Source: Endozoicomonas arenosclerae
GTDB taxonomy: Bacteria > Pseudomonadota > Gammaproteobacteria > Pseudomonadales > Endozoicomonadaceae
NCBI RefSeq assembly: GCF_001562015.1
Contig: NZ_LASA01000080.1
Span: 1-50,534, forward strand
DNA length: 50,534 nt
Direction of reading: 5' to 3'
The notes under the pieces were generated by a model that was given only the letters and a program-made list of their open reading frames with translations, was not told the DNA's origin and made no database searches. The first letter of the stretch is position 1, and each line of letters starts with the position of its first letter. Shown here piece by piece: positions 1 to 50,534 of this stretch. Both the position numbers and the translations under genes were made by a program.

Positions 1-141
1 GCGTATAACTTGAGGCGGATGTTCAGCCTGAAACAAGTGAATGAAGAGCAGTGGTTGGAACTGGTCTTGTTGGCGACTTATCTGTGGCACTATTGGGCTG
101 ATCTGAGGCCAAGAGTGAGAAAAATCATAAGGACAAGTTGA
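1..141 (+). CDS. Transposase, C-terminal end only (partial)
   Basis: An open frame enters from the left edge and stops with TGA at 139-141, giving the last 46 residues of a protein. It begins AYNLRRMFSLKQ and continues with a hydrophobic, Trp-rich helix and a basic tail. An AYNLRR-type segment near the C-terminus followed by a short helix is usual for DDE transposases of IS1182/IS5-like elements, so I read it as the end of an insertion sequence lying mostly outside the window. The IS family cannot be fixed from this fragment. It could instead be the tail of another small helical protein. Confidence 0.45.
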   Translation, partial: AYNLRRMFSLKQVNEEQWLELVLLATYLWHYWADLRPRVRKIIRTS

Positions 142-153
142 AAATGTAATGCG

Positions 154-182
154 CCGGAGAGGGTTTTATAAGTTCTCTCCGG
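154..182. other. Hairpin after the transposase tail
   Basis: CCGGAGAG at 154-161 pairs with CTCTCCGG at 175-182 across a 13-base loop. It starts 12 bases after the transposase stop codon. No T-run follows on either strand, so it may be part of the insertion-sequence end rather than a strong terminator. Confidence 0.4.
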
Positions 183-252
183 AATAGTCAGAGTCTGAAA
201 TTACTTGAACTGCGTTTATGGGTTCAAGTCCGACAGGCTGCTAGCAGATTGG

Positions 253-285
253 AAAAGGCCCTCTTCTTTCTCAAGGTAGAGGGCC
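253..285 (-). terminator. Rho-independent terminator of the autotransporter gene
   Basis: On the minus strand GGCCCTCT and AGAGGGCC (257-264 and 278-285) form an 8-bp GC-rich stem, followed directly by TTTT (complement of 253-256). It lies about 20 bases beyond the autotransporter stop codon, in the right orientation. Confidence 0.8.
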
Positions 286-305
286 AATGCTATTAAAGAT
301 TCTTT

Positions 306-2909
306 TTAGAATTCATAGCGGGCAACGACTGAAGCCGTGTTGGATTGGAATCCAGGCTGCAAACTTACATCGTAAGACGCCGTGATTGAGAAGGTGTCAT
401 TGATGTCATACACAGCACTGAGACCGACTTGATAACGTTCACTGTTGGCATCTTGCCCATCGGCGGAGAGAACGGTGTCGGGTGCAAAACCATAGGAGTA
501 GGTGACTTTGATAGGGTCTTTGGAAAGATCCCGATAAGCCATTACATTGACCTCCGGTGTAAGGATACCGCTACCCACTTCAAAAGATTTTTTGATAGAG
601 GCACCCAAACCGACTTCAACAGATTCATAGCTTTGTTCTTTGACACTGAGTCCAGCTACAGAACCTTGTTCTGTATAACCATCCACTTGAATCTGGTTGT
701 AGGCTACAGCTGCTTTTGGCGTCAGGGTTAAGCCTGAAACCTCAAAAGCTTTGCCTGCAATAATGTTAAGGCCTAGCAAATCACTGTCGTAATCAGCCTT
801 GGCAATAGTACTGGAGATTATACGTTGACTGTCGTTTTTATTGCGGCCAATGTTAAGAGAGGAGTCAACAAAGTAATCATCTTTCTCCCAGCTGGAATAG
901 AGTGACAACTGATAGGTATCAGTTGAAGTTTTATCAGAAGATCCTTTGGTCTCAACGTCCATATTGGCGTAAGTGACTGCTGTACCTATTGTCCAGTCAT
1001 CATTGAACTGAACATCATAACCCAGACTAAAGCCTTTGCCGTCAGCATCGTAACCACCCACACCCTGATTGGAATCCTGCTCGGCATCCTGATTTACAGC
1101 CATCATCCAGATGCCATGACGAGCCAGTTTATCACCGGTATTAATGCCGGTCTGGCCACTATCTCTCAGCTGCTTGGAGCGCTTCAGAATATTTTCTGTA
1201 GAAGAGGCTAAAGACAAATCACCAGAAGCAACAGCATTTCCGTTGATATCAGGCAAGAACTCTTCGGCAATGCGGGCAATGTCTGCATTGGTTGGGAGTG
1301 TTGACACCAGGCTCAACAGTTCCTGTGCTTTTTGTTTTTGATCAGCGCTTCCGTTATTCAGTGCATCAAGGGCGATAGCTTCCAATCGACTGATGTTTAA
1401 CTGTTCCTGGTCTGTGGCTCCGCCTTCACCTGCTTGTTCACCTGTAGTCGCAGAGCGTTTAACAGTTACTTTGTAGCGGGTGTCATTTAGCTCACTGGAA
1501 AGTATTTTGATGGTTTCTACTGAACTCAGGTCAATAGTCGCAGCATCCGCAACCAGTTCACCGGCTTCAATCAGGGTATAATCGTAGGACTGAGCTCCGA
1601 ACAGGCGGTAGTCGCCCGTTACGTGAAAGTTTGCGCCTTCTGAAAAATCGGCTTTACCGGATACGGACAGGACTGGAGCTGTCAGGTCATCAGTAGAGGG
1701 GTTGAGGTTGAACCAGAGCTCACCGTCAGAGCCGTGATAGGTTAAGGTGCCATCAATATTACTGCCGGAGGAAACTACAATTCTTCCTGTTGGGAATCGG
1801 TCAAGGCCAGCATCCTCGTAGTCTTCATCAGGTATTTGACTTCTATCGTAGTTTTCGAGGTCAAACTTTCCTTGAATCTTACCGAAGAGCAGCCCCGTAT
1901 TATCTACATCGATACTGTTCTCACTGGTGTTTGCTAAAGAGTATTCTCCGTAGATGGCTCCTCTATTCAGTATCGCCCTAGATATTGTACCATTATTAAG
2001 AATGCCATACTTACCGTGAGAGTCTTCAGATCCAATGTTTGAAAACACCAAAACTACCGGTATAAAACCTGAAGATTCAATACCTGCATTGCCTTTATAA
2101 TTGATATCTCCCAGAACACGTAAAAATGTAGTTAATCTTGATGTTTCTGTAAGTACTATACCACTTCCATCTGAATTTATTGTGCCTGGAGTGCTTGTTG
2201 TAAGTGAGCCATCCGGATTTTGTCCTGTAGATATAACATCACCTAGCCCCTTCACTAGTATTCCGGTTTCGGTCGCATTGATAATTCCACCATTCTCTAG
2301 ATTACCAAAAGCAACTCCATCACCAGCAAAAATACCAATTTTGGCGTTGATGGTCGCTAAGTTGTCTGGGTTATACGGCGAATCTATTGAAAAGTTGCCC
2401 TGATTTGCGATTGTACCAATTAATGTAAAAGCTTCTACAGAGCTAGAGTAATGAATACCGTGTTCTTTAGCGGTTATAGTGCCTAAATTCTGAACAAAGT
2501 CGACGTCCTTGTTTTCTATATCTATTGTGGCATTCGTCAAGTCTATGCCATGTTTATTATCACTGACTATTGTCCCGTTGTTGGTAAAACTGCCAGAAAG
2601 AATACCTCCCATAACTATGGTTGAGGTATCTGTTCCTGTAGTAGTCAGGGTATTATTATTGACAATTGATCCAGTGAGCTGCCCTCTGAGTTCGGAGTCA
2701 TCACTATAAAGAATTTTAACGATGGAGTCTGAAAGAGTTAGCGCTGAGTTGAATTCATAATCATCTGTAATCTGGTTAGGATTTTCCTGCCCCTGTTCAA
2801 AAGGAATTTGTCCGATAACCAGTTGTTGATTCAGTGAAGTGACGGCTGCTGCTTGATGGGAATACAGGCTCACGGCTGTCATTGCGACAAAGAGCTTCTT
2901 GAGTCTCAT
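306..2909 (-). CDS. Autotransporter (type Va secretion) adhesin-like protein
   Basis: An 867-residue outer-membrane autotransporter. Residues 1-22 form a signal peptide (MRLKKLFVAMTAVSLYSHQAAA). Residues about 25-470 have recurring N-N-G-T-I/L-type strands such as IVNNNTLTTT and LNNGTISRA, as expected of a right-handed beta-helix passenger. A helical linker at about 500-590 precedes a C-terminal beta-barrel domain (about 590-867) that starts near HGIWMMAVNQ. The protein ends in VARYEF with the terminal aromatic residue recognised by the BAM machinery. The start is supported by AAGGA seven bases before ATG. The gene stands alone, divergent from the proton ATPase and closed by its own terminator. 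No protease triad or named adhesin motif is visible, so the passenger's target is unknown. Confidence 0.9.
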   Translation of the reverse strand: MRLKKLFVAMTAVSLYSHQAAAVTSLNQQLVIGQIPFEQGQENPNQITDDYEFNSALTLSDSIVKILYSDDSELRGQLTGSIVNNNTLTTTGTDTSTIVMGGILSGSFTNNGTIVSDNKHGIDLTNATIDIENKDVDFVQNLGTITAKEHGIHYSSSVEAFTLIGTIANQGNFSIDSPYNPDNLATINAKIGIFAGDGVAFGNLENGGIINATETGILVKGLGDVISTGQNPDGSLTTSTPGTINSDGSGIVLTETSRLTTFLRVLGDINYKGNAGIESSGFIPVVLVFSNIGSEDSHGKYGILNNGTISRAILNRGAIYGEYSLANTSENSIDVDNTGLLFGKIQGKFDLENYDRSQIPDEDYEDAGLDRFPTGRIVVSSGSNIDGTLTYHGSDGELWFNLNPSTDDLTAPVLSVSGKADFSEGANFHVTGDYRLFGAQSYDYTLIEAGELVADAATIDLSSVETIKILSSELNDTRYKVTVKRSATTGEQAGEGGATDQEQLNISRLEAIALDALNNGSADQKQKAQELLSLVSTLPTNADIARIAEEFLPDINGNAVASGDLSLASSTENILKRSKQLRDSGQTGINTGDKLARHGIWMMAVNQDAEQDSNQGVGGYDADGKGFSLGYDVQFNDDWTIGTAVTYANMDVETKGSSDKTSTDTYQLSLYSSWEKDDYFVDSSLNIGRNKNDSQRIISSTIAKADYDSDLLGLNIIAGKAFEVSGLTLTPKAAVAYNQIQVDGYTEQGSVAGLSVKEQSYESVEVGLGASIKKSFEVGSGILTPEVNVMAYRDLSKDPIKVTYSYGFAPDTVLSADGQDANSERYQVGLSAVYDINDTFSITASYDVSLQPGFQSNTASVVARYEF

Positions 2910-3239
2910 TGTTTCGTCCTTGTGTACTTATTCTTTTCCGGTGAAGTCAGCATCATTGCTGCCGGATGCCTGAATATTAAATAATTATGAATGGAAATGT
3001 AAGAGGCTTTAGTCGTGTTTAAGGTGGTTGGATTAATCGCTTTTTTAAAATTATATAGTCCCTATAAACTACAGTTTGTTCTAATTCATTGATTATAAAA
3101 GTTAAATATATGGTCTGAACTGCTTTCGTTGTTAATCAAAAAAGTGCTCGTATTGATACTGACTTTGAAAAAGGAAGAAGCTTGCAGCTTAATCTAAGCT
3201 CTATACCCATCTTTCCCTCCCGATGCAGCGATCCTGGAT
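2910..3239. other. Divergent intergenic region, autotransporter / proton ATPase
   Basis: A 330-base AT-rich gap with no credible open frame. It must carry promoters for both divergent genes. I see several AT-rich stretches (around 2985-3110) but no -35/-10 pair that I can assign with confidence. The ATPase start has no evident Shine-Dalgarno sequence. Confidence 0.5.
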
Positions 3240-5648
3240 ATGGCCAAACAGCAACCCGCCTGGGCGAGCTATCAAGAGGCTCTTGATCAACTGAATTCCA
3301 CTCTGGATGGACTTCCATCGAATGATGCAAAAGCACGTCTGCAGCAATACGGTTTTAATGAGCTGGAAGAAAAGCGTGAAAGTAAATGGCTTCAGTTCTT
3401 AAAGACCTACTGGGGTCCTATCCCCTGGCTCATAGAAATTGCTGCTGTGCTCTCAGCCATTATCCAGCACTGGCCGGATTTTTTTATCATTCTGTTTATG
3501 CTGGTGCTCAACTCACTGATTGAGTTTATCCAGAGTAGTAAGGCGCAGGATGCTCTGACCGCTTTGAAGTCTTCCATGGCGCTAAAGGCCCGGGTAAAGA
3601 GGGATGGCAGTTGGCAGGATCTTCCAGCACGAGAACTGGTTCCTGGAGATATTGTCCATATCGAGAATGGAGATATCGTTCCGGCTGACTGTTTGCTCTG
3701 TGATGGTAAATATCTGAGTGTTGATCAGGCTGCGTTGACCGGTGAATCCTTGCCTGTGGACAAAAGTGTCAATGATACGATTTATTCAGGCTCCGTCGTT
3801 AAGCAGGGCAATATGCAGGCTTTGGTCACCAGCACCGGAAGCCAGACATTTTTTGGTACCACTGCAAAGCTGGTTCAGACTGCGGGTAATATCTCTCATT
3901 TTCAGGAATCTGTGCTGGGGATTGGTAAGTTTCTTATTTATGGCACTTTGCTGTTCTCAGTCCTGATTGTTGCCAAGGAGCTCTACCAGCAAGCTCCCAT
4001 ACTCAATATTATCGAGCTGGTTCTGGTATTGGTCATAGCTTCTATACCTGTGGCTATGCCAGCAGTACTTTCAGTCACTATGGCTTTAGGTGCCTTGTTG
4101 CTCTCAAAGAAGAAAGCCATTGTTTCTCATCTGCAAGCGATTGAAGAGCTGGCCAGTGTTGATGTTCTCTGCTCCGACAAGACCGGCACATTAACCCAGA
4201 ATAAACTGACTCTGGGTGACCCCGTGCTTTATGGCGCACAGAGCAGTGAAGCATTAAACCGGGAGGCGGCAATGGCCTCAAACCCTGAAGGAAAGGATGC
4301 CATTGAATCTCTGATTTGTGCTTCGGTTCCAGAGACCCGTCAAAACAACTTCACACAGCTTGAATTCGTTCCATTTGACCCAGTGAATAAACGCAGCGAA
4401 GCATCTGTTAAGGAAGGTGGTTTGTGCATTAAAGTCACCAAAGGTGCTCCGCAAGTCATTATTGATTTATGCAGTGATTCTGAGCAGATCAAAATGGATG
4501 CCGCTGGTCATGTCAGCAGGTTGGCAGAGAAAGGACTACGAACTCTGGGTGTTGCCAGGACGGATGAAAGCGGGAACTACAGGTTGGCCGGACTGCTGAC
4601 TTTATTTGATCCACCACGGGAAGATTCCAAAGAAGTCATTGCTCAAGCCAGAGATTATGGGCTGGATGTAAAAATGGTGACTGGGGATGATCTAGCTATT
4701 GGAAAAGAGATATCAAAACAACTGGGTTTGGGTGCTGATCTTTTAGCTGCAGGAGAACTCTTTGCGGATCAAGAAGATATGGAGAAGTTACCGGACAGGT
4801 TGAGAAAAACTATTGTAGATGCAGAAGGTTTTGCCCGGGTCTTTCCAGAACATAAATTTGGCATAGTGAAGAGTTTGCAGCAGTCAGGCTATGTAGTGGC
4901 AATGACCGGAGACGGAGTGAATGATGCCCCTGCATTGAAACAGGCCGATGTAGGTATAGCGGTATCAGGCGCTACCGATGCAGCCAGAGCGGCGGCTGAT
5001 CTGATCCTGACACTGCCAGGCTTGTCAGTCATTATTCAGGCCATAGAAGAGTCACGCCGTATTTTTGCGCGCATGATCAGCTATGTGAATTATAGAATTG
5101 CCATGACCATCAACCTGATGGTGTTTGTGGCACTCTCCGTATTGATTCTCAGAGTAGTTCCACTGTCAGCGATTATGATTGTTATTCTGGCGCTACTGGA
5201 CGATATCCCCATCATCACCATTGCCTACGACAATACCCGTAGCTCTTCTGAACCAATGAAATGGCAACTGAAGAAAGTGTTAATGGTGGCCACGGGGTTA
5301 GGTTTAATGAGTGTGCTGGAAAACTTCGGTTTGATGGCTTTGGTCAATTATTACTTTGAGCTGGATGCAGAGCAACTGCAGACTGTTATGTTTTTACAGC
5401 TGGTGGTTGCAGGTCATCTACTGCTGTTCATTTGCCGTCATGATGACTGGTTCTGGATGAAGCCCAGGCCCTCTTCAAAACTCTTTCTGGCGATTGTTCT
5501 CACACAGATTGTCGCTGTGTTGATATGTGGCTTTGGGTTGCTGGTGCCAGCCATCAGTTTGCAACTGATAGGAGTTGTCTGGATCTATGGGTTGGTTTGG
5601 ATCTTAGTACTGAATGCCATCAGAAAAATTTTAAAGTTCTACTTATAA
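3240..5648 (+). CDS. Plasma-membrane proton-efflux P-type ATPase (P3A)
   Basis: An 802-residue P-type ATPase expected to pump protons out of the cytoplasm using ATP. In order it has an N-terminal cation-ATPase segment with NELEEK (about 40-45), two membrane helices (about 60-95), the actuator motif TGES (167-170), a helix pair (about 230-290), the phosphorylation motif DKTGTLT (Asp313), KGAP in the nucleotide domain, and the hinge TGDGVNDAP (556-564). A block of hydrophobic helices ends the protein. The short N-domain, the absence of heavy-metal-binding CxxC or CPC motifs, and FDPPRED in the P domain fit the P3A H+-ATPase group rather than Ca2+, Mg2+ or copper pumps. There is no clear ribosome site before the ATG at 3240. 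The gene is monocistronic and convergent with the exopolysaccharide operon. Confidence 0.85.
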   Translation: MAKQQPAWASYQEALDQLNSTLDGLPSNDAKARLQQYGFNELEEKRESKWLQFLKTYWGPIPWLIEIAAVLSAIIQHWPDFFIILFMLVLNSLIEFIQSSKAQDALTALKSSMALKARVKRDGSWQDLPARELVPGDIVHIENGDIVPADCLLCDGKYLSVDQAALTGESLPVDKSVNDTIYSGSVVKQGNMQALVTSTGSQTFFGTTAKLVQTAGNISHFQESVLGIGKFLIYGTLLFSVLIVAKELYQQAPILNIIELVLVLVIASIPVAMPAVLSVTMALGALLLSKKKAIVSHLQAIEELASVDVLCSDKTGTLTQNKLTLGDPVLYGAQSSEALNREAAMASNPEGKDAIESLICASVPETRQNNFTQLEFVPFDPVNKRSEASVKEGGLCIKVTKGAPQVIIDLCSDSEQIKMDAAGHVSRLAEKGLRTLGVARTDESGNYRLAGLLTLFDPPREDSKEVIAQARDYGLDVKMVTGDDLAIGKEISKQLGLGADLLAAGELFADQEDMEKLPDRLRKTIVDAEGFARVFPEHKFGIVKSLQQSGYVVAMTGDGVNDAPALKQADVGIAVSGATDAARAAADLILTLPGLSVIIQAIEESRRIFARMISYVNYRIAMTINLMVFVALSVLILRVVPLSAIMIVILALLDDIPIITIAYDNTRSSSEPMKWQLKKVLMVATGLGLMSVLENFGLMALVNYYFELDAEQLQTVMFLQLVVAGHLLLFICRHDDWFWMKPRPSSKLFLAIVLTQIVAVLICGFGLLVPAISLQLIGVVWIYGLVWILVLNAIRKILKFYL

Positions 5649-5669
5649 GACGGCAGAACGAAAAGTGGC

Positions 5670-5696
5670 TGAGAACGACTCAGGTAGTCGTTCTCA
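5670..5696. terminator. Hairpin between convergent genes, probable bidirectional terminator
   Basis: TGAGAACGACT at 5670-5680 pairs perfectly with AGTCGTTCTCA at 5686-5696 around a 5-base loop. It sits between the ATPase stop (5648) and the end of the exopolysaccharide operon (5709). Neither side has a long T-run, so termination strength is uncertain. Confidence 0.6.
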
Positions 5697-5708
5697 AAAA
5701 TCTGGGCT

Positions 5709-7208
5709 TTATCGATTCAATTTAATCACTGAAAAGGAGAAAGGGGGCAGCTTAATATCAAAATGCTTTTCAGATAGAGAAATTTTTTTTTCTATATAGC
5801 TTTTCTTCCAGGCTCGGGTATCAAGACCAGACCATTGATTGATGGTGGCTTTTTTAAACTTGTTGCCTGTCAGCTCATTAGAGTTCAGAAGCAAAGTAGT
5901 ATCAGGACTTCTGTTCACCAGGTTAATATAAAGTTCGCCTTTGCTGTTTTCAGTGACCAGACTGGCGAGCTTAGGAATAGAGGCTGATGGAATGTTCCCT
6001 TTGGCTTTGACAGTATATTCAGGACTTTTCGGTGTGTGCTGATAGATTAGATTATTTTTCTGGGTCGCCAGCGCTTTAAATACATCAAAGACAGGACGAG
6101 TTTCAGGAGAACTGTGAGTGTTAATCATGCCAAAAACAGCGTTGTTGATCAGGCTCCAGTGATTGGCAAATAGAATATTAGGCGCTTTGGCCATTTCAAA
6201 CAGCATCATGGCTGTAAACAGGGCACCTTCGGGTTCAGCTGTCCTCGAGTCCAGCTTCAATTTGTCACCAAAAAAAGTATTGTACTCAGTAACAGCCATC
6301 TGAATATCAGTTCGTTGGTATTTATCCAAAAGAGCCTGAATCTTTTCGACATTCTGACGAAAAATATCCGGTCCAGCGAGAGTGAGTCTTGATAGTTCCC
6401 GGCTGTCCCACATCTTGTCATAAGGGGCGTAGAAATGCAGAGAAACAAAGTCTATATCTGAAGATAGGCGCCTAATCACTTCTTCATTCCAGGTCTCCAT
6501 ATGAGGGTAAACATTCTTCATCCAGGCTGCCTGCAGAAATGAGGCTTCTACAACAGCGCCTACCTTTATGTTTGGGTTCCTCTGTTTCAGAGCTCTGGCA
6601 AATTGATTGGTTCTTTCTGCGTATTTGGCTGCCGTTGTATGTCCATTTTCATGGGGAGCGTAAATTTCATTACCAATTTCCCAGTACTGGGCTTGAACTT
6701 TATTATTTTTGATCAGTTTCTTTTCTACGTAATCTATCCATTCCAATGCATGTTGATCAGACCAGTTGAAGTTAATGGTGAGTACCAAATCCGTTTTGAG
6801 CTTACGAGAGAGTTTTAGCAACTCATCAGTACCAAAGTGACTGGGAACTTTTGCGCCTGAAAATGAAAGCCCTTGAGGTCGCTTTTTGACTGGGCCAATA
6901 CCATGCTGCCAGTCATAGGTGTCACTCAGGGAACCACCTGGGAAACGTAATAAAGTGACACCCGATTCTTTAGCCAGTTTTACGGCCTTTTGATCAAAGC
7001 CAGCGCCTGGTTGTTCGGCTTCAAGAATGCCATCCCCCCGGTTTTCCCATTGGATATTACTGCCAAACAGTTCGGGTTTGAGCCGAGCACTGCCATCACT
7101 ACCGGATAGGTGAAGTGTTGCAGACTGAACTTGAGTGGTGGGAGTGCATGCAGTCAGCAGCAGCGGAAAAATGAAAACGATAAGTGATTTAAGTGCTATC
7201 CGTGCCAT
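5709..7208 (-). CDS. Lipoprotein glycoside hydrolase, GH51/GH39-like (alpha-L-arabinofuranosidase-like)
   Basis: Last gene of the exopolysaccharide operon. The start at 7208 is chosen over an in-frame ATG at 7232: AGAGGA lies eight bases before it and it avoids overlap with the preceding gene. The protein then opens MARIALKSLIVFIFPLLLTAC, a lipoprotein signal with Cys21 as the lipidated residue. The rest resembles clan GH-A arabinofuranosidases and related enzymes. LRFPGGSLSDTYDW forms an early (beta/alpha)8 segment. WEIGNE holds the likely acid/base Glu181 and VTEYN the likely nucleophile Glu308. A small C-terminal beta domain follows (about 410-499). It probably acts in the periplasm or at the outer membrane on the operon's own polysaccharide, trimming or editing it. 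The substrate cannot be told from sequence. Confidence 0.75.
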   Translation of the reverse strand: MARIALKSLIVFIFPLLLTACTPTTQVQSATLHLSGSDGSARLKPELFGSNIQWENRGDGILEAEQPGAGFDQKAVKLAKESGVTLLRFPGGSLSDTYDWQHGIGPVKKRPQGLSFSGAKVPSHFGTDELLKLSRKLKTDLVLTINFNWSDQHALEWIDYVEKKLIKNNKVQAQYWEIGNEIYAPHENGHTTAAKYAERTNQFARALKQRNPNIKVGAVVEASFLQAAWMKNVYPHMETWNEEVIRRLSSDIDFVSLHFYAPYDKMWDSRELSRLTLAGPDIFRQNVEKIQALLDKYQRTDIQMAVTEYNTFFGDKLKLDSRTAEPEGALFTAMMLFEMAKAPNILFANHWSLINNAVFGMINTHSSPETRPVFDVFKALATQKNNLIYQHTPKSPEYTVKAKGNIPSASIPKLASLVTENSKGELYINLVNRSPDTTLLLNSNELTGNKFKKATINQWSGLDTRAWKKSYIEKKISLSEKHFDIKLPPFSFSVIKLNR

Positions 7209-7213
7209 TGCAA

Positions 7214-8299
7214 TTATTCCTCTAAAACGCACGCCAGGCGCTGTGAGTTGACTATTCTGCTGAACTCATTCTGGTATCTGCGATAAGCGCACCTTCCCAT
7301 TTCTATTCTAAGAGAGGGGTGCGACAATAATACTTCCAGAGACTGATACCATTCCTCTTCTGTATCAGCCAGTTTGCCCAGGTTTTCGGTAACCACCTGC
7401 TGATTCATACCAACGGGACTGGCAATAACGGGTAATCCTGCAGACATATATTGAATCAGTTTGAAAGAACATTTCCCTTTTTCATAATCCTGATTGGCTA
7501 AAGGCATAATACCAATATCTGAGTTTGGCAGAAGTTCAGATTCTAATGCGCGGCTCCAGTTAAAATACTCAATAGAGACCTGTTCACTTTTTATTTCAAA
7601 GATATCCTGGCCGCCAATCAAACGTAAAATAAAATCAAAGCGTTCGGAAAGCCGCTCCAGAACTGGAAGAATAGGATTGAGGTAGCAGGCATTACCCCAG
7701 TTTCCAATCCAGACAATAACAGGTCTATTTTCTTTGGATATTTTCGAGTTTTTCTGGTTAGGGTTGAGTCCCTGTAAATCATCAAATGAAGTAGGGATCT
7801 TTAAAATATTCTGATTGTATTGATGAGCGTACTGCTCAATGTAAGGGCTCCCGGCGATGATACCGTCGACTGATTTCATGATCCTGGGGACTCTTTGCTC
7901 ATCCCAGAACATTGCTCTTTGATTAATACTGTTAGAAGGAGGAAACCAGATGGCATCGTCAATATCATAATAACAACGGGTACTGATTCTACTGATAAGC
8001 AGTTCAAGCCAGGGTTTTCCAAGAGGGAATACTTCTCTGTGAATAATAACGGTATCAGCCTGAGCTGCCTTGGGTAGGAAGAGTACCAGCCGGACTGAGC
8101 AAAATAGGAACATGGCGATTTTGTAGCATTTCTGCCAGAAGCCAAACAGCCTGCGTCGCTTAAAGAATGAAGACGTAAGAAAGGAGATAACTTCTAGCTC
8201 TATTCCTGAATCTTTCAAAAAAGGGCGATAAGCTTCTATGCGATGATAAACACTTGGAGCTTCCGGAGGGTATGTAGTAAAGCAGATGAGCTTTTTCAT
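7214..8299 (-). CDS. Glycosyltransferase, GT4-like
   Basis: A 361-residue cytoplasmic or membrane-associated glycosyltransferase. The C-terminal half has the GT-B features of family 4: VIWIGNWGN, then SDIGIMPLANQDYEKGKCSFKL containing the usual E-x(5-7)-K region, followed by QYMSAGLPVIASPVGMNQQVV. The N-terminal half begins KKLICFTTYPPEAPSVYHRIEAY, a typical substrate-binding opening. It overlaps the preceding GT9 gene by four bases (ATGA), so translation is probably coupled. It likely adds one sugar of the repeat unit; donor and acceptor are unknown. Confidence 0.8.
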   Translation of the reverse strand: MKKLICFTTYPPEAPSVYHRIEAYRPFLKDSGIELEVISFLTSSFFKRRRLFGFWQKCYKIAMFLFCSVRLVLFLPKAAQADTVIIHREVFPLGKPWLELLISRISTRCYYDIDDAIWFPPSNSINQRAMFWDEQRVPRIMKSVDGIIAGSPYIEQYAHQYNQNILKIPTSFDDLQGLNPNQKNSKISKENRPVIVWIGNWGNACYLNPILPVLERLSERFDFILRLIGGQDIFEIKSEQVSIEYFNWSRALESELLPNSDIGIMPLANQDYEKGKCSFKLIQYMSAGLPVIASPVGMNQQVVTENLGKLADTEEEWYQSLEVLLSHPSLRIEMGRCAYRRYQNEFSRIVNSQRLACVLEE

Positions 8300-9405
8300 A
8301 TCGCAGCCTTATCCATTTCCATGACTCTGGTAATTGCTTCCACGACTGATTCAGGCTCAATTTGTTCAATACAGGGTATGGTTTGATGGCAGTCGCTCTG
8401 GAAACAAGGACCACAAGAGACGGGTATGTTCAGTGCTTCAAAACGACTTTGCACTGGCAACCAGACCGGAAGGTAATTCTTACTGCTGAACAAAGTGACC
8501 AAAGGTACTGACATGGCATCTGCAATATGCATGGGACCACTGTCAGTGGAGACCACCAATTTACAGTGAGTCATCAGTGATCCTGTTTGTCCGAGATCGG
8601 CACTACCGCAAAAGTTAAGGATGCAATGGCTCTTATCAAACCTGCTTTTAAGGCGATCTCCGGTTTTTTTTTCAGCACTCCCGCCGAGCAGGAGTATTGT
8701 GGATATGGGGTATTTGATAAAAAGCTGATGAATAAGCTCGGATACCTTGTGTTCAGGCCAGATATCCACAGATTGTTTGGAGCCAAAAAAAATGCCAAGA
8801 AAAAAAGGTTCATTCGATGAGGGGAGATTCTGGAGTGCCCAGAGCTTGTCTTGTTCAAAAAGATGGAAGTATTTTTGTGAATCAGAGCTGATGTAATCTT
8901 TTCGGACAAGCCTCATGGTGGTACTGACAATGTTCTCTTCCGCCATCTGCTGATGATCTGGAAATAGAAGTCCATGACTGTGTGTTGAAAGGTTGTCTGA
9001 TTTGCAGAAACCAATTGAGTATTTAGGGCGGGCAAAGCGCTGAATCAGGTGGTTTCGGGCAAAAATTTCATCATTACTGCAAACCGTATTGAAAGTGGGT
9101 GTATGAAGGTCAACCCAAAGGTCAATCCGGATGAAGAGCAGCCTGAGTAACAGCTGACTCTTGGTCAGAAAGTTACTGTTGTCATAGAGAATCAGTTCAT
9201 CAATATGTGGGTTGCCTTCCAGCAGCCGGGCAATGGGCTTGCGAATAATGACGGACAGCTTGGCATGTGGATAAAGCTTCTTGATCTCTTCGATGGTAGG
9301 GGTAGTGACCAGAATATCGCCAATCTCAGCCAGCATTAGACAGCAGATATTCTGCACATTGTCTGATTCAGGCAACTTATCGCTTCTGGAAATGAGCTGG
9401 GTCAT
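8296..9405 (-). CDS. Glycosyltransferase family 9 (heptosyltransferase-like)
   Basis: A 369-residue GT9-type protein. The N-terminal motif LMLAEIGDILVTTPTIEEIK matches the opening of heptosyltransferases (GDxLxxTPxxxxLK). STDSGPMHIADAMSVPLVTLF is the conserved C-terminal nucleotide-sugar site, and the HLFEQDKLWAL and FFLGIFFGSK region matches the inter-domain part. The start is placed at 9405 because ATGA overlaps the stop of the preceding methyltransferase and AGGA lies about nine bases upstream; an in-frame ATG at 9474 would overlap by 73 bases. Within this operon it most likely transfers a sugar to the exopolysaccharide unit rather than making LPS core, but that is inference. Confidence 0.82.
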   Translation of the reverse strand: MTQLISRSDKLPESDNVQNICCLMLAEIGDILVTTPTIEEIKKLYPHAKLSVIIRKPIARLLEGNPHIDELILYDNSNFLTKSQLLLRLLFIRIDLWVDLHTPTFNTVCSNDEIFARNHLIQRFARPKYSIGFCKSDNLSTHSHGLLFPDHQQMAEENIVSTTMRLVRKDYISSDSQKYFHLFEQDKLWALQNLPSSNEPFFLGIFFGSKQSVDIWPEHKVSELIHQLFIKYPISTILLLGGSAEKKTGDRLKSRFDKSHCILNFCGSADLGQTGSLMTHCKLVVSTDSGPMHIADAMSVPLVTLFSSKNYLPVWLPVQSRFEALNIPVSCGPCFQSDCHQTIPCIEQIEPESVVEAITRVMEMDKAAI

Positions 9406-10415
9406 TCTGGTCGATCCTGTCTGCGATTCGCGACAATAATCATCTGCTCTCCCAGCCCAAAGATGGGTGACCATCTCTGAGAAGCCAGCCAGTCGACACC
9501 TCTCAATAAACTGCGAACCAATGAAAGAATGCCCAGTCTGGCCAGAACCTGTTTGATTTTTTCCTTGCTGTCCCTGGCTTCAAAATAATGGCCATCTTCT
9601 TCTGGTGAATGTGACTGATGAGCATTTTTTCTCATGCCCTTGACTGCCTGTTTGAGCATGCCAGCTACATCAAATCCCCTGGTATGTATCAAACGAACCT
9701 TGTAGCCATTGTCGTTGAGCAGTTCTGTGAGAGTTTGTACTGTGAAAAAGTAGATGTGTTCATCTTCGCAATTCACCACCCACCAGCGTGCTCCAAACAG
9801 TCGACGGTACAGGCTGTTAAAATTAGGGGTAGTGAGCAGCAGCGTGCCTCCGGGTTTTAACCATTGATGGATTCTTTGCAGCGCTCCTGTGGGGTCTTCA
9901 AGGTGCTCAATGACTTCCATCATGGTGATGCAGTCGTAGGTGCCTGGCTCAAGGTCATAGTCATATAAAGAGCCTGTTTTTACATCGAGATCTCGATTCT
10001 CAAGAGCGTAGTTGGCAGAAGCTTCACCAATCTCAAGCCCCTGCACCTGGTAGTTGTTTTTTCTTGCCTGCACCAGAAAGGCGCCAACACTACAACCAAT
10101 ATCCAGAAGTTTTTTCTGGGAAAAAACCGAACTGTTCTGTTTGATCCAGCCCAGATAGCGCTGATATAGGTCCATTGTTGATGGTTCAAAAGCAATTCTG
10201 AGTCGCTCCTGGTCCACGGTATCAATATGTGCCCATTCCTGGAGTTTTTGCTGTAGCCAGCTGGAGCTGGCCCTGGGGTTTACGTAAGAAAGGTTGCAAG
10301 TCTTGCAGGTGACAATAGCGCACTGGTTTAGCTGATAGCGAAAATCGGGGTAATCAGACCCGCAGTGGTTACACGCCACTGGCTTGTATTCAGGCCGCTC
10401 TTCCATAACTCCCAT
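9402..10415 (-). CDS. SAM-dependent methyltransferase with N-terminal zinc ribbon
   Basis: A 337-residue class I methyltransferase. The N-terminus carries a four-cysteine zinc ribbon, Cys15/Cys18 and Cys37/Cys40 (CNHC and CKTC). SAM motif I is KLLDIGCSVGAFL (about 106-118). The acidic loop follows, then MMEVIEHLEDPTGAL and LKPGGTLLLTTPN. Ribbon-plus-methyltransferase proteins of this type are common in sugar-modification clusters. AAGGAG lies six bases before the ATG. A 78-base gap separates it from the preceding gene, and it overlaps the GT9 gene by four bases. The likely role is methylation of a sugar precursor or of the growing glycan. The target is not known. Confidence 0.8.
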   Translation of the reverse strand: MGVMEERPEYKPVACNHCGSDYPDFRYQLNQCAIVTCKTCNLSYVNPRASSSWLQQKLQEWAHIDTVDQERLRIAFEPSTMDLYQRYLGWIKQNSSVFSQKKLLDIGCSVGAFLVQARKNNYQVQGLEIGEASANYALENRDLDVKTGSLYDYDLEPGTYDCITMMEVIEHLEDPTGALQRIHQWLKPGGTLLLTTPNFNSLYRRLFGARWWVVNCEDEHIYFFTVQTLTELLNDNGYKVRLIHTRGFDVAGMLKQAVKGMRKNAHQSHSPEEDGHYFEARDSKEKIKQVLARLGILSLVRSLLRGVDWLASQRWSPIFGLGEQMIIVANRRQDRPE

Positions 10416-10493
10416 GATTTTCTCCTTGCTTATTCTTCTTTTAACCTTGTACTTTTTCAGAGCTCTTAGCTGTGAACTCCCAACGGTTAACTC

Positions 10494-11432
10494 TTACTGT
10501 TTGCTACCAATCACCCAGAAACCTCCAGCTACCTGATGGGAGTGAGGGTGCTTCTTTAATAGCAGGTCCAGATACTTGAACCAGGAAAATACCCAGCGAA
10601 AGACACCATTTAACCCTTTTCTGAGCAGAGCACTATTAACAGGTATTAAGAGGTTCAGCATGACATTGGTACTTTGCAGAACGGCTGACACCGGGCCGTG
10701 AGTCATGCCAAATTCTGGTTGTTCCAGATCCCTGAACAGGTGTTTCATACCTTCCAGTGTGTAGCGTTTGAAATCATTGGGGTAGCCATGAAAAAAGAAG
10801 ATAAAAGGGACTTCTGCATACAGCTTCCCTCCCGGTCGAAGTACCCGGATCATCTCGGCAACAATAGCTTCCGGGTCATGGACATGTTCAAGCACAGCGT
10901 TGCAGATGATGCTGTCAAAGCTGTTATCTGCAAATGGGATGTTATGACCATCACCGACACAATCAACATTGTGAAAAGGCCGGATATTAAGGGTGATTTC
11001 ACGATCACTGTATCGGCTGGGGCCGCCTCCGACATTCAGAATCCGGGTCTGGCTGCCCTTGTGAGTAAACAGTTCCCAGGTTTGGTCTGCGGTTAAGTCT
11101 GGATTGTAATGAAGCATGACTTCAGGCGGCTTCAACCAGCGATACAAACGTTCCTTGAAACTGGTTTTTTTAATCTTGCTACCTGTCAGAGCGTACTCGG
11201 CTGCCATGGCCTGTCCCTGAGGCGTTTCCAGTTCTGTCTGGAGTGCCTGGGCAGAATCTCCTGTCAGAAGTATAGGGCGCTGGCTGTCTATAGAATAGGT
11301 ATGGTGACAGCTTGAGCAGGCCAATCCTGATTCTTTCTCGACTAACTGACCCTCACTATTGCAGGCAAGGCATCTGAGGTCTGGACGGTATTCATCGAGT
11401 CGATGATTTATGTGAGTTCCCATGAAATCCAT
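10494..11432 (-). CDS. SAM-dependent methyltransferase with N-terminal zinc ribbon (second)
   Basis: A 312-residue protein with a four-cysteine ribbon (Cys21/Cys24 and Cys39/Cys42: CLAC, CSSC) followed by a class I methyltransferase fold. RILNVGGGPSRY is motif I, SFDSIICNAVLEHVHDPEAI the motif II region, and RVLRPGGKLYAEVPF follows. The C-terminal 60 residues are hydrophobic and may touch the membrane. A start at 11423 (MGTHINHR) is also possible: AAGAG lies about nine bases before it, whereas it abuts the ATG at 11432. It begins three bases after the preceding methyltransferase stops. It is unlike its two neighbours outside the SAM fold, so the three probably have different targets. Confidence 0.78.
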   Translation of the reverse strand: MDFMGTHINHRLDEYRPDLRCLACNSEGQLVEKESGLACSSCHHTYSIDSQRPILLTGDSAQALQTELETPQGQAMAAEYALTGSKIKKTSFKERLYRWLKPPEVMLHYNPDLTADQTWELFTHKGSQTRILNVGGGPSRYSDREITLNIRPFHNVDCVGDGHNIPFADNSFDSIICNAVLEHVHDPEAIVAEMIRVLRPGGKLYAEVPFIFFFHGYPNDFKRYTLEGMKHLFRDLEQPEFGMTHGPVSAVLQSTNVMLNLLIPVNSALLRKGLNGVFRWVFSWFKYLDLLLKKHPHSHQVAGGFWVIGSKQ

Positions 11433-11435
11433 CTC

Positions 11436-12152
11436 TTATCGTGTTTCGGGTTGTTTTTCTGCCACCATCAGAAGGTCTGATAGCTCTGCCTGCCATTGGT
11501 TCAGGGTCAGCACTCGACCCAGCTGTGCGAGGAGGTAATAGGGTAGTGATACAAGCCTTTTCAAAGGACTGCCAACGGTAATCCGATAAGCTTTGGCACC
11601 GTCGTAAACCTGGAAAAAACCGGGAGAGAACTGTTTATTCTGACACCAGTTTCTCAGAGGCTTCTCGGATACAACGGGTCGAAAGGGGGTAGGAAAGGCA
11701 TCATAATGACCATCTCCCCGGTCTTGCTTGCCGACAATGTTCTTGTAGTACCAGCGGTGAAATCCGATAGGGGTCAGGCGGGTAATAATGCCCTTTAGAC
11801 TGTTGCGAACCGGACATCCCAGAATCAACAGACCTCCGGGTTTCAGGATGGAATCAAAATGTTCCAGGGCTAGATCCGGATTTTCCAAATGCTCAATCAC
11901 ATTGAAACAGATAATGATATCTATGCTGTTTGCCTTGATGGGAATGGCATGAATATCACCTTGAACGCAGAGATGAGCATCCTTGTTTTTCAGTAACTGG
12001 CCAAACTCAATGTCCAGAGTTATGACTTCAGCATGCTCTGGTAAATTGAAATGGCTGTAGCTCCCACCTCCCGCTTCCAGTACCCGGACAGGTCGATTGT
12101 TTTGCTGGTGGGAATAGAGTTCATTCAAATAGTTATTACACTCTTGCAGCAT
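11436..12152 (-). CDS. SAM-dependent methyltransferase (third, no zinc ribbon)
   Basis: A 238-residue class I methyltransferase. Motif I is VRVLEAGGGSYSHF, followed by VITLDIEFGQL, SIDIIICFNVIEHLENP and ILKPGGLLILGCPV. It lacks the N-terminal cysteine ribbon of the two following methyltransferases. AGGAG six bases before the ATG at 12152 supports the start, which lies inside the end of the polymerase gene (17-base overlap). The later residues LTPIGFHRWYYK recall methyltransferases of surface-polysaccharide clusters. Substrate unknown. Confidence 0.78.
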   Translation of the reverse strand: MLQECNNYLNELYSHQQNNRPVRVLEAGGGSYSHFNLPEHAEVITLDIEFGQLLKNKDAHLCVQGDIHAIPIKANSIDIIICFNVIEHLENPDLALEHFDSILKPGGLLILGCPVRNSLKGIITRLTPIGFHRWYYKNIVGKQDRGDGHYDAFPTPFRPVVSEKPLRNWCQNKQFSPGFFQVYDGAKAYRITVGSPLKRLVSLPYYLLAQLGRVLTLNQWQAELSDLLMVAEKQPETR

Positions 12153-13617
12153 TGAATTCTCCTGTCATCAGGGGCAGCCTGGATATAAAGGCAAAAGCGA
12201 AGCCAATAAGTACGACGTAGCGTATTTCTGCATAAACCGGGTTAAAAATGCCACTGAACAGCAGCATGATCAGAGCAAGGGCAATCACTGTGCAGATCGC
12301 AAAATAGCGTTGTCCTTGCTGCCTTCGGATAGACTGGATGATTTGTAGAGCAATAAGAAACAGCGATACGGCGAATGCCAGAAATCCGATAAGACCTACC
12401 CTGAGCAACACCCAGAAATACAGGCTGTGTATGTTTTCAAGATTGGTTCTGAAATAACCCAGACTGGCGCTGATATCCCATAATGGCCTGACCCCGTAAC
12501 CCAGCAAGGGCAAGTCTGCAAGGTTCTGGCTGAACCATACGAACAGGGACAAACGATAGAGAGTTGAAGGATCCGCAGCTGAGGTTTCCAGAAGTCTGGC
12601 AAGCACTGCATTCAAGAGGGGAGGAATAGCAACCACTAAACAGGCCATTAATCCCAGGGCAATACTTAATAAAATCAGGTAGCGCTTGCGAATAATGCCA
12701 GGCAATAAAGGGATCAGGGCAAACATGCACAAGGCGATCCCTCCCCACATGGTTCGCCGGTATGAAATCAGAATAAAAAGGCCCAGGCAGGCAGTCATGG
12801 CCAATCGAATTAAAAACTGACCTTCGCTGGTGTTGCCAGTCAGCCATTGAATAATCCAGTAAAAAATGGCGAGGGCAAAAATCCAGCTGGAGGGGGAGTG
12901 ATAAAACAGGGGTTTTGCTTCTGGAATAATGGAGGGTTTCATCAAAATGCGCATGAATCCCATCAGTACGATTACGGCAACGGCCAAAAAGAGTGCCATT
13001 AACAATCGTTCAGCATCCTGTTCTGTTTCGAAATAGAGCAGTCCCAGAACATAGGCAAAGATAAGAAAAGCGAAATTCTTGAATTGAAAAAGGGCAATCA
13101 GTTCAGCACCCTTTTCATTCACTTTATAAGCGGTTGCAGTATTGGCAGCCATGTTAGCGTGAAAGGGGTTTCCGTCTGCCATCGACAGAACAGCTGAAAG
13201 AATCAAAAGTCCAGTAATCATGATCAGTGCGACCTGGATCTTGTCATTGGGTAAAAGAAATTGTCTACGGGTGAGAATAATTCGGGTAATGAGCAGAAAA
13301 ATGGCACCAAACACCAGCAGGTCAGGTGGATAAACTCCAGGAATACCCAATGAGGTCGCGTAAAAAGGCGTTCTGATGGATCGCTCACCGGATTCTCCCA
13401 GTCCCCAGGGAAATTCTTCAAGAATGACCAGTGATAAAACGGTCATGACAGTTAACCATTTCGGATGCAAAGCCATAAGAGCAGCTACTGGCAATAGAGC
13501 GAATGCAGCAGCCACAACCGGATGTATGTCTGCTGCCAGTGTCAGCACCAGCGCCATGGCTCCGGCAATAAATGCCAGAGTGCTGTATTGGGCAGTTGGC
13601 ATGAGAATGGCTCTCAA
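12136..13617 (-). CDS. O-antigen ligase / polymerase family membrane protein (Wzy-like)
   Basis: A 493-residue integral membrane protein with about 10-12 predicted hydrophobic segments. A large periplasmic loop before the last helices contains YRLSLFVWFSQNLADLPLLGYG and the NIHSLYFWVLLRVGLIGF segment. The G-x-G-x-x-P and N-x-H-S-x-Y pattern is typical of the Wzy_C (O-antigen ligase/polymerase) domain. With Wzx-, Wza- and Wzz-like proteins encoded beside it, it is best read as the polymerase that joins repeat units at the outer face of the inner membrane. It lies three bases after the ATPase gene. A ligase role cannot be excluded from sequence. Confidence 0.8.
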   Translation of the reverse strand: MRAILMPTAQYSTLAFIAGAMALVLTLAADIHPVVAAAFALLPVAALMALHPKWLTVMTVLSLVILEEFPWGLGESGERSIRTPFYATSLGIPGVYPPDLLVFGAIFLLITRIILTRRQFLLPNDKIQVALIMITGLLILSAVLSMADGNPFHANMAANTATAYKVNEKGAELIALFQFKNFAFLIFAYVLGLLYFETEQDAERLLMALFLAVAVIVLMGFMRILMKPSIIPEAKPLFYHSPSSWIFALAIFYWIIQWLTGNTSEGQFLIRLAMTACLGLFILISYRRTMWGGIALCMFALIPLLPGIIRKRYLILLSIALGLMACLVVAIPPLLNAVLARLLETSAADPSTLYRLSLFVWFSQNLADLPLLGYGVRPLWDISASLGYFRTNLENIHSLYFWVLLRVGLIGFLAFAVSLFLIALQIIQSIRRQQGQRYFAICTVIALALIMLLFSGIFNPVYAEIRYVVLIGFAFAFISRLPLMTGEFNAARV

Positions 13618-13620
13618 AAC

Positions 13621-14424
13621 TCAGGCTCCTCCATACAGCCAGCGAGGCAGGACAAATTGTCTTTTATTGATAATGCTGCCAATAAGCTCACAGGGGATGG
13701 CCTCCAGAGAGGCGACCTGCGCCGTCAGTTGTTGCCTGCGGGTCTTTTTATATCGGGTTACCAGCAGCAGGTGATTGAAAATACTGGCCAGGACCAGATA
13801 GTCCCTGCTCTTACAGGCCGGTTCACTGTCTATGAATATTCGCTGATAGTGCTCCGAAGTTACCTTCTGGAGCTTTTCCAGGTGTTCAATAGGCAGAGTT
13901 TTGTAGTCGTCGTCGGGCGAAAATACCTGACAGATATCCAGGCCAGGAATACCGGTTGATTGCAGGCAAAACTCGGCGGTGTGGCGGGGCTCATGATCGC
14001 TGAGTGCAAAGCCGTTAGTGGGGCTGATGCCCAGAGCCTTGATTGAATCAAAGCTTCTTGTGCAGTCAATCAGAAGTGTTCGGCTGCCGGGTTTCTTTGA
14101 AACTGGGGTATATTCTTCGGAAGCATCAGAAGACATTTCTCGTTCAGATGGCTGAGTCTGGCGTGCCGATCCAATGGCCAATAACAGACTCATCACTGTT
14201 TTACCCGCCTGACGATCCGGACTGGAAAGCACCAGACTAAACGGCTGGTGGCTGAAACGAATATAAAATGCATTGTCCAATGAACGGAATATTTCGCGGG
14301 CAGCAGGGGAGTCGAGTACTCCCTGATAGTCAGGGTCAATTGAGTGGATCTGATCCTGTTTGTTAAGAGGCGATTGTTGTGTAGTTGATCTCGATTTAAA
14401 AAGAGATTTCAGGCCTGAATCCAT
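13621..14424 (-). CDS. BY-kinase-like / ParA-like ATPase of polysaccharide export, degenerate
   Basis: A 267-residue cytoplasmic P-loop protein placed directly after a Wzz/GumC-like gene, where a tyrosine autokinase such as CpsD or the Wzc kinase domain usually lies. Walker A is SSPDRQAGKT (67-76). Walker A-prime reads LLIDCTRS, with Asp120 kept but the second Asp of the usual DxDxR replaced. Walker B is RIFIDSEP (Asp199). The usual C-terminal tyrosine cluster is absent: the last residues are RWLYGGA with a single Tyr. It may bind nucleotide and regulate chain length without autophosphorylating. The first base of its ATG is the last base of the preceding stop codon (TAATG), so translation is coupled. 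Confidence 0.7.
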   Translation of the reverse strand: MDSGLKSLFKSRSTTQQSPLNKQDQIHSIDPDYQGVLDSPAAREIFRSLDNAFYIRFSHQPFSLVLSSPDRQAGKTVMSLLLAIGSARQTQPSEREMSSDASEEYTPVSKKPGSRTLLIDCTRSFDSIKALGISPTNGFALSDHEPRHTAEFCLQSTGIPGLDICQVFSPDDDYKTLPIEHLEKLQKVTSEHYQRIFIDSEPACKSRDYLVLASIFNHLLLVTRYKKTRRQQLTAQVASLEAIPCELIGSIINKRQFVLPRWLYGGA

Positions 14425-15674
14425 TAGGCTTTTACCTCTGCAAATGATCCCAGGTAACTGAGTGATGGAGTATCGGTCATATCCTCTGGCCTGCGAATCG
14501 TGCTATCAAGAAAGTGCACCAGGTAAGCCCAGGCCAATGCCAGGGCAGTACCCATAAAGATGGCAAGAATCAGGATCAGACGCTTTTTGGGAGACACCGG
14601 GGCATCGTCCACTGCGGGCTCTTCCAAAATACTGATCAGTCCGAGGTTGTTGGCCTGGCCCTGGGCAATTAATTTTGCCTGCTCCAGATTTCTGGCCAGC
14701 AACAGATACTTTTCCTGAGCCAGCTTCTTAAGGCGCTTCAGTCGCTGGAGCTCCATATCTCTTCCCGGAAGTTCATTGACTGCAGTGATGAATGACGCCA
14801 GCTTGTCTTTCAGAGCCTCGACCCTGGGGTCACTCTCCGGAACTTTCTGACGTAATTGTCTGAGTTCTTCCTCCAGTTGCAGAATGTAGAGTTTGAATTC
14901 ATCCTGAACAGCAGCACTGTCAGTAATACTGACCGTGCTGTATTTCAGCCCTTCATAGTTTTCAAGGGTTGCAGGGACTTCTCTTTTAAACAGCAGGATG
15001 GCTGTTTCACTCTCCAGTAGCTGTTGCCTGGATTCTTCTTCCCTGCTCTTCAGATAATTGATAATGCCACTGGCTTCCAGGCTGATCTGGTCGTAGTAAT
15101 AGGTTTTGTAATGCTTGATCAGAGCATCCAGTGTCTCTGCCGCTTCCTGGGGAGCATAGGCCCGGTAAGCAATTTTTATCGCCTTGCTTTCAGGAGAGGT
15201 GGTCACCTTCAGGTTTTTATTGATCGCGGCAATGGCGGCACCCTCTGGGTCCCAAGGTTTTGTCCAGCGTTCAATTCCCAAGAGTTCTCCCAACTGAGCT
15301 TTGAAACCTTTCAGAGAGATCTTGATTTTCTCGATGTTGCCCAGAGCCCGTGTTTCGTCGAGATTAATGTCTTCAACAACAGCCGCTGCGAGACGAATAC
15401 TCTCTATAATGTCTTTCTGGGTGTGGAAGTTGGTCACTTTCTCAAAATCACTTTTCGGTGGACCATTGACTATGGGTTGAGTCACCTCAGTACTGTTGAC
15501 CAGAAGAATGGCCTTGGATTCGTATTTCGGTGACAGCAGAAAAAATACGATCAGCGACGCGAAGAGTAATGTTGAGAAAAACAGCACAATCATTCCTGTT
15601 TTCTGCTCGAATAGAATCGTCAGCAGCTCGCGGGAAGTGGGTGGTGTAAATTGCAGTGCTTCATTTCCAGTCAT
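14424..15674 (-). CDS. Chain-length determinant protein (Wzz/GumC family)
   Basis: A 416-residue inner-membrane polysaccharide co-polymerase. One transmembrane helix lies at about 27-50 (IVLFFSTLLFASLIVFFLL) and another at about 370-392 (LILILAIFMGTALALAW). Between them is a periplasmic domain opening SPKYESKAILLV, with coiled-coil helices (about 200-345) rich in E, L, R and K. A proline-containing stretch PAVDDAPVSPKKR precedes the second helix, as in the family. No cytoplasmic kinase domain is fused; the adjacent ATPase gene supplies the partner. It would set polymer length with the Wzy-like protein and link to the export lipoprotein, whose gene ends 12 bases upstream. Confidence 0.85.
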   Translation of the reverse strand: MTGNEALQFTPPTSRELLTILFEQKTGMIVLFFSTLLFASLIVFFLLSPKYESKAILLVNSTEVTQPIVNGPPKSDFEKVTNFHTQKDIIESIRLAAAVVEDINLDETRALGNIEKIKISLKGFKAQLGELLGIERWTKPWDPEGAAIAAINKNLKVTTSPESKAIKIAYRAYAPQEAAETLDALIKHYKTYYYDQISLEASGIINYLKSREEESRQQLLESETAILLFKREVPATLENYEGLKYSTVSITDSAAVQDEFKLYILQLEEELRQLRQKVPESDPRVEALKDKLASFITAVNELPGRDMELQRLKRLKKLAQEKYLLLARNLEQAKLIAQGQANNLGLISILEEPAVDDAPVSPKKRLILILAIFMGTALALAWAYLVHFLDSTIRRPEDMTDTPSLSYLGSFAEVKA

Positions 15675-15686
15675 ACTTTATCTGCC

Positions 15687-16799
15687 TTAAGGTATTGTTG
15701 GATTGGCAGTGTTGAGTTCAAAGGCTTCCTTGGCTGCCCGGTTAACTGAATTGGTCAGTTGTCTGATACTGTTGTAATTGGCAGCCTGCTGCCCTGCCAG
15801 ATACCAGTCAAACACGGGCTTGGTACGGGTAAAGAACACTTCGATGAAGTAGCCCACCTGGGCAATGGTGGTTTTTGGTACCAGAACCAGGTCTCCTTCC
15901 CTGATATAGATATTCTGCATAGGTGCCTGTCCTTTGAGATACTTGCCCAGCTCGCATTTGCGGTATTGGGGTTCGGCACTGTTGTAGTTTCTTATAACGA
16001 TGACATTGTCCAGCGAGGCATCATTTTTCATCCTGGCATTAGCCAATAGGTCCAACACTCTCATATCAGGTTTAAGAGACTGTTGACCTTGTACAAACAC
16101 TTCTCCAATAACAGTGGCTTGTCGCTCTGTCAGTTTGACGGGAAGAATGGAAACCACCGGATCCTGAACGACTTTTCTGGCCTGGACTTCGGGAATCAGC
16201 CAGCCTCTGGGGTTTGTTATATGTTCTGCCAGTCGCTTGTTCAGTTCTGTATTGAGTTCTGATAAAGGTTTGCCGGTTACTTTTAATGGACCCACCAAAG
16301 GCAGGGTAATCGACCCATCGGGTTGTACGGCAGCAGAGTAGGCAAGTTCTTCATGTTGCCAGACAAAAAGGTTAACAATGTCGCCAAATCTCAATTCCGG
16401 GCTTTCTGGTTGACTGAGCTCCTGAAGTTTTTTTCGAACCTCCCCCCTTACAACGCCTGCTGTTTGACCCGCTACATTGACTTCACCTACCAGGGGAAAG
16501 GTGGCTTTGCCATTGGCCTGAACCTCAGCGACATGATCAAGCTCCGGGTAACCCCAGACCGACAGCTTGATTCTGTCCTGCATTCGAAAACGTAAAGCCC
16601 CACCAACACCGGGTTTATCGATGGGAATCTCACTGAATTTGTACTCAGAAGTATCAAGCGGTTCAGTAGGAGGGACAACACTCTCATCCTTTTCTGAGTT
16701 GTAAACAGGAATTTTGGAGAATGTCTGGCAACCACAAAGAATCAGGCTAAAAAAGACGATTATCGATTTTGAAAAGCAGGTCGGGAAATGCCAGTTCAT
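15687..16799 (-). CDS. Polysaccharide export lipoprotein (Wza-like)
   Basis: A 370-residue outer-membrane export protein. The lipoprotein signal ends LILCGC with Cys24 as the likely lipidated residue. Two Poly_export-type blocks follow: RMQDRIKLSVWGYPELDHVAEVQANGKATFPLVGEV and, about 80 residues later, RFGDIVNLFVWQHEELAYSAAVQPDGSITLPLVGPL (each quoted in shortened form here: key stretches KLSVWGYPEL and NLFVWQHEEL). An SLBB-like region follows (ATVIGEVFVQGQ), then a final amphipathic segment where Wza has its outer-membrane helix. The duplicated export block is unusual, because Wza has one. The ATG at 16799 overlaps the preceding stop as ATGA. It should form the outer-membrane pore for the polymer. 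Confidence 0.83.
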   Translation of the reverse strand: MNWHFPTCFSKSIIVFFSLILCGCQTFSKIPVYNSEKDESVVPPTEPLDTSEYKFSEIPIDKPGVGGALRFRMQDRIKLSVWGYPELDHVAEVQANGKATFPLVGEVNVAGQTAGVVRGEVRKKLQELSQPESPELRFGDIVNLFVWQHEELAYSAAVQPDGSITLPLVGPLKVTGKPLSELNTELNKRLAEHITNPRGWLIPEVQARKVVQDPVVSILPVKLTERQATVIGEVFVQGQQSLKPDMRVLDLLANARMKNDASLDNVIVIRNYNSAEPQYRKCELGKYLKGQAPMQNIYIREGDLVLVPKTTIAQVGYFIEVFFTRTKPVFDWYLAGQQAANYNSIRQLTNSVNRAAKEAFELNTANPTIP

Positions 16800-17362
16800 G
16801 CCTTCACCCCCCGCACTTTGACTAGTTTGAAGCCATCATTCTGATTGGGAGCAGCGGTAACACTTTCTTCCCGAATGGATTCCCGGGCCAGGGTAAAAGG
16901 TGCCAGAGTGACATTACTGGCTATGGAAACGGCGCCCAGCACAGAGGTTTGCAATCCCAAAGTACAGTTGTCGCCTATTATCGGCGCTGTACTCCAGGTG
17001 TTGTCTTTAAAGTCCGGCTGGACAATGCAGTGACCGAAAATGGTGGCATTGCGGCCTATCTGTCCATCACAGATAAATCCAATGCTGTGCACCAGCAGGC
17101 AGGATGCCCCTATCTGGCTGCGAGGATGGATATCAGCACCGGTTATGAACAGATTCAAGCGATAAAAAAATCGAGCCAGGGTGTATCGATCTCTCATAAA
17201 ATGGAAGTGTGAAACTCTATAGAAATAGAGAGCCAGTACTCCCGGGCTTGATAGAAGGCTCAGCTTTCTGAAAAAGTTCATTTTAGGAGGCTGGTCCAGC
17301 ATTTCATTTAATCTATCCATATCTGAGCGAACTAGCAGACGCAGTGCTTTCCAATTAGTCAT
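16796..17362 (-). CDS. Hexapeptide-repeat acyltransferase (serine O-acetyltransferase-like)
   Basis: A 188-residue left-handed beta-helix protein. After a helical N-terminus with YFYRVSHFHF it shows hexapeptide turns: ADIHPRSQIGASCLLVHSIG, ICDGQIGRNATIFGHCIV, PIIGDNCTLGLQTSVLGAVSI. This is the CysE/Wcm-type fold, and proteins of this size in such operons usually acetylate the glycan or its precursor. It overlaps the preceding flippase fusion gene by eight bases and the export gene by four. Its N-terminal region resembles the C-terminal domain of that fusion (both have an FF/VFLLRLSR or LYFYRVSH helix before the beta-helix), so the two may be paralogous. Confidence 0.78.
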   Translation of the reverse strand: MTNWKALRLLVRSDMDRLNEMLDQPPKMNFFRKLSLLSSPGVLALYFYRVSHFHFMRDRYTLARFFYRLNLFITGADIHPRSQIGASCLLVHSIGFICDGQIGRNATIFGHCIVQPDFKDNTWSTAPIIGDNCTLGLQTSVLGAVSIASNVTLAPFTLARESIREESVTAAPNQNDGFKLVKVRGVKA

Positions 17363-19304
17363 CCATTCCCCCTTTTAACAGCCGGGGCTTGTCTATCTGG
17401 ACGTGGGGTTTGATTGAAGTTCTGTTGGGTATCAGCAGGCCCCCCAGGAGATAGGCTCGCTGTTTTAACAGCAGATTGTGACCTGCTACCGGTTGTCCAA
17501 GCCCAAAACCAACATCCTTGTTACCCGTTCTGCCCAGGGCTGTGTGGGCCAGGAGCGAGGCGCTGTGGCCTACTTTTCCAGAAATACCTACGGCAGTGGG
17601 AGCATCCAGCACCAGTCCCGGGCCAATCTGGGCGCAAGGACGTATATCGGATTTGGTGATCACAGTATTCAGCTGCCAGGTCAGCCGAGATAGACGATGA
17701 CAGTTTTTTAAAAGTAAGTAGCGACTGAGTCTGAGCAGAAAAACAGCGTGAAAACTAAAGTTACTGATTCGGGGCTGATCCCTGAATTTTCTTTTTTGCC
17801 AGCTTTGATAGCGGAGAAAGTCGAAGGCTAAGCAATGGAACAGAGTTTTCCGGGAGTTTACATCATCATGAGCTTTGGCTTTGCGACTATAAAATAGGGC
17901 CAGGGTATGGAAAGGTTTTAATAATCCGGCCTTGCTCATGATTACCCAGACTGTGATCGTAGCCAACAGAGTAAATGTGAGTTTTTCTATCAAGCTGGAC
18001 TCTGTCAGTTCCAGGGCTAACAGAAATAGAGTAATTAGCAGAACTGACACTAAACCTGCTTCCTGCATTGAAAATAAAGACGGTGCAGTCCTGCGAACAA
18101 AGAGGTAGCGGATCATCATCTGGAAACTCAGCGTTAATGCAGTGGCTATAAAGGCACCATTCATACTCATGGTCGGTACTAACAGGTAGAGCAAGGCCAG
18201 GTACAAAGGTGTGCTCAGAGAGAGTGTCAGGGTGTCACGGCGTTGAAGGTTCATGGCATTGAGTATTTGTGACAAGGTGCAGTCAATGCTATGAACCATG
18301 ATCAGTAGCAGGAAAAGCTGAGAGACGAAGACCGGGTGAGGAAACTGGTTGGGGAACAACAGGGCAACGTAAGTCTCGGCGAAGCTGAAACCTGTCAGGG
18401 CTATAAAGATTGAGAAAAAGAAAAAGCCTGGCAGAAAGGTGCGCACACGCCACCTGAACTGAGCAGGGTTAACATGCCAGGCTCGTGACAGAGTCGGATA
18501 AATGGCTGAAAGTATGGCACTGATGGCAATCGAGGCAATTTCAAAGAGCCGGTAGCCAATGGCATAAAAGCCAATGGTACTGATTTCTTCAAACAGTGAA
18601 AGAATGATGAAGTCCAGCCTGGAAAGCAGCAGTGCCAGCACGGTATTGAGTAGAAAAACAGGCAGAACAGAGCGTGCCTTGCCAATAAAATTGCGATCTG
18701 CCTTGAAGATTGAAAAGTTGACAGTGACTCTTTTCAGCGCGACCAGGTAAAGAAGAAATGAAATGGTTCGGGTAGCCAGTAAAACGACTATCAATGATTC
18801 AATACCGTGGTCGTTGAGGACTAAAGCAATGCTGGCAGTCAGCCTGAGGACATTCTCAATAATAGCGATATAGGCTACCGGTCTACTCCGGTGCAGGGAT
18901 GTCAGGGTGATTTCACCCAGAAAGGCCAGAATGCCTGGAATAATGGCCAGTCCAGATAGGGCTATGGCGTTCACTACTTCAGCTGAATAGGCCGTATATT
19001 TTAAAGCTTGCCAGAGAACGACATTAATCAGAGCACAGCAGGCCAAAACCATCAATGCGACAGACACATAATAGGAACCGGCTTTTTCAGGCTGTCGGGC
19101 CACTTCCCGCATATAGAATGGCATCAGACCCATTAAAGGCAGAGTCTGGAGCACAAAATAATAAGTAGTGACCAGTGCATATTCGCCGAGAATCTTGTCA
19201 GATACCTGACCCAGAATGACGAGTAAAAGAAAGGCTCCTACTGGCAGTGCTAACCTTCCAGCGAGGATATACAGAGCCTGACAGCTAAAGGGCGTTTTAT
19301 CCAT
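17355..19304 (-). CDS. Wzx-like flippase fused to a C-terminal hexapeptide acyltransferase-like domain
   Basis: A 649-residue protein in two parts. Residues about 1-475 carry roughly 12-14 hydrophobic helices of the MATE/MOP polysaccharide flippase type, opening with ALYILAGRLALPVGAFLLLV and including YAIGYRLFEIASIAISAILS. It should flip lipid-linked repeat units across the inner membrane. Residues about 485-649 are soluble and match serine-acetyltransferase-like left-handed beta-helix proteins: ITKSDIRPCAQIGPGLVLDA, TAVGISGKVGHSASLLAHTA and the final IPNRTSIKPHVQIDKP. Flippases normally end near 420-500 residues. The frame is open throughout with no stop or slip site, so the fusion looks real. 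The gene is coupled to the preceding glycosyltransferase (TAATG). Confidence 0.82.
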   Translation of the reverse strand: MDKTPFSCQALYILAGRLALPVGAFLLLVILGQVSDKILGEYALVTTYYFVLQTLPLMGLMPFYMREVARQPEKAGSYYVSVALMVLACCALINVVLWQALKYTAYSAEVVNAIALSGLAIIPGILAFLGEITLTSLHRSRPVAYIAIIENVLRLTASIALVLNDHGIESLIVVLLATRTISFLLYLVALKRVTVNFSIFKADRNFIGKARSVLPVFLLNTVLALLLSRLDFIILSLFEEISTIGFYAIGYRLFEIASIAISAILSAIYPTLSRAWHVNPAQFRWRVRTFLPGFFFFSIFIALTGFSFAETYVALLFPNQFPHPVFVSQLFLLLIMVHSIDCTLSQILNAMNLQRRDTLTLSLSTPLYLALLYLLVPTMSMNGAFIATALTLSFQMMIRYLFVRRTAPSLFSMQEAGLVSVLLITLFLLALELTESSLIEKLTFTLLATITVWVIMSKAGLLKPFHTLALFYSRKAKAHDDVNSRKTLFHCLAFDFLRYQSWQKRKFRDQPRISNFSFHAVFLLRLSRYLLLKNCHRLSRLTWQLNTVITKSDIRPCAQIGPGLVLDAPTAVGISGKVGHSASLLAHTALGRTGNKDVGFGLGQPVAGHNLLLKQRAYLLGGLLIPNRTSIKPHVQIDKPRLLKGGMDD

Positions 19305-20479
19305 TAACTACCTGTGCCCTTTGTTTTAGCGGTTTGCTGAGCAGTAGCCTCGGAAAGCTTTTTCTTTTCGGTCAGGCGGGTAAATAGATCAACATATCGG
19401 TCAGTCACGGCATTCCAGTCATAATCACTCTTAATCCGGTTCCGTGCTTTTTCAGATAGCTCTGATCGTTTGCCCTCATCTGCGAGGAGTGCATTTAGAC
19501 ATTCGGCCAAATGTTCTATGTCATTTTTTCTATAGAGCATTCCACTGCCTGCCAGAACTTCTTCATGCTCAGGAACATGATTGGCCAATAAACAGTTGCC
19601 CACTGCCATGGCTTCAATCAGTGCGGGATGGGTTCCCCCCACTTCAGTAGCCTGAACATATATGCAGGCATTGGAAATGAGTTCACGATAGCCATTACCA
19701 TAAATAGCGCCTGGTAAGATAACCCTATCATCCTTGCTGGCCAGTTCAGACAACAGTTCTTTATAGGCACTGCTGTATGGGGCGTCACCTACGATCACCA
19801 GAGGGAGATTGGTTTTTACTTGCTGATAAGCTCTAATGATTTTGTCTGGATTGTTTTCTGGCTCCAGACGGGTGACATAAAGCACGTAACCATCTTTCTG
19901 CAGACCCAGTTTTTCCAGAGTAGGCCCGGGTGCTTCTATATTTGTATTGGCACCATAGGCGATGATTTCACTGCTGGCATTGTATTCCTGTTGATAGTAA
20001 TCAGAGATAGAGTGGGCATCACTGATGATGGCGTGTGGCAGTTTGGTAGCCAGCCATTCCCCTAGTCGATAATAGAGTTTTCCCGCTTTACCCCATTTCT
20101 TTCTCAGGCGTTCGATACCGTCTACATTCAGTGCGACCTGTGCTCCTCCCATTCGGCTGATAGAAGCGAAGGGAGCATTAGCTGCATTAACGATCAGAAC
20201 CGCATCAAATTTTCTGTAGATGGCGGCATGTAAAGTGGCCAAAAACGTATGTGCGACGGTATCCAGATATTTGTGGGGGATAGTAGGCAGCAGGGGAACA
20301 TGCACACCTTTGTAAAAAGGTGAGTTGTACTGAATATTATTGGTTCGTCCATAGACGGTTACTTTTATTCCACGGTCTACCAGCCGAGGGGCAATCTCTT
20401 CTGCAAACGTTTCGAATCCACCATAGTTGGCTGGGATTCCTCTCAATCCAATGAGTGCTATGTTCAGTTGCCTGGGCAT
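19304..20479 (-). CDS. Glycosyltransferase, GT4 family with DUF1972-type N-terminus
   Basis: A 391-residue GT-B enzyme. The opening LNIALIGLRGIPANYGGFETFAEEIAPRL (key stretch GIPANYGGFETF) is the hallmark of DUF1972 glycosyltransferases, many annotated as rhamnosyl- or other deoxyhexosyltransferases. The donor-site half has YVLYVTRLEPENNPDKII, LVIVGDAPY, VQATEVGGTHPALIEAMAVG and NHVPEHEEVL. It is second in the operon, 93 bases after the WcaJ-like gene, so it may add the second sugar. The last stop codon base is the first base of the flippase ATG. Confidence 0.85.
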   Translation of the reverse strand: MPRQLNIALIGLRGIPANYGGFETFAEEIAPRLVDRGIKVTVYGRTNNIQYNSPFYKGVHVPLLPTIPHKYLDTVAHTFLATLHAAIYRKFDAVLIVNAANAPFASISRMGGAQVALNVDGIERLRKKWGKAGKLYYRLGEWLATKLPHAIISDAHSISDYYQQEYNASSEIIAYGANTNIEAPGPTLEKLGLQKDGYVLYVTRLEPENNPDKIIRAYQQVKTNLPLVIVGDAPYSSAYKELLSELASKDDRVILPGAIYGNGYRELISNACIYVQATEVGGTHPALIEAMAVGNCLLANHVPEHEEVLAGSGMLYRKNDIEHLAECLNALLADEGKRSELSEKARNRIKSDYDWNAVTDRYVDLFTRLTEKKKLSEATAQQTAKTKGTGS

Positions 20480-20572
20480 TGAGCCTTCCTGGGTTCATAC
20501 AGCTTGTAATGGTCAAGTATTCACTGCCACCGCTGTGACAAAAGTGTTGATCCTGAATCAGGGAACATTGTT

Positions 20573-21970
20573 CTAATAGGCATTCTTGTGAAAGAACGCG
20601 CCCCTGATGATGGTCAGAAAAATAATTTTCAGGTCGAGCCAGAGTGACCAGTGATTGATATATTCCAAGTCGCAGAGAACCCGTCCCTGCATCTTTTCAA
20701 TGGTTTCGGTCTCACCACGCCAGCCATTTATCTGGGCTAACCCTGTCAGTCCTGGTTTGACTTTGTGCCTGAGCATATAGCTCTTGATCATGCTTCCGTA
20801 CTCTTCGTTATGGGCCACTGCATGGGGGCGAGGGCCAACGAGTGACATACTGCCAGCGAGAACATTCAGCAACTGGGGGAGTTCATCAAGTGAAGTAGAG
20901 CGTAGAAATCGACCTACAGTGGTGACTCGACTATCCTGTTTATTCGCTTGTCGAATCACCGGGCCATTTTCCATGACATTCATGGTTCTGAACTTGAATA
21001 CTTTTATTTTTCGTCGATCTAGTCCGTGCCGGTCCTGAATAAAAAGAACGGGGCCTGGAGAGGTGAGTTTGATAACCAGGCTGATTAATAGCATAGGAAT
21101 CAAGCAGATCATCAACAGTAATGACGCCAGGATAATATCTTCAAGCCGTTTTAGAAAAGCATTGGTGCCATAGGCTGGTGTATCATAAATGCTGAGAGTG
21201 AATGTACTTCCTATGCAATGCCACCTTGAATGCAACAGGTTGTAAATAAGAAAATTAGGAACGATATGCACGTTTGCTGTTGTGTTTGATAACTTATCAA
21301 CAATTGAATGAGTTCTTTCTTCAGCTTTCATCGGAAGAGTAACGTATACGATATCCACATTACCACTTTTAGCTAATTCTACAGCGTCATCAATATTACC
21401 TTTTAATTCTATATCGTCGTCTAATCGAGATGGGTTTCTTTCATCGTAAAAACCGATTAATCGAATGCCTGTTTCCTTGTGCTTCTTAATTTCTCTGGCA
21501 AGATGTTTTCCAGTTTCAGTGGCACAGAGAATGATTGCTGAGCGAGTGTTATAGTTTCTTTTTCTGAGAAACTGTAATAACAATCGAAAAGCAAGCCGCC
21601 AGTAAATAAGTATACCCAGTGAGCAGATGGACCAGTAAGCCATAGCCTGCTTGGGAAAGTTGTTTAAAGAATCAGAGAAATAAGCAAAGGTGAAAACACA
21701 GGCACAAGTCATGAGCCATGTAGACACAGTCAGGAATACCAGCTCACTGAATTGATGGGCACGCCAGGAACGGTAAAGGGTGAGCGACTCGGCAATAATC
21801 CAGAAAATACCAATACTCAGAAAGGCAATAGCATGTTGCTGCCCGGTTGGATGTCCAAAAAATATGGAAATAAAAACCAGCATGCAATAAATAACAGCGC
21901 CATCAATTAAACGATACATGACGCTCAATTGATTTTGATAAGGGCGAATAAATCCATCGTTAGCATCCAT
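20573..21970 (-). CDS. wcaJ: Undecaprenyl-phosphate glucose phosphotransferase, WcaJ-like (initiating enzyme)
   Basis: A 465-residue polyisoprenyl-phosphate hexose-1-phosphate transferase. The N-terminal half has four or five membrane helices and a CoA-binding-like nucleotide fold (about 145-240, SAIILCATETGKHLAREIKKH in shortened form SAIILCATETGKH). The catalytic half has a membrane re-entrant helix (about 285-310), then KVFKFRTMNVME, FLRSTSLDELPQLLNVLAG, LVGPRPHAVAHNEEY, HKVKPGLTGLAQINGWRGET and the close AFFHKNAY. These match WcaJ closely. It transfers glucose-1-phosphate, or a related sugar phosphate, to undecaprenyl phosphate and starts the repeat unit. It is the promoter-proximal gene of the operon. 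No strong ribosome site is seen before the ATG; GAGATC lies about six bases upstream. Confidence 0.85.
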   Translation of the reverse strand: MDANDGFIRPYQNQLSVMYRLIDGAVIYCMLVFISIFFGHPTGQQHAIAFLSIGIFWIIAESLTLYRSWRAHQFSELVFLTVSTWLMTCACVFTFAYFSDSLNNFPKQAMAYWSICSLGILIYWRLAFRLLLQFLRKRNYNTRSAIILCATETGKHLAREIKKHKETGIRLIGFYDERNPSRLDDDIELKGNIDDAVELAKSGNVDIVYVTLPMKAEERTHSIVDKLSNTTANVHIVPNFLIYNLLHSRWHCIGSTFTLSIYDTPAYGTNAFLKRLEDIILASLLLMICLIPMLLISLVIKLTSPGPVLFIQDRHGLDRRKIKVFKFRTMNVMENGPVIRQANKQDSRVTTVGRFLRSTSLDELPQLLNVLAGSMSLVGPRPHAVAHNEEYGSMIKSYMLRHKVKPGLTGLAQINGWRGETETIEKMQGRVLCDLEYINHWSLWLDLKIIFLTIIRGAFFHKNAY

Positions 21971-22385
21971 AAAAGATCTCGCAGATTATTCTGGTAGTCC
22001 ATTGGCCATAAACAGGGTGGAGGTTAAAAGACACTTCCTTATGAAAGGTTTTATAATTTAATTGTTATGATTATGTGACCTTGATCAACCTTTTTTTGTT
22101 TTGACTTTATAGCTATTTTTTTTATCTGTAAAGACAGTTTTGTGAACGAATAATGTCTTGTTTGTTTCAGTTTGGATTGTTGACTAATTGTTTATGGTTA
22201 AAATAATTTGATTTTAAATTGGTTGTGTCGTTTTTATTTTGACCTTAAGGTCAAAATAAAAACTGTTTTTTGATTTTGTTTTTTCGACGAAATGTTCTTA
22301 AATGCGGTGAAGTACGATAGTGAAGCTGGTTTAAAATTGCTAAGAGTAATTTTCTATAAAGTGGTTCTATTTACAGCTTTGAATT
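21971..22385. other. Promoter region of the exopolysaccharide operon
   Basis: A 415-base, very AT-rich gap upstream of the WcaJ-like gene on the minus strand. It must carry the operon promoter and a long leader or control region. I do not see a JUMPstart/ops element (GGCGGTAG) on the coding strand. It contains a perfect 34-bp palindrome (22230-22263) and a further copy of its half-site TGACCTT at 22076-22082. No credible gene lies here. Confidence 0.6.
22230..22263. promoter_or_regulatory. Perfect 34-bp palindrome upstream of the exopolysaccharide operon
   Basis: The sequence GTTTTTATTTTGACCTT (22230-22246) is followed immediately by its exact reverse complement (22247-22263), with TTAA at the centre. 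It lies about 260 bases upstream of the WcaJ-like start and about 120 bases beyond the sodB terminator. A dimeric regulator's operator is the simplest reading; a 15-bp-stem RNA hairpin or bidirectional terminator is the alternative. Confidence 0.55.
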
Positions 22386-22413
22386 AAAAACGGCATCCTA
22401 AGATGCCGTTTTT
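22386..22413 (-). terminator. Rho-independent terminator of sodB
   Basis: AAAAACGGCATC at 22386-22397 pairs with GATGCCGTTTTT at 22402-22413 around a 4-base loop. On the minus strand the GC stem is followed by TTTTT, 35 bases beyond the sodB stop codon. The symmetric A and T runs would also allow use on the plus strand. Confidence 0.88.
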
Positions 22414-22447
22414 TGTTTCCGGTATGGAACCAGATTTAGTCTGAAAC

Positions 22448-23029
22448 TCAGCCCGCGTAGTTAGCAGCAGCAAAGTCCCAGTTAACCAGCGCCCAGAAGT
22501 TTTTCAGGTATTCTGGACGTACATTGCGGTAGTCAATGTAGTAAGCGTGTTCCCACAGGTCGCAGGTCAGCAGAGGCTTCTGATCAGTCGTCAGAGGGGT
22601 GCCAGCGTTGCTGGTGTTAACGATTTCTACAGAACCGTCACTGTTTTTAACCAGCCAGGTCCAGGAAGAACCGAAGTTGTTAACAGCTTTGTCGTTGAAT
22701 GCTGCAACGAACTCTTCGAAAGAACCGAAAGCCTTGTTGATCGCGTCAGCCAGTTCACCGGCTGGAGCACCACCACCGTTAGGGCTCAGGCAGTTCCAGT
22801 AGAAAGTGTGGTTCCAGATTTGCGCAGCGTTGTTGAAGATGCCGCCTTCAGAAGTCTTGATGATTTCTTCCAGACTCTTGCTTTCCAGCTCGGTACCCGC
22901 AACCAGACCGTTCAGTTTGTCAACATAGGTCTTGTGATGCTTGCCGTAGTGGTAGTCCAGAGTCTCTTCAGAAATGTGAGGAGCCAGTGCATCGCGTGCA
23001 TAAGGCAGTGCAGGCAGTTCAAAAGCCAT
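22448..23029 (-). CDS. sodB: Iron superoxide dismutase
   Basis: A 193-residue Fe-type superoxide dismutase that converts superoxide to oxygen and hydrogen peroxide in the cytoplasm. The start at 23029 ([20 protein letters not shown]) is preferred over an ATG 15 bases upstream: it matches the family N-terminus and has GGAG about nine bases before it. Metal ligands are His27, His74, Asp157 and His161, the last two within the DLWEHAYY signature. Gln70 in FNNAAQ is the placement typical of iron rather than manganese enzymes. Length and sequence match SodB of enteric bacteria closely. It is monocistronic with its own terminator. Confidence 0.96.
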
Positions 23030-23345
23030 GTTGTCATTCTCCACTTGGGGTTTGATCTTGTTTGACCTGATTCGTCTCGCGCGACGATATTAACATTGGT
23101 GCGGTTACGAATCTATGTGAGGGCTATTGTGGGGGCAAGTACCGTACCTTCAACCCCTGAATGAATGAAAATACTGAAAATAAAGCACGGATCCGAATTT
23201 TTTGAGGCTATTTAATGTTGTGACGTTGGTGCTATCTAGTATGAAGGTGGATGTCTGCAAGGTTATTACTCTTATTCTGGTGCCTTTTTCATAGTAATAT
23301 TGCGCCTCAAATGCCCATGGTGGAACTAATACAGATGAGAAACCC
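23030..23345. other. Divergent intergenic region, sodB / membrane coiled-coil gene
   Basis: A 316-base gap carrying the promoters of sodB (-) and of the 23346 gene (+). A GC-rich near-palindrome (GTCTCGCGCGAC, around 23074) lies within 60 bases of the sodB start. I cannot assign promoter elements or an iron-regulator (Fur) box with confidence. Confidence 0.45.
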
Positions 23346-24158
23346 ATGAGAGAAGAGGATAAGGCGATCAACGATATACCGGATTTCTCAATTGCAGCGG
23401 ATGAGCGTCCAGGTCGCAGGAAAGCTGCAGCTACTGGCGGAACGCCCCCGGGTAAAAAGGGTGGAGCAGACCGAAGTAACCCGGGTAAAGGTGGAAGCGG
23501 CCTGACCTGGCTATTGCTGGTCATGATCATTGTTCTGGGTGCTGGCGGAGTCTGGCAGTTCAAATTGATGCAGGAGGAGCTTGCTGAGACACGTAAGGCT
23601 TTGGCATCTACCCAGGAAAGGCTCAGTTCGGTGACAGGAGAAGTCACAGCCACTGGAGAGAACCTGGATCAAAGTGGATCAGCCCTTCGTTCAGAACTGA
23701 AAGTGGTGAATTCTGAGATTCGTAAGCTTTGGGATGTAGCAAACAAGAGAAACAGACAGTGGATTTTGATCAATAAGGATAATGTGGTCAAAGCCCTGAA
23801 AGAAGCAGAGGAAGCCGGTAAAACGGCGGATAAGGCATCAGGCCAGCTGAGCAGCCTGCAAAAGCGGATTCGGGAAATGGATCAGCTGATGAAGGCTATC
23901 AGTACAGAGCAGTTGGCTGCCCAGGGCGAGATGACCGAAAGTCTGGCCAGGTTCGACAAGCAGGTGGCTGAAATGAAGAAGCTGGTGGCTGATCAGAAAA
24001 AGCTGCAAACCGAACTGACCGGGAAAGTTGAGGATCAGCAGCAAGCGGTTAAAGCTGTCGACTCATTCAGGGTTCAGGTCAATCGCAAACTGCAACAGTT
24101 GGAAGATACTGTCAGAGATCTGACTCAACCTCCCAAAGAAGGTCTTGGCCTGGAATAA
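23346..24158 (+). CDS. Single-pass membrane protein with periplasmic coiled coil, function unknown
   Basis: A 270-residue protein I do not recognise. Residues 1-52 are cytoplasmic, low in complexity and basic (Gly, Pro, Lys, Arg). A single transmembrane helix lies at about 53-70 (LTWLLLVMIIVLGAGGVW). From about 72 to 265 it is almost wholly alpha-helical with heptad leucines, alanines and many K, E and Q. It is thus anchored in the inner membrane with a long coiled coil outside. It opens a plus-strand run of four genes of unknown function. A 16-base stretch with GAGAA precedes the ATG. Candidate roles are a scaffold or cell-envelope spacer; nothing catalytic is visible. Confidence 0.8.
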   Translation: MREEDKAINDIPDFSIAADERPGRRKAAATGGTPPGKKGGADRSNPGKGGSGLTWLLLVMIIVLGAGGVWQFKLMQEELAETRKALASTQERLSSVTGEVTATGENLDQSGSALRSELKVVNSEIRKLWDVANKRNRQWILINKDNVVKALKEAEEAGKTADKASGQLSSLQKRIREMDQLMKAISTEQLAAQGEMTESLARFDKQVAEMKKLVADQKKLQTELTGKVEDQQQAVKAVDSFRVQVNRKLQQLEDTVRDLTQPPKEGLGLE

Positions 24159-24165
24159 TCCCTGT

Positions 24166-24191
24166 AACCGGGTGGCAACCGCCATCCGGTT
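24166..24191 (+). terminator. Hairpin after the membrane coiled-coil gene
   Basis: AACCGGGTGGC at 24166-24176 pairs with GCCATCCGGTT at 24181-24191 around AACC, with one G-T wobble. It begins seven bases beyond the stop codon at 24158. No T-run follows, so it may attenuate or stabilise the transcript rather than end it. Confidence 0.45.
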
Positions 24192-24285
24192 GGCCATAAA
24201 CAACCTTTCATACGATGAAAAACATACAACCAGTTTAAACTGGCTACATTAAGAACAATAATTCTTCTCGGAGTTTGAGCTGATT

Positions 24286-25218
24286 ATGGGCTGTTTTCAC
24301 ATAACAGGGCGGTTATGTCTGATAGTTGCTGTCGCAATGATGACGTCTTCCTGCTCAATGCTTGACTGGTTTGGTAGCAGCCAACCAGAAGAATCCAGAT
24401 CAAGAGCGTTTCAGCCATCAGACTGGACTTTTTTTCATCAGTGGCAGCTCGAACATTCCAATCCTGCCTTGCAGACATTGCTTCCGGATCAGGGTAATAC
24501 CCTGACAGGGCAGTGCTCATTCTCTTATGAATTGCTGAAACGGTTGGAAGACGAGCCGAAAGGGCTTCTGGTACCCGTAATAAAAGTGAGTAACGATCTG
24601 ACTTTGTCGCCAGATCTTGAAAACAGTGCAAGGCTTTATAAGGTACTTAGAGGCACATTTCCACTGGGGGGAGTAGGCGACAGTTTAACGTTCTATCAAA
24701 CCTTGCTATCCAGTGTTGAGCACACCTGTCCAGAAAACATGACCCGTGATATTGATAGCTGTCAGTTCAAGAAGTGGATGTCCTATGCCGGTTTAGGCGG
24801 CGACGAATCAATTTATGATGAGAGTCGTCTAAAACGCTGGTACAAGTCACATTCATCTCTGAACTATCTAGTCATGGGTTCCAGTGATTTGTTCAATTCT
24901 GATGCTTTGTTAAATGCTCGCTATTCTTCAAATTCCAGAGTGATAACCAAACAGTCACCAGCAGTCAGGGATGAGAGTATCAGACCTTATGTAGGCAAGG
25001 TACGCTTTGACTGGGTTATTCCTGGTAACAAAGGCAGTAAGCCATTTAATAGTCTTGGATCCTGCACTTTAAGTTGGAAAGAGCTTGAAGAGAAAAGGCG
25101 TATCAATGGTCCAGGCTGGTTGGATACCGAAAAGCTGGCAAAGGTGAATAAGGCTCTATTGCCTTACTTTATAGAGTTTATGGACGAGGCTACCAAGGCA
25201 ATGCCACAACAGCCATAA
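24286..25218 (+). CDS. Putative lipoprotein, function unknown
   Basis: A 310-residue protein with an N-terminal signal ending AVAMMTSSC; Cys23 is a likely lipidation site, though Thr at -3 is not the usual Leu. The mature part is alpha/beta in character with four further cysteines in the first half (QCSFSYELL, HTCPENM, DSCQFKKW) and one near the end (SCTLSWKELEE), which could form disulfides in the periplasm. It includes aromatic-rich patches such as PSDWTFFHQW. I recognise no family. It lies 127 bases after the membrane coiled-coil gene and 43 bases before the 914-residue gene, and probably shares their transcript or locus. Confidence 0.7.
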   Translation: MGCFHITGRLCLIVAVAMMTSSCSMLDWFGSSQPEESRSRAFQPSDWTFFHQWQLEHSNPALQTLLPDQGNTLTGQCSFSYELLKRLEDEPKGLLVPVIKVSNDLTLSPDLENSARLYKVLRGTFPLGGVGDSLTFYQTLLSSVEHTCPENMTRDIDSCQFKKWMSYAGLGGDESIYDESRLKRWYKSHSSLNYLVMGSSDLFNSDALLNARYSSNSRVITKQSPAVRDESIRPYVGKVRFDWVIPGNKGSKPFNSLGSCTLSWKELEEKRRINGPGWLDTEKLAKVNKALLPYFIEFMDEATKAMPQQP

Positions 25219-25261
25219 GGTATTGGCTGTGAATGAGCGGATTTAATTCAGGTCTAAATAT

Positions 25262-28006
25262 ATGGACAGCATGGATGCTGATCGACCAGGCAGAGGCTTT
25301 CAACCCCGGAGCGGGTTAGAGCCTTCATCCCAATCTAATGATTCTGTCTCTGGTTCAGGGGCTGCTCCCGGCTTGATCCCCCCCAATCTTCACCCCCACA
25401 AAATAGAAACATCCATTTATCAACGTGTCGTAGCTTCCGTAGCGGATATTAAGCACCTGATGGAAGGCATTAGCCTTCAAGTAGATGAAATTCAGTTATC
25501 GGATGAGCAGTTTACCGGGGATGGAGAAATAGATAAGCAACTTATGTTGCTTCGTGTTGAAAGGCTACTGGCCAAGCTGAACATTCTTACGACAGCAGTA
25601 GCTAATTATGGCAAACAGCTGGCTGGCTCCCCTTCTGATCCATCGCTTAGAAGGAGCAGGCAATATCAGCCGGATTTAATACCTCCAAAACTGGAAGAAG
25701 CGCCTCAGCTTGGGGCTGCATTGGCTGTCAGTGATTTAAGGGCTTCTTTGAAAAATTACAAGGAAGTACTAAAAAGGCCAGGCTTTGATAATGCACAGCT
25801 AACGCCGCTCATTAATGATCTGGTTTCAAGGAACGCATCCCTCTGGTATCAAGTAGGTGGTTTGGAGTTTGCCCTAGAGGAGTTGATCCGGGCAGAGACC
25901 CGTATTGTGACGGTTGACGATGTACAGGATGCTATTCGTGAAAGAGTTTTAAATGATAAACACAAAATAGGGTTGTTATCCCGCTGTTGGTTAAAGTTTC
26001 AAAGAGTAATACTGACAGGCATGAATCTGTTTGCGGGTGCTCTCTCTGTAGTCGATAAGATAGGGGATCTTACCGTCAGAGGCTGTATTGGAGTCATGGA
26101 AGGGGCGATGCATTGCATTACCCCTTGTGTCAGAGATGTAATGGGCCCACCCCCTGAGACACTCCTGGCGTCTGAGAGAGTCTTAAGAGAACAGAGATCA
26201 ACTGAAGACAAAAGAGCAAAAAGCCGTCGAGAAAAAAAAGCTCGTCAATCACTGGCATTTAATCCCCATTCTTCCAGGGAACCTGGTGAAGTAGTGACTG
26301 AATTTTCATTGCAGGCACAGAGCCAAAAGCTTGGCAAAAGTGCAGTATTAGCAAGAAATGAGGATTCGAGTAAAAAACCTGTTCCGATAAATACGACAGT
26401 ATCTGGGCATAAACCGGTTAAACAGCAGAGCCCGCCACCTCCAGTCCCGAAAAGACATCATAAAACAGAGAGGAATCCACCTCCTCTTAGGGGGGAGGAA
26501 GCAGAGATGCTAAGTTCCGCACTTAAAACCCGCCTGGGACCCTGGACCAGACAAAAAGCACGAACTCAGGCGAAAGAATCATTTGTCAGACATTTTCAGA
26601 GCAGGGTACCTCCAGAGTCTTTTACTCCATGGCTGGGGACCGATGTTGATCGTTATGTAGATCAGATCCGTTCTTCAGTGAAACAGGAGGCGGATCGAAC
26701 ACAGTCTGATTTAAGTGAGGCCAGAAGACGTTCCGTGTCATCACAAGGTCTGCATTCTGAGCAGGAAAAAGAAGTTGTTCAGCTGGAAGAAAGGCACAGT
26801 TTGCTGGTGGATGAGGGTAAAAATGAAAGGGTCAAAGAACGTTTGTCCTTTTATTCGCCCCAACCCTTGTCACTTGAAGCAATGACTGTCCAGATTGCCG
26901 CGATAAATAGCAGCCTGAAATCAATAGCGAATAGCCAGTCTGTTTCGGAAACACTGGAGGATCTGGAATCCAGCATTGAAGAGCGTGTTGATACTTTAAG
27001 GCAAATGAAGGCTCGATTATATGAGTTGAAAGGTGACAGGGTGGCATTTGATGAACCCATTCTGGACCAGATTGGAGATGGCTTTGAAGCGGCGCGAAAG
27101 GCGAGATTAAGGGTTCGGACTCTGTATGCGTATCGAGTGACTGATCCGGAAACCTGTAAGCAAGGAGTTCAAAATGAGCTTGAAAGGCTTCATCAGGATC
27201 TATCGAAAGAGCATAAAGAGAGTCCGAGACTGATTGATATTCAGAAAGTGCTGCACTGGCTGCATACGAATGAAAGCCATGAAACATTCTGGACAAGATT
27301 GAACGCATTGTTAAACCTTGAGTCTTCAAATCTTAAAGAAATACTCTTTCGTTACTATTCAACGGTCGTACAACATGCCAGGGTCGAGGGGCTGGAAAGA
27401 AGCCTGAGATTACGAAGACATCTTACCAATCACAGAGCCTGCTCCTTCGAGCAGTGGTCGGAAATTGTACAAAAATATCTCTCTGATTCTGAAGGTAACA
27501 GACAATGGATCATAGATGCCGGGCTTGATGAAGACAGATTGTCCAAAGGCGATACGGAATGGCTAAACAAACTGGCCTTGAGAGTCCATTCCATTGGCGA
27601 AAGGCTGGCGCAAAACTGTGCAGCAGGTCTGGAGCCGGAATGGACTGATAGGCCCATTGTACATCTGGCCATGGGGCTGCTAAATCGTTGTCAGGTGGGT
27701 GAAGCCAATCAAGCGTTGCTCTTAGAGTGTTCGTCAGAGCTGAGGATGCCTGTCATCAAGTTGGCAGCAAAAGATTCAGCGTTGTTTCCTCCGGAGTCTT
27801 TCGATCCTTTTCTGAGTGACATTCAATTGACAGAATTGTCATTTAGAAGTCTTGAAAAGCTAGCGTGTAAAATACTCGGCAAACCTTCTCTCGATGAGAA
27901 TGAAATCATAGAACTATCAAGGGTTTACCATAAAATTCTTGATGAGCTAAGAAAACGGGATCAGGGTGAATTCTTTATTCTTGATGGACTGCTGGAAGAC
28001 GATTGA
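25262..28006 (+). CDS. Large helical protein with polyproline segment, function unknown
   Basis: A 914-residue protein with no signal peptide and no family I recognise. Residues 1-45 are disordered (Ser, Gly, Pro). About 50-250 are helical with heptad spacing. About 252-300 form a hydrophobic, weakly amphipathic stretch (LTGMNLFAGALSVVDKIG, with Cys). About 300-420 are basic and disordered and hold PPPPVPKR (391-398), a class II SH3-ligand-like pattern, plus NPPPLRG. From about 420 on it is again mostly helical, ending in acidic FILDGLLEDD. It lies 175 bases before the 3950-residue gene and shares the same Lys/Glu/Arg-rich helical style. It may be a cytoplasmic scaffold or a secreted effector; sequence alone does not decide. 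Confidence 0.75.
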   Translation: MDSMDADRPGRGFQPRSGLEPSSQSNDSVSGSGAAPGLIPPNLHPHKIETSIYQRVVASVADIKHLMEGISLQVDEIQLSDEQFTGDGEIDKQLMLLRVERLLAKLNILTTAVANYGKQLAGSPSDPSLRRSRQYQPDLIPPKLEEAPQLGAALAVSDLRASLKNYKEVLKRPGFDNAQLTPLINDLVSRNASLWYQVGGLEFALEELIRAETRIVTVDDVQDAIRERVLNDKHKIGLLSRCWLKFQRVILTGMNLFAGALSVVDKIGDLTVRGCIGVMEGAMHCITPCVRDVMGPPPETLLASERVLREQRSTEDKRAKSRREKKARQSLAFNPHSSREPGEVVTEFSLQAQSQKLGKSAVLARNEDSSKKPVPINTTVSGHKPVKQQSPPPPVPKRHHKTERNPPPLRGEEAEMLSSALKTRLGPWTRQKARTQAKESFVRHFQSRVPPESFTPWLGTDVDRYVDQIRSSVKQEADRTQSDLSEARRRSVSSQGLHSEQEKEVVQLEERHSLLVDEGKNERVKERLSFYSPQPLSLEAMTVQIAAINSSLKSIANSQSVSETLEDLESSIEERVDTLRQMKARLYELKGDRVAFDEPILDQIGDGFEAARKARLRVRTLYAYRVTDPETCKQGVQNELERLHQDLSKEHKESPRLIDIQKVLHWLHTNESHETFWTRLNALLNLESSNLKEILFRYYSTVVQHARVEGLERSLRLRRHLTNHRACSFEQWSEIVQKYLSDSEGNRQWIIDAGLDEDRLSKGDTEWLNKLALRVHSIGERLAQNCAAGLEPEWTDRPIVHLAMGLLNRCQVGEANQALLLECSSELRMPVIKLAAKDSALFPPESFDPFLSDIQLTELSFRSLEKLACKILGKPSLDENEIIELSRVYHKILDELRKRDQGEFFILDGLLEDD

Positions 28007-28181
28007 GTGGCTCATTGACGAGCTGTATTTTCAAGTCGCCAGAATGCAAAACTCCCCTTAAAGCCACTGCTAATCTGAAATTGTGGATTCATCCGACTTT
28101 CATGAATCCTGTGTCTTCGGTGCCAGAATTTAAGCTGTTTCTTGGCAAGTATGTTGTTTTTCAACGGATGTTGTAGACCGC

Positions 28182-31100
28182 ATGGATCGCAGAAGCAGTG
28201 GCATTGGCACATCCCAAAGCCATCACCTGAACAGTACATCAGTGCATGGTCCTCTAACTTCTGAGGATCAGAAAAGCAATGGTGTGGGTTCAGTTCAGGT
28301 ACCCAACAAGCTTCTACAGGGCGAACGCCCGATCTCAACCGCTATTGGCGACAGGGATATCACCCATGCTGACGTTGGCGCTCCTTCCATTCCCAAACCA
28401 TACAGTATGCTCTGCAGAGCTACGGCAAATCCGAACACCACAGTTCCTGAACATACCCTTTTCAGACTCAGGGAAAGCATTACCCCCGAAACAGTAGAAA
28501 CGGCCAGTAGAAAAACCAAACAGGAAATGGCTGGGCGAGTTAGAAGGTTGCATGACCAGCTAGGCTGGCGCTTTAAAATGCCAACCAACTCTCAACAGTT
28601 GGAAAATAATCTGAATGGCAGTAACGGACATTTAATGACTCTGGCTATGGCCCGATCCATGATTCATCAGATTGAGGTCTCGGAGGCGGGTGTTGCTGAT
28701 GCGATTACGGCCAGTGGGCAGTCGAAGGAAGCCTGGAAAAAAGGGCTGCTGCAAAGGCATAAGCTGGAAAAAATGCATCGGGAGGTGTTGGCTCTGGCTG
28801 AGTTTTATTGTCAGTTTTATCCTGAACCCCATCAGCCCGAAACGACCGCTCCCCATTCTCACAACGATGATGATCCATTTCGAGACCTTGAAGATATATT
28901 CAGGCAGGAGAAGCTGGGCATGCCGCCACTGGTGCCTACTCTTGCTACTCCCAGACCTCCTGATGGACCTGTCTTGTCACCTCAAAGCCTGGAGTTGTCC
29001 CGGGCCCACCAGGAAGTAAAAGATCTAAGAAGAGAAAAAGAAGATTTAGGTTCCGAACTGCAGCAGGCTCGTAAGCAATTAGCTGAATTAACGGAAGAGG
29101 TGGAGGCACTCAAGCAGAAAGAAGGGAAAGTGCCTGACAGCCTTTCAGAAAGACTCAGTCAGCTTGAGAAAGAGCATGCAGGATTAAAGGACGAACTTAA
29201 GGACAGGGATCGTCAATTACGTCAGAAGCAACATCAGATATTTAACATTAACGGTTCTCCTGCTGGAGCCACCGGCTTATCGAGTGCGGGAGCTGCCGGC
29301 TCTGATGGCATGCTGCGTGAACTGGAAGCTTTGAATAGACAGCTTCAATTCCAGATGAATGAGCAAACCCGAATGCTGGGTGAAAACGGGTTTACTATTT
29401 CCCAGCTCCAGACTCAGGTTATGGCTTCTGGTCAGCAGATAGATCATTTGCAAAGTCAGCTTCAGGCTCAAGCCGTCAACATCAATTCTCTGTTACTGGA
29501 AAAGAACAGGTTAGAGCAGGAACTTCAGGCGGCACATCTGAACCATCAGCAACTTGGTCAGCAAGCTATTTCCGTTCTGGAACAAAAGAACCAGCAATTA
29601 CTGCAACTTCGGCAGGAATATCTGGATAGCTACCAGCAACTTCAAGATGAATTGGAGAATGAAAGGGGCAGGCTGGCAGAGCTTCAGCAGAGTTATAAAA
29701 ATGCTGAAGATCGAGTGGGTGATTTATTCAGGCAGAACGGTTTACTGCATCTTGAGGTTAAGGCTCTTAATGAGCAGCTTGAAGCATTAAAACAAACCGA
29801 TCCTGCAAGGGTGGAGCAGCTTGAAAAGCAGGTTAAGGATCTTACTGAATCCCGTGATCGTTGGGTTATAGCTCATGTAGAAGTCACAGAGAAGAAGAGA
29901 CAAGCTGAAGATAGAGTTCAGCAACTTGAGGAGCAACTTAATGGTATCGAGAAGATCTATAAGACTCAAATAGATCAACTGCAGAGAAAGTTTGATGAAG
30001 TTCAGAGCAGAGCTGTTTCAGCAGAGCAGAAGTTGTCAGTCCTTGATACAGATTATCAAAATGCTCTTGCCCGTGAAGCAGAACTGAAGAAGCAATTAAA
30101 AAATTCCAGAAGAGATCTACAAGAAAAGACTCACGCGCTTCAGAAGCAACAGACTGAATTTGAGGTGAAAGCCAGGTCATTAAAAGAAATTCATCTCGAA
30201 CGGCAGAAGTACGACCGTGAAATTGAAGGTCTGAAGCAAGAAATGATTGAGCTAAACGGCAAGATTCGTAGTGAAAGGTTTTTAAAGGATGAAGCTCTTA
30301 AAGCAAAAGAAAAAGCTGAAGAGCTATTGGCAACCAAACAGTCTGAAATGGAAACATTGCAGCAGAGATATGAAGAAGACCTTAAAGAACTGTCAGAGCT
30401 ACAGGTGCAGTTGGACGAAGCCAGAGGGGATATTCATGCACGTGATGAGTCTTTAGAAAAGCTGGAAAGAGATGCGAAAAAACTGAAGGAAGATCTGGAA
30501 GGCCGGCTGTCTCAAAAGGATAGAGAGTTAGAGAATGTCAGAAAAGAATCTAAAAAGTTAAAAGAAGCAAAGGATGATTTCGAAAGCCGGTTGGGGGAAA
30601 GCGAAAAAAATGTCAAAAGGCTTGAAAGTGATCTGGGTGGGGCCAGAAAAGCGAGAGATACTTCAGAGGCCAGAGTGAAAGAGCTCCAAAAAAAGCTTAC
30701 GGAAGCCAGTGATAATGATTCAAGAGAGAAGAAACAACTCAGAGATCAAATAAGAGTTAAGGAAAAAGCCAGAGCGTCTTCAGCCGGAGAAGCTGAAGAC
30801 TATAAAAGGAAGTTAGAGGCAGTTAAGAAAGAGCGTGATGAAAATAAGAGCTTGAAGGAGATAGCTGAACGCCAACTTTCTGAGATCAGGAAAGAGGAGA
30901 CCTCTTTAAGAGAAGAAGTTCAAAGATTGCAGCGTATTCAGAGTGATGGAATAGAGGAAAGCTCGTCTCATGAGACTGAGATGAAACATATCAGAGAAGA
31001 ACTCAGAAAGGCAGGGCAAAAACATCAAGAAGAGAAAGTCAGATTAGAGTCAGAGATGGAAGAAGTCAAAAGGTCAGAGAAGCTGACACAGATCCAGCTT

Positions 31101-34100
31101 AGAGCCAAAGAAAGAGAATTCGGTGAGTTGCAGTCAAAACTGGAGACCACTGAACGTGAACTCAGGGAAAGAATAGCAAGCCTTGAGAAAGATCTTATCT
31201 CAAAAGACGATGATATTTCTCAAAGAGATCAGGAGCTAGTTGTTGAGAGAAGAAAAGTTCATGAGTTAACGGTAAAGAACTCTGGGCTTGAGGAAGAGAA
31301 GCATAAACTTGAATCATCTCTGGAAGACCTTCGTAGAGAACTGAATTCGGCTCAAAGGGCTACTCAGTCGTCGAAAGAAGAAGTCGTTGAGCATATAAGA
31401 AAATTAGAAGAGGCTGAAGCAAAGGCAGAGAATTTACAAATCAAGTTTGATGAAGCAAAAGAAAAAGAGCGAGAAGCGAGAAAGCGTTTAGCTGCTGCGG
31501 ATGATTCCATTCCTAAATTGAAGGAAACATCAGAACGATATCGTGAAGAGCTTGAGACTAGCCAGCGGGAAGCTGATCAATTAAAGGATCAGCTAGCCAG
31601 TAAAGAAGATGAGCTGGCTGAGGCAAAAATTAGGGAAAATTCATTGTCATCTTCGATCAAATCAAAAGATGACCGGATTCATGAGCTTGAAGAAGCTGAA
31701 GCGGGTTTTAAGACGGAAATTGCAAAAGCAAAAAAAAGAACTCAGGAAAAGCAAGAGAAGGTTAGTGAACTAAGCCAACAAGTAGATAAGCAAAAGCATT
31801 CGGCTGAAAGGCTAGGGCTTCGAATTCAGCAGCTCACGTCTGAAAAGGAATTGAGTGACAATAAAGTACTGGAGCTGGAAGAGAAGGTCCAGAAGATTGA
31901 GCAAGAAAGAGATGAATCCAGGGAAAAACTATTAGAAGCTGAACGTCGTATTCAAAGTGATGGTGATACTACCGAACTTGAAAAATCCAAATGGGAAAGT
32001 CAGCTTGCAACCTTACAGTCTAGGTTGTCTGGCCTGGAAGAACAGCTTTCTGAAGTTGGGAAGACTAGAGATCGCTTTAGGTCAGAGTCTGAGTCTTTGG
32101 TTCATGAACGAGATCAGGCAAGAAAAGATCTTCAAAGCCTTCAGATAAGAGTAGAAAGTCTGGAAAGTCAGCATCTCCTTGAGATGGATAGACTCACCAG
32201 GGAGAGAGATGATTTTAAACTTCAAGTCGAGACATTGGAGCAGAAAGCAGAAGTTTCCTCTGCGGACTGGGAGAAAGAAAAAGCAAGAATTGAGGAAGCT
32301 AAAGATCAACTTTATGGTGATTTAAAAAGCCAGCATGACGAGCTGCTTGAAACAAAAAAGCGTCTTGATCATCAACTTCTGGAATCCCGGGAAGAGGTCA
32401 GGAAGAAAAAGCTTGAGATATCCGATAAAGACGCTCAGCTCGAACAAAAAGAGCAAAGAATCGGATTTATAAATAGCCAGTTGGTTTCTGTGCAGGAAGA
32501 GTTAGCTTTGCTCAAGGACACTTCGAGTTCTTCCAGTAGCCAGCTTGAAGCCAGGGTGAATCAGTTAAATAAGGAAAAGGGAACACTTGAGCAACAGTTG
32601 CAAAAAGAGCAAATGGAGTGGGAGCTTGCGAAAGCAGGCTTAACCAGCAGGGCCACAAAGGCAGAAGAAGAACGCCTTAAGTTTGAAGTTCAATGGTCTT
32701 CCATGAAAGAGGCTCTGGAAGAAAGTCAGGCAAAAGCATCGAAGCTGGATGGGCAGTTCAGAGATCTGACCCGCAATTATGGACTGCTGGAATTAGAGAT
32801 AAAAAGTGTCACAGAGGATAGGGATCAGACGCATACTGCCCTCCTAAAGCAAGGAGAAGAGCTGAAACTGGTTCGGGGCAGTTTTGAAAAGGCTGAAATC
32901 AAGCTGAAGACTTTGAAAAGGCAGCTTGAAGATGAGAAAAGAGATCGATCAGTAGAGGCGACTGATCTTAAAAAACAAATTCATCGGGCTGAAGAAGACA
33001 GGGATCACTTTAAAAGGCTTTCTGAGACTGCAGAGGAACAAAAAAACACCCTGGATAAAAGAGTTTTAGAGCTGGATGAACAGTTGAGGGACAGTGAGAG
33101 AGAAGCCAGGCAGTTACAGAGTAATATTGATGATCTGGGTAGAAGGCATGAAAGAGAGCTTGAGGATGCTCGAAGCCGTAGCAGTCATCTGGAAAAAGAG
33201 CTGGCTCAGCAGGAAAGTCGGCATAAACAGGAAGCTTCAGGTTGGAAAGAAGAAAAGGAACGTCTTACAAGTACACATGAAAAGGTTGTTGTCGATCTTA
33301 AAGAGCAGTTGGATAGCCTCAAACTTTTAAAAACTGAAGTTGATAGCCGAGTTGCAGAGCTTGAGTTGGAAAGCCAGACGAAAGGGCTTTTGTTGCAGAA
33401 GAAATCCGAGGGCCTGAAAGAGCGTGAAGAGGAGGTTGATCGTCTCCAGAATGATGTTGAAGGTTTGCGGAAAGAGCTGAAAGCTCTAACTGATCAAGTC
33501 AGGCAATCAGAGTCTGATCATACTCTTGCACTGAAAGAGAAAGAGCTTGCCAATCTGACATTAACCCAGAGTCTTGAGAAAGAGCAGCGCGATCGAGATA
33601 AGGAAAAGCGAAAATTTGATGAGGCAATTAGTCGTCTCGAGCAGGAACGAAATGATTTGCAGTCCAAGTTATCAGAGCTTCAGGCTGTGGGTCTTGAGAA
33701 GCAGACTCTCTCAGCTGAAGCGAGTCAATTAAAAGATGAACTTCATACAACGCAGGACGAGCTGGAAAAGCTAAAACAGAAAAAGAAAGAAGTGGATCAG
33801 CAGTCAGAAGAAGCTCTCAAGGCCAAAGTGACTGTGCAGAGCCAACTGGAAGCTGAGCAACTCCGGGTCAAAACTCTCTCAGACGAAAAAAAGGAACTGG
33901 AAGAGGCTGTTCGAGTTAAAGAGAGAGCTCTGGAGTTAAAAACCGAAGAACTGGTTGTAGCCAATGACAACCTGCAGCGTGAATCTGAAGCGGTAACCCA
34001 GCTAAGGCTTCAGGTTGACAGGCAGAGTGACTCCGGCAATGAGTCAGATACGGCTTCCTCTGGCCTTTCCAGATTGGAGTCTGTCGATTCAACGGCTTAT

Positions 34101-37100
34101 TCTGATCTTGTCAGTCCATCCTCTGAAGAAGCTTTTGATCTCACTAAAAGATCGAAAACCGAAATTATGCCCGAGTGGACTGAAATCGGGCCAATAGTTT
34201 TAGAAATCAAGGATGACTCTTTCGGTTCTTTGGGTCCAGGCACTTTAGCTATACCCAGCTTGATTCAACGAATGAAAACCGCCTGGTATGAAGTAGCCTC
34301 CCAGCAGGCAAAGTTGGAGCAGAAGCCGACAGTTAATCCTCTGATCCCTTTTGATGCTCTTCCCATCCCCAGCAAAACCGATTTTCGATTAGGCATGAAA
34401 GCCCTTCATGAGAGTTTCCTTAAGGAGCTGGAGTCTGTTGATCAGGCCTATCAGTTGGCAATCGGCAGTACATCAGAAGTACTGATCACTGATGACTTCA
34501 CACGACAGATTGAAATGACCAAGGCCCTGACCCGGGGCAATATTTTGATGCTTGAGAAGAAGCAGGATGATTTTCAGGAACAAGTGGCAAAACTTGCGAC
34601 TTCTCTTGAAGCTTTGAAGCAGAAAAATCCGGAGGCAGGTCCTGAAGATCCTGAAACCATAGTTGACTCAGAACTGACCAATATAGCAACCGTGTTATCG
34701 AAGAATCCGGGTGATATTGGCACAGAGTTTTATACCCATGCCGTATGTGCAATCGTAAAGTCAGCCTCAGAACGTCTGAATGAGTCCTGGAGAAAAAAGG
34801 TCTCGACCATCAGGGAGGCTGACGAAGGGCATCGTGCTCTTCAGCAATATGAATACTCACTGCAACGGTTGGCCCCTGAACATTTACCGCCCAAGCTCAG
34901 AACCAGCGTACCTGAACAAGGTCGTCTGTTTTTATCGAAGCTGGTTGAAGGTCGCAAGACAGAGCTTGAAGCCAAGCTCGATGAACAATTGGGTGGAGGG
35001 AATAAAGCTCTTGCTGGCAATACGCTGGAAGAGCGAATGGTCAAGAATCCTGAGATCTGTGACAGGCTATTAACTCTGGTATCCAGTTTACAGGCTAAGC
35101 ATGAAGGTATTGTAAAGCAACCGATGCCGACAAAACTGTCAGGAACTGCAACACCTTGGGTTGATTTCAGTTATGCCGATGCCTCCCTGGTGGGGCTCAG
35201 CGAGATAAGGGATGAGTTTGGGTTACCTGCCACACCGACAATGGCCAATGTCCTGAAAATCATTCAAAAGGAACTGAAAAGACCGGGGTCGCTGGTTCTG
35301 ACCGTTGCAGTCAAGCAACACAAAGAGAATTATAAAACCGGGAGAGAGAGAGAAACACGTCGAAAAAAACTGGATAAACAATGCTCAGATCTGTTGCAGC
35401 AAGAAGGGAGGCTGACTCCAAAACAAAAGCTGAGAGGGGTGACCCACGACGTCCACTTTCAGCGTCAAAAACACCCTCATGAAGCTGAGATTGCCTGCTT
35501 TCAGCCTGGCTCTCCTGTTCCTCTGGTACAAGTTTCAGAACATGTCCAGGAACAGGCAGGCTTCAATTGCAGTGCTCTGGCCCAGAACCCGAACTGTCTC
35601 ATGAACAGTTTTATGAATGGCTTTAGTAAAACTGCTGTCCATAAAACCAGCATGGTCACTGGTGATCAGTATATAGAACTGTCTGAAGGAGCCCAATGTC
35701 AGCCAGCATTGGTTTTTTACTCTAAAGATGGCAAGCGCTGGAGCATTCAGTTGGATGGACGAACCTTTGATCTGGATCCGGCTTTTATGCATGATCATCC
35801 GAATTATCAGATTCCTTTCCAGATCAGCGCTGAAGGAAGAGAAAAAAAGCGAGACTGGCTTCCACTTAAAAGCGCTTCAGGTCAAACCGTTATTCTCGCT
35901 GCTCAAAAAACACCTACAGAGCAGCAGTGCTTTATGTATGAACTGGGTTCCAATAATCAACTGGTCCCTGTACCCATCAGGGGAGAGAACACCAGAACCG
36001 AGTTAATCCGGGCCAATTTATTAAGCAAGGCCTGTTTGCTGAAGGCGGGTAGCCCCCAGCCAACGGGAGCTCGAAGAAATTATCCACCGGAAGTCCTTGA
36101 ACTTGAGTCGCTGACTAAAACCTGGCTACCCAATGTTTCCCTGCAACAGCTGGATGCTTGTTATAACGAAGTTGTTCGGGAGGTAGACAGCAAGTTACTG
36201 AAACCACCCTTTGCCTGTACACCCTGTGAAGGGCGAGTCAGAAGCCTGCCAGTGGAGCTTCCGGTTCTGAGAAAAGTAGCTCAGGAAAAATCCAGGAAGC
36301 CAAAGACCGGTGCTCATCAGGAAACCTTTCATCCACAACAGTTCACGGGCTTTACGGTAAACGCCAGTTTCGGTCATGTCAGTGATGCGTTTCTCAGAGC
36401 CAAAAGAGAGCTGTTGGATGAAAGTGCTCATGGTGTGACGAAGACACTGGAAGTCCAGCAAAAAGCTTTTCAGGAGCAGGTATTTAAAAACCTGTCAGTC
36501 TATTCCGGCTGTGAGTTGCAATCATCAGGGGCGCATGGACTGCCTGACCCAGTGACATTAAAAAGCAACAGGCAGGCTGTGCTGAGCAATTTTGAAAAAG
36601 TCATCGTTAACAACAGAAAGCATTGTGTACGCACACTTCAGCTGAAAAAAGCCCTTGAAAATGGGCTGGTTACTTATATTCGAAATGCCTCTGAAGACGG
36701 CTTGAAAAGTTTTTCAGATGGCGAGCTTCTCGATCATGCTGTTCGTAACTTTGAGCGTGGTTTGGCTCCGGGTGGTGAGGATGTTGACGGTTTTATCAAG
36801 CGAATGTCTCAGCTGATGCTGGTGGATATTGATCTGGAACAGAGCAGCCTGATTGGTCAGCGTCTTGAGGCGCTTCAGCATGAGCTTGAAGACCTGGACT
36901 TTGCGGCCTTTGAACAGGTCAACGAACCCCATGGGTATATTCGACGCTGTCAGGAGTGGAACCTGAATATGGCTCTGCTGGCTTCTCGACAGAGCAATCT
37001 GAATAACAGAATCAGCAGCTACGAGAATATCTTGCTGGATACAAAAAATCTGGCTTTGTTATCGTTCGAGAGAAGACATCACATTGTATTGTCTCCTGAC

Positions 37101-40034
37101 CAGGCTGAAGAGCTGGCTGTCACTCTCGAGGGGGTCAGCCAGTGGGCTAAGGGTCATGAAGTGGCCATGATGTCTCATAAAGGGACAGGGTACGGTAAAA
37201 GTACACTGCTTCTAGCGCTAACCGACCATGCTTCTGCCCAGCTGGGTCCTGATACCCATCGATCGGTCATTGTTATGGCTCCCAAAACCAACCAGTCTGA
37301 ACTGGATAAAGGATTGCGGGAATATTATGCCCGTAAGGGGCAGAATTATTGTCGATTGAATCTCGAAGCTAGTTTTGTTGCTCCCTGCGAGCTGTCTGTA
37401 GCCAAACTGGTGGAAGTCGAGAATACCCTTTTGGGATTACCCGCTGATACACCCATTGGTTCCAGAAAATCCTTGTTGGCCCAAGGACGTGTGCCAGTTG
37501 GCGCCTCAATCACTGATGTCCAGATACTGATGCATTTAAAGCAGGCTTTGCTGGACGCTGATGGGGTTATACAAGACAGACAGGCGCTGCTGGCTAAAGT
37601 GGATGACTGTCTTGATTTGCTCAGAAATTCAATGGTCTTTGCTGATGAGTTTGACAGTGCAATGGTGCCTCATTCCGCAGCAGAACTGACCTCAGTGGCT
37701 CAGGCGGTTCAGACTATTATCTCAGGGCTTGGATATGAATTCGAAGTAGACCCTCGAAGTATCAACTTGAAACACTCTGAATTTCTGTTTGGATGCAAGG
37801 CGAGACACTTGCTCTCCGCAACCCTGGGAACCTTGTACTGTGCGGCTTTGGCCAGCGCTTCAGGCAGTGCTGAAGAAGTTCGCCACAAAGCCAGAACAGA
37901 CCCTGTTACCACCAACCAGCGTTTCTGGCATTTCCTCTCTCTGGCTGAGCCTGTGTTTTTCAATTCCTCCACCCCTGAGGGCAGGAATAAGTTGCTGACC
38001 GATGTTTTGCACAGAGTAGGTCCTGAGCCACAGATTATATTCTTTGACGGAGCTGAGTCCGGTGAACAATGTACGGAAAAGGCTCACCAGATGAGTCAGA
38101 CATTGAATCAGGAGCGACTGGTCATGGGTGGTGCTCAGAAGTCGGTCATTTATTATGACCATGACAAGAATTTGCAGATGCAGTACCAGGACGATCCGGT
38201 TTATGGACAGGGCGCTACTGCTTCTCCGGAAGCTGTTACAAAACTCAGGCGCAATGGAGGTCAGAGTACCGATGGCTATCTAAGCAAAGAGCAGTCTGTG
38301 GGTACAGATATGCCACAGGGAAGTGCTACCGTTGGTGTTTTCCATGGTCTGGTCGGGCAAGCCGGGGGTGAAGCCAATGAGAATTACCTCGTGCAGCAGC
38401 TTGGGCGCCTGACCCGTGACAGTAAGGACTTGCATAAGGCTCAGAGAGTATTCATGGCAGTAGACCTTGACGCCGTCGAGGGTATTCAAGGGGCGGATAA
38501 ACAAAAAGCTGCCTTTTTGGATGCCAAGAAGGAGTTGGATGAAGCTTTGGCCAAATCTGAGCGTTTATTGCCCGAAGGCTTTGAAAAGGCTCCACCGGCT
38601 TTAAAAAAGGCCATTGAACAGACGCTCACCATTCCGGTGCGTAAAAAAGACGATGAAGGCGGGTTTGCAAAGAGCCTTCCCTCGGTCATAGCAGCCCTGT
38701 CTTTGATGGGTAAAAAAGAGTGGGCTGATTTGGACTTTACTCCAGAAGCATTTCAGGAAATGGTCACTCTGAAAACCCGACAGTGGGCTTGCAAGAATGC
38801 ATGGCTTGAACTGGTAGCAGTTGATATTGCCAATCGTGAGAAAAGTAATCACACCCTGAACTGTGAAGAACAGCTGATGCAGGCCAGAACCAATAGCCAT
38901 TTGGATAAGGTCTATGCCGAAGAGCATCGCTGGTTGAATGGCGAAGGTGTCAGACTGGTGAATGGTTTAAAAGTGCAAGCCAGAGGTATCCCTGCTGAAG
39001 CAGTACCTGTTGTGACCAACACGCTGAAGTCAGAAGTAAAAGGTTTCCTCCAATCGGTTGAGAGAAGGGTTGTCAGGCCAGGCATTGATCAGGAGGACCT
39101 GGTTGATGAAGCAGATGCAAAGCCGATGCGTGAGCGTCTCACCGGTTACTTCGAACAGTTGAAGAGAGAAGGCATCAAGCTGGATGGAAAAGATATGGTG
39201 AGTGAGACAAATCAGAAGCTGGTTGCCGAAAGCATGGTCTCATTGCAAGAAGCTCATGGTCGAATTGGCGCACTGTTTACCATTGTAGATAGGCTAGGAA
39301 ATCGGGCCTCAGGCAAACAGGGCTTCAAGGAGATCATGAACAAACTTGAGGGGAGTATGACAAAGTTGCGTTCAAGGTCTGGTGCTGAGGAAGCCATGAA
39401 GACTGAAGCAACCATTCAGTCTGCCTACAGAGATATGATGGATGCTGTTATGAAAATTGCAGTGTATCCATCAACCACAGATGTCGAAGCCACGGAGAAA
39501 CAAATATTGGCTATAGTGTCTGACTGCGTTGATTTAGACCCATCTTTAAAGTTGTCCCTGAAGGGAAATGGCATGGGCGCCGAGCGAATGAAAGGGATTG
39601 GTTTGAAAGTACCAAAAGATGCTTCTACGACAAAACAATCCTGTGACAAATTCAGGTGGAGAAAAAAATCTACGAATGGAGGCAGGGGAGCACTGATTGG
39701 GAACTCCAAGCAGCCTATTATGGATTGTGATCTTGCACCAGGCCACTTCTCTATTAAGGTTGGCTATATACCGAATAAAACGGCCTTGAGTGCTCTGCAG
39801 CAACAGTCTGCTTCACTCCAGGGCAGGCAGGCTGAGTTAGACCAGGCAATAAAGCTGTGTCAGCACCCAGTCAAAAAAGAGTTCAAGGGTTGTGTAGATG
39901 AAGTCGAAAGGGCATTAATGCAGCAGTTTGATGCCTTTACCAAAGAGCAAAAGAGGGTTACAGAGGGTGAGCAACAGTTAATGCTCAAACAAAGAGAGTT
40001 GAAGCAGAGCAAACTGTACAAAGTACAGGTTTAA
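28182..40034 (+). CDS. Giant coiled-coil protein with a C-terminal SF2 helicase/translocase-like ATPase core
   Basis: A 3950-residue protein, single open frame. Residues 1-270 are mixed, with a His/Pro-rich stretch. Residues about 273-1945 are nearly continuous heptad coiled coil (Glu, Lys, Leu, Gln, Arg), broken at about 360-385 by a Gly/Ala stretch. A Ser/acidic linker follows at about 1947-1990. The C-terminal 1,950 residues are globular and contain an ordered ATPase motif set: Walker A GTGYGKST (3001-3008), APKT after it as motif Ia, Walker B VFADEFDSA (Asp3155, Glu3156), SAT at 3212-3214 as motif III, GTDMPQG (3374-3380) as motif V and QQLGRLTR (3405-3412) as the arginine-finger motif VI. 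This order matches superfamily 2 enzymes, including SecA and DUF3638-like ATPases. No signal peptide or membrane helix is evident. No ribosome site is obvious before the ATG. Function unknown. Confidence 0.85.
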   Translation: MDRRSSGIGTSQSHHLNSTSVHGPLTSEDQKSNGVGSVQVPNKLLQGERPISTAIGDRDITHADVGAPSIPKPYSMLCRATANPNTTVPEHTLFRLRESITPETVETASRKTKQEMAGRVRRLHDQLGWRFKMPTNSQQLENNLNGSNGHLMTLAMARSMIHQIEVSEAGVADAITASGQSKEAWKKGLLQRHKLEKMHREVLALAEFYCQFYPEPHQPETTAPHSHNDDDPFRDLEDIFRQEKLGMPPLVPTLATPRPPDGPVLSPQSLELSRAHQEVKDLRREKEDLGSELQQARKQLAELTEEVEALKQKEGKVPDSLSERLSQLEKEHAGLKDELKDRDRQLRQKQHQIFNINGSPAGATGLSSAGAAGSDGMLRELEALNRQLQFQMNEQTRMLGENGFTISQLQTQVMASGQQIDHLQSQLQAQAVNINSLLLEKNRLEQELQAAHLNHQQLGQQAISVLEQKNQQLLQLRQEYLDSYQQLQDELENERGRLAELQQSYKNAEDRVGDLFRQNGLLHLEVKALNEQLEALKQTDPARVEQLEKQVKDLTESRDRWVIAHVEVTEKKRQAEDRVQQLEEQLNGIEKIYKTQIDQLQRKFDEVQSRAVSAEQKLSVLDTDYQNALAREAELKKQLKNSRRDLQEKTHALQKQQTEFEVKARSLKEIHLERQKYDREIEGLKQEMIELNGKIRSERFLKDEALKAKEKAEELLATKQSEMETLQQRYEEDLKELSELQVQLDEARGDIHARDESLEKLERDAKKLKEDLEGRLSQKDRELENVRKESKKLKEAKDDFESRLGESEKNVKRLESDLGGARKARDTSEARVKELQKKLTEASDNDSREKKQLRDQIRVKEKARASSAGEAEDYKRKLEAVKKERDENKSLKEIAERQLSEIRKEETSLREEVQRLQRIQSDGIEESSSHETEMKHIREELRKAGQKHQEEKVRLESEMEEVKRSEKLTQIQLRAKEREFGELQSKLETTERELRERIASLEKDLISKDDDISQRDQELVVERRKVHELTVKNSGLEEEKHKLESSLEDLRRELNSAQRATQSSKEEVVEHIRKLEEAEAKAENLQIKFDEAKEKEREARKRLAAADDSIPKLKETSERYREELETSQREADQLKDQLASKEDELAEAKIRENSLSSSIKSKDDRIHELEEAEAGFKTEIAKAKKRTQEKQEKVSELSQQVDKQKHSAERLGLRIQQLTSEKELSDNKVLELEEKVQKIEQERDESREKLLEAERRIQSDGDTTELEKSKWESQLATLQSRLSGLEEQLSEVGKTRDRFRSESESLVHERDQARKDLQSLQIRVESLESQHLLEMDRLTRERDDFKLQVETLEQKAEVSSADWEKEKARIEEAKDQLYGDLKSQHDELLETKKRLDHQLLESREEVRKKKLEISDKDAQLEQKEQRIGFINSQLVSVQEELALLKDTSSSSSSQLEARVNQLNKEKGTLEQQLQKEQMEWELAKAGLTSRATKAEEERLKFEVQWSSMKEALEESQAKASKLDGQFRDLTRNYGLLELEIKSVTEDRDQTHTALLKQGEELKLVRGSFEKAEIKLKTLKRQLEDEKRDRSVEATDLKKQIHRAEEDRDHFKRLSETAEEQKNTLDKRVLELDEQLRDSEREARQLQSNIDDLGRRHERELEDARSRSSHLEKELAQQESRHKQEASGWKEEKERLTSTHEKVVVDLKEQLDSLKLLKTEVDSRVAELELESQTKGLLLQKKSEGLKEREEEVDRLQNDVEGLRKELKALTDQVRQSESDHTLALKEKELANLTLTQSLEKEQRDRDKEKRKFDEAISRLEQERNDLQSKLSELQAVGLEKQTLSAEASQLKDELHTTQDELEKLKQKKKEVDQQSEEALKAKVTVQSQLEAEQLRVKTLSDEKKELEEAVRVKERALELKTEELVVANDNLQRESEAVTQLRLQVDRQSDSGNESDTASSGLSRLESVDSTAYSDLVSPSSEEAFDLTKRSKTEIMPEWTEIGPIVLEIKDDSFGSLGPGTLAIPSLIQRMKTAWYEVASQQAKLEQKPTVNPLIPFDALPIPSKTDFRLGMKALHESFLKELESVDQAYQLAIGSTSEVLITDDFTRQIEMTKALTRGNILMLEKKQDDFQEQVAKLATSLEALKQKNPEAGPEDPETIVDSELTNIATVLSKNPGDIGTEFYTHAVCAIVKSASERLNESWRKKVSTIREADEGHRALQQYEYSLQRLAPEHLPPKLRTSVPEQGRLFLSKLVEGRKTELEAKLDEQLGGGNKALAGNTLEERMVKNPEICDRLLTLVSSLQAKHEGIVKQPMPTKLSGTATPWVDFSYADASLVGLSEIRDEFGLPATPTMANVLKIIQKELKRPGSLVLTVAVKQHKENYKTGRERETRRKKLDKQCSDLLQQEGRLTPKQKLRGVTHDVHFQRQKHPHEAEIACFQPGSPVPLVQVSEHVQEQAGFNCSALAQNPNCLMNSFMNGFSKTAVHKTSMVTGDQYIELSEGAQCQPALVFYSKDGKRWSIQLDGRTFDLDPAFMHDHPNYQIPFQISAEGREKKRDWLPLKSASGQTVILAAQKTPTEQQCFMYELGSNNQLVPVPIRGENTRTELIRANLLSKACLLKAGSPQPTGARRNYPPEVLELESLTKTWLPNVSLQQLDACYNEVVREVDSKLLKPPFACTPCEGRVRSLPVELPVLRKVAQEKSRKPKTGAHQETFHPQQFTGFTVNASFGHVSDAFLRAKRELLDESAHGVTKTLEVQQKAFQEQVFKNLSVYSGCELQSSGAHGLPDPVTLKSNRQAVLSNFEKVIVNNRKHCVRTLQLKKALENGLVTYIRNASEDGLKSFSDGELLDHAVRNFERGLAPGGEDVDGFIKRMSQLMLVDIDLEQSSLIGQRLEALQHELEDLDFAAFEQVNEPHGYIRRCQEWNLNMALLASRQSNLNNRISSYENILLDTKNLALLSFERRHHIVLSPDQAEELAVTLEGVSQWAKGHEVAMMSHKGTGYGKSTLLLALTDHASAQLGPDTHRSVIVMAPKTNQSELDKGLREYYARKGQNYCRLNLEASFVAPCELSVAKLVEVENTLLGLPADTPIGSRKSLLAQGRVPVGASITDVQILMHLKQALLDADGVIQDRQALLAKVDDCLDLLRNSMVFADEFDSAMVPHSAAELTSVAQAVQTIISGLGYEFEVDPRSINLKHSEFLFGCKARHLLSATLGTLYCAALASASGSAEEVRHKARTDPVTTNQRFWHFLSLAEPVFFNSSTPEGRNKLLTDVLHRVGPEPQIIFFDGAESGEQCTEKAHQMSQTLNQERLVMGGAQKSVIYYDHDKNLQMQYQDDPVYGQGATASPEAVTKLRRNGGQSTDGYLSKEQSVGTDMPQGSATVGVFHGLVGQAGGEANENYLVQQLGRLTRDSKDLHKAQRVFMAVDLDAVEGIQGADKQKAAFLDAKKELDEALAKSERLLPEGFEKAPPALKKAIEQTLTIPVRKKDDEGGFAKSLPSVIAALSLMGKKEWADLDFTPEAFQEMVTLKTRQWACKNAWLELVAVDIANREKSNHTLNCEEQLMQARTNSHLDKVYAEEHRWLNGEGVRLVNGLKVQARGIPAEAVPVVTNTLKSEVKGFLQSVERRVVRPGIDQEDLVDEADAKPMRERLTGYFEQLKREGIKLDGKDMVSETNQKLVAESMVSLQEAHGRIGALFTIVDRLGNRASGKQGFKEIMNKLEGSMTKLRSRSGAEEAMKTEATIQSAYRDMMDAVMKIAVYPSTTDVEATEKQILAIVSDCVDLDPSLKLSLKGNGMGAERMKGIGLKVPKDASTTKQSCDKFRWRKKSTNGGRGALIGNSKQPIMDCDLAPGHFSIKVGYIPNKTALSALQQQSASLQGRQAELDQAIKLCQHPVKKEFKGCVDEVERALMQQFDAFTKEQKRVTEGEQQLMLKQRELKQSKLYKVQV

Positions 40035-40070
40035 TTTTTTAACAAACAGGGCGGTAAAGGAATACAGATT

Positions 40071-40436
40071 ATGTCTATGGTTCCACGCGGCAAGGAGCGC
40101 CGCAGTATCAAGCGTCACCAGTTAAATGATTATCTGACTGTTTATAACAGAAACACGCTCAGGGAAATGGGCAGTATTGGCAACATCAGCAGCAACGGTT
40201 TGATGATGATCAGTACTGTGCCCGTTCTGATCGGGGCGGTTTACAGTATGAGAATTATGTTGCCCGGTAGAGATGAAGAAAAAAGTTATATTGACTTTGA
40301 TGCTCGCTGTCACTGGTGCAAGCCTGATGTAGGGCCTGAGTTTTTTGATTCAGGCTACAGTATTGTCAACGCCGGGCATGATATTATTGATCTGGTTGAA
40401 GCACTCAAGGAGTACTTTTCTTTCACTGAGTGCTGA
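40071..40436 (+). CDS. PilZ-domain protein (c-di-GMP binding)
   Basis: A 121-residue stand-alone PilZ protein. The N-terminal arginine motif is ERRSIKRH (residues about 9-16), corresponding to RxxxR. The second motif NISSNG (about 39-44) corresponds to [D/N]xSxxG. A beta-barrel with MRIMLPGRDE and an end helix ELVEALKEY-like segment follows. Such proteins bind cyclic di-GMP and relay it to motility, adhesion or exopolysaccharide partners. AAAGGA lies about nine bases before the ATG. It starts 36 bases after the giant coiled-coil gene, so it may share that transcript; whether they work together is not shown. Confidence 0.85.
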   Translation: MSMVPRGKERRSIKRHQLNDYLTVYNRNTLREMGSIGNISSNGLMMISTVPVLIGAVYSMRIMLPGRDEEKSYIDFDARCHWCKPDVGPEFFDSGYSIVNAGHDIIDLVEALKEYFSFTEC

Positions 40437-40509
40437 TAAGTTAAGCAGAAAATACAGCCGTTCATTGTCTTCTGCTTTTTCATCGCCCTGAGTGCAACAA
40501 GAGTATTGA

Positions 40510-41148
40510 ATGTCCAGCCAGCCCTCCGGCAGTTATCGGGTGCCAGACCTCTTACCTGGAACGTCTTTTGATCTGGAAACAGAAGTCAAACGAAGCCGCT
40601 TTCTGGCTTTTATGTCAAGAGTTACCTCTCGAGCTGAGGCTCTTTCCTTTCAGCAATCACTGAAAAAACAATTTCCTGATGCTTCTCATCATTGTCTGGC
40701 GTTTGTTGCTGGTCCGCCTGAAGGGAATACCGTTATCGGCTTTGATGACGACGGTGAACCCGGAGGGACGGCTGGCAAGCCCATGTTGAATGTTCTTCAG
40801 CACCGCCAGATCGGGGAAATTGCCGCTGTAGTGGTACGCTATTTTGGTGGTATTAAGCTGGGTGCAGGCGGTTTGGTCCGAGCCTATGGTGCTTCGGTAC
40901 AGGCAGCCTGTGAAGTTTTACCTGTTACGCTTTGTGTTGCTATGGCCACAGGCAGGGCTGAACTGGACTACTCCAGCGAACAGCCTATGCGACATTTACT
41001 GGATTCTTTTGCCGGCAAAGTCACTAACTGTCACTATACCGATAAGGTGGTCATTGCGTTTGAACTGCCTGACACGTCCAAAGATGAATTTACTATCAGG
41101 ATTACTGAAACCCTGAAAGGGCAGATTTCACTGAATTGGCAGGATTAA
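40510..41148 (+). CDS. yigZ: YigZ/IMPACT family protein
   Basis: A 212-residue member of the UPF0029/IMPACT family. The N-terminal domain has KRSRFLAFMSRV, then SHHCLAFVAG, GFDDDGEPGGTAGKPML and VVVRYFGGIKLGAGGLVRAY, the family's signature run. The C-terminal ferredoxin-like domain (about 140-212) is short. The bacterial protein's biochemical role is not settled; the eukaryotic relative IMPACT regulates Gcn2. AAGAG lies before the ATG. It follows the PilZ gene by 73 bases and precedes sbcB by two, so yigZ-sbcB is a tight pair. Confidence 0.92.
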   Translation: MSSQPSGSYRVPDLLPGTSFDLETEVKRSRFLAFMSRVTSRAEALSFQQSLKKQFPDASHHCLAFVAGPPEGNTVIGFDDDGEPGGTAGKPMLNVLQHRQIGEIAAVVVRYFGGIKLGAGGLVRAYGASVQAACEVLPVTLCVAMATGRAELDYSSEQPMRHLLDSFAGKVTNCHYTDKVVIAFELPDTSKDEFTIRITETLKGQISLNWQD

Positions 41149-41150
41149 GC

Positions 41151-42575
41151 ATGCTGAGAAGCTTTTACTGGCACGATTATGAGACTTTTGGAACCAGCCC
41201 TTCCACGGATTGGCCCTGCCAGTTTGCAGGTATCCGGACTGATGCTGAGCTCAATGAGATCGGCGAACCTCTGAATATCTTCTGCCAGTTACCTCAGGAT
41301 CATCTTGCCCACCCGATGGCTTGTCTTGTCACAGGACTTTCACCTCAAGTGGTGAATGAAAGGGGGATGGTGGAACCTGAGTTCATTCGTCAGATCCATG
41401 CCGAGTTAATGCAGCCAGGAACCTGTGCAGTGGGTTACAACACCATCCGGTTTGATGATGAAGTGACTCGACACAGCCTTTATCGCAACTTTTACGATCC
41501 TTATGCTCGCGAGTGGCAAAATGGAAACAGCAGATGGGACTTGATCGATCTGGTGAGGTTAACAGGTGCTCTGAGGCCTGAAGGGATTGTCTGGCCAAAA
41601 AGGGATGACGGTTTTAACAGTTATCGACTGGAAGATCTGACCCAGGCGAATGGCATTGATCATGGCGATGCCCATGATGCTCTGTCAGATGTAAGGGCCA
41701 CCATAGCGCTGGCTCGACTGATCAGGGAAAAACAGCCCAAGGTATTTAACTTTATCTTGAACCTTCGTAACAAGCGAGACGTATCACAGCAGTTGAATCT
41801 GGTTAAGAAAGAGGCTGTTGTTCATGTGTCGGGCATGTTTGGTGCTGACCGACATTGCATGTCGGTAGTTATGCCGTTGGCAGGTCATCCGATCAATCGT
41901 AATGGTGTGGTTGTCTACGATCTTTCTGTTTCTCCCGAAGTGTTGATGGATTTGTCCATTGAAGAGATTCAGGAAAGATTGTTCAAGCCTGTTCAGGAAG
42001 GGCAGGAGAGAATCGCCTTGAAAGTGGTTCATATCAATAAGTGCCCGGTGGTGGCGCCTTTAAAAGTGCTAAGACCCACTGATCAGCAACGGTTGGGTAT
42101 CGATCTGGCTACCTGCCTTAAGCATAGGGAATGGCTACTTGAACATCCTGAAGTTATGGACAAGGTGCAACAGGTGTTTGCTTCTCCTCCCGAGAGTGAA
42201 ACCCATGATCCGGATCAGATGCTCTATTCGGGAGGCTTCTTTTCTGAAGAAGACAAAGAGCGAATGCAGGTGATTCGATCTTCAGAGCCTGGCGGTCTTG
42301 CGCATCTGGGTTTTGCATTTGATGATAGCCGATTGGATGAAATGCTGTTTCGATATCGCGCACGGCATTATCCACAATCACTGGATGATGACGAGAAAGG
42401 AAACTGGGAGTCTTATCGAAAGCAACGTCTAACAGACGGAGATAGTCGTATTCTGACGTTCAGGGATTTCTGGCTGGCTATGGATGAAGCCCGAGGGATG
42501 GCTTCTGTCTCACAGCAGTCTCTGCTTGATGAGCTGGCTGAATACGTCAGGGGGGTAGAGTCTTCAGTGTACTGA
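41151..42575 (+). CDS. sbcB: Exodeoxyribonuclease I
   Basis: A 474-residue 3'-5' single-strand DNA exonuclease of the DEDDh type, acting in recombination and mismatch repair. Catalytic residues by motif are Asp9 and Glu11 (HDYETFG), an Asp at 102-103 (IRFDDE), His175 and Asp180 (HDALSD). An SH3-like and C-terminal ExoI domain follow, with KVVHINKCPVVAPL and FRYRARHYPQSL. The start at 41151 is chosen because AGGA lies about seven bases upstream and MLRSFYWHDYETFG aligns with known ExoI; a TTG 15 bases earlier lies inside yigZ. Length matches E. coli SbcB (475 residues). Confidence 0.95.
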   Translation: MLRSFYWHDYETFGTSPSTDWPCQFAGIRTDAELNEIGEPLNIFCQLPQDHLAHPMACLVTGLSPQVVNERGMVEPEFIRQIHAELMQPGTCAVGYNTIRFDDEVTRHSLYRNFYDPYAREWQNGNSRWDLIDLVRLTGALRPEGIVWPKRDDGFNSYRLEDLTQANGIDHGDAHDALSDVRATIALARLIREKQPKVFNFILNLRNKRDVSQQLNLVKKEAVVHVSGMFGADRHCMSVVMPLAGHPINRNGVVVYDLSVSPEVLMDLSIEEIQERLFKPVQEGQERIALKVVHINKCPVVAPLKVLRPTDQQRLGIDLATCLKHREWLLEHPEVMDKVQQVFASPPESETHDPDQMLYSGGFFSEEDKERMQVIRSSEPGGLAHLGFAFDDSRLDEMLFRYRARHYPQSLDDDEKGNWESYRKQRLTDGDSRILTFRDFWLAMDEARGMASVSQQSLLDELAEYVRGVESSVY

Positions 42576-42585
42576 AGTACTTCAG
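42572..42585. other. Short palindrome across convergent stop codons
   Basis: CTGAAGTACTTCAG is a perfect 14-bp palindrome covering both the sbcB stop and the end of the convergent pseudo-receiver gene. With only six bases between the genes it may be a minimal bidirectional terminator stem, but no T-run follows. Confidence 0.3.
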
Positions 42586-42974
42586 ACAGCGGCAGCTCTC
42601 TCCCCATTGATTACCTGGTTGAAGTGCTCAGCCAGTCGGCCATAGATAACAGGCTTTTCGATGTAGTCAACAGCACCTGCCTTGATAACAGCTACAGCAG
42701 TATGCACATCATTGTGGTGCCCCAGAATGATGACAGGGATGTCGTATTCACCTTCATTTAGTGCTTCCAGAAGTTGTACGGCTTCCTTACTTTCTTTTTC
42801 ATTCGCGGCGATAATGCAAGCGGGATTGACGCCCTGCATGGCAGTCAGCAGTTCACGATTGTTGCTGAAGCACTCCAGCAGCATAGACTTTTCATCGCAT
42901 AGGCTACGGATGGTGTCGGTAACATTCGTATCCTGTTCCAGTAGATACACGGTTGCTTTTGTTGCCAAACTCAT
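42582..42974 (-). CDS. Pseudo-receiver domain protein (response-regulator-like, phosphoacceptor lost)
   Basis: A 130-residue CheY-like domain with no output domain. The fold is shown by VYLLEQD at the acidic-pocket position (Glu13, Asp15), IPVIILGHHNDVHTAVAVIKAG and DYIEKPV with the conserved Lys107. The phosphoacceptor position, aligned to Asp60 of the neighbouring FixJ-like protein, is Ala57 (PACIIAANE), and the switch Thr is Gly85. It should therefore not be phosphorylated in the usual way. The start at 42974 is chosen because AAGG lies about eight bases before it; an ATG at 42995 lacks a site. Its later half resembles the response regulator at 43533-44186, so the two may be paralogues. 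Confidence 0.75.
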   Translation of the reverse strand: MSLATKATVYLLEQDTNVTDTIRSLCDEKSMLLECFSNNRELLTAMQGVNPACIIAANEKESKEAVQLLEALNEGEYDIPVIILGHHNDVHTAVAVIKAGAVDYIEKPVIYGRLAEHFNQVINGERAAAV

Positions 42975-43289
42975 AGGGGCAGCCTTGATGGTCAATTCAA
43001 TAACAGTACTTGAGCATGATCAGAGGATCTGCTTCCAAAGAGGTAAACGACGTACCCGGGAAAGCAGTAATAGTCTCTGCAGCGGCTCATGTTCTGCTAG
43101 AACTACCTGAATTTATGAATACAGGTAATTTATATCTAACAGAACGTTATCAGGCAACGAAAGAAAATATCCAGTTGCATTGAGGTAGATAATCTTTCTG
43201 AAATGTTCAGCTCTTCGTTAATAAAGTATTAATAAAATCTTTATTTGCGAAAAATTACTCTGTGCACTTAAGAAAAAATGAATCTTTGC
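42975..43289. other. Intergenic region upstream of the pseudo-receiver gene
   Basis: About 315 bases with no credible open frame, AT-rich from about 43100 to 43290. It should hold the promoter of the pseudo-receiver gene. No clear promoter pair or operator could be assigned. Confidence 0.4.
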
Positions 43290-43525
43290 CTCTAGCTATC
43301 TCATAGCGTTATAGGAGTTTAGGATTAGACTTGAAATTGCTGAATGGAGGGATGTACTAGACGTTGTACGGGGACTACCTAAAAGGCAGCGCAAGGCTTC
43401 GCAAGGAATAAGTAGATAATTGAAGGGGGATGGAGCGTGCGTGCCATGGACTAATCAGAGAACGTGCCAACCCTTAGTCGGAAGGGGTAGTTGCGGAGCG
43501 AAACCAGAAAGGCTCGCCCCGGCTT
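43290..43525. mobile_element. Decayed IS200/IS605-like remnant (tnpA scrap plus structured right-end RNA-like segment)
   Basis: CTAGCTATCTCATAGCGTTAT near 43295-43315 (shown here as the match GCTATCTCA-AGCGTTAT) agrees at 17 of 18 bases with the tnpA at the right edge of this window (around 50503-50522). The reading frame is lost afterwards. From about 43380 to 43520 follows a G-rich, structured, non-coding stretch with GTGCCAACCCTTAGTCGG, AAGGGGTAGTTGCGGAGCG and AACCAGAAAGG. It resembles the conserved RNA-coding right ends (reRNA/omega-RNA) of tnpB-bearing IS605-group elements. The TnpB coding part is absent. The assignment of the RNA-like part is from memory of the family and is tentative. 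Confidence 0.45.
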
Positions 43526-43532
43526 GATGTCA

Positions 43533-44186
43533 TTACACTTTGAAGTTGAATTCGCCTTCAAGGTGCTCTTTCACCTGCATAACCTGACGAACCAGATGAG
43601 CCAGGGATTTGGTGCCCATTTTTTCCATTACGCGGGAGCGGTGGATTTCAACGGTTCTCTGGCTGAGGTTGATGTCAGCAGCAATAACCTTATTGGCTTT
43701 ACCTTCAACAACATGGTGAAGCACTTCGCGCTCACGATCTGTCAGCGTGGACAGGCGGCGCAGAATCTCCTTGTGTTCCAGCAGCTCGCGACGCTGCTGT
43801 GCGTCCAGTTTCAAGGCGTCGTTAATCAGATCCAGAAGTTCCTGATCGCGGAACGGCTTCTGAATAAAGTTCATTGCGCCATCCTTGATAGCCTGAACGG
43901 CCATAGGCACATCACCGTGTCCGGTAATGAAAATAATAGGCAGAATGCAGTGCATTTCATTGAGCTTGCTCTGAAGCTCAAGCCCGCTCATTCCTGGCAT
44001 ACGAATGTCCAGAACAATACATCCCGGACGGTTTTCATCGTAGACTTCCAGAAACTCAGCAGGGGATGAAAAGGCTTCAACTGTCTGTCCAACAGATTTC
44101 ATCAGCATTTTCAGCGAATCACGCACAGCCTCGTCATCGTCGATGATGAAAACGGTGGGTTCCTGCTTCATATCCTGTTGCTGCAT
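43533..44186 (-). CDS. FixJ/LuxR-family response regulator
   Basis: A 217-residue two-component response regulator. The receiver has the acidic pocket IIDDDE (Asp16-Asp18), phosphoacceptor Asp60 (IVLDIRMPG), Thr88 (FITGHGD) and Lys110 (FIQKPF). A short linker leads to a LuxR-type helix-turn-helix (about 150-210) with LTDREREVLHHVVEG, NKVIAADINLSQRTVEIHRS and MEKMGTKSLAHLVR. The layout matches FixJ/TodT/NarL-like activators. GGAG five bases before the ATG supports the start at 44186. No histidine kinase lies in the window, so its partner is elsewhere. A remnant mobile element follows the stop codon directly. Confidence 0.92.
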   Translation of the reverse strand: MQQQDMKQEPTVFIIDDDEAVRDSLKMLMKSVGQTVEAFSSPAEFLEVYDENRPGCIVLDIRMPGMSGLELQSKLNEMHCILPIIFITGHGDVPMAVQAIKDGAMNFIQKPFRDQELLDLINDALKLDAQQRRELLEHKEILRRLSTLTDREREVLHHVVEGKANKVIAADINLSQRTVEIHRSRVMEKMGTKSLAHLVRQVMQVKEHLEGEFNFKV

Positions 44187-44746
44187 AACGACTCCACTGT
44201 AACTGTATAAAAGTTGCCGTAAACGGATTAGTAATCAAACGCCGTCAGGCAGGAGAAAATTCGCGAAGGTAGAACCACGTCATTCATTTTTTTGCTTGCT
44301 TAACGGCTGTGGAATTCGATCTCAGTGTAGCAGAGGTTTTTAACAATGCCTTGGAGGAGCTGTGCTTCACACATACTCTCCTTGAACTGTTAGCTGACCC
44401 GATTACAACATACACTGACTGGGCTGCTCTGCCTGGATTCCGGTGGACAGGTACTTGCACACTACAACTCAGTATACTGAGCTTGCTTTTTCGATGTCCG
44501 ATATTTCCAAGTCGTAATTACGTTTGAATGGTTCAGGAAATTTCGCTTTCTACTGGTCGCCTGACGGAATACGCAATCTTATAGAAAAAATTATACATTC
44601 CAAGTGGTAAAACTACTGTCAATGTTTATTAAAAGTGAGTAAGCGTGCAAAAAGGTAGCTTTTAGGCGATAAAGGATGCGGGATGCCGTATGCCCCAAGG
44701 GGAGTGGCAGCTTTTTTTATGAGGCGTTTGTCAGGCGTTGGAGCCA
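44187..44746. other. Gene-free region upstream of the response regulator
   Basis: About 560 bases. It must hold the promoter of the FixJ-like gene. A 72-codon open frame here has no ribosome site or recognisable product and I do not accept it. A perfect 14-bp palindrome CTCAGTATACTGAG lies at 44468-44481. A weak hairpin (TGCC at 44684-44687 with GGCA at 44706-44709, inner CCCC/GGGG) is followed by seven T at 44712-44718 on the plus strand. With no plus-strand gene before it, that could end an unannotated small RNA. Confidence 0.4.
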
Positions 44747-44827
44747 GTGAGGCTTACTGCTTAGATCCAGCTGCGCGATCATATTCTCTGGCTGCAGGGG
44801 CTCTGGCAGTTAATTTTTCAGACAGAT

Positions 44828-44867
44828 TACTGCAAGGTGCATAATGTAAATTTTGTCCCTTGCAGTA
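44828..44867. repeat. 10-bp inverted repeat within the aspA remnant
   Basis: TACTGCAAGG (44828-44837) and CCTTGCAGTA (44858-44867) are perfect inverted copies 20 bases apart. They lie inside the roughly 70-base segment that has no counterpart in intact aspA, and could be the ends or stem of a small inserted element. Confidence 0.5.
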
Positions 44868-44905
44868 AACAAAGGCTATCTCATTGAGTCCCAATCAGGA
44901 TAGCC
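44868..44905 (-). terminator. Terminator of the cyanovirin-N-like protein gene
   Basis: GGCTATC (44874-44880) pairs with GATAGCC (44899-44905), with an inner ATTG/CAAT pair. On the minus strand TTTGTTT follows. It begins 24 bases beyond the stop codon of the 44930-46939 gene. Confidence 0.7.
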
Positions 44906-44929
44906 CTTCTTCTTTAAATGTGATGGGTT

Positions 44930-46939
44930 CTATTGCCCACGCCTGCGGAGAAATACCGGTGGTGATACTCGAATTCTGGTCTCCTGTGAAGAAGCTGATG
45001 ATTTAAGCGAGAACTTACAACCTATGTTTTTATTCGCCAGCACTGTGAGTGGAGTGCCATAAACACATGACTGTTTATACTGTGCGCCACTGAAACTGGA
45101 GGGTACTCCACTGCAAACTGCATTCAATGTATCGATACCATTCCATTTATTACTCAATGTGCAGTTATTTATCATATCTTCAGTGAAATTTGGCAAATCA
45201 CAGGCCAGGTGCCCATTAAAATTACTGAGAGTAGGTATGCCCGATGGGTAGGGAACATCGTTATTAGGGAGACATGCAGCGTTTACGTTCACACTGCTCT
45301 GGTCATACTTATCATCGTCTGAATCCCGACAGGAAGCGGATAGTGTTTCACCATCAAACGTGGGGTTCATGCAATGTGATACCCAGGAGCCGCCAGGCGT
45401 AGGTTTTTTTGCCATGCAAGTCAGCGTTCCATTGCTATTGGATAGTCCGGGAGGTGTCAGCAAACCATAGTCATCACCACCCTGCCAGCAGTTGTTGAAA
45501 TAGTCTATGGAGCTTTCTACCCACTGTTTGTCGTCATTCATACACTGTGCACTTAAAGTGGCTGTATTGTTGTCCCACTTAATCTCTTTACAGGTTTTGT
45601 TATAGGGGCCACCGGGGAGAGCATCGTTCTCGACGCTAACATTGACCCTCTGGCTGAGAAATGGGTAGTCAGCACCGCCTTTTTCAACAGAGACTTTGAT
45701 ATCCATGAACTGTGTATTGCCAGTAAACCCTGTCGTTGCTGTCAAGACGTCAGTAACGACATCAGTAACTTTGACATCCGATAGTAATGTGCAGGAAACC
45801 GTGGGTGAATGAGTTTCACTGCAGGTCAAGTATTGATCGTTGAATTTTATGCCAGAGATTGAGACACCGTTGCCGGCTGCAGTGATTTGAAAGGTCGTTT
45901 TGGCTGAATCCTGATGGGACGACATGGGCACCAGGTCAAAGCTGATGTCTCGGTTGTAATCAGGGCTGCCCATGATGACGAAAGTATTCAGGCTGGTATC
46001 AGTGGGGTCTGAAAGGGATGGCTCACAAACTTCCAGACTGGAACATGTGGATTGTTTCACCTTCGAATGATGACTGCCTTCAATGGCACCCACCACAATA
46101 CCCGCAGCTACTGCTCCCCCTGATGGGATATTGGTGGTATTAACCAGATAGAGAGGAAATCTCTGGACTTGATGGTTGGACGGTTGATGAGTCATCACCA
46201 GAAATTTGTAAACGAAGGGGATTTGTGCGAATGATCCGGAGGGTTGCACTTTGAATGTTACGTTTTTCTCACCTCCTGGCTTCAAGTAATCTGCCGGGTT
46301 GCCTCGACTATCAAGAAAGAAAGCAATCATCCCATCATGGAAGTATGTGATCCCCTCAGGTTGAGTCTCAGGAAACAGAATTTTGTCGTTGCCAAAGAAG
46401 TACAGTTGAAGCCAGTCTGCAGACGAAGGTCCCTCATTACCTGCAATGATTTCTTTTGGGGTTGCAAGTGATGTGTTGTAGAACAGATATCGATTTTTAA
46501 CGAGGGGTGAAATTTTAGGGCGGGGCGGCATCTCAAATGTTTCTGTTGAAGGGCCTTCTTCGTCTTCGACCGTTGCAATTTGCTCAACGGATTCATTTAA
46601 GCCATTAGGATCGGTGTCAAACTCGACACTTAAGATAGATTCTGTGTCAGGAAGAATAGTAAACGGACAGACAAGGAGAAAAGAATGGTCTGGTGGCATT
46701 GATTGTTGGCAGGGGCCTATCCCTGGTCCTGGAGTGACTCTCGGTGCATTTTTTAAATCAAGAGGCCCGGTGTACTTGAGAGTCATGGTTCCGGGACAGG
46801 GTCCTTCACTTTGATTGCAGTGATAAGTCAGTCCCAGGACAACGGGCTCTCCGGGTATGAAATGGTCGTCGTATGCTTGTGTAGAAAGGGACGTAAATAG
46901 GGAAATCGAACATGAGAAAAAAACAAGAAGAGTTTTCAT
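44930..46939 (-). CDS. Secreted protein with C-terminal cyanovirin-N homology (CVNH) repeats
   Basis: A 669-residue exported protein. A signal peptide covers residues about 1-22 (ends LSTQAYD). Residues about 23-430 look like beta-rich domains with paired cysteines, and a Gly/Ala helix at about 275-290 (GGAVAAGIVVGAIEG). From about 440 the sequence repeats the CVNH pattern: CKEIKWDNNTATLSAQC with SSIDYFNNC, then CMNPTFDGETLSASCRD with SSVNVNAAC and NFNGHLAC, then CTLSNKWNGIDTLNAVC. CVNH domains bind mannose-type glycans in characterised members. The protein is thus probably a secreted or surface lectin. The ribosome site is weak. It lies between an aspA remnant and intact aspA. Assignment of the N-terminal part is unknown. 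Confidence 0.78.
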   Translation of the reverse strand: MKTLLVFFSCSISLFTSLSTQAYDDHFIPGEPVVLGLTYHCNQSEGPCPGTMTLKYTGPLDLKNAPRVTPGPGIGPCQQSMPPDHSFLLVCPFTILPDTESILSVEFDTDPNGLNESVEQIATVEDEEGPSTETFEMPPRPKISPLVKNRYLFYNTSLATPKEIIAGNEGPSSADWLQLYFFGNDKILFPETQPEGITYFHDGMIAFFLDSRGNPADYLKPGGEKNVTFKVQPSGSFAQIPFVYKFLVMTHQPSNHQVQRFPLYLVNTTNIPSGGAVAAGIVVGAIEGSHHSKVKQSTCSSLEVCEPSLSDPTDTSLNTFVIMGSPDYNRDISFDLVPMSSHQDSAKTTFQITAAGNGVSISGIKFNDQYLTCSETHSPTVSCTLLSDVKVTDVVTDVLTATTGFTGNTQFMDIKVSVEKGGADYPFLSQRVNVSVENDALPGGPYNKTCKEIKWDNNTATLSAQCMNDDKQWVESSIDYFNNCWQGGDDYGLLTPPGLSNSNGTLTCMAKKPTPGGSWVSHCMNPTFDGETLSASCRDSDDDKYDQSSVNVNAACLPNNDVPYPSGIPTLSNFNGHLACDLPNFTEDMINNCTLSNKWNGIDTLNAVCSGVPSSFSGAQYKQSCVYGTPLTVLANKNIGCKFSLKSSASSQETRIRVSPPVFLRRRGQ

Positions 46940-47076
46940 ACGGGTGCTCTGCCTCAGGGAGGGTTCGACGCCAGCAATTATAGTTGATTGAAGTGCTTAT
47001 TCTGGTGAATGCAAAAAACAATCCTTGAGTTGGAGAGAGCTTATTGAAGAGAGGGGGAGATCAGAGTCGGTCAGAT

Positions 47077-47104
47077 AAAAAAACCGCACCTGAAAGGGTG
47101 CGGT
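47077..47104 (-). terminator. Rho-independent terminator of aspA
   Basis: ACCGCACC (47083-47090) and GGTGCGGT (47097-47104) form an 8-bp stem with a 6-base loop. On the minus strand it is followed by a run of T (complement of the A-run from 47077), 44 bases beyond the aspA stop codon. Confidence 0.92.
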
Positions 47105-47147
47105 CTTTTATATGGCATGAGTAATTATATACGACTGAATTTTACTA

Positions 47148-48584
47148 TCAGTGTACTTTGCTGCTCAGGTCCAGTGGCGCGATCATGTTTTCTGGCTTCA
47201 GGATTTCAGCCAGCTGCTCATCAGTCAGCAGGCCTTCTTCTTTAACCAGGTCTACTACACGACGACCGGTTTTCATGGCTGTCTTGGCAATGCGGCTGGA
47301 GTTTTCGTAGCCCAGGTATGGGTTCAGAGCGGTTACCAGACCAACAGAGTTGTAGACGTAATCCATGCAGATGTCTTTGTTGGCAGTGATGCCTTTCACG
47401 CAACGATCAGACAGCATAAACATACCGTTGCTCAGCTGCTGGATGGATTCCAGAATCTTGTAAACCAGTACTGGCTCAGCGTAGTTCAGCTGCAGCTGGG
47501 CAGCTTCAGAAGCCATGGTCACTACCATGTCGTTTCCGATAACGTGGAAAGCGATCTGGCTCATGGCTTCAGGGATAACCGGGTTAACCTTGCCAGGCAT
47601 GATGGAAGAACCAGGCTGCATTTCTGGCAGGTTGATGTCGTTAAAGCCACACAGTGGACCAGAAGACAGCAGACGCAGATCGTTGCTCATCTTGGACAGC
47701 TTAACAGCCATACGCTTCAGGGCACTGGAGAAGATTACGAAAGCACCCATGTCAGAAGTAGCTTCTACCAGGTCGCCTGCCAGGATCATGTTCTGACCGG
47801 AGATTTCAGACAGGTACTTAACGGCCAGAGGCGCGTAACGGTTGTCAGCAGTGATGCCGGTACCGATGGCTGTACCACCCAGGTTGACTTCGCACAGCAG
47901 CTTGGCCATATCCTTGATACGGTCAATGTCTTCACCGATGGTGGTGGAGAAGGCGCGGAATTCCTGGCCCAGAGTCATAGGTACAGCATCCTGTAGCTGG
48001 GTACGACCCATTTTCAGAACGTCCTTGAACTCTTCAGCTTTAACGTCGCAGGCATTCTTCAGGCTCTTGGCAGCAACAACCAGTTCGTTGTGCTTCAGAA
48101 CCATGGCCAGGCGCATAGCGGTTGGGTAAACGTCATTGGTGGACTGAGCCATGTTCACGTGCGTGTTCGGATGCAGGTGCTCATATTGGCCACGACGGTA
48201 ACCCATCAGTTCCAGTGCGCGGTTGGCAATAACTTCGTTGGCATTCATGTTGGTGGAAGTGCCAGCACCACCCTGAATCATGTCAACGGTAAACTGTTCG
48301 TGCAGTTTGCCTGCCATGATCTCGTCACAGGCGTCAGCAATTGCGTCAGCCTTGGCTGCATCCAGCATGCCCAGGTCACGGTTAGCCAGGGCACAGGCTT
48401 TTTTCACCATGGCCAGGGCTTTCGGGATGTTCGGAAAGTGATTCAGCGTGACACCGGAGATGTTGAAATTCTCTAAAGCGCGCTGAGTCTGGATGCCATA
48501 GTAAGCTTCCTGGGGTACAGGGGCTTCACCCAGCAGATCGTGCTCGATGCGGTATTCGTTCAGATCAGTATTATCCAGTGCCAT
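47148..48584 (-). CDS. aspA: Aspartate ammonia-lyase (aspartase)
   Basis: A 478-residue member of the fumarase/aspartase superfamily that converts L-aspartate to fumarate and ammonia. Conserved blocks are GGAGTSTNMNANEV (105-118), QSTNDVYPTA (147-156), GRTQLQDAVPMTLGQEF and the flexible SS loop GSSIMPGKVNP (325-335) with catalytic Ser327. The N-terminus YRIEHDLLGEAPVPQEAYYG and the C-terminus match aspartases better than fumarase C. The start at 48584 (MALDNTDLNEYR) is preferred over an ATG 36 bases upstream because the family N-terminus begins there; GGTGA lies about seven bases before it. Very strong codon bias suggests high expression. A fumarase activity cannot be fully excluded by eye. 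Confidence 0.92.
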   Translation of the reverse strand: MALDNTDLNEYRIEHDLLGEAPVPQEAYYGIQTQRALENFNISGVTLNHFPNIPKALAMVKKACALANRDLGMLDAAKADAIADACDEIMAGKLHEQFTVDMIQGGAGTSTNMNANEVIANRALELMGYRRGQYEHLHPNTHVNMAQSTNDVYPTAMRLAMVLKHNELVVAAKSLKNACDVKAEEFKDVLKMGRTQLQDAVPMTLGQEFRAFSTTIGEDIDRIKDMAKLLCEVNLGGTAIGTGITADNRYAPLAVKYLSEISGQNMILAGDLVEATSDMGAFVIFSSALKRMAVKLSKMSNDLRLLSSGPLCGFNDINLPEMQPGSSIMPGKVNPVIPEAMSQIAFHVIGNDMVVTMASEAAQLQLNYAEPVLVYKILESIQQLSNGMFMLSDRCVKGITANKDICMDYVYNSVGLVTALNPYLGYENSSRIAKTAMKTGRRVVDLVKEEGLLTDEQLAEILKPENMIAPLDLSSKVH

Positions 48585-48817
48585 TGATGTATCACCATTA
48601 ATAAGGAGTATCGGCAACAAGAGGTAGAGAATCTGGTTAATCTCTATCTCAAAAAAACAGGGTTAGTCTGTTCCTGCTTAGAACTTCCAGCAATATGAAA
48701 TTCTACCTATCAAACTATTACATATGTCATCATTTAGGATGTTAATAACTATCAGCAACAGGTGATGGGCTCTGCCTTTGGCTATTCTTGTAATAGGATT
48801 TCAAAGGCTAATTGCTA

Positions 48818-49426
48818 ATGCTACTGAACCATATTCCAGGTCTGCTATTCAACCCCAGAAATGAATGGTCTCTGATTCGTTCCCGGTTTGATCGGACAAC
48901 CCCTCTGGCGACATTGAGAGATTTACTGATCCTTTCGTCGATACCGGGAATCTGCTCATTTTTTGGCGCAGTTTACTTTGGTTGGTCGGCAACGGGTGTG
49001 ACACCTGTCAGAGTTTCGGCAGAGAGTGCCTTGCTGATGGCATTTTTTTCCTGGCTGGCGATTTTCGCTGCCGTTGTCATGATGGGTTTTTTCATTCACT
49101 GGATGGAAAAAACCTATGGCAGTCGCAGAAGCTACATGGATTGTATCTGTTTTTCTTTTTATGTTTCGGTACCACTCTGCCTCACTGGCATCAGTGGCCT
49201 TTATCCCTCCATCCCTCTGACCATGATGTTGATTCTGACGGGTATTGGCTGGTCAGCCTGGTTGCTTTACCTCGGGACACCTCTGTTTATGAAGATTCCT
49301 GAGGAAAGAGGGTTTCTTTTTGCCAGCTCAATCGTCTGTGTGGCTTTGGTGATGCTGGTATCAATGAAAGTGGTGACAGTCTTCTTTTGGGAGTTGGGAC
49401 TGGGACCGGAATTTATTCCAGACTAA
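48818..49426 (+). CDS. Yip1-family integral membrane protein
   Basis: A 202-residue membrane protein with about five hydrophobic helices (about 36-60, 70-95, 110-135, 140-160, 170-195). It opens MLLNHIPGLLFNPRNEWSLI, the usual opening of bacterial Yip1-domain proteins (LNHxxGLLxxPxxEW). This supports the ATG at 48818, although a TTG at 48812 is closer to the AAAGG ribosome-like site. The bacterial family has no settled function. The gene lies 12 bases before the next, in a likely two-gene operon, and is divergent from aspA. Confidence 0.8.
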   Translation: MLLNHIPGLLFNPRNEWSLIRSRFDRTTPLATLRDLLILSSIPGICSFFGAVYFGWSATGVTPVRVSAESALLMAFFSWLAIFAAVVMMGFFIHWMEKTYGSRRSYMDCICFSFYVSVPLCLTGISGLYPSIPLTMMLILTGIGWSAWLLYLGTPLFMKIPEERGFLFASSIVCVALVMLVSMKVVTVFFWELGLGPEFIPD

Positions 49427-49438
49427 GGAGTCAGGGCA

Positions 49439-50341
49439 ATGGATGGCAGCAAACTTCCAACGAGCATACAGACCACATCAATAAACCCCCATGCTCCACC
49501 TGCTGAAGTTAAAGAGACTGAAGAGGTCAGGCACAGTAGTCGCCTGAATCGAGCTGTAAAGTCCCTCAAGAATGTACTGAAAAAACTTCCAGGTAGGAGC
49601 CAACGTGCTCCTCGTAATATCCCCCTGCAGCAACGGCAGGTTTCAACGATCAGTCAGCCCAGGCCGGGCGTTATGACATCCGGAGCCACTCGTCCCCAGG
49701 CCCAGGCAGACAGTATCTTTAGACAGGTTGGCGATGTTTTCGCCAAAGTCAAAATGGGGGAGGGCGAAAACCCTGAGGTTCAGAGAGCTTTCCAACAGGC
49801 CAGAAATCAGTATGAGAGTGCTGCCATTGCAGTGGCCAAAGAGGTACTGAGTGAAGCCCGGTCACAGCCAGACAGTGGTGAACTGATTCTGGAAATGAAA
49901 GATTTCATTAAACAGCATGAATCAAACATTCATCAGAATTATGAACCTGTCACTGAAGATATGGTTAAGGATCTGAGAGAACTACCACACCGTTTGTTGA
50001 ATGAACTATCTCTTAGGAATGTGGATGAACAAGTGGCAGGGGAGGTGTTCAAAGCTCATCTCAATGACAGTCGAAATGCCCAGACATTGCTGAATCATTA
50101 CCAGATTCCCGTATCAGATGCTGAGGTCGCTGTGCCTGGAAGTACCCATGATCATAAAGAGTTGTTCAAATTACAGAAACTGCAGTTTGGTTCAGCTCGA
50201 GGGGTTTTGAAGAATGAAGTACAGGCTGCCTTGAGCGAAGGAAGAGCTGAAGATGCAGCCCGGCTGACCAAGCTGGACAAGCAACTCTTGAATCTCTACG
50301 GGTCATATTCCCCGCAGCTTGCTGCGTTTCTGCGGCATTAG
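49439..50341 (+). CDS. Helical protein with disordered N-terminus, function unknown
   Basis: A 300-residue protein I do not recognise. Residues 1-95 are Ser/Thr/Pro/Arg-rich and disordered, without a signal peptide, and include a basic stretch (LNRAVKSLKNVLKKLPGRS). Residues about 95-300 are helical. AAGGAG eight bases before the ATG is strong. It is coupled by position to the Yip1-family gene 12 bases upstream. A disordered, Ser/Pro-rich start followed by a helical body is common in type III secretion effectors, but it is also seen in ordinary cytoplasmic proteins, and no chaperone or secretion gene lies nearby. Confidence 0.7.
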   Translation: MDGSKLPTSIQTTSINPHAPPAEVKETEEVRHSSRLNRAVKSLKNVLKKLPGRSQRAPRNIPLQQRQVSTISQPRPGVMTSGATRPQAQADSIFRQVGDVFAKVKMGEGENPEVQRAFQQARNQYESAAIAVAKEVLSEARSQPDSGELILEMKDFIKQHESNIHQNYEPVTEDMVKDLRELPHRLLNELSLRNVDEQVAGEVFKAHLNDSRNAQTLLNHYQIPVSDAEVAVPGSTHDHKELFKLQKLQFGSARGVLKNEVQAALSEGRAEDAARLTKLDKQLLNLYGSYSPQLAAFLRH

Positions 50342-50347
50342 CCGCAG
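50330..50347 (+). terminator. Hairpin spanning the stop codon of the last complete gene
   Basis: CTGCGGC (50330-50336) and GCCGCAG (50341-50347) pair around ATTA, which contains most of the stop codon. It may be a terminator stem without a T-run, or the left-end hairpin of the adjoining IS200/IS605 element that TnpA would recognise. Confidence 0.4.
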
Positions 50348-50373
50348 CATGAACTTGTGACTACATTTTGTGG

Positions 50374-50534
50374 ATGGCTAAAAGTAGGTTCATCCACAAA
50401 TCCCACAATGTCACTGTTCTTATGTATCACTTGGTCTGTCCAGCAAAGTATCGAAGAGTGGTCTTTAGCGATGAAGTAGACAAGACGTTGAAGGAGGTAT
50501 GCTTGGCTATCTCAGAGCGTTATGAAATTTACTT
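50374..50534 (+). CDS. tnpA: IS200/IS605-family transposase TnpA, N-terminal part (partial)
   Basis: The first 53 codons of an open frame that leaves the right edge. It reads FIHKSHNVTVLMYHLVCPAK then YRRVVFSDEVDK and CLAISERYEI. The H-x-V-x-x-L-x-Y-H-L-V-x-x-x-K-Y-R pattern is characteristic of the Y1 HUH transposase TnpA, and this segment precedes the HUH motif. The start at 50374 is the ATG in frame; no strong ribosome site precedes it. Part of the same sequence recurs in the decayed remnant at 43290, so at least two copies of the family have entered this region. Confidence 0.88.
   Translation, partial: MAKSRFIHKSHNVTVLMYHLVCPAKYRRVVFSDEVDKTLKEVCLAISERYEIY

What the first reader, a model, noticed from the sequence alone, without database searches (positions are those of the whole stretch)
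28182..40034. A 3950-residue coiled coil joined to a complete-looking SF2 ATPase motif set
About 1,670 residues of near-continuous coiled coil (roughly 250 nm if fully extended at 0.1485 nm per residue) precede a C-terminal half with Walker A GTGYGKST, DEFD, SAT, GTDMPQG and QQLGRLTR in the order and spacing expected of SF2 helicases or translocases such as SecA. I know of no described bacterial protein with this architecture. It suggests a long tether or rod that positions a nucleic-acid or protein translocase.
Basis: partly seen in the sequence, partly recalled or inferred. Interest (0 to 1): 0.88.

Follow-up and report, generated by a model that had tools for sequence, protein, structure and literature searches.

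The report
Giant tethered ATPase of Endozoicomonas symbionts
A marine-animal-associated bacterium makes a 3,950-residue protein that joins a very long coiled stretch to a conserved ATPase of the helicase class, distantly related to a family of unknown function found in other bacteria and in eukaryotes.

Summary
ORF 28182-40034 (+) encodes 3,950 residues: a Ser/Gly-rich start, a conserved ~200-residue region, about 1,570-1,670 coil-like residues, and a C-terminal half with SF2 motifs. All 10 sampled genomes of its genus keep a 3,371-4,111-residue ORF. The ATPase evolves slowest (dN/dS about 0.05). Lys3006, Glu3156 and Arg3412 are kept in 16 of 16 aligned homologues and in two found later.

It is not SecA-like. 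Profile comparison puts both lobes nearest the core of DUF3638 proteins (95.1% and 94.3%; SecA under 1%; seven other SF2 groups at most 64%). Yet no family member reaches Pfam's DUF3638 cut-off, so it is a divergent sister branch, not a member.

The coil is not universal: three copies read from genus g7 have a repetitive, probably disordered stretch instead, and 11 DUF3638 giants lack a coil.

Most likely an NTP-driven translocase or remodeller held at a distance from an N-terminal anchor. Substrate, location and fold are unproven; structure prediction failed (pLDDT 35.6).

The parts
28182..40034 (+). giant gene, 3950 aa
   Evidence: homologues in 19 of 57 relatives, own genome included
28182..28400 (+). 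residues 1-73: Ser/Gly/Pro-rich, low-hydrophobicity start, no evident Sec signal peptide (by eye)
28401..28961 (+). residues ~74-260: conserved N-terminal region (candidate anchor)
   Evidence: for residues 61-260, 72-76% identity to the three closest relatives and 19-24% to the six others of the genus
28998..34016 (+). residues 273-1945: coil-like spacer, near-continuous from about 376
   Evidence: 51-93 coil-like windows in each of 10 genus members
34089..36998 (+). residues 1970-2939: conserved middle region of unknown fold
   Evidence: conserved columns; no match of residues 2080-2840 to DUF3638 giants; no Pfam family over cut-off in the window's row
36999..38591 (+). residues 2940-3470: two-lobe SF2-type ATPase core
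37182..37205 (+). motif I / Walker A GTGYGKST (3001-3008)
   Evidence: K3006 16/16
37644..37655 (+). motif II / Walker B DEFD (3155-3158)
   Evidence: D3155, E3156 16/16
37815..37823 (+). motif III SAT (3212-3214)
   Evidence: A3213, T3214 16/16
38301..38321 (+). motif V GTDMPQG (3374-3380)
   Evidence: G3374, Q3379 16/16; T3375, D3376 15/16; GTD..Q also in the aligned DUF3638-protein row and consensus
38394..38417 (+). motif VI QQLGRLTR (3405-3412)
   Evidence: Q3405, G3408, R3409, R3412 16/16
38499..40031 (+). residues 3440-3950: C-terminal region of unknown fold, dN/dS 0.14-0.17
   Evidence: residues 3440-3900 do not match DUF3638 giants
23346..24158 (+). upstream neighbour: protein with one TM-like stretch (by eye); homologues upstream of the gene in several g1 and g7 genomes
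   Evidence: seen in L024-L027, L032, L036, L039, L040; other stretches end before it or do not show it
24286..25218 (+). upstream neighbour: putative lipoprotein (by eye)
   Evidence: seen in L024-L027, L030, L032
25262..28006 (+). upstream neighbour, 914 aa, no Pfam family over cut-off; no homologue of 150 aa or more beside the gene in G002-G004

Best explanation
A single-copy giant ATPase of Endozoicomonadaceae. Shown: an SF2 motif set spread over two lobes, distantly related to the core of DUF3638 proteins, sits behind a very long spacer (coil-like in this genus). Inferred: the lobes form a RecA-like pair that binds NTP through Walker A (K3006) and Walker B (D3155/E3156), closes through the motif VI arginines (R3409/R3412), and uses the cycle to translocate on or remodel a polymer, most likely RNA or DNA. 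The N-terminal region anchors the protein (to a partner, a cell structure or the membrane-linked neighbours), and the spacer sets how far the engine works from that anchor; if the coil pairs two chains it also pairs two engines.
For: Motifs I, II, III, V and VI kept in order in 16 homologues, down to 25% identity to the window over the core and 19% over residues 2080-3900. ATPase dN/dS 0.04-0.05 against 0.22-0.25 in the coil. Each lobe matches the DUF3638-protein core (95.1%, E 3e-8; 94.3%, E 1.1e-7); a reversed alignment and 20 column shuffles of A1 give at most 0.6%. Two of 16 members match a PHROGs DNA-helicase family (best E 1.5e-4). Present in 10 of 10 genus members and 19 of 36 family genomes, at one chromosomal place in g1 and in 5 of 7 g7 genomes, single copy in its own genome. 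Spacer is a long coil in all 10 genus members.
Against: No structure: pLDDT 35.6. No meaningful PDB sequence match. No nucleic-acid-binding domain recognised. The profile kinship rests on 16 and 11 sequences at 14-18% identity over the aligned columns; lobe 2 falls to 84.3% (E 7.2e-6) against the full-length DUF3638 alignment. The coil is absent from g7 copies that keep the ATPase. The gene is split in G030 and broken in G031, so it is dispensable there. Dimerisation, anchoring, substrate and location are inference.
Confidence: 0.5

Rival explanations
1. A giant effector delivered into the animal host cell by the type III secretion system, where the ATPase acts on host nucleic acid or protein and the coil binds host structures.
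For: Ser/Thr/Pro/Gly make up 32-52% of the first 50 residues in the 10 family proteins looked at (window included; no background was computed), with no evident Sec signal; a T3SS secretin is over cut-off in 35 of 36 family genomes; in the samples the gene occurs only in this family; DUF3638 is listed among the large gene families in a paper on microsporidian host-exposed proteins (PMC5423893, a figure-legend passage).
Against: T3SS is near universal in the family while the gene is in 19 of 36 genomes, so co-occurrence says nothing. No secretion signal was tested. About 430 kDa (estimate) would be exceptional for that route (recalled). Its fixed place beside UPF0029 and exonuclease I genes is unlike many effectors (judgement).
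Confidence: 0.25
2. Mainly a structural or adhesive rod; the ATPase is a passenger without catalysis.
For: Nearly half the protein is spacer; the distant copy L131 has no GTD in motif V and an altered motif III.
Against: The ATPase is the most conserved part and its catalytic residues are invariant in 16 of 16; what differs between genera is the spacer.
Confidence: 0.1
3. A SecA-like protein translocase on a rod.
For: A two-lobe SF2 motif set is shared in general terms (SecA's class is recalled).
Against: hhalign against an alignment of 10 SecA sequences (of 12 loci; two under 700 residues were dropped) gives 0.3% (core) and 0.7% (lobe 2); the genome has its own SecA.
Confidence: 0.03
4. An SMC/Rad50-like chromosome organiser (coil plus ABC-type ATPase).
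For: The coil matches SMC models (E 3.6e-26, but 91.3 bits against a cut-off of 567.35).
Against: The best match lies in the coil (1057-1330); no ABC ATPase family appears in the Pfam or NCBIfam tables, and the motifs are SF2 motifs, all C-terminal to the coil. In SMC proteins the coil separates two halves of one head (recalled).
Confidence: 0.03

Closest known systems
DUF3638 (PF12340)/DUF3645 (PF12359) giant proteins
   Same: Size (11 ORFs fetched from 5 class genomes: 3200-4200 aa, one of them cut by a contig end). Walker A (GGGK or GSGK) and DE in all 11, Q...R.R in all 11, a conserved G.D in motif V. Profile match of both lobes
   Different: The window protein has no PF12340 match; g7 copies score 20.9-25.3 bits against the cut-off of 31. 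Regions outside the ATPase do not match (0.0-0.1%). None of the 11 has more than 3 coil-like windows. DUF3645 itself matched only weakly in one DUF3638 giant (E 0.16)
ResIII-type SF2 helicases
   Same: SF2 motifs; best of seven groups 50.6% (core) and 64.2% (lobe 2, 49 columns of motifs V-VI)
   Different: Weaker or shorter match than to DUF3638 proteins. Note that the DUF3638 core itself matches one of these groups at 82.3%, in line with an SF2 origin of both
SecA
   Same: SF2 ATPase in general terms (recalled)
   Different: No profile similarity (0.3% and 0.7%)
SMC/Rad50
   Same: Long coiled coil joined to an ATPase (recalled for SMC/Rad50)
   Different: ATPase motifs and domain order differ

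Membership tests
SF2 helicase/translocase superfamily | Motifs I, II, III, V, VI in order over two lobes | tested here: met
   16 of 16 for K3006, D3155, E3156, G3374, Q3405, R3409, R3412; of two further homologues, both keep motifs I, II and the motif VI arginines, one lacks GTD
SF2 helicase/translocase superfamily | Two RecA-like folds | tested here: inconclusive
   pLDDT 35.6 with two sequences, not interpretable
SF2 helicase/translocase superfamily | NTP hydrolysis coupled to a nucleic acid or polypeptide | not testable with these tools
   needs biochemistry
DUF3638 (PF12340) | Score over Pfam's gathering cut-off (31 bits) | tested here: not met
   window: no match; family members that match score 20.9-25.3 bits
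DUF3638-like superfamily (my term) | Profile-profile similarity of both lobes above other SF2 groups | tested here: met
   95.1% and 94.3% (84.3% for lobe 2 against the full-length alignment) against at most 64.2% for seven other groups and 0.7% for SecA; reversed and shuffled A1 at most 0.6%
SecA | Profile similarity to SecA | tested here: not met
   0.3% and 0.7%
SMC/Rad50 | ABC-type ATPase head | tested here: not met
   no ABC family in the tables; SF2 motifs instead
Type III secreted effector | Secretion-system-dependent export | not testable with these tools
   only N-terminal composition was looked at

The most novel reading that the evidence does not exclude
Endozoicomonadaceae carry a new clade of giant 'reach' ATPases: an SF2 engine related to the function-unknown DUF3638 proteins stays fixed while the 1,000-1,700-residue spacer between it and an N-terminal anchor differs between lineages (coiled coil or disordered repeats), letting the engine act on host or bacterial nucleic acid at a distance. 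It would be a tractable bacterial handle on the DUF3638 superfamily.
Probability: 0.25. Interest if true: 0.8.

Novelty: new variant of a known kind. Interest (0 to 1): 0.6.

Why it matters
DUF3638 proteins are giant in the 11 bacterial cases fetched here and are reported in eukaryotes; the passages I saw in the four papers found in the held library give no mechanism. Seeing SF2-type motifs shared between their core and this bacterial family gives a testable hypothesis (an ATPase stimulated by a polymer). The occurrence of a coil in one genus and a disordered stretch in another, in front of the same engine, is a natural experiment on what such a spacer is for. Endozoicomonas is described as a common coral symbiont (abstracts); that much of its host-interaction machinery is unassigned is my judgement.

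Tried and rejected
PDB sequence searches with the C-terminal half (0 hits), the core profile (4 weak hits, best 7uek_A 'OT3', E 0.0019 over 53 columns outside the motifs, rejected) and the longer profile (2 weak hits, best E 0.29, rejected).

AlphaFold2 on residues 2853-3480 with the window and L023 only: pLDDT 35.6, so no fold search was run on it.

PADLOC (E2 in 4, Cas3 in 3, typeIV DinG in 1 of 16 members, best E 0.001; none for the window) does not support a defence system. PHROGs (a DNA-helicase family in 2 of 16, best E 1.5e-4; two other families in 1 each; none for the window) fits SF2 kinship but not a phage origin. Viral contigs: 62 stretches matched a pattern, none encoded a relative.

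Heptad-preserving indels: 6 of 22 coil indels between the window and three relatives are multiples of 7 (shared indels counted more than once), no clear sign of heptad selection. Tandem DNA repeats in the window gene: none. Promoter-like (12, shuffles 19.3) and terminator-like (19, shuffles 19.6) sites are no more than chance.

SecA, SMC and pure-rod readings were put low for the reasons given under rivals. T3SS co-occurrence was tried as evidence for an effector and is uninformative.

Full report
What is there. The ORF at 28182-40034 (+) encodes 3,950 residues without interruption. Residues 1-73 are Ser/Gly/Pro-rich; ~74-260 are a conserved region; 273-1945 are coil-like; 1970-3950 are a non-coil half with SF2 motifs at 3001-3008, 3155-3158, 3212-3214, 3374-3380 and 3405-3412. 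Single-protein Pfam shows no ATPase (three under-cut-off matches, all in the coil region), and NCBIfam shows SMC-type and helix-rich models far below cut-off, so an automatic annotation would probably see only a coil.

Is the coil real? 273-1945 hold four prolines. 51 of 109 windows in 376-1945 have 3.5-residue hydrophobic periodicity at z>3, against 6 of 131 in 1970-3950. With a composite score (few prolines, high charge, periodicity), each of the 10 genus members has 51-93 coil-like windows. Of the other family rows, L035-L038 have 0-3, L033 and L034 (cut by contig ends) 3 and 5, the distant L130 has 5 and the distant L131 has 71 of 267. The 11 DUF3638 giants have 0-3. These are my own scores.

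Is it a gene and a family? A protein search of 57 relatives, own genome included, found 17 with matches; a profile of the core found 19: 10 of 10 in genus g1, 7 of 11 in g7, 2 of 3 in g6, 0 of 12 in the other genera of the family, hence 19 of 36 in the family, and 0 of 21 in other families of the order. In a class sample of 369 genomes and a phylum sample of 398 only the own genome matched; in the rows shown there at most three first-look candidates per genome were scored, so weak relatives could be missed. The genus is that of Endozoicomonas sp. ISHI1: L023's contig has the length of G004:C132. ORF lengths are mechanical; those of L025-L027 and L031 begin upstream of the ATG that aligns with the window's.

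Place on the chromosome. A UPF0029 gene (window 40510) lies downstream in 8 of 9 g1 relatives (not found as an ORF of 150 aa or more in L025) and in 5 of 7 g7 genomes; of the other two, L034's contig is too short and L130 (G020) has other neighbours. Exonuclease I (window 41136) follows in most of these. Upstream lie homologues of 23346 and 24286 where the stretch reaches, and a gene that I recognise as superoxide dismutase from recall (window 22448; no family search was run on it). The g6 copies (L037, L038, L131) share no neighbours with the window in the stretches fetched. G030 carries the gene as two ORFs and G031 as a broken copy, so some lineages do without it.

Constraint. dN/dS by Nei-Gojobori against three close relatives is 0.04-0.05 in the ATPase, 0.14-0.15 in the middle, 0.14-0.17 in the C-terminus, 0.17-0.19 in the N-terminus and 0.22-0.25 in the coil; dS is 0.92-2.06, partly saturated, so these are rough.

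Is it an SF2 ATPase? In 16 homologues (window, 9 other g1, 4 g7, 2 g6 from one genome; L039 and L040 left out as split or broken), K3006, D3155, E3156, A3213, T3214, G3374, Q3379, Q3405, G3408, R3409 and R3412 are 16/16, T3375 and D3376 15/16. Two homologues not used to build the profile keep Walker A, DE and the motif VI arginines; L131 has no GTD and an altered motif III.

Which SF2? Four of 16 members hit PF12340 (DUF3638), best E 1.2e-4, at 20.9-23.4 bits against the cut-off of 31; in a genome scan five g7 copies score 21.5-25.3 bits. PF12340 occurs in 7 of 369 class genomes, 5 over cut-off, with 13 matches; 11 lie in open frames of 3,213-4,201 residues, two weak ones in 713 and 1,124, which I dropped. 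The 11 were aligned. In the relatives PF12340 is over cut-off in 4 of 57: G016 and G021, family genomes without the window's gene; G019, which also has L131; and G052 of another family.

hhalign of the window family's core against the 11-sequence core: 95.1%, E 3e-8, 182 columns, starting before Walker A and ending after Walker B; the longer profile against the full-length alignment: 95.4%, E 1.8e-8, 297 columns. Lobe 2 alone: 94.3%, E 1.1e-7, 257 columns against the core, 84.3%, E 7.2e-6 against the full-length alignment; the alignment pairs GTD..Q and the motif VI region. Controls: 10 SecA sequences, 0.3% and 0.7%; seven groups from 30 ResIII loci (15, 6, 4, 2 and three single sequences), at most 50.6% for the core and 64.2% for lobe 2. 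Smaller control groups make weaker profiles, which favours the DUF3638 comparison somewhat. The DUF3638 core matches one of these groups at 82.3%, consistent with SF2 ancestry. Reversed A1: 0.1%; 20 column shuffles: 0.0-0.6%. The middle and C-terminal regions have no match. So the ATPase is a divergent sister of the DUF3638-protein core; by Pfam's threshold it is not a member.

The spacer. In three g7 copies (L035, L036, L039) the place of the coil holds roughly 1,100-1,200 residues (somewhat less in L039) of repetitive Ser/Thr/Pro/Gly-rich sequence, judged by eye from the printed proteins and presumed disordered. L131, in g6, has a coil with 3.7 copies of a 387-bp repeat at 98% matches. Which state is ancestral was not tested. 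The engine is constant and the spacer differs, which weakens a strict rod reading and favours a tether of variable make-up.

How it works (inference). An N-terminal anchor, a spacer, and an NTP-driven two-lobe engine followed by a C-terminal region. I put nucleic acid first as substrate because most SF2 proteins act on it (general knowledge, not a call). A T3SS-exported effector is the main rival: a T3SS secretin is over cut-off in 35 of 36 family genomes, and passages of a review list T3SS and effectors in an Endozoicomonas isolate (PMC12491435), but neither discriminates.

What is in print. DUF3638, DUF3645 and DUF6606 gave four papers in the held library. I saw one passage of each: Tetrahymena (PMC12615304: widely distributed in eukaryotes, mechanism undefined), microsporidia (PMC5423893, figure legend), Aspergillus (PMC6237848, table) and Hypomyces (PMC6627653). 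None of these passages gives a mechanism. Listings for Endozoicomonas with coiled-coil, effector or giant/kDa terms and for giant genes with coiled-coil and helicase (0 papers) showed no description of this protein; apart from the passages of PMC12491435 I did not read those papers. Many subscription papers and all bioRxiv preprints are missing from the library.

Limits. Samples hold one genome per species and are not exhaustive. L038 lies next to another 1,638-residue ORF and may be part of a longer gene.

Noticed in passing
44930-46939 (-): 669-aa protein with a signal-peptide-like start (by eye) and a CVNH (cyanovirin-N-like) domain, 31 bits against a cut-off of 24.5.
   Followed up: no
25262-28006 (+): 914-aa gene directly upstream with a similar Ser/Gly/Pro-rich start; homologues at 22-29% identity in six genus members (in two ORFs in G006), none of 150 aa or more seen in G002-G004; no paralogue in its own genome.
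   Followed up: partly
L131:6031-7453: The distant giant in G019 has 3.7 copies of a 387-bp repeat at 98% matches inside its coil, which looks like recent lengthening by whole 129-residue units.
   Followed up: partly
L133, L135: DUF3638 matches over cut-off in open frames of 3384 and 3465 residues, in two genomes of the same family (G021, G016) that lack the window's gene.
   Followed up: no
L039, L040: The giant is split into 2411- and 789-aa ORFs in G030 and broken by several stops in G031, at the shared place.
   Followed up: no
L038:8548-18512: Second family member in G014 is a 1635-aa ORF next to a 1638-aa ORF on the same strand, possibly parts of one gene.
   Followed up: no
G014:C40:908-1075 (not fetched): A weak PF12340 match (16 bits) in a 1774-residue open frame on a third contig of G014, perhaps another relative.
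   Followed up: no
40071-40436 (+): Small PilZ-domain ORF just downstream of the giant (25.4 bits against a cut-off of 22.5); its presence in relatives was not tested because only ORFs of 150 aa or more were compared.
   Followed up: no
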